Positions 1-64,000 of a stretch of 64,000 nucleotides of DNA are shown one piece after another. Both the position numbers and the translations under genes were made by a program. Source of the stretch: Macrolepiota albuminosa (lineage: Eukaryota > Basidiomycota > Agaricomycetes > Agaricales > Agaricaceae). The number at the start of each line of letters is the position of its first letter. Within the stretch, counting starts at the first letter, position 1. The notes below the pieces were generated by a model. The model searched no databases and was not told the origin of the DNA. It saw only the letters and a list, made by a program, of their open reading frames with translations. The stretch lies in the NCBI GenBank assembly GCA_027475525.1, contig JAMWFC010000058.1, forward strand, positions 124,001 to 188,000. The letters run 5' to 3'.

Positions 1-152
1 CTCTGACACGCTGCGCATGACGCGCAAAACTTAGTCACTTCTTGGGCCATACGTGGCCACCAATACCATCTCCGGATGTAGCCCAACGTCCGGGCGGCAC
101 CAAAGTGCCCCACCAGGGCATGGGCCTGGTCCAAGACCCGCATAACAATGGT
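1..152 (-). pseudogene. pol: Element A integrase zinc-binding (HHCC) fragment
   Basis: The minus strand encodes HALVGHFGAARTLGYIRRWY followed by a WWPRM-like segment and a CASCAACQ end. This is the histidine pair and cysteine pair of the N-terminal integrase zinc-binding domain. It is out of frame with the RNase H portion to its right, so a frameshift lies near 150-180. The catalytic core would be to the left of the window. Confidence 0.75.
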
Positions 153-2605
153 TCACGTACGGGGGAGGCATACCACTGCCACCCCTTGACGGTTCTCCGT
201 TGTGATGAGTCCACCAGGCTCATGCCTGAACCGAGGATGGTCGTCAGGATTGGCGATTATCTCGGCGAAGAGAGAATCATTGCCATAGTCCTGCACCACC
301 TCCTGCCGGAAGTCGTCATTGACCAGGCTAGGAGGCTGGGATGAAGGCAATTCGCCTTCGAGCATCTCCGCAAGCGTAATGGGTACATCATGGCGCTTGT
401 GCTCCCTAGTGGACGCTGGGTCCACGGCTTCATGCTCCTTGAGCAACTGGGTGGCTACGTCCCACTCTTCACGCTGCTCTCTGAGGCGAGTGCTTTGCCT
501 CCGTTCATCGTCACGCATAGCGCGTACTTCCAGGACATGCTCTCTGAGCTCCTGGTATCGGTGGAGAGGTAAATCCTCTCCATCAGGGTCTATGCGGCAG
601 TCTGCCTGCACATACTCATGAGGCTCGTGAGCCTCCCCGACTACATCACTCTCAAAGTAGCGTGACAAGCAGTCTGCCACTTTGTTGAGTTCACCTTTAA
701 CATAGATGATGTCGAACTGGTATCTTGACATGTAGTCTATCCACCGTTGCTGACGCGGCGACAAGTTCACCTGAGTTTTAAAGAACTCAAGGGCCTTGTG
801 GTCCGTTATGATGTGGATGGGGTATCCCATCAGCTTATCCTCCCACTTGAGGAGGGCCTCGAGTATGGCAAGAGTCTCCAGCTTGTGCACTGCATAGTTT
901 TGCTGGGCTGTCGTGAACTTCTTCGACATGAACCCTGCTGGGCGGCACGTCTGCCAGCTGCTTCCCTGGCCGTACATGGCTCCGACGCCTGTCTTGGACA
1001 CGTCGCAAATGAGCCATATCGGCTCGTCCCATCTAGGGTTGATTGGTCAAATCACCGGAGTCTTTGTACAGATCCGTTTGACCATCTCGAAGCACTGCTG
1101 GTGCAATGGCCTCCAATTGAACGGTGACCCGTTCTGCGTCATGGCCATAAGTGGCCCAGTATAGGCTGTGACATCGGGCAAGAAGCTCGATATGTAGTTG
1201 ACAAGGCCAACGAATCGTTGGATGTCATTGTAGTTTTGGGGTGTGCGCCACTCCCGAATACGATCGAGCTTGTCCTGATCAGGGTGGATACCCCGCTCAT
1301 CTATGACATGCCCTAGGCAGTCTATACTCTGAGCGTAGAGCTCACATTTTTTCCACTTCAAGTACAACTTGTACTTGCGCAGTCGTTCGAATACGACTCT
1401 GAGGTGCTGCTCATGCTCCTCCATAGTATCCAAGTAGATGAATATGTCATCTAAGTAGACGTGCATGAAACGTCCTATTACGTCTCAGAAGATAGAGGTC
1501 ATTAGCCTCTGGAAAGTTGCTGGAGCATTGCAGTCTCCAATCTGCATTATATTGCTTGTGAATGTACCCATGATCGACGCAAATACGGTCTTGGGTACGT
1601 CCTCGGTGCGAATGCGCACCTGCTCGTAAGCGTCAGTAAGGTCAATCTTCGAGCGATACTTTGCCCGAGCCACGTCTTCCCGGATCACCTCTTGATCTGG
1701 TAAAGGAGTTACATCCTTTATGGTATTGTCATTGCGCTGACGCACATCAAGAGCTGTTCAAAGGGTTCCATCCTTCTTTGGGATGCACAATAACGGTGCA
1801 GCTTGAGCGGTGGTGCATGGGGACCACCATTGAGCATTCAAATAGCGATTAGTCTTATCGCGTAGTTGCTCCTGGAGGGCGCGCGGGCAGCGCGGCAAGT
1901 GGTACTTATACTGCTTGCTCTCGTCTATGAGATTGATCTCATGGTTCACCTCCTGCCATGGTGGAAGCTCCTCCTTGGTCCCGTTGACCATGTCGGCAAA
2001 TTCTTCTTGCCATTGCTGATGCAACTGAGGGATATCTTCCTCACGAAGGCTTGTCGCCTTCTGCTTCCCCTTCATACGTACCAGGGGAAGTACTTCCACC
2101 GTCTCTGAGGGTGGCCAAGGCGGCGGTGCATACTGCTCGCGCATTGCGAGCACTCGATTGACATTGTTATCGGGTATATGTAGTCTCAGCAGAGCACCCG
2201 CTGCCGCTGCCTTATAAGCCACAAGGCTTCTTCCTTCACGTACAAGCGAGTATGCTACGGACACCTCGTCTGGGGCTGGCTGGTGATACGCTGGTTTGAC
2301 GGTCATCCATTTCTGGTGCGCATTTTGCGCACACGTGGCTGCCACCAGCTCGTTCCACTCTTGTGGCATTCGGGGGTCGTATGCCTAGTCGTACTCCGGC
2401 AGGGGCTGGTCGCTCCTATAGGGACCGTGTGTCCCCCTCTACTGAGGCTTCCGCCTCTCGGATGCTGTCTTTCAAGTCTTCCAACTTGACTCGTGAGGAC
2501 GTAGGTGGACATACATCCACTGAGTCCTCGCCTCTCGGATGCTGTCTTTCAAGTCTTCCAACTTGACTCGTGAGGACGTAGGTGGACATACATCCACTGA
2601 GTCCT
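153..2605 (-). pseudogene. pol: Element A pol: reverse transcriptase and RNase H, broken by three TGA codons
   Basis: One reading frame runs from about 2369 to 153, interrupted by TGA at 1758-1760, 1485-1487 and 1047-1049. Each falls where arginine is expected (after KKDGTL, after TSIF, after TPVI), so each is best read as CGA to TGA. The RT N-terminal part is at 1758-2369 and the RT palm at 1485-1745. The catalytic box HVYLDDIFIY and thumb are at 1047-1466. RNase H is at about 500-1000, with TDHKALEFF and the downstream VADCLSR typical of Ty3 RNase H. A 77-base duplication at 2452-2605 breaks the frame upstream. The frame is lost near 153, before integrase. Confidence 0.88.
2452..2605. repeat. 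Exact 77-base tandem duplication (2452-2528 / 2529-2605)
   Basis: Two contiguous identical 77-base copies lie inside the element A pol leader, ending one base before the GCGCC target duplication of solo LTR-A. This is one of thirteen such duplications with the same 77-base offset, probably an assembly overlap rather than biology. Confidence 0.9.
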
Positions 2606-2610
2606 GCGCC

Positions 2611-3684
2611 TGAGGCCTAGGCTTCTACTCGGACTGAGCGCATCAAGGGACATTATAGGCCAACCGACACTTGACGTATTCAGGACTCTAGTGACCAGTT
2701 GGGAATATAGAGCAGCTCTAGCTCTGGCAAATTACTACAGGATGTGGAAACTTATCCTAACCCCTAGCTACCAGGCCTACAGCGCACTCCTTTCACCTAG
2801 CCCAAGGACGAAGGAGGCTCATAACGTATAGCGCTAACACAACGGCGGGAGAGGACTATAACTAAACCCCGATCACTTCCAGAAGGAGCCAGCAGCAGGC
2901 GCCGCCATTGGACGAGGCACTTCAATCAGAAGTCTAAAGGGATCAATGACGGCGGCACTGGATATACTTAAATCCGACATCTGGACCTGACAGGAACTAA
3001 TACAATGAGTAGCGCTGACATTAGCGCTCACGGCGTCTGTTGAGGATTTTCCGACCATACCCCGGAACGGCCTGGCCAATCGGAGTTATAGAAAAGTGAA
3101 CAGACTCGTACAACTCTAAGTCAATATAGAGTCACCGCAGGTCGCCGTGGGTCATAACGCCGTTGGTCGCCGTCAGCCATGTGCACAAGGTCGCCGTTGA
3201 CAGGTCACCGTTAGAGTAAACCACAAGGAGAGGCGCTAGGAGGTAGCGCCGCAGATGGACTTGTATCTTGGCAAACACGGTAGCGCACTGTATATAAAAT
3301 AGCTACTTTTCATGTATATAACAACGAATCGTAACCCCTCGAACACACAGTTACACTTAGCGTTCAACTCGCGCTAGCCTCCTCCGACTTCGTCACTAAG
3401 TCGGGCGCTAGCTCCGTCTATCTCGTCTTCATTGTTTACGGTGCCACTTACAGGCACAATACGCTGCGCTACTCGTCTTTTCTCCAATATCTTTGCCTAA
3501 ACCACGACACTAACCGTCTGCCAGGTAGCCCCCAAAGCGCTACAATCTAGCGCATCGTTTTACTACCTCCACTCGAGCACACCGGGACCCTGTCAGGACT
3601 CCTCACAACTACGTACGCCAAGCGCTGGAGACGGCGTTGTACTGCGTATACGTCCAGCGCACCCAACCACAGTTGGCGTTATCA
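2611..3684 (-). repeat. Solo LTR-A, copy 1 (reverse orientation)
   Basis: The sequence aligns along its length with 16030-17102 on the other strand. Its ends on the minus strand are TGATAACGCC and the diverged form of AGAAGCCTATCA. It is flanked by GCGCC at 2606-2610 and 3685-3689, a five-base target duplication. No internal gag or pol belongs to this LTR anywhere in the window, so it is a solo LTR left by recombination. The full family length here is about 1.07 kb. Confidence 0.85.
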
Positions 3685-3838
3685 GCGCCTCAAATCTCAG
3701 GAGCAATTATTCGCTCGTTGCTCCTCTTGGAGGCTTGATACTCCTCCTCGCTCATCATTACGCGCCTCAAATCTCAGGAGCAATTATTCGCTCGTTGCTC
3801 CTCTTGGAGGCTTGATACTCCTCCTCGCTCATCATTAC
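3685..3838. repeat. Exact 77-base tandem duplication (3685-3761 / 3762-3838)
   Basis: The first copy begins at the first base after solo LTR-A. An overlap starting exactly at a repeat boundary is what an assembly-graph junction would give. Confidence 0.9.
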
Positions 3839-3922
3839 CACATTGTGGTCTGCGCTCAGTCCAGGCATAGCCTGCACTTCCTCCTCCACATCCTCCACGG
3901 CCAGCACTCTGCGCCGGCCAAG

Positions 3923-6900
3923 TCATGGAGAGTCCTTGCGTTTTTCCGTAGTGCGATGATGTCGCAGACGATTATCAGTGTCGTCTGCTGTAGCTCGTTC
4001 AGCTGGGATCACTTTCCCATTCACTAGTACCTGACATTGGTCAAAGTCTAGTATGACTTTGTTACGCCGCATGAATGGCGTTCCCAGTATCATATTGTAG
4101 CGATCGAAGTTCGCTACATCCATGTATTCCCGGCTACATGAGCCCGGCGTTTGGACATTTACATTTGTCCCATACTGCACCATGGCTCGGCTCCCTACGG
4201 TGCCCAGCTGTAACGCCAATGGCGTATCCAACTCCTGCACGGATATTCCGTACACATGGGCGAACTGGGGCGTTATGCCCAATGTAGTACTCCCAGAGTC
4301 CCATAGGGTCCATGCCTTGTGGCCGTCTACGTCCACATACGAGACCAGGCACTCCTTGTCTGCTCGTTTCAATGTAGGGCGCTGCAAAGTGCCCTCTGCA
4401 CAACGAAGGGTCACCTTCTTCATCCGAACCACGTCATTCCATTTGGGATCATTTGTGGACGGCCAATCCGTCATCGCCGCTAGGCACTCAGAGTTGCTGT
4501 CATGACTGTAATACTCATTGTTGTAGACGTCGTCATATACGTCGACTGTGATGTACTCCTCCCCCTCCACGACCACACTCTCAGGCTCGGTGCCCGATGC
4601 CTCCTCTGGGGGCTCCTGGTTGTTTGTGGGGTGCTCTGCCTCAGAATCGGCAGATACGTCTCCATCACTCCCACTCGCAGCTGCAGTATGTGCAGCTCGA
4701 AGGTGGGCGCGGGGTGTATACCCCTTCCTCGGGGTTCCTGGCTTTGCAGGGCAGTTGGTAGCGTAGTGGCCTGGTTGGCCACACGCGAAACAAGTCCCCG
4801 ACTGCCCCGGTGGGTTGGCCGGCTTGAAGTCCGGCCTTGGTTTAGGACGTTCGCCGTCCGGCGCCCGCTCTGGGCGTGGGCGGCTCAGCCCTCGGTTCGC
4901 AGCAGGGGTTCTGCGTACAACAAACCGCGTGTTGCGGTCACGGTCCAAATCGGTCTTTTTGGCCAGGAAGGTCCCCACATGCTGACCCCGTGAGGGTGTC
5001 CCACCAGGCGGTAGTCGCCTGGGTCCCCCTTTGTGTCCACTCCGATGTTTGTAGTGGTTAGCAGTCTTCAGAGACTGCTCATACCAGATGGCATATGCCA
5101 CAAATTCTTCCACATCGTTGACTTCTGGGGACAATCCGTCCTCACGTATCAAATAGCGGCGCATGTCCGCTGGAATGCCATCCAAGAACGTTTCGAGCAT
5201 TGTATACCCGTCTGGGTATACTGCCATGTTCTGGGCATGGTCATTAAGGGTATTATAGAACCCTTGTACTCCCAACTTCTCGGTGTACTTGGCGGACTGG
5301 AAGTCCCGCCTTGCATCCTGGAGCATTGAGGGGTGTACGAATCGATCGTACAGTCCTGTAAGGACTCCTTTAAACGTCCAGTCATATTGGACACAGTTGA
5401 CGTGCAGTACTGCCCGTCGAAACCAACCCATGGCCTCTCCAGCCAAGAACTCAGGCAGAACGAAGATTTGTTCTTGTTCCATACGGTCACCTCTGTATAA
5501 GCACATGGCGAGATGGGTGCATACATCCATTGCCCAATCTTCCAGGTCACTGAACTTGGACGCGCCTGTATAGGCGCAAATGTGCCTACTGTCTGCTTTA
5601 CGCAGCTTCACTCCGTCTGGTAACCGTAAGGTTACGCCCAGGGCATCATCGACTACTCAATGCAGGCGATTGTGCATGGCTTCACAATGCATTTGAATGG
5701 CCTCCCGCTGACCCGGGGATCTAGTCGCCAAATCAGCGGCATGGGGAAGTGACTTCCCCCGTCCACCTTGCGGAGGACGTCCCGAGCCTCCTCGACTGTG
5801 GGCATAATTGCCCTTGTCTCGAGGAATTGACCTAGGGCCGTCATCCCGGCCGTTACCAGGGACATCACGTCTTGTGGCGCCATCTCGATTGGGGAAGTCT
5901 CCTCGATCATGATCGTTGCGCCGCCCTGGACCTGGAGAAGCTTGATTCTCCTGACCCTGCGTGACAAATTGACGACACATCTCATCAATGGGCTTAGTGC
6001 CCTCAAATACGATGCCCTGATCGTTGATAAGGGACTGTCATATAGTCCTGAGGTCGCCATTGCGCATACGTTGATACGTGACTCTGTCACTCAACGTTTT
6101 GGCCATGGGCACGCGCGGCATCACGGATGCCTCGCTCTCCACTTTGAGCACAGTACTATCATGCCCATCCGGACCTGACATATCTGTCCTACGGTCTTGG
6201 TTACGCATGTGTGGGGGCTCCTCACGCCACCCTTGTCCTGCTGGAGTATAAAAAGTACTCACCGGTCTTACTTCAGGCACTTCTTGCACCCGTGCTAGTG
6301 CCTCCACTAGCTCAATTCCGACGTCTTGATTGCGTTGTGCCAAGCATTCCTCAGACGTGTGGCTCCAGGGGGTCGAGACCCCCGATTGCCATGTGGCTTT
6401 ACGCTGCACATACATTTGCAGCTCCATAGTGAGCACTCTCACCATCAAATCAGTATATTTCGTACTGAATACATTGGGCACTTCGTGCCCTTGTCGCCTA
6501 AGTGCTACTATATGGGCTGACGCATAGCGCTCGAGTCGCGCTTGGGTGGTGTATTTCATCACCTCTGGGTGCAAGTCCCAGAACACCCGCAAGCGCACGG
6601 TGTACGCGGTTTTCAGCCGCTGTTCCTCTGCTCCGGCGTTGTCGTCACTTGACGACTCCATCACCTCCTCTGGAAGCTCTACAACCTCCGGAGCTTCCTC
6701 CACTGCTGGTGTGCGCGGAAATCGATCTTCCGCGCGGTATCCTTCAGGCCTTGCAGCCTCCTCCGGTACCTCTTCTAAGTGGGCTTCCGCTACTTTAGAA
6801 GGCATTGGACCCGCTGTGGACCGCCTGGTCCCACTGCTCCGGCTCGCAGGGAGGGCTCTCCCAGTCCATACTGACAACTCAGCGTCTCCTGGGGCGCCAT

Positions 6901-7258
6901 AGGCGCCGGTTGACTGTTGGCCATCCTGCGGGGGTCCTTTGGAAGCCAATCGGCTAGACCGTCGCGGTCCTTCTGGCAGCTGCGTAACTGGGGGTGTTAA
7001 TCCTCTGGGCATCTTGTCCTGGAGGCGTTGCGGACTGTCCTGCTGTGAGCTTTCAGCTCTCCGGGCCTCGCTCTCATTCCTGGCCAGGTCGGTACTCTGA
7101 CCTCAGTCTCGAGCCTTGGGTCTTACCTGACCCGCATTGGACGCTGACGTGTCCTGGGTGTCTGCTGGGTCTCCCCGTAGGTCGTGGGCATTTTGCCCGC
7201 CGTCAGTGGGCACTGCAGGTATGGGATTACTCATCGATCCCCTGTTTGAAATTTGCAT
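3923..7258 (-). pseudogene. gag: Element A gag-protease, one frame with several TGA codons
   Basis: The only ATG-led start in frame is at 7258, about 190 bases inside the 5' LTR. The same frame runs to 3923 and on to about 3690, interrupted by TGA at 7103-7105, 6038-6040, 5657-5659 and 3923-3925. The N-terminal third is acidic and proline-rich. A retrotransposon capsid domain lies at about 5050-5600, with DLEDWAMDV and GEAMGWFRRAV. A zinc knuckle CFACGQPGHYATNC is near 4760-4800. An aspartic protease with WDSGS and a downstream ILGTPFM sits at about 4050-4330. The frame enters the solo LTR-A insertion at 3684, so gag and pol may once have been one polyprotein. Repair of the TGA codons is inferred, not observed. 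Confidence 0.85.
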
Positions 7259-7397
7259 GGTGTGGCTGTGCAAGAAGCTCGAGAAGCTGATAGAGTTCTG
7301 TCAACAAACTCAGCGACTGAGTTTGAAATTTGCATGGTGTGGCTGTGCAAGAAGCTCGAGAAGCTGATAGAGTTCTGTCAACAAACTCAGCGACTGA
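7244..7397. repeat. Exact 77-base tandem duplication (7244-7320 / 7321-7397)
   Basis: Contiguous identical copies lie across the gag start of element A, and a second copy of the start ATG falls inside the duplicate. The length equals that of the other assembly-type duplications. Confidence 0.9.
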
Positions 7398-7442
7398 TGT
7401 CGGATGCTAGGCAATAGATCCTAGCTGGCGGATTCAAAAAAA

Positions 7443-7675
7443 TGTAACGAAGTTACAGGAATTGTGAGCTTAGTGTTCACACTGCACAGAATCAGACCAG
7501 TCCGGTCTATTGACTATGAAGTACAAAACAAAAATAAGCTGCTTTGTAAGCAGCTGGTAAACTAATTATATAGTAATGTAAATTAATATTATATTATAAT
7601 AAATATAATATAATAGTGTCTACTGTAAAGTAAGTAAAGCTATGTGGCCAACGCCACATAGCGGACTACGCTACA
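7443..7675 (-). repeat. Putative 5' LTR of element A, 233 bases, AT-rich
   Basis: On the minus strand it starts TGTAGCGTAG and ends GTTACA, giving TG...CA ends. It lies between the broken integrase tail of element B and the gag start of element A. It contains two perfect hairpins: a 10-base stem with 4-base loop at 7639-7662 (GCTATGTGGC arm) and an 8-base stem with 3-base loop at 7537-7555 (AGCTGCTT arm). No convincing tRNA primer site follows, so the LTR call rests on position and ends only. Confidence 0.5.
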
Positions 7676-8760
7676 ACTAGGCAGCTTGAGTCAATAGGCT
7701 AGTGGGCCTACCTGCCTTACTATAGGAAAGAGTCCTAGACAACAGTGAGAGAGCTTCTGAGAAGGTTGGGTGGTAGCGATGTCAGAAGCATCCAGGTAGA
7801 CTTGATCTCTAGGCTTGTACTTGGAGGCTGGAGTTTGTTCACGATCATAGTAGCAGGCCATGTCATCCTTTGCCTTAGCTAAAGCAGCCTTGGCTTCCTC
7901 CTGGGCTGCCTTTATCCAATCTATGAACTTGTTGACAGCTTCATTCTCTGAAGGTTGTCTACAAGGTTTGAATCCCATCCAAGGATGTCGACCAGTATTT
8001 AGAAGGAAAGGAGACATCTGGGTAGCAGCGTGTACACGGTTGTTGTATTGAAACTCTGCCTCTGGTAGTAGGTCATCCCAGTCATCCTGTCATTCATTGC
8101 AGAAGAGCTGGAGATACTGTTCTAGCTCCTGGTTGACACGCTCAGTCTGGCCATCAGACTGGGGGTGGTAGGCTGTGGAGGTGTGGAGTTTGACATGGAG
8201 GAGGCGATACAGTTCTCTCGTAAACTCTGCCACAAACTGAGGTCCGCGGTCTGAGACATAAGCATCTGACAACCCATGGAGCTTCCAGACATGCTTCCGG
8301 TACAGATTGGCAGCACCCATGGCTGAGCAAGTAGTGTGTGTTGGAATAAAATGAGCACGCTTGCCACAGAGATCCACTACCACCATGATCATGTCATATC
8401 CATGAAAGTCTGGTAACTCAACAATGAAGTCTACTGAGGTCACACTCCAATGCTCAGCTGGAATAGGCAATGAATGAAGCTGTCCTATAAGAGGCTGATG
8501 ACAAGGCTTAGTTCAAAGGCAAAGGTCACAGGTGAAGGTGTAAAAGCCAATATACCGTGATATTTGAGGCTATCAGTAATTCCATGAGACTAGCTCTAGT
8601 GTCTTCCATCTGCCAGGATGTCCTGCAACTTGAGAGTCATGATGCTGCTCCACAATCCACCTCCAGAGGTCTGGCAGGTTGGGAACATAAATGCGTCTCT
8701 GGAAGGTGAGAAGACCATTCTCCAAAGACCACTTGTTGGTGCAGATGGACTTCACTCCAG
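7676..8760 (-). pseudogene. pol: Element B integrase, fragmented
   Basis: The zinc-binding part is at 8573-8755, with HHDSQVAGHPGRWKT. The catalytic core is at 8090-8470: TSVDFIVELP supplies the first aspartate, VSDRGPQF the second, and HPQSDGQTERVNQELEQYL the glutamate, so the DDE triad is readable. The C-terminal part is at 7691-8017 (MSPFLLNTGRHP, then a coiled AAQEEAKAALAKAKDD stretch), ending GPLAY followed by TGA where arginine is expected. Sequence similarity stops at about 7680. Several frame changes separate the pieces, so no active enzyme is expected. Confidence 0.85.
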
Positions 8761-8833
8761 TTTTCTCTTAAGCATGCAAGGCCATGGCAGGCTTGGCTAC
8801 CAGATCTTCTTGAGCACCCTCCCAGTTACCTTG

Positions 8834-10297
8834 TCAGATGTCTTGAAGGATGCTCACTTCTTCTCTCTGGCCAACCATACCTTCTAGAGCATGGATGGCA
8901 AATAGTTCTGGCTTCAGGAGTACAATATTGTCATTGTCATTAGCTCCTGAACCATGGTCTGCTTGCCTAGAAAGCGCATCTGGCTTGCCCATTCTCCATC
9001 CAGGTTTGTAATGCAGAGAGAAGTCAAATTTGGCCAGATACAAGGACCATCAAGCCTGTCGGCAGTTAAGTTTCTTGGCTGTCCAAAAGTACTCTAAGTT
9101 TTTGTGATCAGTTCACACTTTGAATTTATGCCTGGCACCCTCAAGGAAATGTTGCCACTCCTCAAATGACTGAATGATAGCCAGCATCTCCTTGTCATGG
9201 ATCTCATAATTTTGTTCCATGGCATTGAGACTCTTGGAGTAGAAAGCCACAGGATGCTACTTACCATCCTCCTTTAACTGCTGAGAGAGAACGGCTCCAG
9301 TAGCAAAATCTGAGCTATCAGCTTCGACACAGAAGGGAGAGTTGTCATCTGGAAATAGGAGGACAGGCTTTGAAGTGACTGCCTGAAGGCATCAAAGGCT
9401 GTCTGCTATGCTGTGTTCCAGTGTCAAGAAGTGTCCTTAGTGGTGAGATTGAAAAGGAGCTGGGCATGGTGTGAGAAATCCTCTGGTAGAAGTTGGTGAA
9501 ACCCAGAAAGGCCTGAACCTCCTTCTTGTTTTTAAGCTCTGGCCACTCTGCCACACCAGCCACCTTAACTGAGTCTATTTCAGCCATTTTATGAGAAATG
9601 ATCAGTCCAAGATATTCCACCTTAGTCTGCTCAAACTTGCACTTCTCTGGCTTAAAATAGAGCTGGTGTTGGTGAAGATGTTCCAGTACAATGCGTGTAA
9701 TCCAGCGATGCTTCTCTAGAGTCTTGGTATAGATGAGAATATTGTCAAAGTATATACACACAACACCTTCCACTATGAGGTCTTGAAAAATGTCATTCAT
9801 CATGGTCTGGAAGGTGGCAGGGCTATTAGTGAGGCCAAAGAACATTACTAGAGGTTCAAAGAGTCCACAATTTGTTTGGAATGCTGCCTTCCACTTGTCA
9901 CCTTCTTTGATGCGCACATTGTTGTAGCCCCAGCAGACATCCAACTTGGTGAAGTAGCATGCACCTTGAAGGTTGTTGACAAGCTCTGAAATGAGTAGTA
10001 AGGGGTAGCAATTCCTCACAGTCATCACATTCAAGACTCGGTAGTCCTGAACCAGACATAGAGATCTATTCTTCTTCTTAATGAAGAAGACTGGAGAGGC
10101 CATCAGAGACTTTGAGGGACAAATGCAACCAGAGTCTAAATTCTCCTGCAAAAAGACATCAAGCTCATCCTGTTCTCTGGGAAAGAGAGGATGGACCTTG
10201 CAGCTAGAGGGCTCAGCATTGGGCATAAGCTCAATTGCATGGTCCCACTGCTTATGCTCTGGCAGAGAGTCAAATGATGCTTTAGAGAAAACATCCT
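8834..10297 (-). pseudogene. pol: Element B reverse transcriptase and RNase H, fragmented
   Basis: RT occupies 9480-10226 in one frame. The catalytic box reads VCIYFDNILIY where YxDD is expected, so the second aspartate has become asparagine. This alone should inactivate the enzyme. RNase H follows at 8834-9350 in broken frames, ending with YKPGWRMGKPDALSRQADHG, the usual RNase H tail. The stretch 9044-9344 matches the middle of RNase H but carries stops. The N-terminal end is joined to the protease linker across a 77-base duplication at 10298. Confidence 0.85.
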
Positions 10298-10451
10298 CAA
10301 AGTCTTGCAGGTGATGAGGAACTGCATCTTGGAACGACTTAGGAGCAGAGTTGGCAGCAAATGCCTGAGCTAGCCAAAGTCTTGCAGGTGATGAGGAACT
10401 GCATCTTGGAACGACTTAGGAGCAGAGTTGGCAGCAAATGCCTGAGCTAGC
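10298..10451. repeat. Exact 77-base tandem duplication (10298-10374 / 10375-10451)
   Basis: Contiguous identical copies lie within the protease-RT linker of element B and shift the frame by two bases. Confidence 0.9.
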
Positions 10452-11280
10452 CACTGGGAAGTAGTTTGGCTAGCTCTAATCTCTGCTACAGTTGGTGGAG
10501 GTTGTAACGTAGTTGCATAAATCCTATCACCTGTCTTGATAGCCTCATCTGGAAACTCTGGATCAGGAGCACACCCAAATTCACCCTTGTGTCCATCTTC
10601 CATCTGGGCTTCACTCACTACACCTCAAATATCCTCATAGAGAGCCTCTCTATAAGGGAATGCCAAGAGGAGAGGATTCAGTAGGTTGAGGTCTGCAAAG
10701 GGGAGGTGTCCAACTTGGCAAGCCCAGATAGCAGCACACTTACAGACCGACTCTCTACACTCCTCTCTAACTTCCTTGGCACATGTAGAACACTGTCGAG
10801 AACAGCGGCTCATGCTCATCTTACCCTTGGCCTAGTTAATCTCAGGATTGTGATCACACAGCTAGAAGAACCCAAGTATCATGTCCTGCTTTCCTAGGCT
10901 GGTAACCGCAAAGACAGCATGCTCAGAATGAGTCTGATAATAAAGGACTAAATCCACTACTGAGCAGATGGATTCAGCTTTATTGAGCATACCGTTAATG
11001 TTATAGACCGGAATAGGATAAAAGAGGGGTCAGGTAGTGAGCTGGTGTTGTTCCACATAATTGGTGTCCAGGAAGAGTCCAGTAGTGCCACTGTCCAAGA
11101 GAGCTATGACACTTTGAGTCTGCTGAGTGTCAGTTGTCTCAATTTCCACATTCAGACACAGAGAGTTGGGAGAGGGAGTGGATGCAACAACATAGCAATG
11201 AGGAAGATGTCGTTCCCAAGCTGGGACACATGGTCATCGGACAGGAGAAGAAGGAGAGGAGGTCTTAGCTGAGGCTTGGA
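10452..11280 (-). pseudogene. pol: Element B aspartic protease and linker
   Basis: The minus strand near 11060-11105 encodes LDSGTTGLFLDTNYV, the retropepsin active-site region (DSG) in the spacing usual for Tf1-like elements. Further along, at 10625-10819, lies MSMSRCSRQCSTCAKEV, the cysteine-containing segment that normally follows the protease in this lineage. Stops interrupt the reading frame. The right boundary with gag is approximate. Confidence 0.7.
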
Positions 11281-11299
11281 CCAGGGGTATTTTGTATGT

Positions 11300-12365
11300 C
11301 GGAGGGGGTGCTTACAGTTTTAGTCAGAAAATCAGAAACAGGAGGAAGCGATACATTAGAAGATTCTACTGATAGACATGTAAACTAATTAGCACCAGGC
11401 AGTGGAGGCATACAACTCATCTGTTGCTCTATTGAAAACCCTCCTCTGCAGAATTAAAGGACCTATCCAATGGTTCTGCTACAGCTTTCACAGGACTCAA
11501 GGACTCCTCCAAAGGTTCTGTTTCAGTCTGTACATCTGGGGAGGGGTTTCCTCAAATGTCTCTGGCAGCAAGGAGCTGGAGAAGGAGCTCTTCCTGCTTT
11601 AAAGCTGAGAGATAGCACACCTCCAACTCCTGGGGACAGTATTGAGTGAAGTGACCAGGCTTTCCACAGCAATAGCAGAGGAGAGGAAGGGAGGAACATT
11701 GACAAGAAGCGTCAACATCCATAGGTACTCCAAGAGGGAGGAGACATGCCGCAGGTACCTGAGCTGGGGGTGGAGCACAAAATGGAAGGGAGGGCTAGAT
11801 GGGATGATGAGCAGAAAAAAATGCCTGTGAGGTGGAGTGAGGGGCAGTTTCATGATGGAGCTCACATTGTAACTCCATAAGCTGCCACTGATCATATGCT
11901 ACCTGATACCAGGTCTCAATACTTGTGTCGTCAGGTTATCTCTCAGCCATGCTGTCGATCCAGTCCATGAAAAAGAGAAGGAGGCCATCTCAGAAGGTGA
12001 GACAGAGCTGAAGACCATCTGGGTAGCAGGCCTGTTCAGCAAGAGCTCTGAAGGAGTCAATATATCCATCTAGGGTCTGCTTCTCCTGCCCATATTGATG
12101 AGGATCTTGGAGAGTGAGGGCTGCCACCTTAGCAGGGTCCAAGGGGAAGAACTCTGTCTGAAACTCCTTCTCAAACTAATCCCAACTTCCAAAACTCTCC
12201 ATTCCTCCAGGACATCAAAAGACTCATAGTGCATATGTCAAAGCTTGCTCAGACTTCATGTAAGAAAGAACTCAAGCAATCTTAAGAGCATCAGAGGAGA
12301 AAGCCTCACCACTGAGCTGAATATAGGTGATGCAGGACTGCAGAAAATGCTTGCCTATTGCTCAG
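11300..12365 (-). pseudogene. gag: Element B gag, C-terminal part with zinc knuckle
   Basis: At about 11635-11685 the minus strand encodes CYCCGKPGHFTQYC, a CX2CX4HX4C knuckle. Upstream, degenerate capsid-like sequence runs to 12365, where solo LTR-D interrupts it. The N-terminal half resumes at 14272. Frames are broken by several stops. Confidence 0.7.
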
Positions 12366-14267
12366 TGATGATGCCCAAAAGTAGATCAGTAGCAGATACA
12401 GTTTATGGCTACTGATCTGGGTAATAATGCATTGGGCGTGCTAAGATTAAGAGAGTCCCAGACAGTTCCCAGAGAACAAGTCAGAAAGAGAGTTAAATGG
12501 CAGGATTTGGTGAAAGTTGGTAGCGATAGTCGGCAAGGAAATGCGGTAAGAAGGGTGCACCAACAATGAAGTATGCCTAAAAGAGTAGGAAGATGACCAT
12601 GGTTAAATGCGGCAAGAGGATGCAGGAAGGAAACTAGAGGCTTAGCAACGACTAAGCTGTGTGATGCCTGCTGCAAGTGCAAGGCATGTAGGTTTTATAA
12701 GCATAACTGTGGCAAGCAGGCTAAGAGTGTTCAAACAATTGGCGACTATAAACTTAGTTAGCTCAAAAGAAATCTGAACTGTAAGGTGAACTGAGGGGTG
12801 TAAAGTGGGGTACTCTGTTCTGTTCTAACTAATGACAATGGTAAATATTTATAGTGAAGATGAGTTCACCATTGCTAAGTGGCTAAGCATTGCCAAGGAG
12901 CGGTAAACTGAAAAGAATGTAAGTAGTTGCCATGCATTAAACTAAATATTGAGAAGTTAATGAGAACACTGTCTGTCCAAGTAACAAGAAGGTGCTAGGC
13001 AGTGCCAGGCACCAAGGTGAAATGCCAAGCTGTTAGTCATGGGGAAAACCATCATTCTAACTTGTAAGCACTGGCCGCTGATGACGTCCAAAGTTTGGTC
13101 AGTAACAAATATAGCTATAGTGTTACTGTACCAAAAGCTTGCGTTGGGCACACTAAAAGTGATGTGAGGAGTCCTGGGCAGGTCCCAGAGAACGTGCCTA
13201 TGAAAATAAGGTATAGTCGGAAAAGGGGTCAGCAAGTGTCAAGCGCTAAGGTAAAAGCGCCTATGAAGGAAGCGGTAAGTGAACATGGCAAGGTAAGTGG
13301 CAAGAACACAGTAAGCTTAGCGAAGTCTAAGTGACGTTAATGCCTGCCATAGCTGCAAGGCATGAGTTTGTCGAAGGCTAGCAATAGTCTGCAACAGCCG
13401 ATGACTTCGATGTTGCTGACCGTAAATGAGATTTAGACCATAAGAGAGACTGGAGTAAGGGGGCAGGAAACTCTGTTCTTGTTGTTCTATGTACAAGTCG
13501 GTAAGCACTTTTATACTACTACAAGGTCATCATCGCCAAGTAACTAATAACACCAAAGTGTGGTGAACTTGGAAAATTTATGGGGTGGCTCCAACAGTTT
13601 CAGATTCCTACCATCCATTCAAGATGCTTAGCGATGCCAGGCGGCAGATCACAACGCTAAACTATCAAGCCATCAACCTTCTGTCTGTCCAAAATACTAA
13701 GCGATGTCAGGTGCCAAATTGAGGTGCTAAGCGATGTCAGACACCAAGGTCAAACGCCAAGCTGTCCATCAGCTTTTGATAGATCATCAACCTTCTTACT
13801 AAGCACTGTCATCAGTGACTGATGCCATCTGTTAGTTGTCATTCTGTCTGTCATTGGTGCTATCATTGATCGGATCTGCTTCTTGCTGTGCACGGCCATC
13901 AAATATCACCAAAATTGGTTAATTAGCATGCGCTAAGGTATCCTGAGCCTGTGCCGTGTTGCCGTAGCCTGCTGTTGATGTGCTGATCCTGTATGGAGTT
14001 CTATCACTGCTAGCTATTGGTAACACGTGCTCCCTGAGTGATGCCATCTGTCAATGCTTGCCGATGGCACGGTGCCTGCTGTCACTTGTCATTCCTGCTG
14101 CCGCCTGCTATATCACTGATTGGATACATTGCTTGCCGTGTGTGGCCATCAGAAATGGCTTAAAATGGATAAATTATGTGTGCCAAGTTCAGAACAAGTG
14201 CAGCAAGGTTTCCAAAACTGATGCCAAGCCTGCCATTGATGCGCCTAGCCTGTGTGGGGTCCTATCA
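12366..14267 (-). repeat. Solo LTR-D (reverse) split by a second solo LTR
   Basis: On the minus strand it begins TGATAGGACCCCACACAGG and ends CTTTTGGGCATCATCA, matching the E0 LTR. It is flanked by TCAG at 12362-12365 and 14268-14271. Its sequence is 12366-13078 plus 14011-14267, the middle being another LTR. It splits element B gag. Confidence 0.85.
13079..14006 (-). repeat. Solo LTR of the E1/E2 type nested in solo LTR-D
   Basis: The 928-base sequence aligns in reverse with the E1 and E2 LTRs (ends TGATAGAACTCCATACAGG and GGACGTCATCA). Flanks are CCGC at 13075-13078 and CTGC at 14007-14010, a four-base target duplication in which one copy has a C-to-T change at a CpG. Confidence 0.85.
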
Positions 14268-14271
14268 TCAG

Positions 14272-14600
14272 TCACCATTGAATGCATCTGGGAGTGCTGG
14301 GCAAGGAATATTGGCATAAACTGGGGAGGAGGCCCCAAAGCGAGAGACTGGAGATGTGTTAGCCCTAACTGAAGGTGCCTGGAGAGGAGTAGGAGTGAGA
14401 GGGAGGCACTCTAAGAGGGCCTGAAGAAAATGGGAGATGGTGTCTGTGGCCTGATGTAATCTAGCAAGTTCAGTGGTGTGGAGGGTGAGGGAAGCTTGAG
14501 TAGTCTGCACCTGAGTCTCCAGAGCAAGCAAGCAACCCCAGGCATCATCCTGAGGGGCAGAAGCGTCCAGGGGAGTGTCTGAGGGGGCTGGTTGGGTCAT
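14272..14600 (-). pseudogene. gag: Element B gag N-terminus
   Basis: ATG at 14600 opens about 110 codons: a short serine/proline-rich start, a probable coiled coil (LALETQVQTTQASLTLHTTE), then a proline-rich stretch and PALPDAFNGD, the usual entry into the capsid domain. Solo LTR-D cuts the frame immediately after. The start is supported by the proline-to-capsid order typical of this Gag class. Confidence 0.75.
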
Positions 14601-14686
14601 AGAAGCAACAGAGGGGCAGGGAGTAATCCAGTGGAGGAGGGACCTAAAGGGGCAAGAGAGGGCTCAAGCAGGCTATAGGAGGCTCT

Positions 14687-14840
14687 CAGACCAAAATGTA
14701 GAGACTTGTTCTGCTGTAAGGGTGACCTCTAGAGGCTGTGGCTCAGTCACACAGCTGGCAGAGCAGACCAAAATGTAGAGACTTGTTCTGCTGTAAGGGT
14801 GACCTCTAGAGGCTGTGGCTCAGTCACACAGCTGGCAGAG
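14687..14840. repeat. Exact 77-base tandem duplication (14687-14763 / 14764-14840)
   Basis: Identical contiguous copies span the junction between the element B LTR end and its presumed primer-binding region. Confidence 0.9.
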
Positions 14841-15230
14841 GAAGATCCAAAGTGTATTAGAATATATACTGACAATATCATGATAGCTACTCACCTGGCA
14901 GAGGGAAATCCAAAAAAAACAAGTCTAGGGATTCCCTATGCCAGGTTGGACACTTCTGGGGCCTCTGAAGCATGAGAAACAACTGTACAGTACACCAAAA
15001 CCTTAAAAACTTGAAAATTGCCTACACAAACAATTGCACAAATAAAAGGCAAACTCTGGCAAACTCTGGCTTATATAAGCAGTCTGGAAGTGGTGCTGAG
15101 GGGCCCACACTTATCTGAATGATAGCTAAAGAACTAGAGCACCTCAAAGGCTGAGAGTAGTACTAACAGATAGTGTGAAAGAATAGAAACAGTAAAATGA
15201 AATAATGTCAGAAGAAATAAGAGAATGAAT
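14774..15230 (-). repeat. Probable 5' LTR of element B
   Basis: On the minus strand this stretch ends ...GTCTCTACA, followed by TTTTGGTCTGAGAGCC, where a primer site would be expected. It includes a 12-base palindrome GCTTATATAAGC near 15070 that could serve as a TATA element. Its outer end is cut by LTR-A sequence at about 15231. No second LTR is left in the window to confirm it. Confidence 0.45.
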
Positions 15231-15496
15231 GAACTGATTGGAGTTTGGTCAAAGTTGCGTCCTTGCCATCACGCTAGTGCCATAAGTTCTGGATCTCTTA
15301 ATTCTTTAAAGTCAATGAGTGGTGTATGCTGAAGGCTTAATAGTGGTGGTTTAGACTGATAAACAATGCCTATGACTGAGTGCTAAGGCCCATAGTGTTC
15401 TGTGTCCAAGAAGATCACTAGAGTTTCCAGTATGGCCAGTATCCATAGGCTTGTAGTGTGCTCCTTGATGTGCTCAGTCCAAGTAGAAGCCTATCA
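15231..15496 (+). repeat. LTR-A, 3' tail only
   Basis: The last 260 or so bases match the LTR-A ends at 20640-20864 and 54832-54881, finishing AGTAGAAGCCTATCA. The first 800 bases of the LTR are missing. It abuts the E0 5' LTR, whose first bases are also missing, so a deletion or recombination joined element B and E0 here. Confidence 0.75.
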
Positions 15497-17520
15497 GTGC
15501 ATTAACAGCAGGCTCAGCATCAGCTCCAGATACCTTGCCACACTTGTTCTAAACTTGGCACATATGATTTATCTGTTTTAAGCCATTTCTGACAGCCACA
15601 CATAGCAAGCAACATACCCAATCAGTAACAGTGCTGATAGCAGCTGGAATGATAAGTGACAGCAGACATCATGCAGTCAGCAAGCATTGACAAATGGCAT
15701 CACTTAGGCAGCATGTGGTATTACTAGCCAGCGGCAGCACTTACAAGTAGAAATGATGGTATTTCTTCATGATTGACAGCTTGGTGTTTCATCTTGGCAC
15801 CTGGCACTGCTTAGCACCCTCTCATTATTTAAACAGATAGTATTTTCATTAACTTCTCAGTATTTAGTTTAATGCATGGTAACTACTTACATTCTTTTCA
15901 GTTTACCGCTCCTTGGCAACGCTTAGCTACTTAGCAACAGCGAACTCAGTTTACTATAAATATTTACCATTGTTATTAGTTAGACAGAAAACAGAGTACT
16001 CCATTTACACCCCTCAATTCACCTCACGGTGATGATGTCAACTGTGGTTGGGTGCACTGGACATATACGCAGTACAACACCATCTCCAGTGCTTGGCGTG
16101 CATAGTGGTAAGGAGTCCTGACAGGATCCCGGTGTGCTCGAGCAGAGGTGATAGAACAATGTGCTAGATTATAGCGCCTTAGAGGCTACCTGGCAGACAG
16201 TAAGTGTCGTAGCTTAAACAAAGATATAGAAGAAAAGACAAGTAGCGCAGCGTATTGTGCCTGTAGGTGGCACTGTAAATGACAAAGATGAGATAGACAA
16301 GGCTAACACCTGACTTAGTGGCAAAGTCAGAGAAAGCTAGCGCGATTTGAATGCTAAGTGTAACTTGGGTGCGCAAGAGGTTACAATTTGTTGTTATATA
16401 CATGTCAAGTAGCTATTTTATATACTATGCACTACTGTGTTTGCCAAGATAAAAGTCCATCTGCGGCGCTACCTCCTAGCACCTCTCCTCATAGTTTTCT
16501 CTAACAATGACCTGTCAACGGTGCTCTTTTGCACATAGATGATGGCGACCAACAGCGTTATGACCCACAGCAACTAGCGGCGACTCGTATATTGACTTAG
16601 AATTATACAAGTCTGCTTACTTTTACTATAACTCTGATTGGCCAGGCTGTTCCAGAGTATGGTCAGAAAATCCTTGACAGACACTGTAAGCGCTAATGTC
16701 AGCGCTACTCATTGTACCAGTTTCTGACAGGTCCAGATGTTGGATTTAAGTATATTCTGTGCCACCATCATTGATCCTTTTAGATTTCTGATTAAAGTGC
16801 CTTGTCAAATGGCAGCACCTGCTGCTGGCTCCTTCTGGAAGTGATCGGGGTTTAGTTAGAGTCCCCTCCTGCCATCGTGTTAGTACTATATATTTTGAGC
16901 CTCCTTCATCCTTGGGATAGGTGAATGGAGTGTGCTGAAGGCCTGGTAGCTGGCGGTTAGGGTAAATGGATAGGTCCTGTAGTAGAGTGCCAGAGCTAGG
17001 GCTGCTCTATATTCCCAACTGGTCGCTAGAGTCTTCAGTATGTCAAGTGTCGGTTGGTCTATAATATTCCTTGATGCGCTCAGTCTGAGTAGAAGCCTAT
17101 CAATGGTTCAGATTTCTTTTGAGCTAACTAAGTTCATAGTCACTAACTGTCTGAACGCTCTTAGCCTGCTTGCTACAGTTATACTTACAAAACCTATACA
17201 CCTTGCATATATAGCAGGCATTACACAACTTAGTCATTGCTAAGCCTCTAATTTCCTTATTGCATCATCTTGTTGCACATACTTGTATTCACCTCCCTAC
17301 CTCCTTTAGGTGCACTTTGTCTTTAGTGCACTATCCTTGCCACATCCCCTTGCTGACTACCATTACTGGCCTTCGCCAAACCTTGCCATATAACTCAATT
17401 TCTGACTTGTTCTCTGGAAATTGCCTGGGACTCCCTCAACCTTAGCATGCCCAATGCATTTTTATATAGGTTAGTAGCCATAAACTGTATCTGCTACTAA
17501 TCTACTTTTGGGCATCATCA
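15497..17520 (+). repeat. E0 5' LTR (LTR-D type) interrupted by solo LTR-A
   Basis: It consists of 15497-16029 plus 17107-17520. It ends GGGCATCATCA, directly followed by a primer-site-like TGGAGCCCAC. The first roughly 28 bases are missing. LTR-D is related to the E1-E3 LTRs but strongly diverged, and also occurs as solo copies at 12366-14267 and 19781-56038. Confidence 0.8.
16030..17102 (+). repeat. Solo LTR-A, copy 2, complete (1073 bases)
   Basis: It runs from TGATGATGTCAACTG to AGTAGAAGCCTATCA. Flanks are ACGG (16026-16029) and ATGG (17103-17106), a target duplication with one C-to-T change at CpG. It is inserted in the E0 5' LTR. Confidence 0.88.
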
Positions 17521-17523
17521 AAT

Positions 17524-17540
17524 TGGAGCCCACTGTGAGG
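17524..17540 (+). promoter_or_regulatory. E0 primer-binding site
   Basis: TGGAGCCCACTGTGAGG lies three bases after the LTR end. It matches the E1, E2 and E3 sites apart from CpG-decay type changes. TGG complements a tRNA CCA end. I did not identify the tRNA. Confidence 0.65.
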
Positions 17541-19780
17541 GACTTTAGGGCAGAATTCTACCAGAAACTTGTCTCCAGCATAAGCATCATCTGCTAGAGC
17601 AATTGGCAGAAGGCATAGCCTCTTTCTACCCATCAACTCCTCAACCACCTGGTGCCTTACCAGGCCTTTCTCTTGCACAGGAACTATAGAACGCCACAGT
17701 GGACAATTTTCCTAGTCTCTTTCCATATTCTCTCAATTTTAGCACCAACAACTTCTTAGCGTCACCGCTTGCCATACCACAACCTGTTACCCCCTCTACT
17801 CCTTTAACATCTCTTTCCCAACTCATTATTTCTCTTACCCTATTGCCAATTCCTAGAATTCTGTTGCTAATCTCTAGAATTCTATTGCCAATCCCTAAAA
17901 CTCTGTCACTAATACCCTAAACTCCTTCAATTTTTAGAACTCCATCACCACTATCATCTCCTCTGCATGGCAGTATAGTCACTATGAAACCACCTCTCCA
18001 GCATATGCCACTGCACAATTACTCCTCTGTGCCAAAGTAGGATAAGTCCAAACCATGGAAACTCTCTTAATATTTTAAAGAATTAGAATATCTGTTTAGA
18101 GACTGTGAAGTTACCAACCTCACTCAAATAAAGGAATACATGGCATGCTATGTCTCATATGACATGGCAGAAACTTGGACTGGACTTCCCAAATTTGCTA
18201 CTTCCATGCCTGGTGCACAACTGGATATTGGCTCTATCTACAAACAATGGAAAATGGCAGTCATTCAGCTCTACTCTGGCACTGAAGAAGCTACCTGGTA
18301 CACAGTAAATAAGCTCCAGAAACTTGTTCAGGACTCTTTTGACAATGGCACATACTCTCTTGGTGCTTTCTCCATGTACTATTGGCAATTTCAGAAGGTC
18401 ACCAGATGGCTTTTACAGAATAGCAATGAAGAACATTGCTTATTCTAGCAGGGCATCCTGACGTTGCTATGGGCTCATATCGCTAGATGCCTGGAGATTG
18501 TTCAACTGATCCACTATTCTGAGGAACCTTATGCAGTTACTGATGTCTTTGAAGCAGGTAAATAGGTTTTGTAAGATACTGACACAGGCATTGGCATTAG
18601 TATGCAACATGCTAGGACAACTCTACCTGAGCACCTCAATAGTATCCTTTCCATCTCAACTCATGCCACTCTTCCTGCAGCCAACTTTGTCAAGAAAGAG
18701 AACTTCAATGCTGCTATCAATACTGCTGTTGCCTCTGCTATGACTCATATCAAAACTATGATTGCCACAAGCATCACCACTATCTGCATTGCTAATGCTC
18801 CTGTCTTTAGCAATTGCCACTTCTGTGGTGAAATAGAACATACAATGACATGAGGACGCTGCACCATCCTTACAACTATATTTGGCAAGATAAAGTACAT
18901 AGAGCTATCAACAGCAAAATTGTATTCACTACTGGTGCCATCATCCTGAACTACTCAGAGCTTAAGATCTACCAGGGATGGGTAGATGAATAGCACAAGC
19001 ACAATTTAGGACAAATCGTTACTAGTATCCTCTCTGACAATGCTAATCCCAATTTTGACCAGGTGGCACAACAACAGATGATTCACGAGGTTTTGCATTT
19101 TGACAGCGTTGATGACTGTCCTGGCAATGCTGCTGTTGCCTCTACTATAACCTGTATCAAAACTATGATCACCACAAGCATCACTGCTACCCACGTTGCT
19201 AATGCTTCTGTCTTTAGCAATTGCCACTTCTGTGATGAAATAGAACATACAATAACATGAGGATGCTGCACTATCCTGGAAAACTATATTTGGCAAGATA
19301 AAGTATGTAGGGCTATCAATAACAAGGTTGTATTGACTATTGGCACCATTATCCCGAACTGCTCAGAGCTTAAGACTTATTAGAAATAAGTAAATGAATA
19401 GCACAGATGCAATCTAAAACAAATTGTTATCAGTACTCTCTCTGGCAACGCTAATCCTGATCCTGACCAGGTGGCACAACAACAAATGATTCATGAGGTT
19501 TTGCATTTTGACAGCATTGGCAACTGTCCTGGCTTCTCATGGGAAGAGCACATCTCCAAACTTGAACAGGAACTCAACTTGCTTAAGAATCAGGTATTTG
19601 ATGGTGTTAAGATTAAACAGCCTAAGCAGCCTCTTTGTGATTACAAGCCCATGCTGACTACTAGCGACCCGCCTATGTCTTCAGTTTCTACTGCTTCATC
19701 TGCTCCTGCCACTCCATCTATGTCTGCTGAACTCGTTTCTGTTATACTGCCAACTATGTCTAATCCTGTTTCCAATGCGC
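17541..19780 (+). pseudogene. gag: E0 gag, first part, decayed
   Basis: Starting just after the primer site, the proline-rich leader (17699-17920) is followed by a capsid region at 18050-18660. This region carries MAETWTGLPKFA, AVIQLYSGTEEATWY and LGAFSMYYWQFQK, each aligned with E1-E3 Gag. A zinc knuckle (CHFCGEIEHTMT, then GRC after a stop) sits near 18810-18860, and a second diverged copy near 19215-19265. The C-terminal part at 19471-19779 includes a long coil (LEQELNLLKNQVFDGVKIKQ) and a serine/threonine-rich tail. Solo LTR-D interrupts at 19781. Numerous TAG and TGA stops rule out function. Confidence 0.8.
18700..19540 (+). repeat. Diverged tandem duplication of about 415 bases inside E0 gag
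   Basis: The segment holding the zinc knuckle and the following linker (from GCTGTTGCCTCTGCTATGAC to GACTGTCCTGGC) occurs twice in tandem, at about 18725-19122 and 19129-19540. The copies differ at many positions, so this is an old biological duplication, unlike the exact 77-base ones. Confidence 0.75.
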
Positions 19781-19848
19781 TGATAGGACCCCACACAGAT
19801 TAGGCACATCAATGGCAGGCTCGGCATCAGCTCCAGACACCTTGCTGC
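19781..19848 (+). repeat. Solo LTR-D, left fragment (continues at 54886)
   Basis: It begins TGATAGGACCCCACACAG within E0 gag. LTR-A interrupts it at 19849, and the rest resumes near 54886 and ends at 56038. Confidence 0.8.
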
Positions 19849-20864
19849 TGATGACATCAACCTAGGTTGGATGCGCTAGATGTATACGCAGTACAACACC
19901 ATCTCCAGTGTCTGATGTGCGTAGTTGTGAGGAGTCCTGACAGAGTCCTGGTGTGCTCAAGCAAATGTAATAGAACGATGCACTAGAAAATAGCGCTTCA
20001 GAAGCTATCTAACAATCTGTAAGTGCTGTAGCCTGAGCAAAGATACAGAGATGAAGACAAATAGCACAATATGATGTGCCTGTAGGTGGCACCATAAACA
20101 ATGAAGACGAGATAAACAAGGTTAGCACCCAACTTGGTGACAATGCTGGGCTAAGCTAGTGTGATTTGAAAGCTAAGTGTAACTTGGATGCTCAAGAGTT
20201 ACAATATGTTGTTATGTACATGCAGAGTAGCTATCTTTTATACTATGCGCTACTATATTTTTGAAATAGGTCTATTTGTGGTGCTACTCATTAGCACCTT
20301 TTCTTGTAGTTGCAGGTAACGGTGACCTGTCAATGGTAACCGGCACACATGGGAAAACAGTGACCAACGGCATTATAGCTCATTGGCTATGGCAACTCTA
20401 AACTGACTTAAACTTGTATGAGTCTGCTCACTTTTTAGTATAATTCTGATTGGCCAGGCCTCTGCAGAGTATGGTCAGAAAATCCTCGACAGATGCTATG
20501 AGGTCTACTGTTGGTGCTAAACCTTGTATCAATTCTTGATGGATAAAATGCTGGGCTAGAATATATCCTATTCCATCGCTACTGATTCTTTAGACTTCTG
20601 ATTGAAGTGCCTCATCCAATGGCAGTGCCTAATGCTAACCTCTTTATGGAACTGATCAGAGTTTGGTCAAAGTTACGTTCCTACCATCATGCTAACACTA
20701 TGAGTCCTGGATCTTCTAATTCTCTAAAGTCAATGAGTAGTATATGCTGAAGGCTTAATAGTGGTGGTTTAGACTGATAAATAATGCCTATAATCGAGCG
20801 CTAAGGCCCATGGTGTCCTGTGTCTAAAAGGATAGCTAGAGTCTCCAGTATGGCCAGTGTCTGT
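19849..20864 (+). repeat. Solo LTR-A, copy 3, left part (continues at 54832)
   Basis: It begins TGATGACATCAACC and aligns with LTR-A copy 2. E1 interrupts it at 20865, and the last 50 bases are at 54832-54881. Flanks CTGC (19845-19848) and TCGC (54882-54885) fit an original CCGC hit by two independent C-to-T changes. Confidence 0.82.
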
Positions 20865-21794
20865 TGATAGGACCCCATACAGGATCAGCACATCAACTGC
20901 AGGCTACGGCAACACTGCACAGGCTCAGGATACCTTAGCGTGTGCTAATTAACCAATTTTGGCGATATATGATGGCCATGCACGGCAAGAAGCAGATCCA
21001 ATCAATGATAGTGCCGACAGCAGACAGAATGACAACTGACAGATGGCATCAGTCACTGATGACAGTGCTTGGAAAGAAGACTGACGATCTATCAAAAACT
21101 GATGGACAGCCTGGTGTTTAACCTTGGCGTCTGACATCGCTTAGCGCCTCGATTTGGTGCCTGACATTGCTAAGCATTTTGGACAGACAGAAGGGTGATG
21201 GATTGATGGTTTAGCATCGCGATCTGCCACCTGGCATCGCTAAGATTCTTGAATGGACGGTAGGGATCTGAAACCGTTGGAGCTACTCCTATAAAATTTT
21301 CTAGTTTACCGCACTTTGGCAATGGTTAGTCACTGGCAACGGTGAACTCCTTGTAGTATAAAAAGTACTTACTAACTTGTACATACCCATCAAAAAGAAC
21401 AGAGTTTCCTGCTCCCTTTACTCCAGTCTCTCTTACAGTCCAAGTCTCATTTACGGTCGGCAACGTTGAAGTCATCAGCAGTTGCAGACTCTCGCTAACA
21501 CTCGACACCCTCATGCCTTGCAGATATGGCAGGCATTAATGATGCTTAGACTTTGCTAAGCTTACCGCGCTCTTGCCACTTACGTTGCCGTATTCACTTA
21601 CCGCTTTTTTCCTAAGCGCTTTGTCTTAGCGCTTGACACTTGCCGACCTTTTCCAGTTTCACTTTATTTTCATAGGCACATTCTCTGGGACCTGCCCAGG
21701 ACTCCTCACATCACTTATAGTGCGCCCAACACAAGCTTTTGGTACGGTAACACTATAGTTATATTTGTTACTGACCAAACTTTGGGTGTCATCA
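20865..21794 (+). repeat. E1 5' LTR (930 bases)
   Basis: It runs from TGATAGGACCCCATACAGG to GGGTGTCATCA and is followed by the primer site. Compared with the E2 LTR it shows many CpG-to-TpG/CpA changes. Confidence 0.9.
21357..21365 (+). promoter_or_regulatory. TATA box in E1 5' LTR
   Basis: TATAAAAAG occurs about 440 bases before the LTR end, at the same place as TATATATA in E2 and TATAAAA in E3. This is the likely retrotransposon promoter and separates U3 from R. Confidence 0.6.
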
Positions 21795-21797
21795 AAT

Positions 21798-21814
21798 TGG
21801 AGCCCACCATGAGG
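21798..21814 (+). promoter_or_regulatory. E1 primer-binding site
   Basis: TGGAGCCCACCATGAGG lies three bases past the LTR end. It is conserved in all E-family members. Confidence 0.7.
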
Positions 21815-21900
21815 AATCTCTAGGGCAGAATTCCACCAGAAACCTGTCTCCAGCGTAGGCACCGTCTGCTAGAGCAGTCAGCAGAAGGCATAGCTCCTTC

Positions 21901-22054
21901 ACACCCATCAACCCCACAACCACCTGGTGCCTTACCAGGTCTCTCTCTCGCACAGGAACTACAGAACGCCACTGTAGACACCCATCAACCCCACAACCAC
22001 CTGGTGCCTTACCAGGTCTCTCTCTCGCACAGGAACTACAGAACGCCACTGTAG
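21901..22054. repeat. Exact 77-base tandem duplication (21901-21977 / 21978-22054)
   Basis: Contiguous identical copies lie in the E1 leader between the primer site and gag. E2 and E3 have a single copy of this segment. Confidence 0.9.
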
Positions 22055-22254
22055 ACGAATTTCCTGATCTCTTCCCATGTTCTCTTGACTTTAGCGCCGA
22101 CAACCTCTTAGCATTGCCGCTTGCCGTACCACAACCAGTTACCCCCATTACTCCGTTAACACCTCTTTCTCAACTTGTCATTTCTCTTACCCCATTGCCA
22201 ATCCCTAGAACTCCTTCCCCACATCCGCTAACCGAACTCGGCATCACAGTCACC

Positions 22255-22991
22255 ATGGAACAACAGGTTCAGCGCATGCCACCATGCAATCACTTCTCAG
22301 CACTGAAATGGGATGAGTCCAAGCCACAGGAGCTCTCCCAGTATTTTAAAAAATTAGAGTATTTATTCAGGGATTGTGGAATTACCAACCACACACAGAT
22401 GAAGGAGTACGCGGCAAGATACGTGTCGTATGACACGGCAGAGACGTGGACAGGTCTTGCCGAGTTTGCCGCCTTTGTTCCTGCCGCCCCACCAGTTTCA
22501 GCCCAAGGCGCCTCGTATGAAGGCTGGAAGACGGCAGTAATTCAGTTGTATCCTTGCGCTGAGGAGGCTACCCGTTACTCAGTAAACAAGTTGCAGAAAC
22601 TAGTCCATGAGTCATTCGACAACAGCACATCATCTCTTGGTGCATTCTCCACATATTACCGCGAATTCCAAAAGATTGCTAGATGGTTAGTGCAAAACGG
22701 CAAGCTATATATTAACGAGGAACATCACCTATTCCAACAAGGCATCCCGACTTCGCTTTGGACTTGCATCGCTCGCCGCCTAGAAATAGTTCATCAGGCC
22801 CATCATCCAGATGAGCCCTATAATGTTGCCGACGTCTTTGAAGCCGGTAAGTGGGTTCTCAAGGGAACAGACACTGGCATTGGGCTGCAACGTGCTAGGA
22901 CAAGCCCACCCCCAGAGCAAACTAACGGTATTATTCCCATCCCACCTCCTGTTGCCGACTTTGTTAAGAAGGAGGATCTCAACGCTGCCGT
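22255..22991 (+). pseudogene. gag: E1 gag, N-terminal part
   Basis: The ATG at 22255 (MEQQVQRMPPCNHF) matches the first ATG of E2 and E3 Gag. The reading frame is also open upstream through a proline-rich leader but has no ATG there. The capsid region includes LEYLFRDCGITNHTQMKEYA, ETWTGLAEFAAF and PTSLWTCIARRLEIVHQAHH. The frame ends where E2 is inserted, after DFVKKEDLNAAV, and Gag resumes at 45727 with the next residues. About 246 codons remain here. Confidence 0.9.
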
Positions 22992-23927
22992 TGATAGGAC
23001 CCCATACAGGATCAGCGCATCAACGGCAGGCTACGGCAACACGGCACAGGCTCAGAATACCTTAGCGCGCGCTAATTATCCAATTTTGGCGATATTTGAC
23101 AGCCGCGGACGGCAAGAAGCAGATCCGATCAATGATAGCGCCGACGGCAGCAAGAATGACAACTGACAGATGGCATCAGTCACTGACGACAGCGCTTAGG
23201 GAGAAGCCTGATGATCTATCAAAAACTGACAGACAGCTTGGCATTTGACCTTGGCGTCTGACACCGCTTAGCGTCTCGATTTGATGCCTAACGACGCTTA
23301 GGGGTTCTGACAGGCAGAAGGATGATGGATTGATGGTTTAGCACCGCGATCTGCCGCCTGGTGGCGCCAAGGGTCTTGAAAGGACGGTAGGGATCTGAAA
23401 CCGTTGGAGCTACCCCTATGAAATTTTCCAGTTTACCGCACTTTGGCGATGGTTGGTCACTGGCGACGGTGAACTCCTTGTAGTATATATAGTACTTACC
23501 GACTTGTACATAGACAGAGAACAATAGACCAGAGTTTCCTGCTCCCACTTCTTCAGTCTCCCTTACGCTCAAGAGCTCATTTACAGTCGGCAATGTTGAA
23601 CTCGTCGGCAGTTGCAGACTCTCGCCAACACTCGACACACTGGCGCCTTGCAACTATGGCAGGCATTATCGACGCTTAGACTTCGCTAAGCTTATCGTGC
23701 TCTTGCCACTTACCTTTGCCGTGTTCACTTACCGCTTCTTCCCTAGGCGCTTTACCCTAGCGCTTTACACTTGCCGACCCCATTACTGACTTTTCCTTAT
23801 TTTCACAGGCGCGTTCTCTGGGACCTGCCCGGGACTCCTCACATCACTTATAGCGCGCCCAATGCAAGCAATTGGTTCGGTAACACTATAGTCACATTTG
23901 TTACTGACCAAACTTTGGGCGTCATCA
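22992..23927 (+). repeat. E2 5' LTR (936 bases)
   Basis: It runs from TGATAGGACCCCATACAGG to GGGCGTCATCA. It contains a TATA box and is followed by the primer site. A TTTTCACAG-like 3' splice acceptor occurs near 23805, so a spliced leader is possible but unproven. Confidence 0.93.
23484..23491 (+). promoter_or_regulatory. TATA box in E2 5' LTR
   Basis: TATATATA is followed by AGTACTTACCGACTTGTACA, a block conserved in all E-family LTRs. Transcription probably starts a few tens of bases downstream. Confidence 0.6.
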
Positions 23928-23930
23928 AAT

Positions 23931-23948
23931 TGGAGCCCACCGCGAGGG
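23931..23948 (+). promoter_or_regulatory. E2 primer-binding site
   Basis: TGGAGCCCACCGCGAGGG lies three bases after the LTR. This CpG-intact version is presumably nearest the working sequence. Confidence 0.7.
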
Positions 23949-24307
23949 ATCTCTAGGGCAGAATTCTGCCAGAAACCCGTCTCCAGCGTAGGTGCTGCCT
24001 GCTAGACCAGTCGGCAGAAGGCATAGCTCCTTCCCATCCATCAACTCCACAACCACCTGGTGCCTTACCGGGTCTCTCTCTTGCACAGGAACTACAGAAC
24101 GCCACTGTAGACGCATTTCCTGATCTCTTCCCGCATTCCCTCGATTATAGCGCCAACGACCCCTTAGCGTCGCCCTTTACCGTACCGCAACCAATCACCC
24201 CCATTACTCCGTTAACGCCTCTTTCACAACTCATTTCTCTTACCCCGTTGCCAATCTCTAGAACTCCTTCCCCACTACCGCTAACCGAACTCGCCAACAC
24301 AGTCGCC

Positions 24308-26617
24308 ATGGAACAACAAGTCCAGCGCATGCCGCCACGCAACCACTTCTCGGCACCGAAATGGGACGAGACCAAGCCACGGGAGCTCTCCCAGTATTTC
24401 AAGGAGTTGGAGTATTTATTCAGAGATTGTAACATTACCGACCACACGCAGATGAAGGAGTACGCGGCAAGATACGTATCGTATGACATGGCAGAGACGT
24501 GGACAGGTTTGACCGAGTTTGCCGCCTTTGTCCCTGCCGCCCCACCAGTTCCAGCCCAAGGCGCTTCGTATGAAGGCTGGAAGACGGCAGTAATTCAGTT
24601 GTACCCTGGCGCGGAGGAGGCTACCCGATACACGGTAAACGAGCTCCAGAAACTAGTACAGGAATCATTCAACAACGGCACGTCTTTGCTTGGCACATTC
24701 TCTACCTATTACCGCAAGTTCCAGAAAATCGCTAGGTGGCTTCTACAAAACGGCAAGCTATACATTAACGAGGAACGTCGCCTATTCCAACAAGGCATCC
24801 CGACTTCACTTTGGACTCGTATTGCTCGTCGTCTAGAAATTGTTCATCAGGCCCATCACCCAGACGAGCCCTATAACGTTGCCGACGTCTTTGAAGCCGG
24901 TAAATGGGTTCTCAAGGGGACGGACACTGGCGTTGGGCTACAACGCGCTAGGACGAGCCCACCACCTGAGCGAACTAACGGTATTATTCCCATCCCGCCT
25001 CCTGTTGCCGACTTCGTTAAGAAGGAGGACCTTAACGCTGCCGTTACCGCTGCCGTCGCTTCTGCCATGACGTGTATTGAAACTATGATTACCACCAACC
25101 TCGCTAACCGACCCGTTAATGTACCCGCGTCTGGCCCTTGCCACTTCTGTGGGGAAATTGGCCATACTATGACTAGAGGACGCTGCGCTACCCTAGAAAA
25201 CTACATTCGGCAAGGAAGGATTCGACGGGCTATCAACGGCAAGATAGTTCTCACCACTGGCGCCACCATCCCCAACTACCTGGACAAGAAGTCCTTCCAG
25301 GAGCGAGTTGATGAATGGCACAGGCACAATTCAGGACAAATCGTTACTGGCACGCTATCTGGCAATGCCAATCCCGACCCTGAACAGGCGACCCAACAGC
25401 AAATGGTTCACGAGGTCTTACACTTCGACAGCGTTGGCGACCACCCAACTTTCTCGTGGAAAGAACGTATCGCCAAGCTCCAACAGGAGCTAGATTCGCT
25501 CAAGAATCAGGTCTTTGATGGGGTTGAAGTTAAGCAGCCTAAACAACCTCTTAAAGGATACAAGCCAATGCCTCCCGCTAGCAAGCTACCGACACCTGCT
25601 CCTGCCGCACCGCCTGCTACTACCCCTGCTACTACTCCAGAACCATTGTTGTCCGCTACCGCTCCTGAACCGCCTTTGCCGCCTCTCCATCTCTACTCAG
25701 GGATTCCCGACCGTTATCATGCTCCCGCACAACGAAATTTTGCCGCTCCCGAGAAACATCCTGAGGGTGGTTACCAACCTACCACGCCAATTTTCGATAT
25801 AGAGAAATCAAACCACGTCTTTAACCGCATCATGAAAACCAATGTCACCTTGTCAGTTGAAGAACTTTGTAGTATTGCTCCCGATGTTCGCAACCAAGTC
25901 AAGACAGCAGTCACTCCCCGATGACCCTTGGCGACGACCGTTGCCGAGGTCGAGGACCTCGACGACGTGCTTCCCGGTTTTTCCGTTACCGTCGACTCTT
26001 TGGACACTGAAGACTCTCCTGCCGACACCATCGCTAACGCTACCTCTGTGGACCCAGTAGAGACCTATCTTAGGTCAGTAGACCATGGAGAGGACCCAGC
26101 AATTCTTACCGTCGCCCAAGAATCGCATGCTATTCGCTCAGTAGCGCTAACTATTGACAACAAGCACGAGGTAGAGGCAATTGTGAATAGCGGGTCTCAG
26201 ATCATTTCTATGGCAGCGGAAGTCGCTAACGATTTGGGTCTCATTTATGACCCTACAGTTATATTAAACATGCAGAGCGCTAACGGTACGGTGGACAGAT
26301 CCTTAGGCCTCGCCAAGAATGTGCCCTGCACCCTTGGCGACATTACGTTCTACCTCCAAATACACATTTTACGCTCCCCGGCATACAACCTACTACTCGG
26401 CAGACCCTTTGACGTTTTGGCACGATCAGTCGTCAAGACAGTTACCGACGACGAAACAACACTAACAATTAGCGACCCCAATTCTGGAATCCAACGAACG
26501 GTGCCAACGTTCCCTAGGGAACAACAAAAAGGCACCCTCGCTAAGCCGCCAGAGTTTACCGACCAACACGCCAACGAACAACCCTACTGGTGTTTTCACA
26601 GACCATCGAGGAGGTGA
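24308..26617 (+). pseudogene. gag: E2 gag-protease, 770 codons with one internal TGA
   Basis: ATG at 24308. The capsid part is at residues 1-230 (LEYLFRDCNITDHTQMKEYA, AVIQLYPGAEEATRY). A zinc knuckle CHFCGEIGHTMTRGRC is near residues 277-292. A coil (IAKLQQELDSLKNQVFDG) and a proline/alanine-rich linker follow. A retropepsin domain starts at IVNSGSQIISMAAEVANDLG, where E3 has DSGSQ. The catalytic aspartate codon here reads AAT, so the protease looks dead as well. It ends with the LLLGRPF flap motif and about 70 more residues. TGA at 25922-25924 replaces the CGA present in E3. The final segment overlaps pol in the -1 frame. Confidence 0.9.
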
Positions 26618-28183
26618 TTGGCGAAGATCACAGAGATGTGGCGCTAACGCTGGAATATGACCAGTCTACTGGTCTTGTAAATGTTATGTCTACTGCTTTT
26701 CTTGACCAAGATGTTTTAACTACTTTACCCGCTACCGACGCAGAGCTTTCCCAGAAAAATCAAAACATTACCGACTCCTCTCTTGCCTACTTGTACCTTA
26801 CCGCTTCCGAATCCTTTCAAAATATTGCGTCTACCAATACTTACCTCACTACTCTTCCCAGAGCCTCGTCTCTTGCCGTTCTTGGACTTGCCGCTCCCCA
26901 GGACACAGTTCCCCTTCCCACCTCTGTATATAACCAAGCTAACGCTCCCAAAAGGAAAGGGGTTCAAGTCAAAAAGAAATATAAGCCAGTTGCGCTTAAA
27001 ACAAAACCCGTCGCTACACACTCTCCCAAGACCTTTAGAATCGAGCGCTAGATCATTGGCGAACCTCTTGCCGACATGCCGACCTTATCACCGAATCCGC
27101 CACCCTTTCAGCCCACAGGACGTTTTACTGCAGAACGCCAGCAGCAGTTCGCCAAGGAGCACGATACAGGATTTTTGACCAAAGATGAGTTGAATGTCCT
27201 TACCGATCTCGTCGCTAAGCAGGATAAAGCCTTCGCCTGGGAGGACTCAGAACGCGGCAGTCTACGTACAGATTTCTTCCCGCCTGTCGTCATCCCGACC
27301 ATTCCTCACATGCCGTGGACTGAGCACAACCAACCGTTACCACCTGGAATCGAAGCCAAGGTCTGCCAAATCATTAGGACCAAGATAAAGGCTGGAGTCT
27401 ACGAGCCCTCCAATAGTTCTTACCGCTCCCGTTGGTTCTGTGTCCTCAAAAAGAATGGCAATCTACGCATAGTTCACAGTCTCAAGCCGCTGAATAGAGT
27501 TACTATACGACACTCTGGCATACCGCCTTTTCCTGACCACTTTGCCGAGTCCTTTGCCGGGCGCATTTGTGGCGCTACCCTTGACCTCTACGTTGGCTAC
27601 GACGAACACCTGATACACCCCTCTTCCCGGGATCTCACTACCTTTCAAACTCCGTTTGGCGCCTTGCGCCTAGTTACCTTGCCGATGGGCTGGACAAACT
27701 CAGTCCCTATATTCCATGACGACATCACCTTCATCCTCCAACCCGAGATACCGCATAATGTCCTCAGCTTCATTGATGATGTTGGCGTCAAAGGCCCCAA
27801 AGACTGGCGACTCGTAAACGGCTTACCGGCAACCCATCCCGAGAACCCCAACATTTGCTTAGCGCTATGGGAGTTTTTTTTGCTGCTCAATCGAGTTCTC
27901 CAACGTATGAAGTATAGCGGTGGAACCTTTAGCAGCCACAAACTCCTCTTATGCGCACCAAGGTTCAAAATACTTGGTCACATCTGCACTCCCGACGGTC
28001 GTGTTCCCGACGAGTCTCGCTTAGCACTCCTGGAGCGATGGGGTCCTTGCCGCGACTTATCTGAAGTTTGCGCCTTTCTTGGCACCATTGGTGTGCTCAG
28101 GATATTCGTCAAAAACTTTGCCCATCGCGCACACACCCTTAACCGACTCACCCACGCCAACGAGCCCTTTGAGTTTGGGCCAG
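26546..28183 (+). pseudogene. pol: E2 pol, first part: reverse transcriptase
   Basis: The pol frame opens at about 26546 inside the end of gag-protease and has no early ATG. A linker rich in threonine and proline carries TAG at 27049-27051 where E3 has CAG. RT runs from about 27250 to 28170: SRWFCVLKKNGNLRIVHSLK, FGALRLVTLPMGWTNSVPIF and the catalytic box LSFIDDVGVKG, phenylalanine replacing the usual tyrosine of YxDD. The connection region ends with RLTHANEPFEFGP, where E3 is inserted. Pol resumes at 39336. Confidence 0.9.
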
Positions 28184-29133
28184 TGATGACGCCCAAAGTT
28201 TTGGTCAGCAACAAATGTAGCAGTAGTGTTACCGGACCAAGAGCTTGCGTTGGGCGCGCTAAAAGTAATATGAGGAGTCCCGGGCAGGTCCCAGAGAACG
28301 CGCCTAAGAAAATGAGAAAAGTCGGTAACGGGGTCGGCAAGTGTCAAGCGCTAAGGTAAAGCGCCTAAGGAAATGCGGTAAGTGAAGACGGCAAGGGTGA
28401 GCGGCAAGAGCACGATAAGCTTAGCGAAGTTCTAAGCGTCGATAATGCCTGCCGTAGTTGCAAGGCGCGAGTATGTCAAGTGTTGGCGAGCGTCTGCAAC
28501 TGCCGATGAGTTTGACGTTGCCGACCGTAGCGTAAATGAGCTCTTGAGCGTAAGGGAGACTGAGGAAAGGGGAGTAAACTGTGGTCTATTGTTCTGATGT
28601 CCTATGTACAAGTCGGTAAGTACTTTTATACTACAATGAGTTCGCCGTCGCCAGTGGCTAATGACGCCAGAGTGCGGTAAACTGGAAAATTTCAAAGGGG
28701 TAGCTCCAACGGTTTCAGATCCCTACCGTCCATTCAAGAGCCTTAGCGACGTCAGGCGACAGATCGCGAAGCTAAACCATCACTCCATCACCCTTCTGTC
28801 CGTCAGAGTACCTAAGCGATGTCAGGCGCCAAATCGAGACGCTAAGCGGTGTCAGACGCCAAGGTCAAACGCCAAGCTGTCCATCAGTTTTTGATAGATC
28901 ATCAGGCTTCTCGCTAAGCGCTGTCGTCAGTGACTGATGCCATCTGTCAGTTGTCATTCTGTCTGCCGATCGGCACTATCACTGATTGGATCTGCTTGTT
29001 GCCGTGCGCGGCCGTCAGAAATGGCTTAAAATAGGTAGAACGCGTGCGCTAAGTTCGGAACGAGTGCGGCAAGGTTTCCGGAGCCGGTGCCGAGCCTGCC
29101 GTTGATGCGCCTAACCTGTATAGGGTCCTATCA
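28184..29133 (-). repeat. E3 3' LTR (950 bases)
   Basis: On the minus strand it runs from TGATAGGACCCTATACAGG to GGGCGTCATCA. The first 115 or so bases differ from E1/E2 LTRs and resemble LTR-D, while the rest matches E1/E2. Confidence 0.93.
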
Positions 29134-29142
29134 TCTCCCCCC
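29134..29142 (-). promoter_or_regulatory. E3 polypurine tract
   Basis: On the minus strand GGGGGGAGA sits directly before the LTR TGATAGG, the expected plus-strand primer. The same tract precedes the E2 3' LTR. Confidence 0.8.
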
Positions 29143-29153
29143 AACTGAAAAAT

Positions 29154-29169
29154 TGACTGTCCTCAGTCA
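29154..29169 (+). promoter_or_regulatory. Inverted repeat upstream of the antisense gene
   Basis: TGACTG, four bases, CAGTCA form a perfect 6-base inverted repeat about 135 bases before the antisense ATG and next to the polypurine tract. It is also present at the same place in E2 (44755-44770 region). It could be a dimeric factor site for the antisense promoter or a structure used in reverse transcription. Neither is shown. Confidence 0.45.
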
Positions 29170-29303
29170 CCAAATAAGGCTACCGTTACTGCTTTTTGTG
29201 ACAGGTGGTCCGTGCGTTCTTGAGATTTTGTTTATAGTCCTGGCGCGTGAATTTGGACTTCGTTTCTTCTCCCCATCTTTTCCTGGCGCTCAAATAAAAA
29301 AAT

Positions 29304-30819
29304 ATGTCTTTCCGAATTCCAACTCCGCCTCCAGTCCCGTCTCAGGCTGCTCAAGAAGCCGCCTACGCATACATCGCTAAGGCCAACCGGTTTATTCGGC
29401 ACATCGAGGGCGTTGGCGCCGAGGCGTCTCAAAATTTGGTGGTTGGCGTCATGAAGCTGCTGGAGAAGTGGTATGAGGTGAGGGTCCTTGGCGTTGGCTG
29501 GGATCGAGAGATCGAGGTGCGGGAGTGGTGCCGGGCCCGCTATGTGGATAATCGTGGCGCGGAGTGGTTAGCGCCGTTTTCTCGTTTTGTAAGTGCTTTT
29601 AGCCCTTGCCGTGTCGCTTAGCTAATTCCTCCCTAGGCGCCTCCCCCCGTCCTTACTATCGAAGATGAACTTGAGGACATCCTTTCTGGCGCGTTGCCGA
29701 TGACCGTAAGCGCATCGGCAACAGAGTAAGTAGCTTCTGACCTTCCCTTCTCTAGCTATGGACTGAACTGTCTCCTCGTAGTAAGCAAGAGGTACTGGAG
29801 CCTCTTGCTCAATTGCAGATCGAGCAAGAGCAGGAGGAGGCTGCCGCTGCCGCTGCCGCGCACTCCTTGGCGGTGGCAAGGGCAGAGCTCGCCAAGGAGC
29901 AGAAGAAGGAGTCCGTTGCCGAGGGTTCCAGCAAGGGGTCTCGCGCCGGCAGTGTTCAGAGCCCCACACTGCCGGCAGGCACACAGGGTTCGCCTTCAAA
30001 GCCTGGAAAGGCTTTGAAGAAAAAGGTAAGTCTGCTGTCGTTGGCGCTTCTTCTTACCGGTGGTAACTGTCGCTAGTCTCGCAAGGGGAAGGGTCCTCAA
30101 TACGAGGTACGCCGTCGTGACACTTTGCCGACCTTTTACTGACTCTCTCTCAGCTCCCTAGTCAGACCACTTTCGACGATAAGGAGTTGAAGGGTCTGCT
30201 CTTGCCGCGCCGGGAAGATGTCGTGATGGATGAGGGCATTGAGGGAGGAGTGGAGATCCCCGAGATGAAGAACAAGCGTACAGTTTCCTTGGCGACGCGC
30301 CAAGAGTTCAAAGATTCGCGGGGAGCGGTAAGCAACTTGTCTTTTATAACTTTTCTTCCACTAGACTGGTCTTAGTGCGACAAATGTTGGGCTGACAACG
30401 ACCCCGAAAGTTGTTGGTTTCCCACTGGCGCTCAACCGTGCTACCGATGCGGCACTCTCAAGCGTGCCTGTACCATTGATGGCGCCAAGAGTCGCGAGCG
30501 GGGCGGAGCGCCTGATGCCTTTGTCGAGAGGACCTTTTCCCGAGCTGTTCTGGTGAAGCGGGCGAGGGAGTTTGTTGAGGGGGAACGTAGGGAGGTTGCC
30601 GCTGGGAGGGCGGCGAAGATTAGCAAGTCCTCCTTGGCGCTGCCGACGCGCCAAGGAGATGAATCGGAATCGGTCGGCAAGCGCGGCGCTGGCGAGCGCC
30701 AGGAAAAACGCAAGGCCTCCTTCCCAAGCAAGGGCAAGAGTAAGGCCAAGCGAGTACGCATCGAGTCGCCATCCCCCTCTCCAAGTGCTGAGGACAGGGA
30801 GATGAAGGAGACGTTGTAA
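29304..30819 (+). CDS. E3 antisense accessory gene: six exons, six-cysteine zinc-type motif
   Basis: Exons are 29304-29588, 29637-29705, 29756-30025, 30077-30106, 30154-30327 and 30376-30819. Introns are 47-51 bases with GTAAGT, GTAAGC or GTACGC donors and AG acceptors. Every exon is a multiple of three, so all introns are phase 0, giving 423 residues plus TAA. Exon 1 encodes a conserved domain (AYIAKANRFIRHIEGVGAEA, later WDREIEVREW). Exon 3 is alanine/glutamate-rich and ends in lysines. Exon 6 opens with CDKCWADNDPESCWFPTGAQ followed by PCYRCGTLKRAC: CX2CX8CX8CX2CX6C, close to a fungal Zn2Cys6 pattern. A basic KGKSKAKR stretch suggests nuclear localisation. The ATG follows a pyrimidine-rich leader. 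The gene lies opposite to gag-pol and converges on pol. Function is unknown; DNA binding is an inference. Confidence 0.75.
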
Positions 30820-31400
30820 TGGGAGAGCCCGCTGGCGTGCAGGAGTTGGCGGGGGAGGAGGAGAAACGGGAAGGATCGCCAAGTCGCAAGGAGGTAGAGG
30901 GCGGTAATGAGGATGCCGAGGGAGAACCGGAGGAAACCTTACGAGACGTCCCTGGCGAGTCCCAGGAGTTGCCGATGGTGGAGCCTGCCGCCCCTTGGGT
31001 AAGTGGGGGCGACTTAGCGACGCAGCTCTGGACGAGCTCGAGTGGATCCTCATCGTGGACCCCCCAGCCTCAGCCAAGAGTTACTGGCGACTCTTACGAG
31101 TGGCTGGGGGAAGACTTGGTTTATCCGGTGGTGGCCTTATATCCTCCTCAAGTGATAGAGCGGATGGCGGCGCGTGCGGCAAGCATGCGAGCGGTACTGG
31201 GTCGCGAGCGTGAGCGAGCGCGGGAGCAAATTATGGCCTCTCGCCTTCGGTACGCCAATTTGACTCGTAGCATGGACGCCCTTCAAGAGTACCAGGCGGA
31301 CTGCAACGAGGCGCTAGAGTGGCAGGCCCTCAACCACGTGCAAGTTGGCGACCTCTTGCCGCTCGACGACTCGATGTCGCTTTCCGGGGATGAAGACTGA
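30819..31400 (+). pseudogene. E3 antisense gene, C-terminal part in a shifted frame
   Basis: This 193-codon frame overlaps the preceding stop (TAATG). In E1 and E2 the equivalent C-terminal domain is in the same frame as the cysteine exon, so E3 probably has a small indel near 30815. The domain starts acidic (EVEGGNEDAEGEPEETL). Its conserved part is WTPQPQPRVTGDSYEWLGED followed by LVYPVVALYPPQ, a helical EREREREQIMASRLRYANL-like segment and YQADCNEALEWQ. It ends with LLPLDDSMSLSGDED. Separate translation by reinitiation is possible but less likely. Confidence 0.65.
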
Positions 31401-31814
31401 CGGACCTTAGGGTAGATAGGCCGTCTTGTATAGTTTCTTAATTTTGTTACCGCTAATATTACTTTCTTGCCGCCTCCTTGCCGAATGATAAGTCTTATAT
31501 TCTGGGTTAGCGCACCAGCTTAGAGCAGAGAAAGTAAGAAAGCAGGCGGCAAGTATTCTAAAGTAGATTTTAGCAAAAGGAGGAGTAGGTGTGGGACTTA
31601 GACAAAATTCGAAGAGAAGGGAAACGCTCAGTAAGTCATCATAGCGAAAAACCCTTGGCGAGAGTTGCGCAATGCGCTAAGCGTTGGCGACACGCTAGCG
31701 CTGCGACTTGACTACGTAAGGAATTGTCTGTGGAATATAGTACAGTAAGTATCGGCAAGAAAGATAAGTAAGATAAGTAATAGAAAGAAAGAGCTTATCA
31801 ATATATAGTCTTTT
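31401..31814. other. Spacer between the convergent antisense gene and E3 pol
   Basis: No reading frame is supported. AT-rich sequence here should hold the polyadenylation signals of the antisense gene and may be transcribed from both sides. The corresponding spacer in E2 is 41727-42148. Confidence 0.6.
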
Positions 31815-34800
31815 CTAATCATTTTCTTCTTCTTCAACTAGGGTCGGCAAGTCATCATCGTCCAATAATTCGGTTTCTTCAAGTTCCCTAAGCTTGGCGG
31901 TGTCGATATCTAGCGCTTCAAGCGGCAAGTCAATGTGTTCTCTAGCGAGGTATGGCAATAGGCGAAAAGCGGCAACAGGTCGATGCAGTACTGAACCATC
32001 TAATTCACAGAGCACGTAAGCGCCTCCACGGTTACGGGAGATAACTACCAAAGGTCCTAGATAGCGAGGGCGCATTTTCTTGTTGTATGAGGTTTCAATT
32101 TTGGAGTTGCGCATAAGCACTAGCGCTCCTCTCGGGAAGTTGTAATCTTTGATAGTGGCGCTATGCTCGGTCTCGAATCGTAATGCTGCTTGGCGACGTG
32201 CGCTAAAGACTACCTCGTGGAGTCGCTCTAAATCTTCCTTCCTTCGTTGGAGATCAATGGCTCGTCTGGCGATCAGGTCGGTAGTCGCCAAGATACTGTT
32301 GGGTGCTGGTTGAAGGTAGGTCGCTTCTATGATGTCGGCAGGGAGTAAAGGATGGGTGCCAGTAGCCACGTAATAGGGAGAGCAACCCATGCGCTTACGA
32401 ATAGTAACTCTTTCTGACCAAAATACTGAGTATGTCGCTTCACTCCAACGAGACTCGTCGCCATCGACTGCCTTGAAGAGCGCTTGCCGAACGTCAAAGT
32501 GTGGTCTCTCTACCAGGCCATTGGCACGTTTGTTGTAGCCAGATACTCGAATGTGGTGGATGTTGTATTTCTTGGCGAGGTATGTTAGCGCTTTGATGAT
32601 GGGCGCACCGTTATCCGTGACGATTTCTCTTAGCGCTCCCCAACGGCAGATGACGTCCTCAAATAGCCACTTGGCGACCGCGTCGGTATTTTCTCTCTGA
32701 AGCATTCGAAATTCAGGCCAGTGGATTAGCGAGCAACGACCTTGAATGATGTACTTGTAACGACCAGATTTGGGCATGTGCATGGTATCGACGTAAATTT
32801 TGCTGAAGAGGGGAGCTGGCGTTGCAACGGTTGGCGGAATGAGCACTTGGCGCGTTTGTTGGATTTGGCAGAGGTGGCAAGTCCTGATGTACCAGGCGAT
32901 GTCGGCGCTAGCGTGTGGCCACCAGAATCGTTCTAGCAGAGAAGCTCGGGTAGCGTACAGACCTCTATGACCTAGCTCGTCATGCATAGCACGCAAGACT
33001 CGTAAGCGACCTTCTGGCTTGATGATCAGCTTGTGAGCGCCATCTCGATTTCGTCGCCAAAGTCTGTTGTCGGTAAAGAAGAAATGGGTAGCATATCGGA
33101 TAAAGGTCGCGTATTGTTCGTCGGTAAGGCTCGCGGGTCGCTTAAGGTCTTGTAGCCATTGTTCAACGATTAACAAGCGGCTGTCTTCTGCCTTTGCTTT
33201 GGCGGATCGGGGGACGGCATCGTAGGTCAGGTTTCTGCTGTCTTCTCTTAGCGGATGAGGTTCCTGTACGATTTTTACGGGAGGCAAGTCTTGACTGTGG
33301 ATGCTTGCCGTGTAGAACGTGAGGGGTGCGCTAAAGATCTCAGGGCGGTAAGGGACGATGGGATGTAAAAAGATGCTGGTAGGCTGTTGCCGTCGTAGTA
33401 GGGGGATTGGCTGTTGAATGAGGTGCACGAAACCATGTAGTCGGTCGATCCAGTCCTCGAAATCGCTATCAGCCTGTGGGTCCACTGCCGGGTCGCCAGG
33501 CTGTCGTGGTCGCCTAGAGAGTCCATCTGGTCCGTGGAAAGAGCTCTTGACGTGTACCAACTCAAAGTGAAACATGAGGATGGCGACTACCCACCGGTTC
33601 ATGCTAGCGGATGGCTGGATATCGGGATTCTGCAGCATGCCCTTGATGTACCTAGCGTCGACTTCAACAATAAGGTTCCGTACGCCAATCAAATACATCT
33701 TTAGCGACCGGAAGGCTTTGAAGAGTCCATAGAGCTCTAGCTTAGGCTGGCTGTAGCGAGACTCTCTGTCGTTTAGCGTGATAGACCCAAAGCGGTTGTA
33801 GCGTCGCTGTTTCCGATTGTCGCTAAGGCATTGGCACAAGAAGTAGCCAACGGCAATGTACGAGGTGTCCACCGCCAAGATAACAGGGTCGGCAGAGGTA
33901 TAATCGATGGGGACTAGGGGCTTGGCGTCTTGTAAGGCTTTTACTAAGTCGCGTTGGGCAGTGACCTGGTCTGGCCCAAATTCGAAGGGCTCGTTAGCGC
34001 GGGTGAGTCGGTTAAGAGCATGTGCGCGATGGGCAAAGTTTTTGACGAATATCCTAAGAACGCCAACGGTACCAAGAAAGGCGCGAACTTCAGATAAGTC
34101 GCGGCAAGGGCCCCAGCGCTCTAGGAGTGCTAAGCGAGACTCGTCGGGAACGCGACCGTCGGGAGTGCAGATGTGACCAAGTATTTTGAACCTTGGCGCG
34201 CAAAGGAGGAGTTTGTGACCGCTAAACGTACCACCGCTATACTTCATGCGTTGGAGGACTCGATTGAGCAGCAGGAAAAATTCCCATAGCGCTAAGCAAA
34301 TATTGGGGTTCTCGGGATGGGTCGCCGGTAAGCCGTTTACGAGTCGCCAGTCTTTGGGGCCTTTGACGCCAACGTCATCGATGAAGCTAAGAACGTTATG
34401 CGGTATCTCGGGTTGGAGGATGAAAGTGATGTCGTCGTGGAATATAGGGACTGAGTTTGTCCAGCCCATCGGTAAGGTGACTAGGCGCAAGGCGCCAAAC
34501 GGAGTTTGAAAGGTGGTGAGGTCACGGGAAGAGGGGTGTATTAAGCGTTCATCGTAGCCAACGTAGAGATCAAGGGTGGCGCCACAGATACGCCCGGCAA
34601 AGGACTCGGCAACGTGATCAGGGAAAGGCGGTACGCCAGAGTGTCGTATGGTTACTCTATTCAGCGGCTCAAGACTGTGGACTATGCGTAGATTGCCGTT
34701 CTTCTTGAGGACGCAGAACCAACGGGAGCGGTAAGAACTATTGGAGGGCTCGTAGACGCCAGCCTGTATCTTGGTCCTAATGATTTGGCAGACCTCGGCT

Positions 34801-35606
34801 TCAATTCCAGGCGGTAACGGTCGGTTGTGCTCAGTCCACGGTACGTGAGGAATGGTCGGGATGACGACTGGCGGGAAGAAATCCGTACGTAGGCTGCCGC
34901 GTTCTGAGTCCTCCCAAGCAAAGGCTTTATCCTGCTTAGCGACGAGATCGGTAAGGACATTCAACTCATCTTTGGTCAAAAATCCTGTGTCGTGCTCCTT
35001 GGCGAACTGCTGCTGGCGCTCCGTGGTAAAACGTCCTGTGGGCTGAAAAGGTGGCGGATTCGGTGATAAGGTCGGTATGTCGGCAAGAGGGTCGCCAATG
35101 ATCTGGCGCTCGATTCTGAAAGTCTCGGGAGAGTGCGTAGCGACGGGTTTTGTTTTAAGCGCAACTGGCTTATATTTCTTTTTAACTTGTACCCCTTTCC
35201 TTTTGGGAGCGTTAGCCTGGTTATAAACAGAGGTGGAAAGGGGAACTGTAGCCTGAGGAGCGGCAAGTCCAAGAACGGCAGGGGACGAGGCTCCGGGAAG
35301 AGTGGTGAGATAAGTATCGGTAGACGCTATATTTTGAAAAGATTCGGAAGCGGTAAGGTACAAGTAGGCAAGAGAGGAGTCGGCAATATTTTGATTTTTC
35401 TGGGAAATCTCTGCGTCGGTAGCGGGTAAAGTAGTTAAAACGTCTTGGTCAAGAAAAGCAGTAGACATAACAGTTACAAGACCAGTTGAATGGTCATATT
35501 CCAGCGTTAGCGCTACATCTCCGTGATCGTCGCCAATCACCTCCTCGATGGTCTGTGAAAACACCGATGGGGAGGCTCGTTGGCGTGCTGGTCGGTAAAC
35601 TCCGGG
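31815..35606 (-). CDS. pol: E3 pol: RT, RNase H, integrase, about 1250 residues
   Basis: The frame opens at about 35606 within the gag-protease end and has no usable ATG upstream, so it is presumably made by a -1 frameshift from gag-protease. From the VFSQTIEEVIG start, domains in order are: a linker (1-190); RT (about 190-520) with catalytic LSFIDDVGVKG; RNase H (about 555-690) with ILAVDTSYIAVGYFLCQCLS and SSFHGPDGLSRRP; integrase zinc domain (HDELGHRG...CHLCQIQQ, about 860-905); and the integrase core with YVDTMHMPKSG, IVTDNGAP and NGLVERPHFDV giving D, D, E. A GPY/F-like module (RPRYLGPLVVISRNRGGAYV) follows, then an acidic tail. No chromodomain is visible. No internal stops occur, so the enzyme may be active. 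Confidence 0.92.
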   Translation of the reverse strand, partial: PGVYRPARQRASPSVFSQTIEEVIGDDHGDVALTLEYDHSTGLVTVMSTAFLDQDVLTTLPATDAEISQKNQNIADSSLAYLYLTASESFQNIASTDTYLTTLPGASSPAVLGLAAPQATVPLSTSVYNQANAPKRKGVQVKKKYKPVALKTKPVATHSPETFRIERQIIGDPLADIPTLSPNPPPFQPTGRFTTERQQQFAKEHDTGFLTKDELNVLTDLVAKQDKAFAWEDSERGSLRTDFFPPVVIPTIPHVPWTEHNRPLPPGIEAEVCQIIRTKIQAGVYEPSNSSYRSRWFCVLKKNGNLRIVHSLEPLNRVTIRHSGVPPFPDHVAESFAGRICGATLDLYVGYDERLIHPSSRDLTTFQTPFGALRLVTLPMGWTNSVPIFHDDITFILQPEIPHNVLSFIDDVGVKGPKDWRLVNGLPATHPENPNICLALWEFFLLLNRVLQRMKYSGGTFSGHKLLLCAPRFKILGHICTPDGRVPDESRLALLERWGPCRDLSEVRAFLGTVGVLRIFVKNFAHRAHALNRLTRANEPFEFGPDQVTAQRDLVKALQDAKPLVPIDYTSADPVILAVDTSYIAVGYFLCQCLSDNRKQRRYNRFGSITLNDRESRYSQPKLELYGLFKAFRSLKMYLIGVRNLIVEVDARYIKGMLQNPDIQPSASMNRWVVAILMFHFELVHVKSSFHGPDGLSRRPRQPGDPAVDPQADSDFEDWIDRLHGFVHLIQQPIPLLRRQQPTSIFLHPIVPYRPEIFSAPLTFYTASIHSQDLPPVKIVQEPHPLREDSRNLTYDAVPRSAKAKAEDSRLLIVEQWLQDLKRPASLTDEQYATFIRYATHFFFTDNRLWRRNRDGAHKLIIKPEGRLRVLRAMHDELGHRGLYATRASLLERFWWPHASADIAWYIRTCHLCQIQQTRQVLIPPTVATPAPLFSKIYVDTMHMPKSGRYKYIIQGRCSLIHWPEFRMLQRENTDAVAKWLFEDVICRWGALREIVTDNGAPIIKALTYLAKKYNIHHIRVSGYNKRANGLVERPHFDVRQALFKAVDGDESRWSEATYSVFWSERVTIRKRMGCSPYYVATGTHPLLPADIIEATYLQPAPNSILATTDLIARRAIDLQRRKEDLERLHEVVFSARRQAALRFETEHSATIKDYNFPRGALVLMRNSKIETSYNKKMRPRYLGPLVVISRNRGGAYVLCELDGSVLHRPVAAFRLLPYLAREHIDLPLEALDIDTAKLRELEETELLDDDDLPTLVEEEEND

Positions 35607-37926
35607 GGCTTAGCGCGGGCGCCTTTTCGTTGTCCCCTAGGGAACGTTGGCACCGTTCGTCGGATTCCGGAATTGGGGTCGCTAATTGTGAGGGTCGTTT
35701 CCTCGTCGGTAACTGTTTTGACGACTGATCGCGCCAAGACGTCGAAAGGTCTGCCGAGTAGTAAGTCGTAAGCCGGGGAACGTAAAATGTGGATTTGAAG
35801 ATAAAACGTAATGTCGCCAAGGGTGCACGGCACATTCTTGGCGAGGCCGAGGGATCTGTCCACGGTACCGTTAGCGCTCTGCATGTTTAGTATAACCGTA
35901 GGGTCGTAAATGAGGCCTAGATCGTTAGCGACTTCTGCTGCCATAGAAATAATCTGAGACCCGCTATCATAACCGTAGGGTCGTAAATGAGGCCTAGATC
36001 GTTAGCGACTTCTGCTGCCATAGAAATAATCTGAGACCCGCTATCCATGATTGCCTCTACTTCGTGCTTGTTGTCTACGGTTAGCGCTACCGAGCGGATA
36101 GCGTGCGATTCTTGAGCGACGGTAAGGATTGCTGGGTCTTCTTCATGGTCTACCGACCTAAGGTAGGTCTCCACTGGATCCACAGAGGTGGCGTTAGCGA
36201 TGGTGTCGGCAGGAGATTCTTCAGCGTCCAGCGAGTCGACGGTAACAGAAAAACCAGGGAGCGCATCGTCGAGTTCATCAACCTCGGCAACAGCTGTCGC
36301 CAAGGGTCGTCGGGGAGTGACTGCCGTCTTGACCTGGTTGCGGACGTCGGGAGCAATACTACAAAGTTCTTCTACTGACAAGGTGACGTGGGTTTTCATG
36401 ATGCGGTTAAAAACGTGGTTCGATTTTTTGATGTCAAAAATTGGCGCAGTAGGTCGGTAGCCACCCTCAGGACGTTTCTCGGGAGCGGCAAAGTTTCGTT
36501 GTGCGGGAGCGTGATAACGGTCGGGAATCCCTGAATAAGGATGGAGAGGCGGCAAAGGCGGTTCGGGAGCGGTAGCGGACGACGATGGTTCTGGAGCAGT
36601 ATCAGGGGTAGTGGCAGGAGGTGCGGCAGGAGCAGGTGTTGGTAACTTGCTAGCGGGAGGCATTGGCTTGTATCCTTTAAGAGGTTGTTTAGGCTGCTTA
36701 ACTTCAACCCCATCAAACACCTGATTCTTAAGCGAATCCAGCTCCTGTTGGAGCTTGGCGATACGTTCTTCCCGCGAGAAAGTAGGATGGTCGCCAACGC
36801 TGTCGAAGTGTAGGACCTCGTGAATCATCTGCTGTTGGGTCGCCTGTTCGGGGTCGGGGTTGGCGTTGCCAGATAGCGTGCCGGTAACGATTTGTCCTGG
36901 ATTGCGCCTATGCCATTCATCAACTCGCTCCTGGAAGGACTTCTTGTCTGGGTAGTTGGGAATGATGGCGCCAGTAGTGAGAACTATCTTGCCGTCGATA
37001 GCCCGTCGAATTCTACCTTGCCGAATGTAATTCTCGAGGGTAGCGCAGCGTCCTCTAGTCATGGTGTGGCCAATTTCCCCACAGAAGTGGCAAGGGCCAG
37101 GTGCGGGTACGTTAGCGGGTCGGTTAGCAGTCAGGTTGGTGGTAATCATGGTTTCGATGCGTGTCATAGCGGAAGCAACAGCCGCGGTAATAGCAGCATT
37201 GAGCTCCTCCTTCTTAACGAAGTCGGCAGCGGGAGGTGGGATGGGAATAATACCGTTAGTTCGCTCAGGGGGTGGGCTCGTCCTAGCGCGCTGCAGTCCA
37301 ACGCCAGTGTCCGTTCCCTTGAGAACCCATTTACCGGCTTCAAAGACGTCGGCAACGTTATAGGGCTCGTCTGGGTGATGGGCCTGATGAACTATCTCTA
37401 GGCGACGAGCAATACGAGTCCAAAGCGAAGTCGGGATGCCTTGTTGGAATAGGCGACGCTCCTCGTTAATATAGAGCTTGCCGTTCTGCAGAAGCCACCT
37501 AGCGATTTTCTGGAACTCGCGGTAATACGTAGAGAATGCGCCAAGCGACGATGTGCCACTGTCGAAGGATTCCTGAACTAGTTTCTGGAGCTCGTTTACC
37601 GTGTATCGGGTAGCCTCCTCGGCGCCAGGGTACAGCTGGATTACTGCCGTCTTCCAGTCCTCATACGAAGCGCCTTGGGCTGGAGCTGGCGGGGCGGCAG
37701 GAACAAAGGCGGCAAACTCGGTAAGACCTGTCCACGTCTCTGCCGTGTCATATGATACGTATCTTGCCGCGTACTCCTTCATCTGCGTGTGGTCGGTAAT
37801 GTTACAATCCCTGAATAAATACTCCAACTCCTTAAAATACTGGGAGAGCTCCCGTGGCTTGGTCTCGTCCCATTTCGGTGCCGAGAAGTGGTTGCGTGGC
37901 GGCATGCGTTGGACTTGTTGTTCCAT
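35537..37926 (-). CDS. gag: E3 gag-protease, intact apart from a 77-base duplication
   Basis: The first ATG is at 37926 (MEQQVQRMPPRNHF). Including the 77-base duplication the span is 2390 bases. Removing it leaves 2313 bases, exactly 771 codons, with the frame restored. Capsid is at residues 1-235, zinc knuckle CHFCGEIGHTMTRGRC near 279-294, then coil, proline/alanine linker, a conserved block IFDIKKSNHVFNRIMKTHVT, and retropepsin with IMDSGSQIISMAAEVAND and LLLGRPFDVLARSV. The frame is also open upstream of the ATG as far as the primer site, without another ATG. Products would form the capsid particle and process the polyprotein. Confidence 0.92.
35892..36045. repeat. Exact 77-base tandem duplication (35892-35968 / 35969-36045)
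   Basis: It sits in the E3 protease and is the only thing breaking the E3 gag-protease frame. E1 and E2 have one copy here. Confidence 0.92.
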
Positions 37927-38289
37927 GGCGACGGTGGTAACGAGTTCGGTTAGCGGTAGTGGGGAAGGAGTTCTAGGTATTGGCGACGGGGTAAGAGAAA
38001 TGGCGAATTGAGAAAGTGGTGTTAGAGGAGTGATGGGAGTAACTGATTGCGGCAAAGTAAAGGGCGACGCTAAGGGGTCGTCGGCACTATAATCGAGGGA
38101 ATGCGGGAAGAGATCAGGAAAAGCGTCTACAGTGGCGTTCTGTAGTTCCTGGGCTAGAGAGAGACCCGGTAAGGCACCAGGTGGTTGTGGAGTTGATGGG
38201 TGGGAAGGAGCTATGCCTTCTGCCGACTGGTTTAGCAGGCGGCGCCTACGCTGGAGACGGGTTTCTGGCGGAATTCTGCCCTAGAGATC

Positions 38290-38306
38290 CCTTGCGGTGG
38301 GCTCCA
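38290..38306 (-). promoter_or_regulatory. E3 primer-binding site
   Basis: On the minus strand TGGAGCCCACCGCAAGG lies three bases after the 5' LTR end, as in E1 and E2. Confidence 0.7.
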
Positions 38307-38748
38307 ATTTGATGACGCCCAAAGTTTTGGTCAGCAACAAATGTAACTTTAGTGTTACCGGACCAAGAGCTTGCGTTGGGCGCGCTAAAAGTAATATGAG
38401 GAGTCCCGGGCAGGTCCCAGAGAACGCGCCTAAGAAAATGAGAAAAGTCGGTAACGGGGTCGGCAAGTGTCAAGCGCTAAGGTAAAGCGCCTAAGGAAAT
38501 GCGGTAAGTGAAGACGGCAAGGGTGAGCGGCAAGAGCACGATAAGCTTAGCGAAGTTCTAAGCGTTGATAATGCCTGCCGTAGTTGCAAGGCGCGAGTAT
38601 GTCGAGTGTTGGCGAGCGTCTGCAACTGCCGATGAGTTTGACGTTGCCGACCGTAGCGTAAATGAGCTCTTGAGCGTAAGGGAGACTGAAGTAAAGGGGG
38701 AAACTCGGGTCTATTCGTCTGATGTCCTATGTACAAGTCGGTAAGTAC

Positions 38749-38755
38749 TTTTATA
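38749..38755 (-). promoter_or_regulatory. TATA box in E3 5' LTR
   Basis: TATAAAA on the minus strand occurs just upstream of the conserved GTACTTACCGACTTGTACAT block. Confidence 0.6.
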
Positions 38756-38798
38756 CTACAATGAGTTCGCCGTCGCCAGTGGCTAATGACGCCAGAGT

Positions 38799-38952
38799 GC
38801 GGTAAACTGGAAAATTTCAAAGAGGTAGCTCCAACGGTTTCAGATCCCTACCGTCCATTCAAGAGCCTTAGCGACGCGGTAAACTGGAAAATTTCAAAGA
38901 GGTAGCTCCAACGGTTTCAGATCCCTACCGTCCATTCAAGAGCCTTAGCGAC
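38799..38952. repeat. Exact 77-base tandem duplication in E3 5' LTR (38799-38875 / 38876-38952)
   Basis: The 3' LTR of the same element has one copy. This argues for an assembly origin or a change after insertion. Confidence 0.9.
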
Positions 38953-39335
38953 GTCAGGCGACAGATCGCGAAGCTAAACCATCACTCCATCACCCTTCTG
39001 TCTGTCAGAACACCTAAGCGACGTTGGGCGCCAAATCGAGACGGTAAGCGGTGTCAGACGCCAAGGTCAAACGCCAAGCTGTCCATCAGTTTTTGATAGA
39101 TCATCAGGCTTCTCGCTAAGCGCTGTCGTCAGTGACTGATGCCATCTGTCAGTTGTCATTCTGTCTGCCGATCGGCACTATCACTGATTGGATCTGCTTG
39201 TTGCCGTGCGCGGCCGTCAGAAATGGCTTAAAATAGGTAGAACGCGTGCGCTAAGTTCGGAACGAGTGCGGCAAGGTTTCCGGAGCCGGTGCCGAGCCTG
39301 CCGTTGATGCGCCTAACCTGTATAGGGTCCTATCA

Positions 39336-39489
39336 CCAGACCAGGTCACTGCACAACGAGATTTAGTAAAAGCCCTACAAGACGCCAAACCCCTAGTTCC
39401 CATCGACTATAGCCAGACCAGGTCACTGCACAACGAGATTTAGTAAAAGCCCTACAAGACGCCAAACCCCTAGTTCCCATCGACTATAG
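39336..39489. repeat. Exact 77-base tandem duplication (39336-39412 / 39413-39489)
   Basis: The first copy begins at the first base after the E3 LTR, on the CCAG target duplication. Confidence 0.92.
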
Positions 39490-40879
39490 CTCTGCTGATC
39501 CTGTTATCTTGGCGGTGGATACCTCGTACATTGCCGTTGGCTACTTCTTGTGCCAGTGCCTTAGCGACAATCGGAAACAGCGACGCTACAACCGCTTTGG
39601 GTCTATCACGCTAAACGACAGAGAATCTCGCTACAGCCAGCCTAAGCTAGAGCTCTATGGACTCTTCAAAGCCTTCCGGTCGCTAAAGATGTATTTGATT
39701 GGCGTGCGAAACCTTATCGTTGAAGTCGACGCTAGGTACATTAAAGGCATGCTGCAGAATCCCGACATCCAGCCATCCGCTAGCATGAACCGTTGGGTAG
39801 TCGCTATCCTCATGTTTCACTTTGAGTTGGTACACGTCAAGAGCTCTTTCCACGGACCAGATGGACTCTCTAGGCGACCACGGCAGCCTGGCGACCCGGC
39901 AGTGGATCCACAGGCTGATAGCGATTTCGAGGACTGGATCGACCGACTACATGGTTTTGTGCACCTTATACAACAGCCTATCCCCCTACTACGATGGCAA
40001 CAGCCTACCAGCATATTTTTACATCCCATTATCCCTTACCGCCCCGAGATCTTTAGCGCACCTCTCACATTCTACACGGCAAGCATTTTCGGTCTAAACG
40101 CACTACCAGTCAAAATTGTACAAGAACCCCATCCACTAAGAGAAGACAGCAAAAACCTGACCTACGATGCCATTCCCCGATCCGCCAAGGCAAAGGCAGA
40201 AGACAGTCGCCTGTTAATAGTCGAACAATGGATACAAGACCTTAAACAACCCCCAGACCTTACCGACGAACAATACGCGACCTTTATCTGATATGCTACC
40301 CGTTTCTTCTTTACCGACAACCGGCTTTGGCGACGAAATCGAGATGGCGCTCACAAGCTGATCATCAAGCCAGAAAGTCGCTTACAAGTCCTACGTGCCA
40401 TGCATGATAAGCTAGGACATAGAGGCCTGTACGCTACTCGAGCTTCTCTGTTAGAACGATTCTGGTGGCCACATGCTAGTGCCGACATCGCTTGGTACAT
40501 TAGGACTTGCCACCTCTGCCAAATTCAACAGACACGCCAAGTGCTCATACCGCCAACCGTTGCAACGCCAGCTCCAATCTTCAGCAAAATTTACGTCGAC
40601 ACCATGCATATGCCCAAGTCTGGTTGCTACAAGTACATCATTCAAGGTCGTTGCTCGCTAATCCACTGGCCTGAATTTCGAATGCTTCAGAGAGAAAATA
40701 CCGACGCGGTCGCCAAGTGGCTATTTGAGGACGTCATTTGTCGTTGGGGAGCGCTAAGAGAAATCGTCACGGATAATGGTGCACCAATTATCAAAGCGCT
40801 AACATATCTCGCCAAGAAATACAACATTCAACACATTCAAGTATCTGGCTACAATAAGCGCGCCAATGGCCTTGTAGAG

Positions 40880-41033
40880 AGACCACACTTTGACGTTCGG
40901 CAAGCGCTCTTCAAGGCAGTCAATGGCGACGAGTCTCGTTGGAGTGAAGCGACTTAAGACCACACTTTGACGTTCGGCAAGCGCTCTTCAAGGCAGTCAA
41001 TGGCGACGAGTCTCGTTGGAGTGAAGCGACTTA
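40880..41033. repeat. Exact 77-base tandem duplication (40880-40956 / 40957-41033)
   Basis: It lies in the E2 integrase after the catalytic glutamate and introduces a false TAA. Confidence 0.9.
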
Positions 41034-41217
41034 TTCAGTATTTTGGTCAGAAAGAGTTACCATTCGTAAGCGCATGGGTTGTTCTCCCTATTACGCGGCT
41101 ACTGGCACCCATCCGTTACTCCCTGCCGACATTATAGAAGCGACCTACCTTCAGCCAGCCCCCAACAGTATCTTAGCGACTACCAATCTGATCGCCAGAC
41201 AAGCTATTGATCTCCAG

Positions 41218-41371
41218 CGAAGGAAAGAAGATTTAGAGCGACTCCACAAGGTAGTCTTTAGCGCCCGTCGCCAAGCAGCCCTACGATTCGAAACCGAAGG
41301 AAAGAAGATTTAGAGCGACTCCACAAGGTAGTCTTTAGCGCCCGTCGCCAAGCAGCCCTACGATTCGAAAC
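41218..41371. repeat. Exact 77-base tandem duplication (41218-41294 / 41295-41371)
   Basis: It lies in the E2 integrase C-terminal region and shifts the frame before the GPY/F-like module. Confidence 0.9.
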
Positions 41372-41726
41372 CAAGCATAGCGCAACTATCAAAGATTACA
41401 ACTTCCTGAGAGGAGCGCTAGTGCTTATGCACAACTCTAAAATTGAAACCTCGTACAATAAGAAAATGCGCCCGCGCTATCTTGGACCTTTGGTAGTTAT
41501 CTCTCGTAACCGTGGAGGCGCTTATGTGCTCTGTGAATTAGATGGTTCAGTACTACATCAACCTGTTGCCGCCTTTTGCCTATTGCCATATCTCGCCAGA
41601 GAACACATTGACTTGCCGCTTGAAGCGCTAGATATCGACACCGCCAAGCTGAGAGAACTTGAAGAAACCGAATTATTGGACGATGATGACTTGCCGACTT
41701 TAGTTGAAGAAGAAGAAAACGATTAG

Positions 41727-42148
41727 AAAAGACTATACTGATAAGCTTTCATTTTCTATTACTTACTGTACTTATCTTTCTTGCCGATACTTACTATACT
41801 ATATTCAACAGACAATTTCTTACATAGTCAAGCCGCAGCGCTAGCGTGTCGGCAACGCTTAGCGCATTGCGCAACTCTCGCCAAGGGTTTTTTGCCATGA
41901 TGATTTACTGAGCGTTTCCCTTTTCTCAAAAATTTGTCTAAGTCCCACACCTACTTCTCTTGCTAAAACCTACTTTAGAATTCTTACCGCTTGCTTTCTC
42001 TTTGCTTTAATTTCCTTGCTCTCTGCTGTTGCGCTAACTCAGATTATAAGACTTATCCGTTCACTCTGCAAGGAGTCGGCAAAAACATTTTTATATCATG
42101 ACGGCAAAGAAAATATATATACAGTGGCCACTCTACGCTAAGGTCCGC
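41727..42148. other. E2 spacer between pol and the convergent antisense gene
   Basis: Pyrimidine-rich on the plus strand and matching the E3 spacer in reverse. No coding region is supported. Confidence 0.6.
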
Positions 42149-44540
42149 TCAGTCACTCTCATCTTCCAGCGGCAAAGAGTCGTCAGAAATTGGCAAGGAG
42201 GAGTCGCGAAGGGGGAGAAGATTGCCAGGCAAGATGTTGTTGGAAGTTTGCCAGTCTATGGCGGCTTGGCAATCTGCCTGGTAGTTGCGGAGAACGCTAA
42301 GGCTACAACCCAAATTGGAGTAACGCAACCTCAGTGCCATCAATTGACTGTGGACTCATTCCCGCTCCCAACTCATTGTCGCTTCCATCGTAGCCGCCCT
42401 CCTCAAATACCGCTCTAACATCTCGCGAGGGTTGAGCGCTATGACGGGGTAGACGAGGTCTTGTCCCAGCCACTGGAAAGCGTTGCCAGTGACCAACGGT
42501 TCAGGCTGGGGGGTCCAGGCGGGGTTGACCCTGGCAACTACTGGGCGCCTCGGCTCCAATCCGGCAACGTCCTTGGGGTCCAATACCTCCCAGGGGGCAA
42601 CGTTACCGTAGGGAGGCAGCCAGCGCCACTCTGGCTCTTCCCTGGCAACTCCTGCCGCTGCCTCCCCTCCTGCCGCTACCTCCTTTGCCAAGGTCTCCTC
42701 CCCGCCACCTTCGCGCTGCGTCGCCAAGGTTTCTTCGTCCTCCCCCTCAGCGTCCTCATCCCCTCCCATTGCCGCCCCCTCTGCCTTCTCCTCATCCCCC
42801 ATCTCGACGTCGGCGGGGGCTTCTTCCCACTCTCCCTCCTCCCGCTCCTCGCCAAGGGACCTTGCCGTCAAATGGATGGGCGACAGGAGGCCACTTGGGC
42901 CCGCCTCAGGATCGTGAGGAGGCAGGTGACTCGCCGCCAAGGCCTTCTCCAAATTGGCCATTTCGGTATCTTGAGGCGCTGGCGAGGGGGAAGGCAATGA
43001 CGAGACCACGCGAGGACGTTTTGCTTTGCCCTTCCCCTTGCTTGGGGAAGGGGCTTGTCATTTTTCTGGGACCGAAGTCCCTTGGTGCTCTCCAGCACCT
43101 CGATTGCCGACTGTCTCTGACCCATCTCCTTGGCACGTCGGCAACGCCAAGGAGGCACGTCCAATGGCTGCCATTCCACCGGCAGCAACCTTCTGCTTCT
43201 GACCCTCCACAAACTCCCTAGCCCTCCTGACCAAAACAGCGCACAAAAACGTTTTCTCGACCAGAGCGTCTGGCGTGCCGCCACGCTCGCGACTCTTTGC
43301 CCTGTCGATAGTACAAGCGCATTTGAGGGCGCCACAACGATAGCACGGCTGGGCCCCAGTCAGGAACCAACAGCCTTCTGGGTCGTTATCCGCCCAGCAC
43401 TTGTCACACTAGCGCTATAAGTCAGCGAGAGCTCAAAAAGACAGAAGAATTACTTACCGCTCCATGCGCCTCCTTAAACGCTTGCTGGGTCGCCAGGGAA
43501 ACGGTCTTCTTTCCCTTCATCTCCTCCATTACGACCCCGGCCTCTTGCCCCTCGTCAAGAACGGCCTCCTCCCGACGCGGCAAAAGCAAACCTTTCAGCT
43601 CCTTGTCGTCAAAGGAGCTTTGGGTTGGTGCCTACAGAAACTTAGTAATTCAAGTTCAAAAAGAAAGTACCACTCACCGCATATTGAGGAGCCGCCTTGC
43701 GACTCTGCAGATGTTGTTAGCAACAGTCGGCAACGGCAAGCGAAATTCAGCACTTACCTTGCGTTTGGAAGCGCCTACCGGCTTCCTCGGCAAGCCCGAC
43801 TTGCTAGCCGGCAGCACTGGGCTCAAAGTGCTACCGGCGTGACCTACCTTGCCGGATCCCTCTGCTACCACCTGCCTCTCAACGGCAGGTGACTTCCCAG
43901 CGGCAACGTCCTCCATCTCTCCCGCCAATGCTGCCACTCTCTCCCGCTCCTCTAGCACCCTGGTAATCTCGCGGGCGTCTTGAGAAACCTCCTCCTGCCT
44001 TGCCACGATCTCCTCCTCCACCTGCATATGCGCCAACGGCGCCAACACCTCTTGTTTGCTGTGTGGGGATAAATCAGACCAGAGCTAAGTTAGGATGAAG
44101 CGGTTAGAAATACTCACTCTGCCGCAGGCGCGCTTACCGTCATCAGCAACGCCCCAGACAGAATGTCCTCCAACTCGTCCTCGATAGTGGGGACAGGAGG
44201 AGGCGCCTAGGGAGCAATCAGCTAAGCGACACGGCAGGCAGCAGAGACAACTTACGAAACGAGAGAAGGGCGCTAACCACTCGGTGCCAAGATTGTCAAC
44301 GTACCGTGCACAGCACCACTCCCGCACTTCAATCTCTCTGTCCCAGCCTATGCCAAGGACACGAACCTCGTACCATTGCTCCAGAAGTTTCATCACGCCA
44401 ACCACTAATTTTTGAGATGCCTCGGCGCCAACACCCTCGATATGGCGAATGAAGTTGTTGGCCTTGGCAATATAAGCATAGGCCGCTTCCTGGGCAGCTA
44501 GAGATGGGACAGGGGGCGGAGTTGGAATGCGGAAAGACAT
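42149..44540 (-). pseudogene. E2 antisense accessory gene, six-exon plan, two TGA in the last exon
   Basis: Exon 1 runs 44540-44256, exactly 285 bases as in E3, followed by GTAAGT. The later exons follow the E3 plan. Near 43410 the last exon opens with CDKCWADNDPEGCWFLTGAQ then PCYRCGALKCAC, keeping all six cysteines. The final exon is one frame to 42149, broken by TGA at 43058-43060 (E1 has arginine there) and 42356-42358. It encodes a long acidic stretch (DEDAEGEDEETL), the conserved NPAWTPQPEPLVTGNAFQWL then GQDLVYPVIALNPREMLERY, and a tail YQADCQAAIDWQ...NLLPLRDSS. It is convergent with E2 pol. Read through the stops, the product would be about 700 residues. Confidence 0.75.
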
Positions 44541-44653
44541 TTTATTTTAATTGAGCGCCAGGAAAAGATGGGGAGAAGAAACGAAGTCCACACTCATGCG
44601 CCAGGACTATAAACAAAATCTCAAGAACGCACGGACCACTTGTCACAAAAGCG

Positions 44654-44807
44654 GTAACGGTAGCCTTATTGGGTGACTGAGGACAGTCAATTTTTCAGTT
44701 GGGGGGAGATGATAGGACCCCATACAGGATGTAACGGTAGCCTTATTGGGTGACTGAGGACAGTCAATTTTTCAGTTGGGGGGAGATGATAGGACCCCAT
44801 ACAGGAT
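44654..44807. repeat. Exact 77-base tandem duplication at the E2 3' LTR start (44654-44730 / 44731-44807)
   Basis: It duplicates the polypurine tract and the first 21 bases of the LTR, so a false second LTR start appears at 44710. Confidence 0.92.
44778..44786 (+). promoter_or_regulatory. E2 polypurine tract
   Basis: GGGGGGAGA lies immediately before the 3' LTR TGATAGG, identical to the E3 tract. Confidence 0.8.
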
Positions 44808-45722
44808 CAGCACATCAACGGCAGGCTACGGCAACACGGCACAGGCTCAGAATACCTTAGCGCGTGCTAATTATCCAATTTTGGCGATATTTGACGGCCG
44901 CGCATGGCAAGAAGCAGATCTGATCAATGATAGCGCCGACGGCAGCAAGAATGACAACTGACAGATGGCATCAGTCACTGACGACAGCGCTTAGGGAGAA
45001 GCCTGATGATCTATCAAAAACTGACAGACAGCTTGGCATTTGACCTTGGCGTCTGACACCGCTTAGCGTCTCGATTTGATGCCTAACGACGCTTAGGGGT
45101 TCTGACAGGCAGAAGGATGATGGATTGATGGTTTAGCACCGCGATCTGCCGCCTGGTGGCGCCAAGGGTCTTGAAAGGACGGTAGGGATCTGAAACCGTT
45201 GGAGCTACCCCTATGAAATTTTCCAGTTTACCGCACTTTGGCAATGGTTGGTCACTGGCGACGGTGAACTCCTTGTAGTATATATAGTACTTACCGACTT
45301 GTACATAGACAGAGAACAATAGACCAGAGTTTCCTGCTCCCACTTCTTCAGTCTCCCTTACGCTCAAGAGCTCATTTACGGTCGGCAACGTCGAACTCGT
45401 CGGCAGTTGCAGACTCTCGCCAACACTCGACACACTTGCGCCTTGCAACTACGGCAGGCATTATCGATGCTTAGACTTCGCTAAGCTTATCATGCTCTTG
45501 CCACTTACCTTTGCTGTGTTCACTTACCGCTTCTTCCCTAGGCGCTTTACCCTAGCGCTTTACACTTGCTGACCCCGTTACTGACTTTTCCTCATTTTCA
45601 CAGGCGCGTTCTCTGGGACCTGCCCGGGACTCCTCACATCACTTATAGTGCGCCCAACGCAAGCAATTGGTTCGGTAACACTATAGTCACATTTGTTACT
45701 GACCAAACTTTGGGCGTCATCA
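44787..45722 (+). repeat. E2 3' LTR (936 bases)
   Basis: Same length as the 5' LTR at 22992-23927. It ends GGGCGTCATCA and is followed by target duplication CCGT and the resumption of E1 gag. Confidence 0.94.
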
Positions 45723-45726
45723 CCGT

Positions 45727-47258
45727 TACTGCTGCCATCGCCTTTGCTATGACTCGTATTGAAACCATGATTACAACCAATCTCACTAACCGACCTGCTA
45801 ATGTACCCGCGTCTGGCCCTTGCCACTTCTGTGGGGAAATTGGCCACACTATGACTAGAGGACGCTGTGCGACTTTAGAAAGTTACATTCAGCAAGGAAG
45901 GATTCAAAGGGCTATCGACAGCAAGATAGTTCTTACTACTGGCGCCACCATCCCCAACTACCCGGACAAGAAGTCCTTCCAGGAATGAGTTGATGAATGG
46001 CATAGGCACAATCCAGGACAAATTGTTACTGGTACGCTTTCTGGCAATGCCAACCCCGACCCTGAATAGGCAACGCAACAGCAAATGATTCATGAGGTCT
46101 TACACTTCAACAGCGTTGGCGACCATCCTACTTTCTCATGGGAAGAACGTATCACCAAGCTACAGAAGGAGCTAGATTTGCTCAAGAATCAGGTTTTTGA
46201 TGGGGTTGAAGTTAAGCAGCCTAAACAACCTCTTAAAGGATACAAGCCAATGCCTCCTACTAGCAAGTTACCGACTTCTACTCCTGCCGCACCTCCAGCT
46301 ACAACTTCAGAACCATTTTTGTCTGCCGCTGCTCCTGAACCACCTTTGCTGCCGCTCCATCCCTACTCAGGGATTTCCGACCAATACCATGCTTCCACAC
46401 AGAGAAATTTTGCCGCTTCTGAGAAGCGTCCTGAAGGTGGTTACCGACCTACTGCACCAATATTTGATATAGAGAAATCAAACCACGTCTTTAACCGCAT
46501 CATGAAAACCGCTGTTACCTTATCAGTAGAAGAGCTGTATAGTATTGCTCCCAATATCCGCAACCAAGTCAAGACAGCAGTCACTCCTCGACGACCCTTG
46601 GCGACAGCCGTTGCCGAGGTTGATGAACTTGACGATGTGCTTCCTGGTTTTTCTGTTACTATTGACTCTCCTGCCACCGATAAGCCTCCTGCTGACACCG
46701 TTGCTAATGCTACCTCTGTGGACCCTGTGGAGACCTATCTTAGGTCAGTAGACCATGGAGAAGACCCAGCAATCCTTACCGTCGCCCAAGAATCACACAC
46801 TATTTGCTCAGTCACGCTAACCGTAGACAATAAGCATGAGGTAGAGGTGATTGTGGATAATGGGTCTCAAATCATTTCTATGGCAGCTGAAGTCGCTAAC
46901 GATCTGGGCCTCATTTATGACCCTACTGTGATACTAAACATGCAGAGCGCTAATGGTACGGTAGACAGATCCTTAGGCCTTGCCAAGAGTGTTTCTTGCA
47001 CACTTAACGACATCACTTTTTACCTTCAAATACACATTTTATGATCCCCGGCATACGATTTACTTCTCGGCAGACCCTTCGACGTCTTGGCACAATCAGT
47101 CGTCAAGAAAGTTACCAACAACAAGACAACACTAACAATTAGCGACCCCAATTCCGGAATCCGATGAACAGTGCCAATGTTCTCTAGGGGACAACAAAAA
47201 GGCGCCTGCGCTAAGCTCCTGGAATTTACCAACCAACACGCCAACGAACAACCCCACA
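45727..47258 (+). pseudogene. gag: E1 gag (second part) and protease
   Basis: It resumes from 22991 with FAMTRIETMITTNLTNRPANV and the zinc knuckle CHFCGEIGHTMTRGRC (about 45822-45869). Stops compared with E2/E3 are TGA 45986-45988 (for CGA), TAG 46067-46069 (for CAG), TGA 47042-47044 and TGA 47165-47167. The protease reads IVDNGSQIISMAAEVANDLG, so the glycine-flanked DSG has become DNG. The FDIEKSNHVFNRIMKTAVT block and the proline-rich linker are kept. Confidence 0.85.
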
Positions 47259-50200
47259 GGTGTTTTCACAAGCTATTGAGGAGGTGATTGGCGACAATCA
47301 CGGAGATGTGGCACTAACGCTGGAATATGACCATTATACTGGTCTTGTACATGTCATGTCCACTGCTTTTCTTGATGAAGACATTTTAACTACTTTATCT
47401 GCTACCGATGCTGAGCTTTCCCAGAAAAATCAAAACATTACCGACTCCTCGCTTGCGTACTTATACCTTACCGCTTCCAAATCTTTTCAAAATATTGCGT
47501 CTACCGATACATATCTCACTACCCTTCCTGGAGCCTTGTCTCCTGCTGTTCTTGGACTTGCCGCCCCTCAGGCTACAGTTCCCCTTTCCACCCCTGTATA
47601 TAACCAAGCTAACGCTCCCAAAAGGAAAGGGGTTCAAGTCCCCCTCAGGCTACAGTTCCCCTTTCCACCCCTGTATATAACCAAGCTAACGCTCCCAAAA
47701 GGAAAGGGGTTCAAGTCAAAAAGAAATATAAGCCAGTTGTGCTTAAAACAAAACCCGTCGCTACGCACTCTCCCGAGACCTTTAGAATCGAGCGCCAGAT
47801 CATTGGCGACCCTTTTGCTGACATGCCAGCCTTATCACCAAATCTGCCACCCTTTCAGCCCACAGGACGTTTTACCACAGAATGCCAGCAACAGTTTGCC
47901 AAGGAGCATGACACAGGGTTTTTGACCAAAGATGAGTTGGAAGTCCTTACCGATCTCGTTGCTAAGCAAAATAAAGCCTTCGCTTGGAAGGACTCAGAAC
48001 GCGGCAGCCTCCGTACAGACTTCTTCCCACCTGTCGTAATCCCAACCATTCCTCACGTGCCGTGGACTGAACACAACCGACCATTACCGCCTGGAATAGA
48101 AGCCGAGGTCTGTCAAATTATAAGGACCAAGATTAAGGCTGGCATCTACGAACCCTCCAATAGCTCTTACCGCTCCCGGTGGTTTTGAGTCCTCAAAAAG
48201 AATGGCAATCTACGCATAGTCCACAGTCTCAAACCGCTAAATAGAGTTACCATACAACACTCTGGCGTACCGCCTTTCTCTGACCACGTTGCTGAGTCCT
48301 TTGCCAGGCGTATTTGTGGCACCACCCTTGACCTTTACATTGGCTATGACAAACGCCTGATACACCCGTCTTCCCAAGACCTTACCACTTTTCAAACTCT
48401 GTTTGGCGTGTTACGTCTAGTCACTTTACCGATGGGCTGGACAAACTCAGTCCCCATATTCCATGACGACATCACTTTCATCCTTCAACCCGAGATTCCA
48501 CATAACGTCCTTAGCTTCATTGATGACGTTGGCGTCAAAGGCTCCAAAGACTGGCGACTCATAAACGGCTTACCAGCGACTCATCCCGACAACTCCAAAA
48601 TTTGCTTAGCGCTATGGAAATTTTTCCAGTTGCTCAATCGAGTTCTCCAATGTATGAAGTATAGCAGTGGGACCTTTAGCGGCCACAAGCTCCTCCTTTG
48701 CATGCGAAGGTTCAAAATACTTGGTCACATTTGCACTCCTGATGGACACGTTCCCGATGAGTCTCGCTTAGCACTCCTCGAGCAATGGGGTCCTTGCTGC
48801 GACTTATCTGAAGTTCGCGCCTTTCTTAGTACTGTTGGCGTTCTCAGGATATTTGTCAAGAATTTTGCCTATTGCGCACACACCCTTAACCGACTCACCT
48901 GCGCCAACAAGCCCTTCAAATTTGGGCCAGACCAGGCCACTGCACAACGAGACTTAGTAAAAGCCCTACAAGACGCCAAGCCCCTAGTCCCCATTGATTA
49001 TAGCTCTGCCGACCCTGTTATCTTGGCGGTGGATACCTCGTACATTGCCGTTGGCTACTTCTTGTGCCAGTGCTTTAGCGACAATCAGAAACAGCGACAC
49101 TACAACCGCTTTGGGTCTATCATGCTAAACGACCAAGAATCTCGCTACAGCCAGCCTAAACTAGAATTCTATGGGCTCTTCAAAGCCTTCCGATCGCTAA
49201 AGATGTATTTGATTGGCGTGCGAAACCTTATTGTTGAAGTCGATGCTAGGTACATCAAAGGCATGCTGCAGAATCTCAATATCCAGCCATCCGCTAGTAT
49301 GAACCGGTGGGTAGTCGCTATCCTCATGTTTCACTTTGAATTGGTCCATGTCAAGAGCTCTTTCCACAGCCCAGATGGACTCTCTAGGTGACCATGGCAA
49401 CCTGGCGACCCGGCAGAGGATCCACAAGCAGATAGCAATTTCAAGGATTGGATCGACCAATTACATGGTTTTATGCACCTCATACAACAGCCAATTCCCT
49501 TATTATGACAGCAACAGCCTACCAGTATCCTTTTACATCCCATTGTCCCTTACCGCCCTGAGATCTTTAGTGCACTCCTCACATTCTACACGGCAAGCAT
49601 CCTTGGACAAGACTTACCTCCAGTAAAGGTCATACAAGAACTCCATCCGCTAAGAGAAGACAGCAGAAACCTGACCTATGATGCCGTTCCCTGATCCACT
49701 AAAGCAAAGGCGGAAGACAGTCGCTTGTTGATAGTTGAACAATGGATAAAAGACCTCAAGCAATCGGCAGGCCTTACCGACAAACAATACACGACCTTTA
49801 TCCGATATGCCACCCACTTCTTCTTTACCGACAACCGCCTTTGGCAACAACATTGAGAAGGCGCTCACAAGCTGATCATCAAGCCAGAAAGTCGCTTACA
49901 TGTCCTGCACGCCATGCATGATGAGCTAGGACATAGAGGTTTGTATGCTATCTGAGCCTTCCTGTTGAAACAATTCTGGTGGCCACACGCTAGTGCCAAC
50001 ATCGCTTGGTACATTAGGACTTGCCACCTCTGCCAAATTCAACAAACCCGCCAAGTGCTTATCCCGCCAACTATTGCAACACCAGCTCCCCTCTTCAGCA
50101 AAATCTACGTCGATACTATGCACATGCCCAAATCCGGTCACTACAAGTACATTATTCAAGGTCGTTGCTTCCTAATCCACTGGCCTGAATTTCGAATGCT

Positions 50201-51086
50201 TCAAAGAGAAAACACGGAGGCAGTCGCTAAGTGGCTGTTTGAGGATGTCATTTGCCATTGGGGAGCGCTAAGAGAAATCGTCATGGATAATGGTGCACCA
50301 ATTATCAAAGCGCTAACCTATCTCGCCAAGAAATACAACATCCATCACATTCAAGTATCTGGCTACAACAAGTGCGCCAATGGCCTGGTAGAGAGACCAC
50401 ACTTTGACGTTTGGCAAGCGCTCTTCAAGGCGGTCGATGGTGACGAGTCTTGTTGGAGTGAGGCGACATATTCTGTATTTTGGTCGGAGAGAGTTACTAT
50501 TCATAAGCGCATGAGTTGTTCTCCCTATTACGCAGCTACTGGCACCCATCCTTTACTTCCTGCCGACATTATAGAAGCAACTTATCTGCAACCAGTGCCC
50601 AACAGTATCTTAGCGACTACTAATCTGATCGCCAGATGAGCTATTGATCTCCAGCGAAGGAAAGAAGATTTAGAGCGACTCCACAAGGTAGTCTTTAGCG
50701 CCCGTCGCCAAGCAGCCTTGTGATTCAAGACCAAGCATAGCGCCACTATCAAGAATTACAACTTTCTGAGAGGAGCACTAGTACTTATGCGCAACTCCAA
50801 AATTGAAACCTCATACAACAAGAAAATGTGCCCGCGCTATTTGGAACCTTTGGTAGTTATCTCTCGTAACCGTGGAGGCGCTTACGTGCTCTGTGAATTA
50901 GATGGTTCAGTACTACATCGACCTGTTGCCGCCTTTTGCCTGTTACCGTATCTCGCCAGGGAACAGATTGACTTGCCGCTGGAAGCGCTAGATATCGACA
51001 CCGCCAAACTTAGGGAACTTGAAGAAACTGACTTATTGGACGATGATGATTTGCCAACTCTGATAGAAGAAGAAGAAAATGATTAG
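47230..51086 (+). pseudogene. pol: E1 pol, full length but with many stops
   Basis: Domain order as in E3: linker, RT (about 47930-48900, catalytic LSFIDDVGVKG), RNase H (about 49010-49400), integrase zinc domain (about 49920-50050), core (YVDTMHMPKSG, IVMDNGAP, NGLVERPHFDV at 50100-50410), and an acidic end at 51086. Nonsense codons include TGA near 48186, 49389, 49506, 49692, 49855, 49951, 50637 and 50721. Nearly all stand where E2 or E3 has CGA. A 77-base duplication lies at 47564-47717. The pattern is decay by cytosine deamination rather than random mutation. Confidence 0.88.
47564..47717. repeat. Exact 77-base tandem duplication (47564-47640 / 47641-47717)
   Basis: It lies in the E1 pol linker. 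E2 and E3 have a single copy. Confidence 0.9.
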
Positions 51087-51430
51087 CAAAGACTATAGTG
51101 ATAAGCTGTCTCTTTCTATTACTTACCTTACTTATCTTTCTTGCCAATACTTACTGTACTATATCCGCAATTCTTGCCAAGGGTTTTTTGCTATGATGAT
51201 TTACTGAGCGTTTCCCTTTTTCCTCAAAATTTGACTAAGTCCCTCACATACTTCTTCTCTTGCTAAGACCTACAATGCTTATCGCTCATCTTCCCTTTAC
51301 TTACTCTGTGCTGGTGTGCCAACCCAGACTGGACTTATCTTTCCACTCGGCAATGAAAGGGACAATATGTATATGTGCAAACGATAACAAGAAAAATATA
51401 CATAAACGGCCTATCTACGCTAAGGTCCGT
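51087..51430. other. E1 spacer between pol and the convergent antisense gene
   Basis: Matches the E2 spacer with deletions. No coding region is supported. Confidence 0.55.
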
Positions 51431-53800
51431 TTACTCGCTAACATTGTCCATTGACAAGGAGTTGTCGGTAACTGGCAAGGAGGAATTGCGAAGGGGAAGC
51501 AGGTCGCCCGGCAAGATATTGTTGGCAGTCTGCCAATCCATAGCGGCTTGGAAATTGTCTTGGTAATCACGCAGAATGTGTAGGCTGCGGCCCAAGTTGG
51601 AATAGCGCAAGTGAAGCGCCATGAGCTGGCCCCATACTTGTTCCTGTTCCCGTTCCATTGATGTCGCCATTGTTGCCGCCCTCCTCGAATACCGCTCCAA
51701 CATGTCACGAGGATTGAGCGCTATGACCGGGTAGACGAGGTCTTGCCCCAGCCACTGGAAGGTGTTGCCAGTAACTGTTGGTTGCGGCTGAGGGGTCCAG
51801 GCAGGATTGATCCTGGCAATCACGGGGCGTCTTGGTTCCAGCCCGGCAACGTCCTTGGGGTCTGACACCTCCCAGGAGGCAACGTTACTGTAAGGTGGTA
51901 GCCACCGCCACTCAGGCTCCTCCTGGGCAACTCCTGCCACTGCCTCCTCTCCTCCTACCACCTTCTTTGCTGAGGTCTCCTCCCCGCCACCTTTGCGCTG
52001 TGTCACCAAGATTTCTTCTTCATCCTCGGCATCTTTATCCCCCATCTTGACGTCTGCAGGGGCTTCTTCCTGCTCCTCTTGCGGCACTGAGTCGCCAACC
52101 GCTCCCCGATCTCCTACTTTCTACTCCTTGCCAAGGGACCTCGCCACCAACTGGATGGGCAACAAGAGGCCACTTGGGCCTGCTTCAGGATCTTGAGGAG
52201 GCAGGCAACTTGCTGCTAAGGCCTTCTCCAAGTCAGCCATCTTGATGTCCTTAGGGGCTGGCGAAGGGGAAGGCAATGACGATACCATGTGAGGTTGCTT
52301 TGCTTTGCCCTTCCCTTTACTTGGGGAAGGGGCTTGTCGTTTTTCTGGGACTGAAGTCCCTTGGTGCTCTCCAGTGCCTTGTTTGCTGACTGTTTCCGTC
52401 CCATCTCCTTGGCATGTCGGCAACGCCAAGGAGGCACGTCCAATAGCTGCCATACCACCAGCAGCGACCTTCTTCTTCTGCCCCTCCACAAACTCCCTAG
52501 CCCTCCTTACCAAGACAGCACAGGAAAATGTTTTCTCGACAAAGGCATCTGGCGTGCCGCCACGCTTGCGACTTTTGGCCCTGTTAATAGTGCAAGTGCG
52601 TTTCAGGGCACCACAGCAATAGCAAGGCTGGGCCCCAGTCGGGAACCAGCAGCCTTCTGGGTTGTTATCTGCCCAGCACTTGTCACACTAGCACTAACAG
52701 TTAGTAAGAGACTCAAGGAGACAGAAAAGTTACTTACCGCTCCCCGCACCTCCTTAAAAGCCTGCCAGGTTGCCAGGGAAACGGTCTTCTTCCCCTTCAT
52801 CTCCTCCATCACGACTCCGCCCTCTTGCTCCTCGTCAAGGATGGCCTCCTTGCGATGCAGCAACAGCAGTCCTTTGAGCTCCTTATCGTCAAAACTGGAC
52901 TGCGTTGGCACCTAGACAGATCATGGTAAATAAGGAGACCAGATTCCCAAATACCACCCACCACATATTGAGGAGCTGCCTTGCAACTCTGCGAATGTCA
53001 TTAGTGACCATTGGCAACAACAAGCAAAATCAGCACTTGCCGGCTTCCTTGGCAAGCCCAACTTGCTAGCTGGCAACACTGGGCTCAAAGTGCTGCCGGC
53101 GCGACCTACCTTGCCGGATTCCTTAGTCTCCTGCCTCTCGGCGGCAGGCGCCTTCCCCGCAGCAACTCCCTCCATCTCCTCCGCCAATTCCCTGACCCTC
53201 TCCCGCTCTTCCAGAGCCCTGGTAATCTCCCGGGCATCCTGGGATACTTCTTTTTGCCATGCCGCCAGCTCCTCAGCTACCTGCAGGCACGCTAATAGCG
53301 CCAACACCTCCTGTTTACTGTGGGGCGACAAATCAGACCAAAGCTAATTCAAAAGATGGGGGGTTAGGAATACTCACTCTGCCACAGACGCGCTTACCGT
53401 CATCGGCAAGGCACCGGACAGAATGTCCTCCAACTCATCCTCAATAGTGGGGACAGCAGGAGGCGCCTAGGGAACAATCAGCTAAGCGACACGGCAGGCA
53501 GCAAAAGCAACTTACAAAACAGGAGAAGAGCGCTAACCACTCAGCGCCATGATTGTCGACATATTGCGCATGGCACCACTCCCGCACCTTGATTTCACAA
53601 TCCCAACCAATGCCAAGGACTCGCACCTTGTACCATCGCTCCAACAGCTTCATAACACCAACCACTAATTTCTGGGACGCCTCGGCGCCAACGCCCTTGA
53701 TATGACAAATGAAGTGGTTGGCCCTGGCGATATAAGCGTAGGTGGCTTCCTGGGCAGCCTGAGAAGAAACAGGGGGCGGAGTTGGAATACAGAAAGACAT
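51431..53800 (-). pseudogene. E1 antisense accessory gene, oldest of three copies
   Basis: Exon 1 is 53800-53516, again exactly 285 bases before GTAAGT, with ATYAYIARANHFICHIKGVG. The last exon begins near 52690 with CDKCWADNNPEGCWFPTGAQ then PCYCCGALKRTC, so the six cysteines survive, with one extra cysteine replacing arginine. The frame carries a TAG at 52121-52123. The C-terminal part (NPAWTPQPQPTVTGNTFQWL, GQDLVYPVIALNPRDMLERY, LLPLRNSS) ends at 51431. The amount of decay is low relative to E1 pol, but I have not measured it. Confidence 0.72.
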
Positions 53801-53844
53801 TTTAGTTGGATGAGCGCCAGATAAAAGATGGGGAGGAGAAAGCA

Positions 53845-54059
53845 GAGTTCCTCTACCAAGAGCATGACTGGTGTTTTCATAATGTGGCTAAAGACATGGT
53901 TGGATTTCTTGATGTCAAAGATTGGTGCAGTAAGATGGTAACCACCTTCAGAGTGTTTCTCGGAAGCAGCAAAGTTACATTGGGCAGAGGTGTGATACCT
54001 GTCAGAAAGATCAGCAAAGGATGAAAAGGCAGTAAAGATGCTGATAATGCTCAAAAATA
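53845..54059 (-). repeat. Inverted duplicate of E0 sequence inside the E1 3' end
   Basis: This stretch is nearly identical to the reverse complement of about 56021-56240, covering the end of solo LTR-D (TGATAATGCTCAAAAATAG side) and E0 gag. It replaces the E1 leader region, polypurine tract and the first part of the 3' LTR. Confidence 0.85.
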
Positions 54060-54827
54060 GAATGACAACTGACAAATGGCATCAGTCACTGACAACAGCG
54101 CTTGGAAAGAAGACTGACAATCTATCAAAAACTGATGGACAGCCTGGCATTTAACCTTGGCGTCTGACATCGCTTAGCGCCTCGATTTGGCGCCTGACAT
54201 CGCTAAGCATTTTGGACAGACAGAAGGGTGATGGATTGATGGTTTAGCATCGTGATCTGCTGCCTGGCATCACTAAGGTTCTTGAATGGACAGTAGGAAT
54301 CTGAAACCGTTGGAGCTACCCTTATAAAATTTTCTAGTTTACCGTACTTTGGCAATAGTTAGTCACTGGCGACGGTGAACTCCTTGTAGTATAAAAAGTA
54401 CTTACTGACTTGTACATATCCATCAAAAAGAACAGAGTTTCCTGCTTCTTTTACTCCAGTCTCCCTTACAGTCCAAGTCTCATTTACGGTTGGCAACGTC
54501 GAAGTCATCAGCAGTTGCAGACTCTCGCTAATACTTGACACCCTCGTGCCTTGCAGATACGGCAGGCATTAACAACGCTTAGACTTTGCTAAGCTTACCG
54601 CGCTCTTGCTACTTACGTTGCCATGTTCACTTACCACTTTTTCCCTAAGCGCTTTGTCTTAGCGCTTGACACTTGCCAACCTTTTCTGGTTTCACTTTAT
54701 TTTCATAGGCGTGTTCTCTGGGACCTGCCCAGGACTCCTCACATCACTTATAGCGTGCCCAATGCAAGCTTTTGGTACGGTAACACTATAGTTATATTTG
54801 TTACTGACCAAACTTTGGGTATTATCA
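54060..54827 (+). repeat. E1 3' LTR, missing its 5' part
   Basis: Starts at AATGACAACTGACAAATGGC, matching inside the E1 5' LTR, and runs to GGGTATTATCA. It is followed by target duplication CTGT and the rest of LTR-A. Confidence 0.88.
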
Positions 54828-54831
54828 CTGT

Positions 54832-54881
54832 AAGCCTGCAATATGTCTCTTGATGCACTCAGTCTAAGTAGAAGCCTATCA
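54832..54881 (+). repeat. Solo LTR-A, copy 3, right end
   Basis: The last 50 bases, ending AGTAGAAGCCTATCA, complete the LTR begun at 19849. Confidence 0.82.
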
Positions 54882-56038
54882 TCGCATTTGTTCCAAACTT
54901 GGCACATACAATTTATCCATTTTAAGCCATTCTCCATGGCCACACATGGTAAGCAACATATCTGATCAGTGATAGCGCTGATGGCAGCAAGAATAAGAAG
55001 CAACAGCTGACATCTTGCCATCGGCAAGCATTGACAGATGGCATCACTCAGGCAGCACATGGTACTGCTAGCCGGTGGCAGTGCTTACAAGTAGAAATGA
55101 TGGTATTTCCTCATAACTGACAGCCTGGTGTTTCACCTTAGCACCTGACATCACTTTGGCAGGCTCGACATCAGCTCTAGACACCTTGCCATACTCATTC
55201 TGAACTTGGCACACATAATTTATCCATTTTAAGCCATTCTCCATGGCCATGCATGGTAAGCAACATATCTGATCAGTGATAGCGCTGATGGCAGCAAGAA
55301 TAAGAAGCAACAGCTGACATCATGCCATCGGCAAGCATTGACAGATGGCATCACTCAGGCAGCACATGGTACTGCTATGGTATTTCACCTTGGTGTCTGA
55401 CATCACTTAGCGCCTTCTTGTTACTTGGACAGACAGTATTTTTGTTAACTTCTCAATATTTAGTTTAATGCACAGCGACTACTTATACTCTTTTTAGTTC
55501 ACTGCTCCTTGGCAATGCTTAGCTGCTTAACAACAGCAAACTCAGTTTACTATAAATATTTACCATTGTCACTAGTTAGACAGAAAACAGAGTACCCTAT
55601 TTACATCTTTCAGTTTACCTTATGGTTCAGATTTCTTTTGAGCTGACTAAGTTCATAGTCATCAACTGTCTAAACACCCTTAGCCTGCTTGCCACAGTTA
55701 TGCTTACAGAATCTACATGCCTTGCACCTATGGCAGACATCATGCAGCTTAGTTATTGCTAAGTCTCTAGTTTTCTTACCATGTTTGCTGCCACACTTAC
55801 TTGTATTACACCTCTTTATCATTTAGGCGCACCTTGTCTTTAGTGTGCCTACCTTACTGCACATTCTTGCTGACTCTCATTGCTGACCTTCACCAAATCT
55901 TGCCGTTTAACCCATACTTCTGACTTTTCTCTGGGAACTGCCTGGGACTCCCTCAAACTTAGTGCATCCAACACATTTTATATACAAATCAGTAGCTGTA
56001 AACCAGATCTGCTACTAATCTATTTTTGAGCATTATCA
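54882..56038 (+). repeat. Solo LTR-D, right fragment, with internal tandem duplication
   Basis: Continues from 19848 and ends GAGCATTATCA at 56038. About 250-300 bases are repeated inside it (about 54890-55150 and 55198-55400, offset near 308 bases) with several differences between copies. Without that duplication the LTR would be about 0.9 kb, the normal family size. Confidence 0.75.
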
Positions 56039-56950
56039 GCATCTTTACTGCCTTTTCATCCTTATGCTGGTCTTTCTGACAGGTATCACACCTCTGCCCA
56101 ATGTAACTTTGCTGCTCCCAAGAAACACTCTGAAGGTGGTTACCATTTTACTGCACCAATCTTTGACATCAAGAAATCCAACCATGTTTTTAGCCACATT
56201 ATGAAAACACCAGTCATGCTCTTGGTAGAGGAACTCTGCAGCATTGTGCCAGACGTCTGAAACCAAGTCAAAATGGCAGTTACTCTTCAACACCTCTTAG
56301 TGACTACTATTACTGAGGTCAATGAATTGGACGACATACTTCTTGGTTTTTCTGTCACTACTGACCCTCCCATTACCCTCAGCGCCAACACTCTCTCAGC
56401 TGAATCCATTGCTAATGCCACCTCAATCAATCTTGAGGAAACATATATGAGGTCGCTATAGCATAGAGAGGATTCCACTATTTTTACCATTGTACAAGAC
56501 TCTCATGCCATTAGGTCTGTTATGCTTACCATCAACAATAAGAATAAGGTAAAGGCCATTGTAGACAGTGGCTCCCAGATCATCTCTATGGCTGCTAAAG
56601 TCGCCAACAATCTAGAACTGATTTATGATTCCAACGTCATCATAAACATGCAAAGCACTAATGGCACTGTCAACAGATCTCTTGGTCTTGCCAAGAACAT
56701 GCCATGCACTATTGGTGACATCATGTTTTACTTGCAAATTCACATTCTTCATTCTCTTGCTTACGACCTCCTTTTTAGCAGACATTTGATATCTTAGTGC
56801 ATTCCGTGGTCAAAACTCTTACCAATAAAAAGACAACTTTGAATATTAGCAATCCAAATTTCAGTATCTGATGCACTGTACTGACATTTTCTAGAGGACA
56901 ACAGAAAGATATATGCAGCAAGCCGTCAAAGTTCACTAAGTATCATGCCA
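56039..56950 (+). pseudogene. gag: E0 gag end and protease, decayed
   Basis: Continues E0 Gag from 19780: PFHPYAGLSDRYHTSAQCNF, then FDIKKSNHVFSHIMKTPVM. Retropepsin at 56520-56800 reads IVDSGSQIISMAAKVANNLE, with the active-site DSG intact but stops all around. The LLxGRPF motif has become LLFSRHLIS. Confidence 0.8.
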
Positions 56951-56959
56951 GCAAACACC

Positions 56960-58984
56960 CTTACTGATGTTTTCACAAACTATCAAGAAGGTGATTAGTG
57001 ATGATCACAAAGATGTAGTGCTAATGCTAGAGTATGACTATGCCAGTGGTTTTGTATATATTTTGCAAATGGCCTTTCTTGATATAGAAGTACTTTCTAC
57101 TATATCTGATTCTGTTACTGAAAATTCCCAGAAAACTCCACAAAACATTACCGACTCTTCTCTTGCCTACTTGTCTCTTACTGCCTCAGACTTTTTTTAG
57201 AAAATTGCTACAAAAGACACATATCTCACCACTCTTTCCAGAGCCTCTGCTCCTGCTATTCTTAGACTTTCTGTTTCTCATTCTCTTGTTATCAACTCTG
57301 ATCCCCTTTCTACCTCAGTTTATAATAATATTAATGTTTTTAAAGAGAAAGAAATACAGATAAAGAAGAAATATAAGCCTATAGCGCTTAAAACCAAGCC
57401 TATTGCTGCCCATTTGCCTGAAACATTCCAAATCAAGTGCCATATTCTTGGCAACCCTCTTGCTGACATCCCAATTCTCATGCCACATCTGACACCTTTC
57501 CAATCAACAGGATGCTTTACTGCCAATCGCCAGCAGCAATTCGCCAAGGACTATAGTACTGGTTTCCTCACCAAGGACAAACTAGATGTTCTTATTGACC
57601 TTGTTGCTAAGCAGAACTAGGCCTTTGCCTAGGAAGACTCTGAGTATGGCAGCTTGCGCACAGACTTCTTCCTGTCTGTGGTAATTCCTACTATTCCTCA
57701 TATGCCATAGACTGAACATAACAGATCCTTGCCATCTGGCATCAAAGCTGAGGTTTGCCAGATTATATGCACCAAGATACAAACTAGTGTCTATAAGCCA
57801 TCTAACAGCTCTTACTGCTCCCATTGATTCTGTGTACTCAAGAAAATAATTTGTGTATTGTTCACAGTTTAGAGCCACTAAATAGAGTTACCATTCAGCA
57901 CTCTGGCATGCCTCCTTTTTCTAACCACATTGCTGAGTTCTTTGCTAGGTGCATCTGTGGCACTACTCTGGATCTCTACATTGGCTATGACAAGCACTTG
58001 ATCCACCCCTCTTTCCACAACCTTACCATATTTCAGATTTCCTTTGGCACCTTGTGCCTAGTAACACTTTCTATAAGCTGGACTAACTTAATCTTTATTT
58101 TTCATGATGACATTACATTTATCCTCCAATCCAAAATCCCTCATAACATGCTCAGCTTCATTAATAATGTTGGCGTTAAAGGACTCAAAGACTGGTGACT
58201 TACTAAAGACCTGTCAAAGAAGCATTCCAACAACTACAATATACATTTGGTGCTTTGAGACTTCTTCCAGCTCCTCAATTGTGTTTTTCAGTGCATAAAG
58301 TATAGCAGTGGTATCTTTAGCAGCCACAAGCTCCTTCTTTGTGCATCAAGGTTCAAAATACTTGGCCATATCTGCACTCCTACTAGTTGCATTCCTGATG
58401 AGTCTCATCTAATGCTAAGCCACTTATTCCTATCATCTATGCCTCTGCCGACCCTGTCATTTTAGTTATCGATACCTCATATATTGCTGTTGGGTACTTT
58501 CTCTATCAGTGTCTTAGCAACAACTAGAAACAATTCTATTACAACCGCTTTAAGTCTATCATGCTTAACGACCAGGAATCACGCTACAGTCAGCTGAAGT
58601 TGGAGCTCTATGGCCTGTTTAAAGCATTCTAGATGCTAAGAATGTATCTCATTAGCTTGTGCAACTTTATTGTCGAGATGGATGCTAGTTATATCAAGAG
58701 TATGCTCTAGAACCCTAACATTCAGCTGTCAGCTAGCATGAACCATTGGGTGGTAGCTATCCTTATGTTTTACTTTGAGCTTGTTCATATTAAGGGCACC
58801 TTCCATGGATCAGATGGTTTCTTTAAGTGACCTTGGCAACCTGGCAACCTGGCAATTGATTCTAACAATGATAGCAAATTTAAAGATCAGGTCGACTACT
58901 TACATGGCTTTATGCACTTTATTCAACAACCAGTCCATCTTCTGTGTCAGCCACAGCCCACTACTATTTTCCTGCACCCTATCG
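56960..58984 (+). pseudogene. pol: E0 pol, decayed and truncated
   Basis: Starts with VFSQTIKKVISDDHKDVVLM in the -1 frame, as in E1-E3. RT similarity is at 57550-58200, with the catalytic box LSFINNVGVKG, where both aspartates are now asparagine. Near 58415 about 200 bases are missing between RT and RNase H. RNase H similarity follows at 58440-58830. Similarity ends at 58984, just after FLHPI. Confidence 0.8.
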
Positions 58985-59130
58985 TAGCGGCGCACGTGTG
59001 CGCCGGTCCCCGACTCTTACTTACATAAATACATGTTTCTTTTTCTTTTATTATTTTTTATTTTATTACTTGTATGTATGTACTCTTCTCTTCGTTTTTT
59101 ATTTTCTTTATTTATTATATTTCATTATTG
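58985..59130. other. Junction between E0 and the LINE, with GC-rich hairpin and AT-rich stretch
   Basis: Starts with an 8-base inverted repeat CGGCGCAC / GTGCGCCG separated by GT (58988-59005), followed by CGGTCCCCGACTC-like sequence and about 110 bases of T-rich DNA. No gene. It may be the 3' flank of the LINE or the end of another, unidentified element. Confidence 0.5.
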
Positions 59131-61290
59131 TTTTTTTTTTTTTTTAAGAGGTTCTATAGGCGCCTAGACGTATCTACATGTGTTATTAGCTTCTATTCTA
59201 TTCTAGGTACCAGAAAAAAAGGAGTCTTCTAGGTTTGTTTCGAGTAGTTATCTGGGTTATTCGCCATCTGTTCGTTAACTCCTTCGTTGTGGGTATCTTC
59301 TCAGGGTCTGCCTCTTTACGTATTCGCCATTTGCATCTTATCTTCCATATCAGGCGTGCAGATTCTGATACAGTTTGGTACATTCTGCTTCCGGCCTTTT
59401 TTACTGCCTCTTTCGTCATTTTTGGCTTGACTAGGTTACATCCCAATATTAGTCCTACTATATGCTTGGTGTGTTCCACTCTATGCCTCTGCGCGCACAC
59501 AATTGTTTGGTTATATAATCGCCATATCGTTTCTTGGCCAGACGCCGAGCACGACGTCAGTATGTGTTCCATATCCTCGGTTGCATCGCAGAACGTGGCA
59601 TTTACTTCTTGTCTCATAGTTCGGGATTTTCTCCCAGTAGTCTCCGATCTTGTAGGCGTTCTGTGTTGCCTTCCATAGGAATGCTCTGGCTTCTTTGGTA
59701 ATTGTCTTGTCCTTCAGGGCTCTCCAGATATTCTTATCCGTCGGTGCGTCGCCGTTGTTTTCTTTTATTATTTATTGCCCATCTTATCCTATCTAGGTTT
59801 ATTGTTGCTCCTCTTCTATAGGAGAGTGGCTTCTTCTTCAGTATTCCCCTGTATGTACAGGGATGCCTGGGAGGCTGAGCTTAGCCTTATCCCCGTTGTG
59901 TGGTAGCCTTGTGCGGGGGATATATCCTCATACGTGGGTGCTTGTGGCTGTGCTCCTAGTTTCGCGTTAGTCCCATTATTCCCTTCGATATTGCTGTGTC
60001 CTTTAACTTTTGTTAGGATTGTTTGTCCTATCGCCTTCTCATATGTGATACCGTTGCCTGTAGGATTTCCTTGTTTTCGGTTTCTATCTATCCCATGTCC
60101 TCGTGTTTTGTCAGGGACTTGGTCAGTACATCAATTGTTATTCGCTTAGTGTTGTGCCGTTGCGTATGTCTTTCGTGAATAGTACTGACTCCCCACCTCT
60201 TATATTTTCGAGGATCCCTTCGTTGATCGGGTGGTGTTCCTCATTGTGTTCTATGCTTAGGGGGTTCCATTCGTCCTTTATGCTGTTCAGTAGTTTTCTT
60301 GTTCCTACTCCGCATTTGTGTGGGTTTCGGCAGCCATCCCTTCTCATTTCTTTACATTCCTCGCATTTGCAGTTTTTTCTAGGTTTGTGGGCGGTGTTCA
60401 TGGTTGTTCTTTTATCGCATCGTCTATTTTCCTCAGTCTGTGGTTCGTCCTCAGACACTTCGCCACTGTATTATTGAGTCTTATGTTTTCCCGGTCTTTC
60501 AGTCCACCGTGGTACCAGATAGGCATGTCTAGGTTTGTTTTGAGCTTCAAGCCTGCAGGAGGTAGGGTCACTTCGTGTTTCCTCGCCGTTCTTATTATCC
60601 TTCTCAGGGAGGTTGGGAGGCCGTCTCTGATGTCTTTTGCGTTTACTGTTAATGTCTGCAGGAAGACGTTTTGGTACGCCCCGTCGTTTTCCACTTTCCA
60701 TTTCTTATTTAGTTTCATCTTTATTAGGGCATCCGCAATCTTAGCCCATGTCGGTCTCGTTTCGGAGAAGTTCAGGTATCTCTTCATTTTCATGAGCTCT
60801 ATTGCTTCGTTTCTAACCTTAACGTCTAGGAGTTTCTTCTCGCCTTGTTCGATGGGTTTGCTTAGGGTGTCTATTCCTATTGTTGGTTGGGCAGTTCCTC
60901 CCCATATGAAGTGTCTTATCATCCTGGTCAGCCTCTGCTCTATTTCCACAGGCATGCCCTGCACGCAGGTTTTGTACTGCATTCTACCTCCTACGACCAT
61001 TCCTATTATCAAACGTCGTTCATCGATGGTCGGGTGGCCTTTATCCCACCTCTCTAGGTCCTTGGTTACTTTTTCAAGTGTGGGTGTCCATATGCTCGGT
61101 GTGTCCACGTTATTTCCTATGTAGGTGCCTAGGAGTCTTACGGGTTCGTTTTCCCGTGCTATCTTTACGTTGTGCTTGGTATCGGCTTGCCTCCCTCTTT
61201 TGTTCTCCTTGTTTCTATTACGCTTTTTCGGTAAGCTTCTTTTCCTATTGGTACAATGGCTGTTTTGGGAGTGTTATACATTATGTATGT
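59131..61290 (-). mobile_element. 5'-truncated LINE (non-LTR retrotransposon), basidiomycete type
   Basis: The minus strand carries a poly-A tail (15 T on the plus strand at 59131-59145). Coding similarity begins near 61290 (TAIVPIGKEAYRKSVIETRR). The main frame 60398-61108 has WTPTLEKVTKDLERWDKG, RRLIIGMVVGGRMQYKTCVQ, and MPIWYHGGLKD, the region after the RT palm in fungal LINEs. At 60138-60458 a cysteine-rich segment reads KCEECKEMRRDGCRNPHKCG. At about 59600-59700 is FLWKATQNAYKIGDYW, and at 59520-59617 the end domain (FCDATEDMEHILTSC) with a zinc-ribbon-like cysteine/histidine pattern. The RT catalytic palm and everything before it are absent, as usual for incomplete reverse transcription. 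Frames are broken between the blocks. Confidence 0.82.
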
Positions 61291-61470
61291 ATAGATATAG
61301 ATATGATAATGATAAATGATATGATATGAATACATACATTAAGTGGTACGGTATACGTTACGTAATAATATATATTAATATTATTATATAATAAAATAAA
61401 TAAATAAAATAAAATCTGTTTGAAAAAAACATATAGCGTATTGTAATCGTGAAAATGAAAGTTAACTTAC
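61291..61470. other. AT-rich DNA between LINE and minus-strand gene
   Basis: Contains TATG/ATAT-type simple repeats and runs of AAATA. A possible 3' splice acceptor (TTTTTTTCAAACAG on the minus strand) occurs near 61420, but nothing coding follows it. Confidence 0.5.
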
Positions 61471-62068
61471 CTACGAAAAGAAAGTAACACTACCTATTGA
61501 TGTGTCGTTATCGTTTTGTGTTGTAATAATACACGCGCACTTGTAATAAAATGAGTTCGAAGTAAACTTGAAGAGTAAACGAAGACTTACAACGATTTTT
61601 GAAGCTGTGTTGAAAATATGGTGTCGAGTTACGTGGCTGGGAACGACGTGCTTGACGATGATATTTTCCGCCGTCCAGCTGTATGAATCGCCCGAATAAG
61701 CGTAAGTGAACGCTTCGTCAAGGTATCGATTGTCGTCGCTACGATGTACGTGAAAGGCGGCGACTAATCGTTGGTTCGAATCGAATCCTTTTAGGGTGAG
61801 GTGTCGCGCGCGCGGGTCGTGATGGGTATAAGAGCTGACATTAGAAAGATACAATATGTAAAAAAAGCGCTAATATAAAGTAAAATAGAAAAACTCACCA
61901 AAATACTAGATTTTTGACGTTATAACCACTTAAAACGTCGAGGTACCGTCTAGTGACGATGGTGAACCCAACGTCCGCAATTTCTCTCATTCGTCTTCCG
62001 CCGATGGAGTAGGGAGACGTGCGCGGGCGCCAACACTGTATATCATCAACGTGTGGAAGTTCGGACAT
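61471..62068 (-). CDS. Intron-containing gene fragment, unknown product, CpG-rich
   Basis: Proposed exons on the minus strand: 62068-61899 (ATG, MSELPHVDDIQCWRPRTSPY), 61834-61591 and possibly 61493-61471. Donors are GTGAGT, GTAAGT and GTAAGT. Acceptors are TGTCAG and CAATAG. Introns are 64 and 97 bases. Exons 1 and 2 total 414 bases, keeping one frame across the join. The joined product has about 138 residues, including RRMREIADVGFTIVTRRYLD and LVAAFHVHRSDDNRYLDEAF. I do not recognise it. It has many CpG sites, unlike the decayed elements around it, so it is either under selection or recent. A third exon of 23 bases is weak. The 3' end may have been lost at the AT-rich stretch next to the LINE. 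Confidence 0.5.
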
Positions 62069-62241
62069 GGATGTTGTGTGAAGACGTTGTTCAACGTTAT
62101 ACACCAAAAAAAAGTAAACGTATATGAAGTGATGTTGAGAGGAAATATCGACCGCGTACGGTTATTTTCGTATAAGTGAGTGAGTGTTCACTAAAGTCAT
62201 ACTTAATGTCACTGAACATCTTGGTTGTTTTAGCAGGTTGG

Positions 62242-62249
62242 TATATATA
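62242..62249 (-). promoter_or_regulatory. Possible TATA box for the minus-strand gene
   Basis: TATATATA lies about 175 bases upstream of the proposed ATG at 62068. An alternative reading is coding: an 80-codon frame from ATG 62339 covers it, but no acceptor joins that frame to the next exon. Confidence 0.35.
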
Positions 62250-62339
62250 AGGCTTCATTGCATAGTTGTTCGAGTAATACAACGGTTTTTCCATGGTCGC
62301 ATTCGCAGAAAAGATTCGTTTCAAGCCGCATAGATCCAT

Positions 62340-62667
62340 AGATTGAACAGGCTGAAGTCGTACTTACATTGTACTAATTGTCAGAATTTTACCTATCGAA
62401 GCATTCTAGCTCGCAATAGCTCGCAACGAGCAGTAATAAGTATCAAGTTGAACCACAGTGATTGATAGTGTTTGCCTCCAAGTAGGTGTCCGTTGAGTGA
62501 GTACACGACAACATAGACTGACGGTACCAGTTTGTTATAGCAGAAGAAGCGACGAGGATATAGCATTTCCAGAGTTGTGCAGTAACATGACCTATAAGCA
62601 AGCTAGCGGTAAGATAGTTTGAAATCGAAAATTTTAAGAAAAGACAGAGAGGAAAGAAAGAGACGTA
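62340..62667. other. No gene recognised
   Basis: Moderately AT-rich. Frames here are short and without recognisable motifs. Confidence 0.5.
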
Positions 62668-62785
62668 TGTATTACGTATAATGATGATCATTCTATACGA
62701 TACAATAATAATAATAATAAAATCATTATGTAATGTATTACGTATAATGATGATCATTATATTCAATAATAATAATAAAATCATT
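62668..62785. repeat. Imperfect direct repeat with AAT microsatellite
   Basis: GTATTACGTATAATGATGAT followed by an ATAATAATA run and AATCATTATGTAAT occurs twice, about 67 bases apart, with small differences. It leads directly into the 28-base minisatellite. Confidence 0.75.
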
Positions 62786-62897
62786 ATGTAATCGTTCGTA
62801 TGGACGAACACTTATGTAATCGTTCGTGTGGACGAACACTTATGTAATCGTTCGTGTGGACGAACACTTATGTAATCGTTCGTGTAGACGAACACTT
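62786..62897. repeat. 28-base minisatellite, four units
   Basis: Units start at 62786, 62814, 62842 and 62870, and a decayed fifth start follows. Each unit holds GTTCGT-NNNN-ACGAAC, a 6-base inverted repeat. Units differ at only one or two sites. Confidence 0.9.
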
Positions 62898-63546
62898 ACG
62901 TAATGATTGGTCAAAAGACAACATCACACGTTCAAACTTTATATGCGTGATCTATATTTCATATCATTCAATCACAAAGTCCCATGGTTATATTGTCTTT
63001 CATCATCATATATACTCGAGACTCCTGGACAACACTAAGGTTCTTGTTGACTTTATTCTCAGTAGCTACAATTGTACACATGTGAGCACGAGGCACGTAT
63101 ATCAGCTGTGCCGTTTTCATCAACGACGAACATGATGACGTCCTAGAGTTCAAGAGATATTGCCCGTTTCATCCTGTGAGCGTTCTAGCCATCCCCAGGT
63201 CAACGTTCAACATTCGCCCCTCATCAACCCCGCATCAACCCCGCATTTAAGTACACAGTGGCTTGTGTGCTGCTGTCTGTGACCTTGCCGTTGGCTGACG
63301 CACTTGTGTGTGTGTTTCCCGGGGTTTCTCCGGCTCCGGCTGTAGGTGCCTCTGTCTCTGTCTCTGTTTCTGGTACAACGAGCAGGATAGACGCTGAGAA
63401 GAAGACTCAAAAGAGGTGGAGAAAGGTGCTCATGTCTGTGCCTGTTTTCTTGTTCCTGTCGTCAAAACTAAAGCCAAAGCAAAACTTGATGCATCTATTA
63501 AAGTCAAAGCCTCACTCTGATGCTCACACTCAGAGTCATGTTCATG
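62898..63546. other. Unassigned region with weak plus-strand frame
   Basis: Contains TGATTGGTCA (an inverted CCAAT box) near 62900 and ACTTTATATG near 62937, compatible with a plus-strand promoter. A frame at 63258-63554 has no ATG start and runs through a TCTG/TCTC simple repeat, so it is not called as a gene. Confidence 0.4.
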
Positions 63547-63753
63547 TCATGTGAAGATTGCAAATAAACAGATGGGCCATATCATTGACAATAGATTGTC
63601 TAGTCCTTCATCACATGGATCAAAATACTTCATCATTTCTTGGTAAAGCATACACAGCGTGTTTTTGTAAGCGACTGTAGATATTCTCGTCATAAGGATA
63701 ATTGTTGTTGTATTCCAGTCTGCTATGCTAATCCAGTCATTTGAGATGTACAA
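63547..63753 (-). pseudogene. Short minus-strand frame, possible gene fragment
   Basis: About 68 codons (SNDWISIADWNTTTIILMTR, later YFDPCDEGLDNLL) end at TGA. The same frame continues upstream through one stop with DSDAKECYGVPKS, hinting at a decayed longer protein. I recognise no family. Composition looks protein-like, but support is weak. Confidence 0.25.
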
Positions 63754-63898
63754 TTCAATACTATCATATCAAGATTTGGGAACACCATAGCACTCTTTTG
63801 CATCAGAGTCCATATTATGGAAAGAGCGGCTTCTGTCATAATTAGTCTGTACGGCTTCCGTTATAATTAGTTTGTATAGGCATGTTAGACCTTGTCAT

Positions 63899-64000
63899 TG
63901 TTTTTTTTTTTTTTTTTTTTTTTTTTTTGGAGTAGCGTTTGATGTTTAGACCTCATCATTGTCTTTTTTTTGTTTTTTTTTTTGTTTTTTTTTTGTTTTT
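63899..64000. repeat. Poly-T and T-rich tract at window end
   Basis: A run of about 29 T is followed by a 30-base segment echoing the preceding one (GTTTAGACCTCATCATTG versus GTTAGACCTTGTCATTG), then more T runs broken by G. It could be the A-tail of a minus-strand retroelement. Confidence 0.5.

Follow-up and report, generated by a model that had tools for sequence, protein, structure and literature searches.

Three gypsy LTR retrotransposons, stacked within a 64-kb window (the whole stretch of DNA that was analysed, 64,000 nucleotides), carry one and the same gene, which runs antisense to gag-pol in the space from pol to the 3' LTR. The gene has splicing signals, is under purifying selection and is tightly linked in antisense to the pol of its lineage, while the elements themselves are enriched in a conserved short word, CGSYAA (S = C/G, Y = C/T), which was found post hoc. 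As a tentative reading, in which our confidence falls a little short of even, we propose that this is a bona fide accessory gene of the gypsy lineage and that its product may be a self-encoded, VANC-like DNA-binding regulator that reads CGSYAA, probably in an anti-silencing role.

Results

Three nested elements share an antisense gene with splicing signals

LTR comparison and inspection of the flanks revealed that E3 lies in E2, which in turn lies in E1. E3, flanked by a 4-bp duplication (CCAG), sits in the pol of E2, which is found on either side of it. The features are as follows.

20865..54827, + strand: E1, outermost element, split by E2 and E3 (outer start approximate, from LTR end sequence)
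21026-21794 / 54059-54827: E1 LTR match, 93.2% identical
22992..45722, + strand: E2, inserted in E1 and split by E3; 4-bp duplication CCGT
22992-23927 and 44787-45722: E2 LTRs, 97.9% identical
28184..39335, - strand: E3, gypsy LTR retrotransposon, 11,152 bp
28184..29133, - strand: E3 3' LTR, 950 bp, CGSYAA density 23.2/kb
29134..29303, + strand: E3 170-bp stretch from 3' LTR to antisense-gene ATG, without CGSYAA site
29304..29588, + strand: E3 antisense exon 1, 285 bp, N-terminal domain (95 aa)
29589..29636, + strand: intron 1, 48 bp, GTAAGT..CTAG
29637..29725, + strand: exon 2, 89 bp
29726..29781, + strand: intron 2, 56 bp, phase 2
29782..30025, + strand: exon 3, 244 bp
30026..30076, + strand: intron 3, 51 bp
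30077..30106, + strand: exon 4, 30 bp
30107..30153, + strand: intron 4, 47 bp
30154..30327, + strand: exon 5, 174 bp
30328..30375, + strand: intron 5, 48 bp
30376..31400, + strand: exon 6, 1025 bp (1164 bp in the full copy L041)
31815..35564, - strand: E3 pol ORF, 1249 aa, RNase H-like and integrase zinc domains
35917..38055, - strand: E3 gag ORF, 712 aa, DUF4100 and a weak aspartyl-protease match
38310..39335, - strand: E3 5' LTR, 97.5-98.3% identical to the 3' LTR
42149..44540, - strand: E2 antisense gene, exons 44540-44256, 44206-44118, 44058-43758, 43704-43678, 43631-43458, 43408-42149
51431..53800, - strand: E1 antisense gene, exons 53800-53516, 53466-53378, 53317-53041, 52988-52962, 52911-52738, 52687-51431

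The 5' LTR of E3 contains an extra tandem copy of ~77 bp, and a chromodomain was not found in its pol at E 0.01. The 170-bp stretch, with a purine-rich tract (sense strand) at its LTR side, is the presumed promoter of the antisense gene, and a primer role of the purine tract is likewise presumed.

In all three elements the antisense gene consists of six exons and five introns (46-60 bases) and encodes about 660-710 aa. An earlier note on this DNA had placed it at these coordinates between pol and the 3' LTR in E3, E2 and E1, with an exon 1 of exactly 285 bases followed by GTAAGT in each copy, and all of this was borne out. Its description of the E3 introns as 47-51 bases long and of the exons as all multiples of three has to be corrected: the introns measure 48, 56, 51, 47 and 48 bases, and exons 2 (89) and 3 (244) are not multiples of three, intron 2 being in phase 2. 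The gene reported at 29304..31400 is real, but E3 carries a broken copy of it. Compared with the full copy L041, to which it is 99.7-99.8% identical, this copy lacks 139 bp of exon 6 between short direct repeats; the deletion causes a frameshift with a stop at codon 422 and leaves the C-terminal domain, in the ORF ending at 31400, out of frame. The E2 gene has two in-frame stops, and the E1 gene has one, together with a GC donor at intron 3.

The gene is maintained in copies across the genome

An alignment of 38 rows was assembled from E3 and 37 further copies (L022 and L040 were dropped from the 39 loci fetched). All five introns are kept in 38 of 38 rows, with a splice base mutated in a few decayed ones (L029, L033, L028). 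This agrees with the earlier proposal that introns on the antisense strand outlast retrotransposition, and is as expected if only unspliced sense RNA is reverse-transcribed. After intron removal the reading frame is open from ATG to stop in 13 of the 38 rows; intron lengths differ among copies (46-50 for intron 1) yet exon frames hold, and variable columns of the intact copies fall at codon positions 3, 1 and 2 in the proportion 356/111/79. These three observations indicate that the gene is more than a chance reading frame.

Among 12 distinct intact copies dN/dS was 0.109 (64 of 66 pairs, the two with dS <=0.02 being excluded), and hence not near one; control frames, shifted or antisense, gave 1.5-2.7 in four cases out of five and 0.21 in the fifth. 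The gene lies past the pol stop on the opposite strand in 33 of the best 37 pol copies, drawn from 5019 first-look candidates and all 96-100% identical; it was never on the same strand, and four were unplaced. Most copies of the lineage, as sampled by these best ones, carry the gene, and nine of nine further elements have it with an open exon 6. Judged by its sequence, the antisense gene is real, selectively maintained and, by its signals, spliced.

The gene is furthermore a mosaic of domain types, whose median synonymous divergence is 0.8-2.1 (in part saturated), compared with a dS of about 0.27 for the pol copies that bear them. This is a clear case of cassette-like exchange of the antisense gene among elements. 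The mosaic had escaped the earlier note, as had the break in the E3 copy and the element-wide CGSYAA word described below.

The predicted protein has a six-cysteine domain without a Pfam match

The predicted protein is modular: a helical N-terminal domain, disordered linkers, a six-cysteine domain and a C-terminal domain that includes a long helix. For the Termitomyces relative P0001 the N-terminal part is modelled as helical, with pLDDT mostly 80-91. Modelling of the cysteine region is poor (pLDDT about 50-70). Exon 6 begins exactly at the motif C-x2-C-x8-C-x8-C-x2-C-x6-C, the spacing of which is constant in 44 of the 45 starts of exon 6 that were located through their first codons. The N-terminal, six-cysteine and C-terminal parts are maintained, as the earlier note had held. 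All 16 relatives found carry the name Termitomyces, the fullest being P0001 (37% over 98% of the query) and P0002 (34% over 97%), and the densest run of columns invariant between the genera is the cysteine domain.

The domain is probably zinc-binding. Fungal Zn2Cys6 proteins (Gal4-type, PF00172) follow C-x2-C-x6-C-x(5-12)-C-x2-C-x(6-8)-C and bind sites starting with CGG/CGC. The antisense protein resembles them in its six cysteines, its two C-x2-C groups, the C-x2-C-x6-C of its second half and a candidate site starting with CGG/CGC. An assignment to PF00172 was nevertheless rejected, the first loop being x8 rather than x6 and a profile match being absent at E up to 10. Indeed, Pfam returned no family for the full protein at E up to 10; a convincing PDB or fold match was not found, and the Pfam, PDB-sequence and fold searches gave no DNA-binding relative.

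A six-base word fills the element

E3 contains 187 CGSYAA words in 11.15 kb, counting both strands, which is 7-fold over shuffles. Its top four 6-mers are CGCCAA (55), CGGCAA (51), CGCTAA (44) and CGGTAA (37), with 5-7 of each expected, while the other twelve CGNNAA words reach at most 1.7-fold. Words one base off are also raised, CGSCAG about 4-fold and CGCTTA and CGCTAT about 2.5-fold. Density is 15-26/kb across the LTRs, the two larger spacers, gag, pol and the antisense gene, and highest in LTRs and spacers (23-26/kb). The sites are dispersed over coding and non-coding parts rather than clustered in non-coding tandem repeats, and they show no conspicuous regularity of spacing or pairing. 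Fifteen further copies, of several gene subtypes, have 11.7-16.2/kb, whereas two actin loci and three stretches taken arbitrarily from the genome have 0-2/kb.

The enrichment extends to synonymous codon choice. Under synonymous-codon permutation the pol of E3 has 56 words against 10.5 (z 15.6), a 5-fold excess, gag 32 against 7.6 and the antisense gene 28 against 6.3, whereas three ORFs from other parts of the window contain 2, 0 and 0, with z below 0.

The word also tends to be conserved. Across ten loci the partner-identical fraction was 0.62 for CGSYAA and 0.40 for other CG-bearing 6-mers, and between E3 pol and the right part of E2, 28 of 31 motif words were identical as against 0.58 of 260 (Fisher p 0.0003). 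There was no such excess in the 3' LTR compared with the right part of E2 (0.48 vs 0.50), nor in the pol-gene spacer compared with E2 (0.56 vs 0.56) or E1 (0.14 vs 0.31), and a by-site test at fourfold-degenerate sites of the pol end showed no significant difference, 4 of 7 motif sites and 27 of 37 other sites being variable (p 0.40). Within exon 6 positions turn over without loss of density: L041 and L050 (dS 1.8) have 15 and 19 sites there, with 5 in common.

In a decayed relative with pol 65-70% identical, TGSYAA and CASYAA exceed shuffles about 3-fold; another relic, consisting of gag only, has TGSYAA at 3.8-fold, CASYAA not being kept. Control words in the relics reach 1.9-fold at most, and unrelated gypsy sequence keeps neither form. 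The two words appear to be CpG-deaminated fossils of CGSYAA, and since decayed relatives keep them, CGSYAA looks old in the lineage. Motif CpGs decay slightly less than other CpGs: measured against L009 the fractions are 0.25 and 0.31 (p 0.006), and measured against L046 they are 0.25 and 0.29 (p 0.056), which lends weak support to local protection of the motif.

Discussion

What might the antisense protein do?

We infer that the gene would be transcribed opposite gag-pol, spliced and translated into a modular, probably zinc-binding protein that would act in the nucleus as a sequence-specific binder of CGSYAA DNA. The element would have loaded nearly its whole length with the word, and the protein may thereby find and cover copies of its own family and keep them expressed, relieving silencing in a host that shows CpG erosion in its old copies. 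A bolder version, which we regard as doubtful, is a self/non-self system in which a new zinc-cluster-type protein reads CGSYAA, coats all copies of the family and defeats silencing, its domains being shuffled as old balanced types on one pol; in this version synonymous choice would have placed the word in coding sequence as well.

The leading alternative, improbable on balance though to be taken seriously, is that the gene is maintained for a separate job (packaging, nuclear transport of RNA or dampening of host defence) and that CGSYAA is read by Gag, integrase or a host factor. The protein and the word have only the element in common, no DNA-binding relative was identified for the cysteine domain, and copies whose linker and C-terminal types differ widely have much the same density of CGSYAA. 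However, the near strand symmetry of the word in E3 (82 sense, 105 antisense) points to recognition as DNA rather than genomic RNA, and the invariant columns of the cysteine domain between genera are as expected for the reader of an unchanging site.

The evidence for self-recognition applies equally to a self-limiting regulator, a protein that would control copy number by binding the DNA or LTR of its own family and repressing or timing transcription. The peak of motif density in LTRs and spacers would suit such a role, and the antisense position beside the 3' LTR would permit coupling to copy number; but the lineage seems very abundant, going by the first-look pol candidates of which the best 37 were scored, and strong self-limitation predicts otherwise. 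We consider this unlikely. Less likely still is an integration tether, in which protein on resident CGSYAA steers new copies into a safe haven. It would explain the three-fold nesting in the window, and same-family sequence was found at 7 of 32 readable flanks past the 3' LTR, one of these at only 74%; the 25 others do not match the family, however, and the seven may be chance.

There is little to recommend the view that codon usage, or a mutational or reverse-transcription bias, produced the word incidentally, beside an ordinary antisense accessory gene. The post hoc discovery, the frame effect in pol (21 of 33 antisense-strand sites in one frame) and the 2-4-fold rise of neighbouring words speak for it, but LTRs and spacers, which are non-coding, are enriched too, the enrichment involves both strands and several frames, counts greatly exceed those of permutations with protein and codon usage held constant, and three ORFs that belong to other elements in the window are without the motif. 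Finally, that the antisense RNA rather than the protein matters is very improbable: a regulatory role of antisense transcription in some retroelements is discussed (PMC7264820), but a dN/dS of 0.11, conserved splice sites and protein relatives in another genus stand against it.

Comparison with known systems

In plants, antisense extra genes of gypsy elements have been on record from the 1990s onwards, with no function assigned to them (PMC7264820, PMC11963269). Examples of such aORF-3R genes are those of maize Grande, rice RIRE2 and Silene Retand, the last with a TRP28 domain and tandem repeats past pol (PMC7264820, PMC11963269). Like them, the fungal gene lies in antisense between pol and the 3' LTR in most copies and is suspected to encode a DNA-binding or regulatory protein. 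Unlike that of Retand, the fungal protein has no TRP28 or other Pfam domain; TRP28 (PF04195) was absent from the Pfam matches of the full protein, six relatives and three pieces from the window. The words "intron" and "zinc" are absent from the main texts on plant aORF-3R, and the parts of these sources consulted report no element-wide DNA word; the review does urge a look at antisense and spliced transcripts (PMC7264820, PMC11963269).

The earlier note knew of no spliced zinc-type gene like this one in fungi. A lack of fungal precedent is not supported in view of brtn, reported as an antisense extra gene of the gypsy element Boty in Botrytis cinerea and Sclerotinia (Zhao et al. 2011, as described in the citing papers PMC7264820 and PMC8365987). 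Boty has a gag-pol with a chromodomain (PMC4227169), whereas none matched in E3; brtn is compared by description only.

A possible functional parallel comes from the VANDAL transposons of Arabidopsis, whose VANC proteins counter silencing; VANC21 binds YAGTATTAY in non-coding parts, often in tandem repeats (PMC5735166, PMC10398659, in part). Both cases involve an element-encoded protein, an element-specific short motif much repeated in its own family and a host that silences by methylation. VANDALs, however, are plant transposons of another class, and CGSYAA also occurs in coding sequence; motif binding is established for VANC and conjectural for the fungal protein, the likeness being one of description rather than of protein sequence. 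TET/JBP dioxygenases on fungal DNA transposons, those of Agaricomycetes included, are thought to counter methylation (PMC12730594, in part). These are enzymes of DNA transposons, and no such domain matched in the antisense protein.

Implications

The antisense protein has a six-cysteine domain for which Pfam, PDB and fold searches found no relative, and it comes with a candidate target site, CGSYAA, that is open to a simple binding assay. If the link between the two holds, it would show how a fungal retrotransposon may escape silencing, would represent an origin of sequence-specific anti-silencing outside plants and VANDAL-type transposons, and would reveal coding sequence bent by synonymous choice to serve a binding site. 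If the bolder version were true, it would to our knowledge be without precedent in two respects: as a self-recognition system of this sort carried by a retrotransposon, and as an element in which the site bound by a self-encoded accessory protein has moulded codon choice from end to end.

Position and spread of the antisense gene

Three related gypsy elements are nested in the window as follows:

28184-39335, E3, gag-pol on the minus strand, inserted in the pol gene of E2
22992-45722, E2, inserted in E1
21026-21794 and 54059-54827, LTR match of E1, the outermost element

The LTR pairs are 97.5-98.3% identical in E3, 97.9% in E2 and 93.2% in E1, and 4-bp target duplications were found for E3 (CCAG) and E2 (CCGT). 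This same-lineage nesting, three levels deep, covers 20865-54827, and same-family sequence was seen in the flanks of other copies in seven of 32 readable cases. An unrelated gypsy-type sequence occupies 1-12000 on the minus strand, with zinc-knuckle gag/protease, RT and RNase H pieces.

The same antisense gene, which the earlier note had placed between pol and the 3' LTR of all three elements, was indeed seen in each of them, running opposite to gag-pol in the interval from the pol stop to the 3' LTR. In E3, 170 bp separate its ATG from the inner LTR edge, and 414 bp separate its stop from that of pol. No additional antisense gene was found in the window by tblastn with four gene proteins.

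The gene also proved to be general in the lineage; its absence from other elements was one of the outcomes that would have refuted that note. The best 37 of 5019 first-look pol candidates (96-100% protein identity) were scored; 24 showed an opposite-strand gene match 0.4-1.3 kb beyond the pol stop, and six more, plus three in fetched DNA, bring the count to 33 of 37, with none on the same strand (outside this count are C114:6201340, C78:1891741, C104:23335 and C6:1603310). All nine fetched elements carried the gene, exon 6 having an open frame of 360-437 aa; four of them had given no gene match in earlier searches.

Tandem duplications of about 77 bp, of near-constant length, occur at varied places in the fetched copies L024, L031, L032, L038, L039 and L045 (in L038 and L039 within intron 5 of the gene), and L028 is counted with them by its length; in the window they lie at 38876 (E3 5' LTR) and at about 44720-44800. 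Being nearly all of one length, they look more like an assembly-join artefact (k-mer overlap) than a biological feature.

Integrity and selection

The alignment holds 38 rows, E3 and 37 other copies of this genome; of 39 fetched, L022 and L040 were dropped, their matches being rearranged or cut short. The five introns are present in all 38 rows, and exon frames are constant despite varying intron lengths. With the introns removed, 13 of the 38 rows are open (650-662 codons including the stop); the remainder are interrupted by stops or frameshifts or have ends that did not align. Pairwise comparison of the 12 distinct intact coding sequences (64 of 66 pairs, excluding two with dS ≤0.02) gave a mean dN of 0.038 and a mean dS of 0.354, a ratio of 0.109, not near one. 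The control frames of the same alignment gave 1.9, 2.2, 1.5, 0.21 and 2.7 (60, 60, 60, 64 and 60 pairs), the value of 0.21 belonging to antisense frame 1. By region, the ratio was 0.22 in the long exon-6 linker and 0.05-0.09 in exon 1, exons 2-4, exon 5 and the cysteine and C-terminal parts. The antisense gene is real. The proposal that it has been maintained holds for the family. The window copies are broken: that of E3 is frameshifted and lacks 139 bp of exon 6, and those of E2 and E1 are interrupted by in-frame stops, two and one respectively.

Relatives and domains of the protein

At least 16 related proteins were found in Termitomyces, the two fullest being P0001 (37% identity, 98% of the query covered) and P0002 (34%, 97% covered); a profile search gave no relatives outside that genus, about 8000 candidates having been scored in each search. 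The motif C-x2-C-x8-C-x8-C-x2-C-x6-C is present in 44 of 45 exon-6 starts (located by their first five codons), the single exception having an early stop, and its spacing recurs in 14 of the 16 Termitomyces proteins. In this genome exon 6 starts with the codon for the motif's first cysteine. The Termitomyces models P0009, P0012, P0013, P0014 and P0016 begin exactly at that codon, and P0015 joins it from an upstream part, suggesting that at least this intron place is common to both genera. The cysteine domain is the densest run of columns invariant between the genera. No family was found for the product in Pfam, and PDB and fold searches gave no convincing relative. In the model of P0001 the N-terminal domain is helical (pLDDT mostly 80-91) and a 63-residue C-terminal helix is well defined (86-95), with low confidence in between; the cysteine part is poorly modelled.

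A mosaic of divergent domain types

Between E3 and E2, dS was 0.32 in gag, 0.26 in one part of pol and 0.27 in another, vs 1.48 in the antisense gene; between E3 and E1 it was 0.45 in part of gag and 0.38 in pol vs 1.51 in the gene, with L041, a full E3-like copy, standing for E3 in the gene comparisons. In a set of 14 chosen copies, compared as 91 pairs, the median dS was 0.27 (maximum 0.47) over the final 159 codons of pol. The medians were 0.82 in exon 1 (78 pairs, the fetched stretch of L052 being without it), 2.1 in the cysteine part (33 pairs saturated), 1.6 in the linker (11 saturated) and 1.25 in the C-terminal part (7 saturated). The grouping of copies shifts along the gene: L054 groups with L049 in the cysteine part and with L042 in the C-terminal part, and L049 and L050 share a C-terminal type and differ in cysteine type. 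From these comparisons we infer that deeply divergent domain types are shuffled among elements otherwise sharing one recent pol. Because dS is not increased by selection acting on the protein, the pattern requires either that lineages have exchanged sequence or that pol has been homogenised repeatedly under long-kept gene types. The plain reading would be introgression from unseen lineages; a bolder one would invoke old balanced types. L042, L043 and L044 match E3 at 98.5% identity as far as gene base 1506 and at 85% beyond, and represent a recombinant subtype common to three insertions.

A six-base word dense in the element

When all 6-mers of E3 were ranked, CGCCAA (55), CGGCAA (51), CGCTAA (44) and CGGTAA (37) came out on top, with 5-7 expected of each. 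Pooled as CGSYAA, they amount to 187 sites in 11,152 bp (82 sense, 105 antisense), vs 25.8 (maximum 37) after dinucleotide shuffling. Enrichment peaks at 1.7-fold for the twelve other CGNNAA words and at about 2-fold for the remaining NNSYAA words; of the CGSYNN set, CGSCAG is up about 4-fold, and CGCTTA, CGCTAT, CGGTAG and CGCCTA about 2.3-2.6-fold. The density is 15-26/kb in the LTRs, both spacers (gag-pol and pol-gene), gag, pol and the gene, vs a background of 0-2/kb in two actin loci and three arbitrary genome stretches, one of which (L062) is CpG-poor with short traces of the family. Three window ORFs outside E3 hold 2, 0 and 0 sites, and the unrelated gypsy sequence at 1-12000 shows no enrichment.

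When synonymous codons were permuted with protein and codon usage held, 56 sites were observed vs 10.5 expected in pol (z 15.6), 32 vs 7.6 in gag and 28 vs 6.3 in the L041 gene; exon 6 of eight other copies gave z of 5.1 to 8.1. The 170 bp upstream of the gene (29134-29303) are the sole tested part of E3 with zero sites; that a putative promoter is kept free of them is a weak reading, because only 0.2 are expected in shuffles.

The sites are conserved, although not in every comparison. Across ten loci, motif 6-mers were the same in the partner in 62% of 4360 comparisons vs 40% of 39096 for other CG-bearing 6-mers, the comparisons being mutually dependent. Motif sites were identical in 28 of 31 cases vs 58% of 260 between E3 pol and the right part of E2 (p 0.0003), and in 24 of 30 vs 56% of 280 in gag vs E2 (p 0.011). 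No excess was seen in the 3' LTR vs E2 right (0.48 vs 0.50) or in the pol-gene spacer vs E2 (0.56 vs 0.56) or E1 (0.14 vs 0.31). At fourfold sites of the pol end, which are few, a stricter by-site test gave no significant difference (variable 4 of 7 motif vs 27 of 37, p 0.40); pairwise counts on the same data lean in the expected direction. In exon 6 the sites change place while their count is kept: at a dS of 1.8, L041 (15 sites) and L050 (19 sites) have five in common.

Older relatives at 55800-59000 and 12001-20800 have very low CpG (protein identity 65-70% in pol, 55-64% in gag). These decayed relatives hold few CGSYAA and keep its deaminated forms: 29 TGSYAA and 33 CASYAA vs 10.8 and 10.9 expected at 55.8-59.0 kb (pol 65-70% identical), and 32 TGSYAA vs 8.5, with 6 CASYAA vs 7.4, in the gag piece at 17.5-19.8 kb. 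Control words there are raised by up to 1.9-fold. No excess of either form appears in the unrelated gypsy sequence at 1-12 kb (28 and 25 vs 26.5 and 27.6). In 21 old gene copies C/G transitions amount to 0.15 at CpG vs 0.07 elsewhere; this twofold excess is consistent with methylation of elements in this genome.

Possible function and known systems

The density of CGSYAA, its presence on both strands, its upkeep through synonymous choice in coding sequence and an age apparently greater than that of the present pol family point to a DNA-binding reader that would matter to the element. The antisense protein is a candidate, being the element's unexplained protein, with a cysteine domain densest in invariant columns; it would read CGSYAA and mark the element as self. 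The most natural benefit would be relief of silencing, because the CpG decay fits element methylation, and we liken this to VANC of Arabidopsis (PMC5735166). This combined reading is tentative, almost but not quite as probable as its contrary; that the gene exists and is maintained is far more secure.

Antisense genes past pol are known from plant gypsy elements and from Boty of Botrytis and Sclerotinia (PMC7264820, in excerpt), so the position and strand of the gene are not new. The Retand antisense protein is likewise suspected of DNA binding (PMC11963269, excerpted text). A 2025 study of fungal transposons (PMC12730594) reports TET/JBP genes, as likely escape factors, in DNA transposons and no retrotransposon carrying such a gene. 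In the partial texts that our literature search returned, neither a basidiomycete antisense gene of this kind, its cysteine motif and its mosaic, nor an element-wide word such as CGSYAA was found described. L059, an 8383-bp contig assigned to a cyanobacterial MAG, encodes a gypsy-like pol of 34% identity and is probably eukaryotic contamination. If the link between protein and motif were shown, the finding would rank higher than a variant of the known antisense genes.
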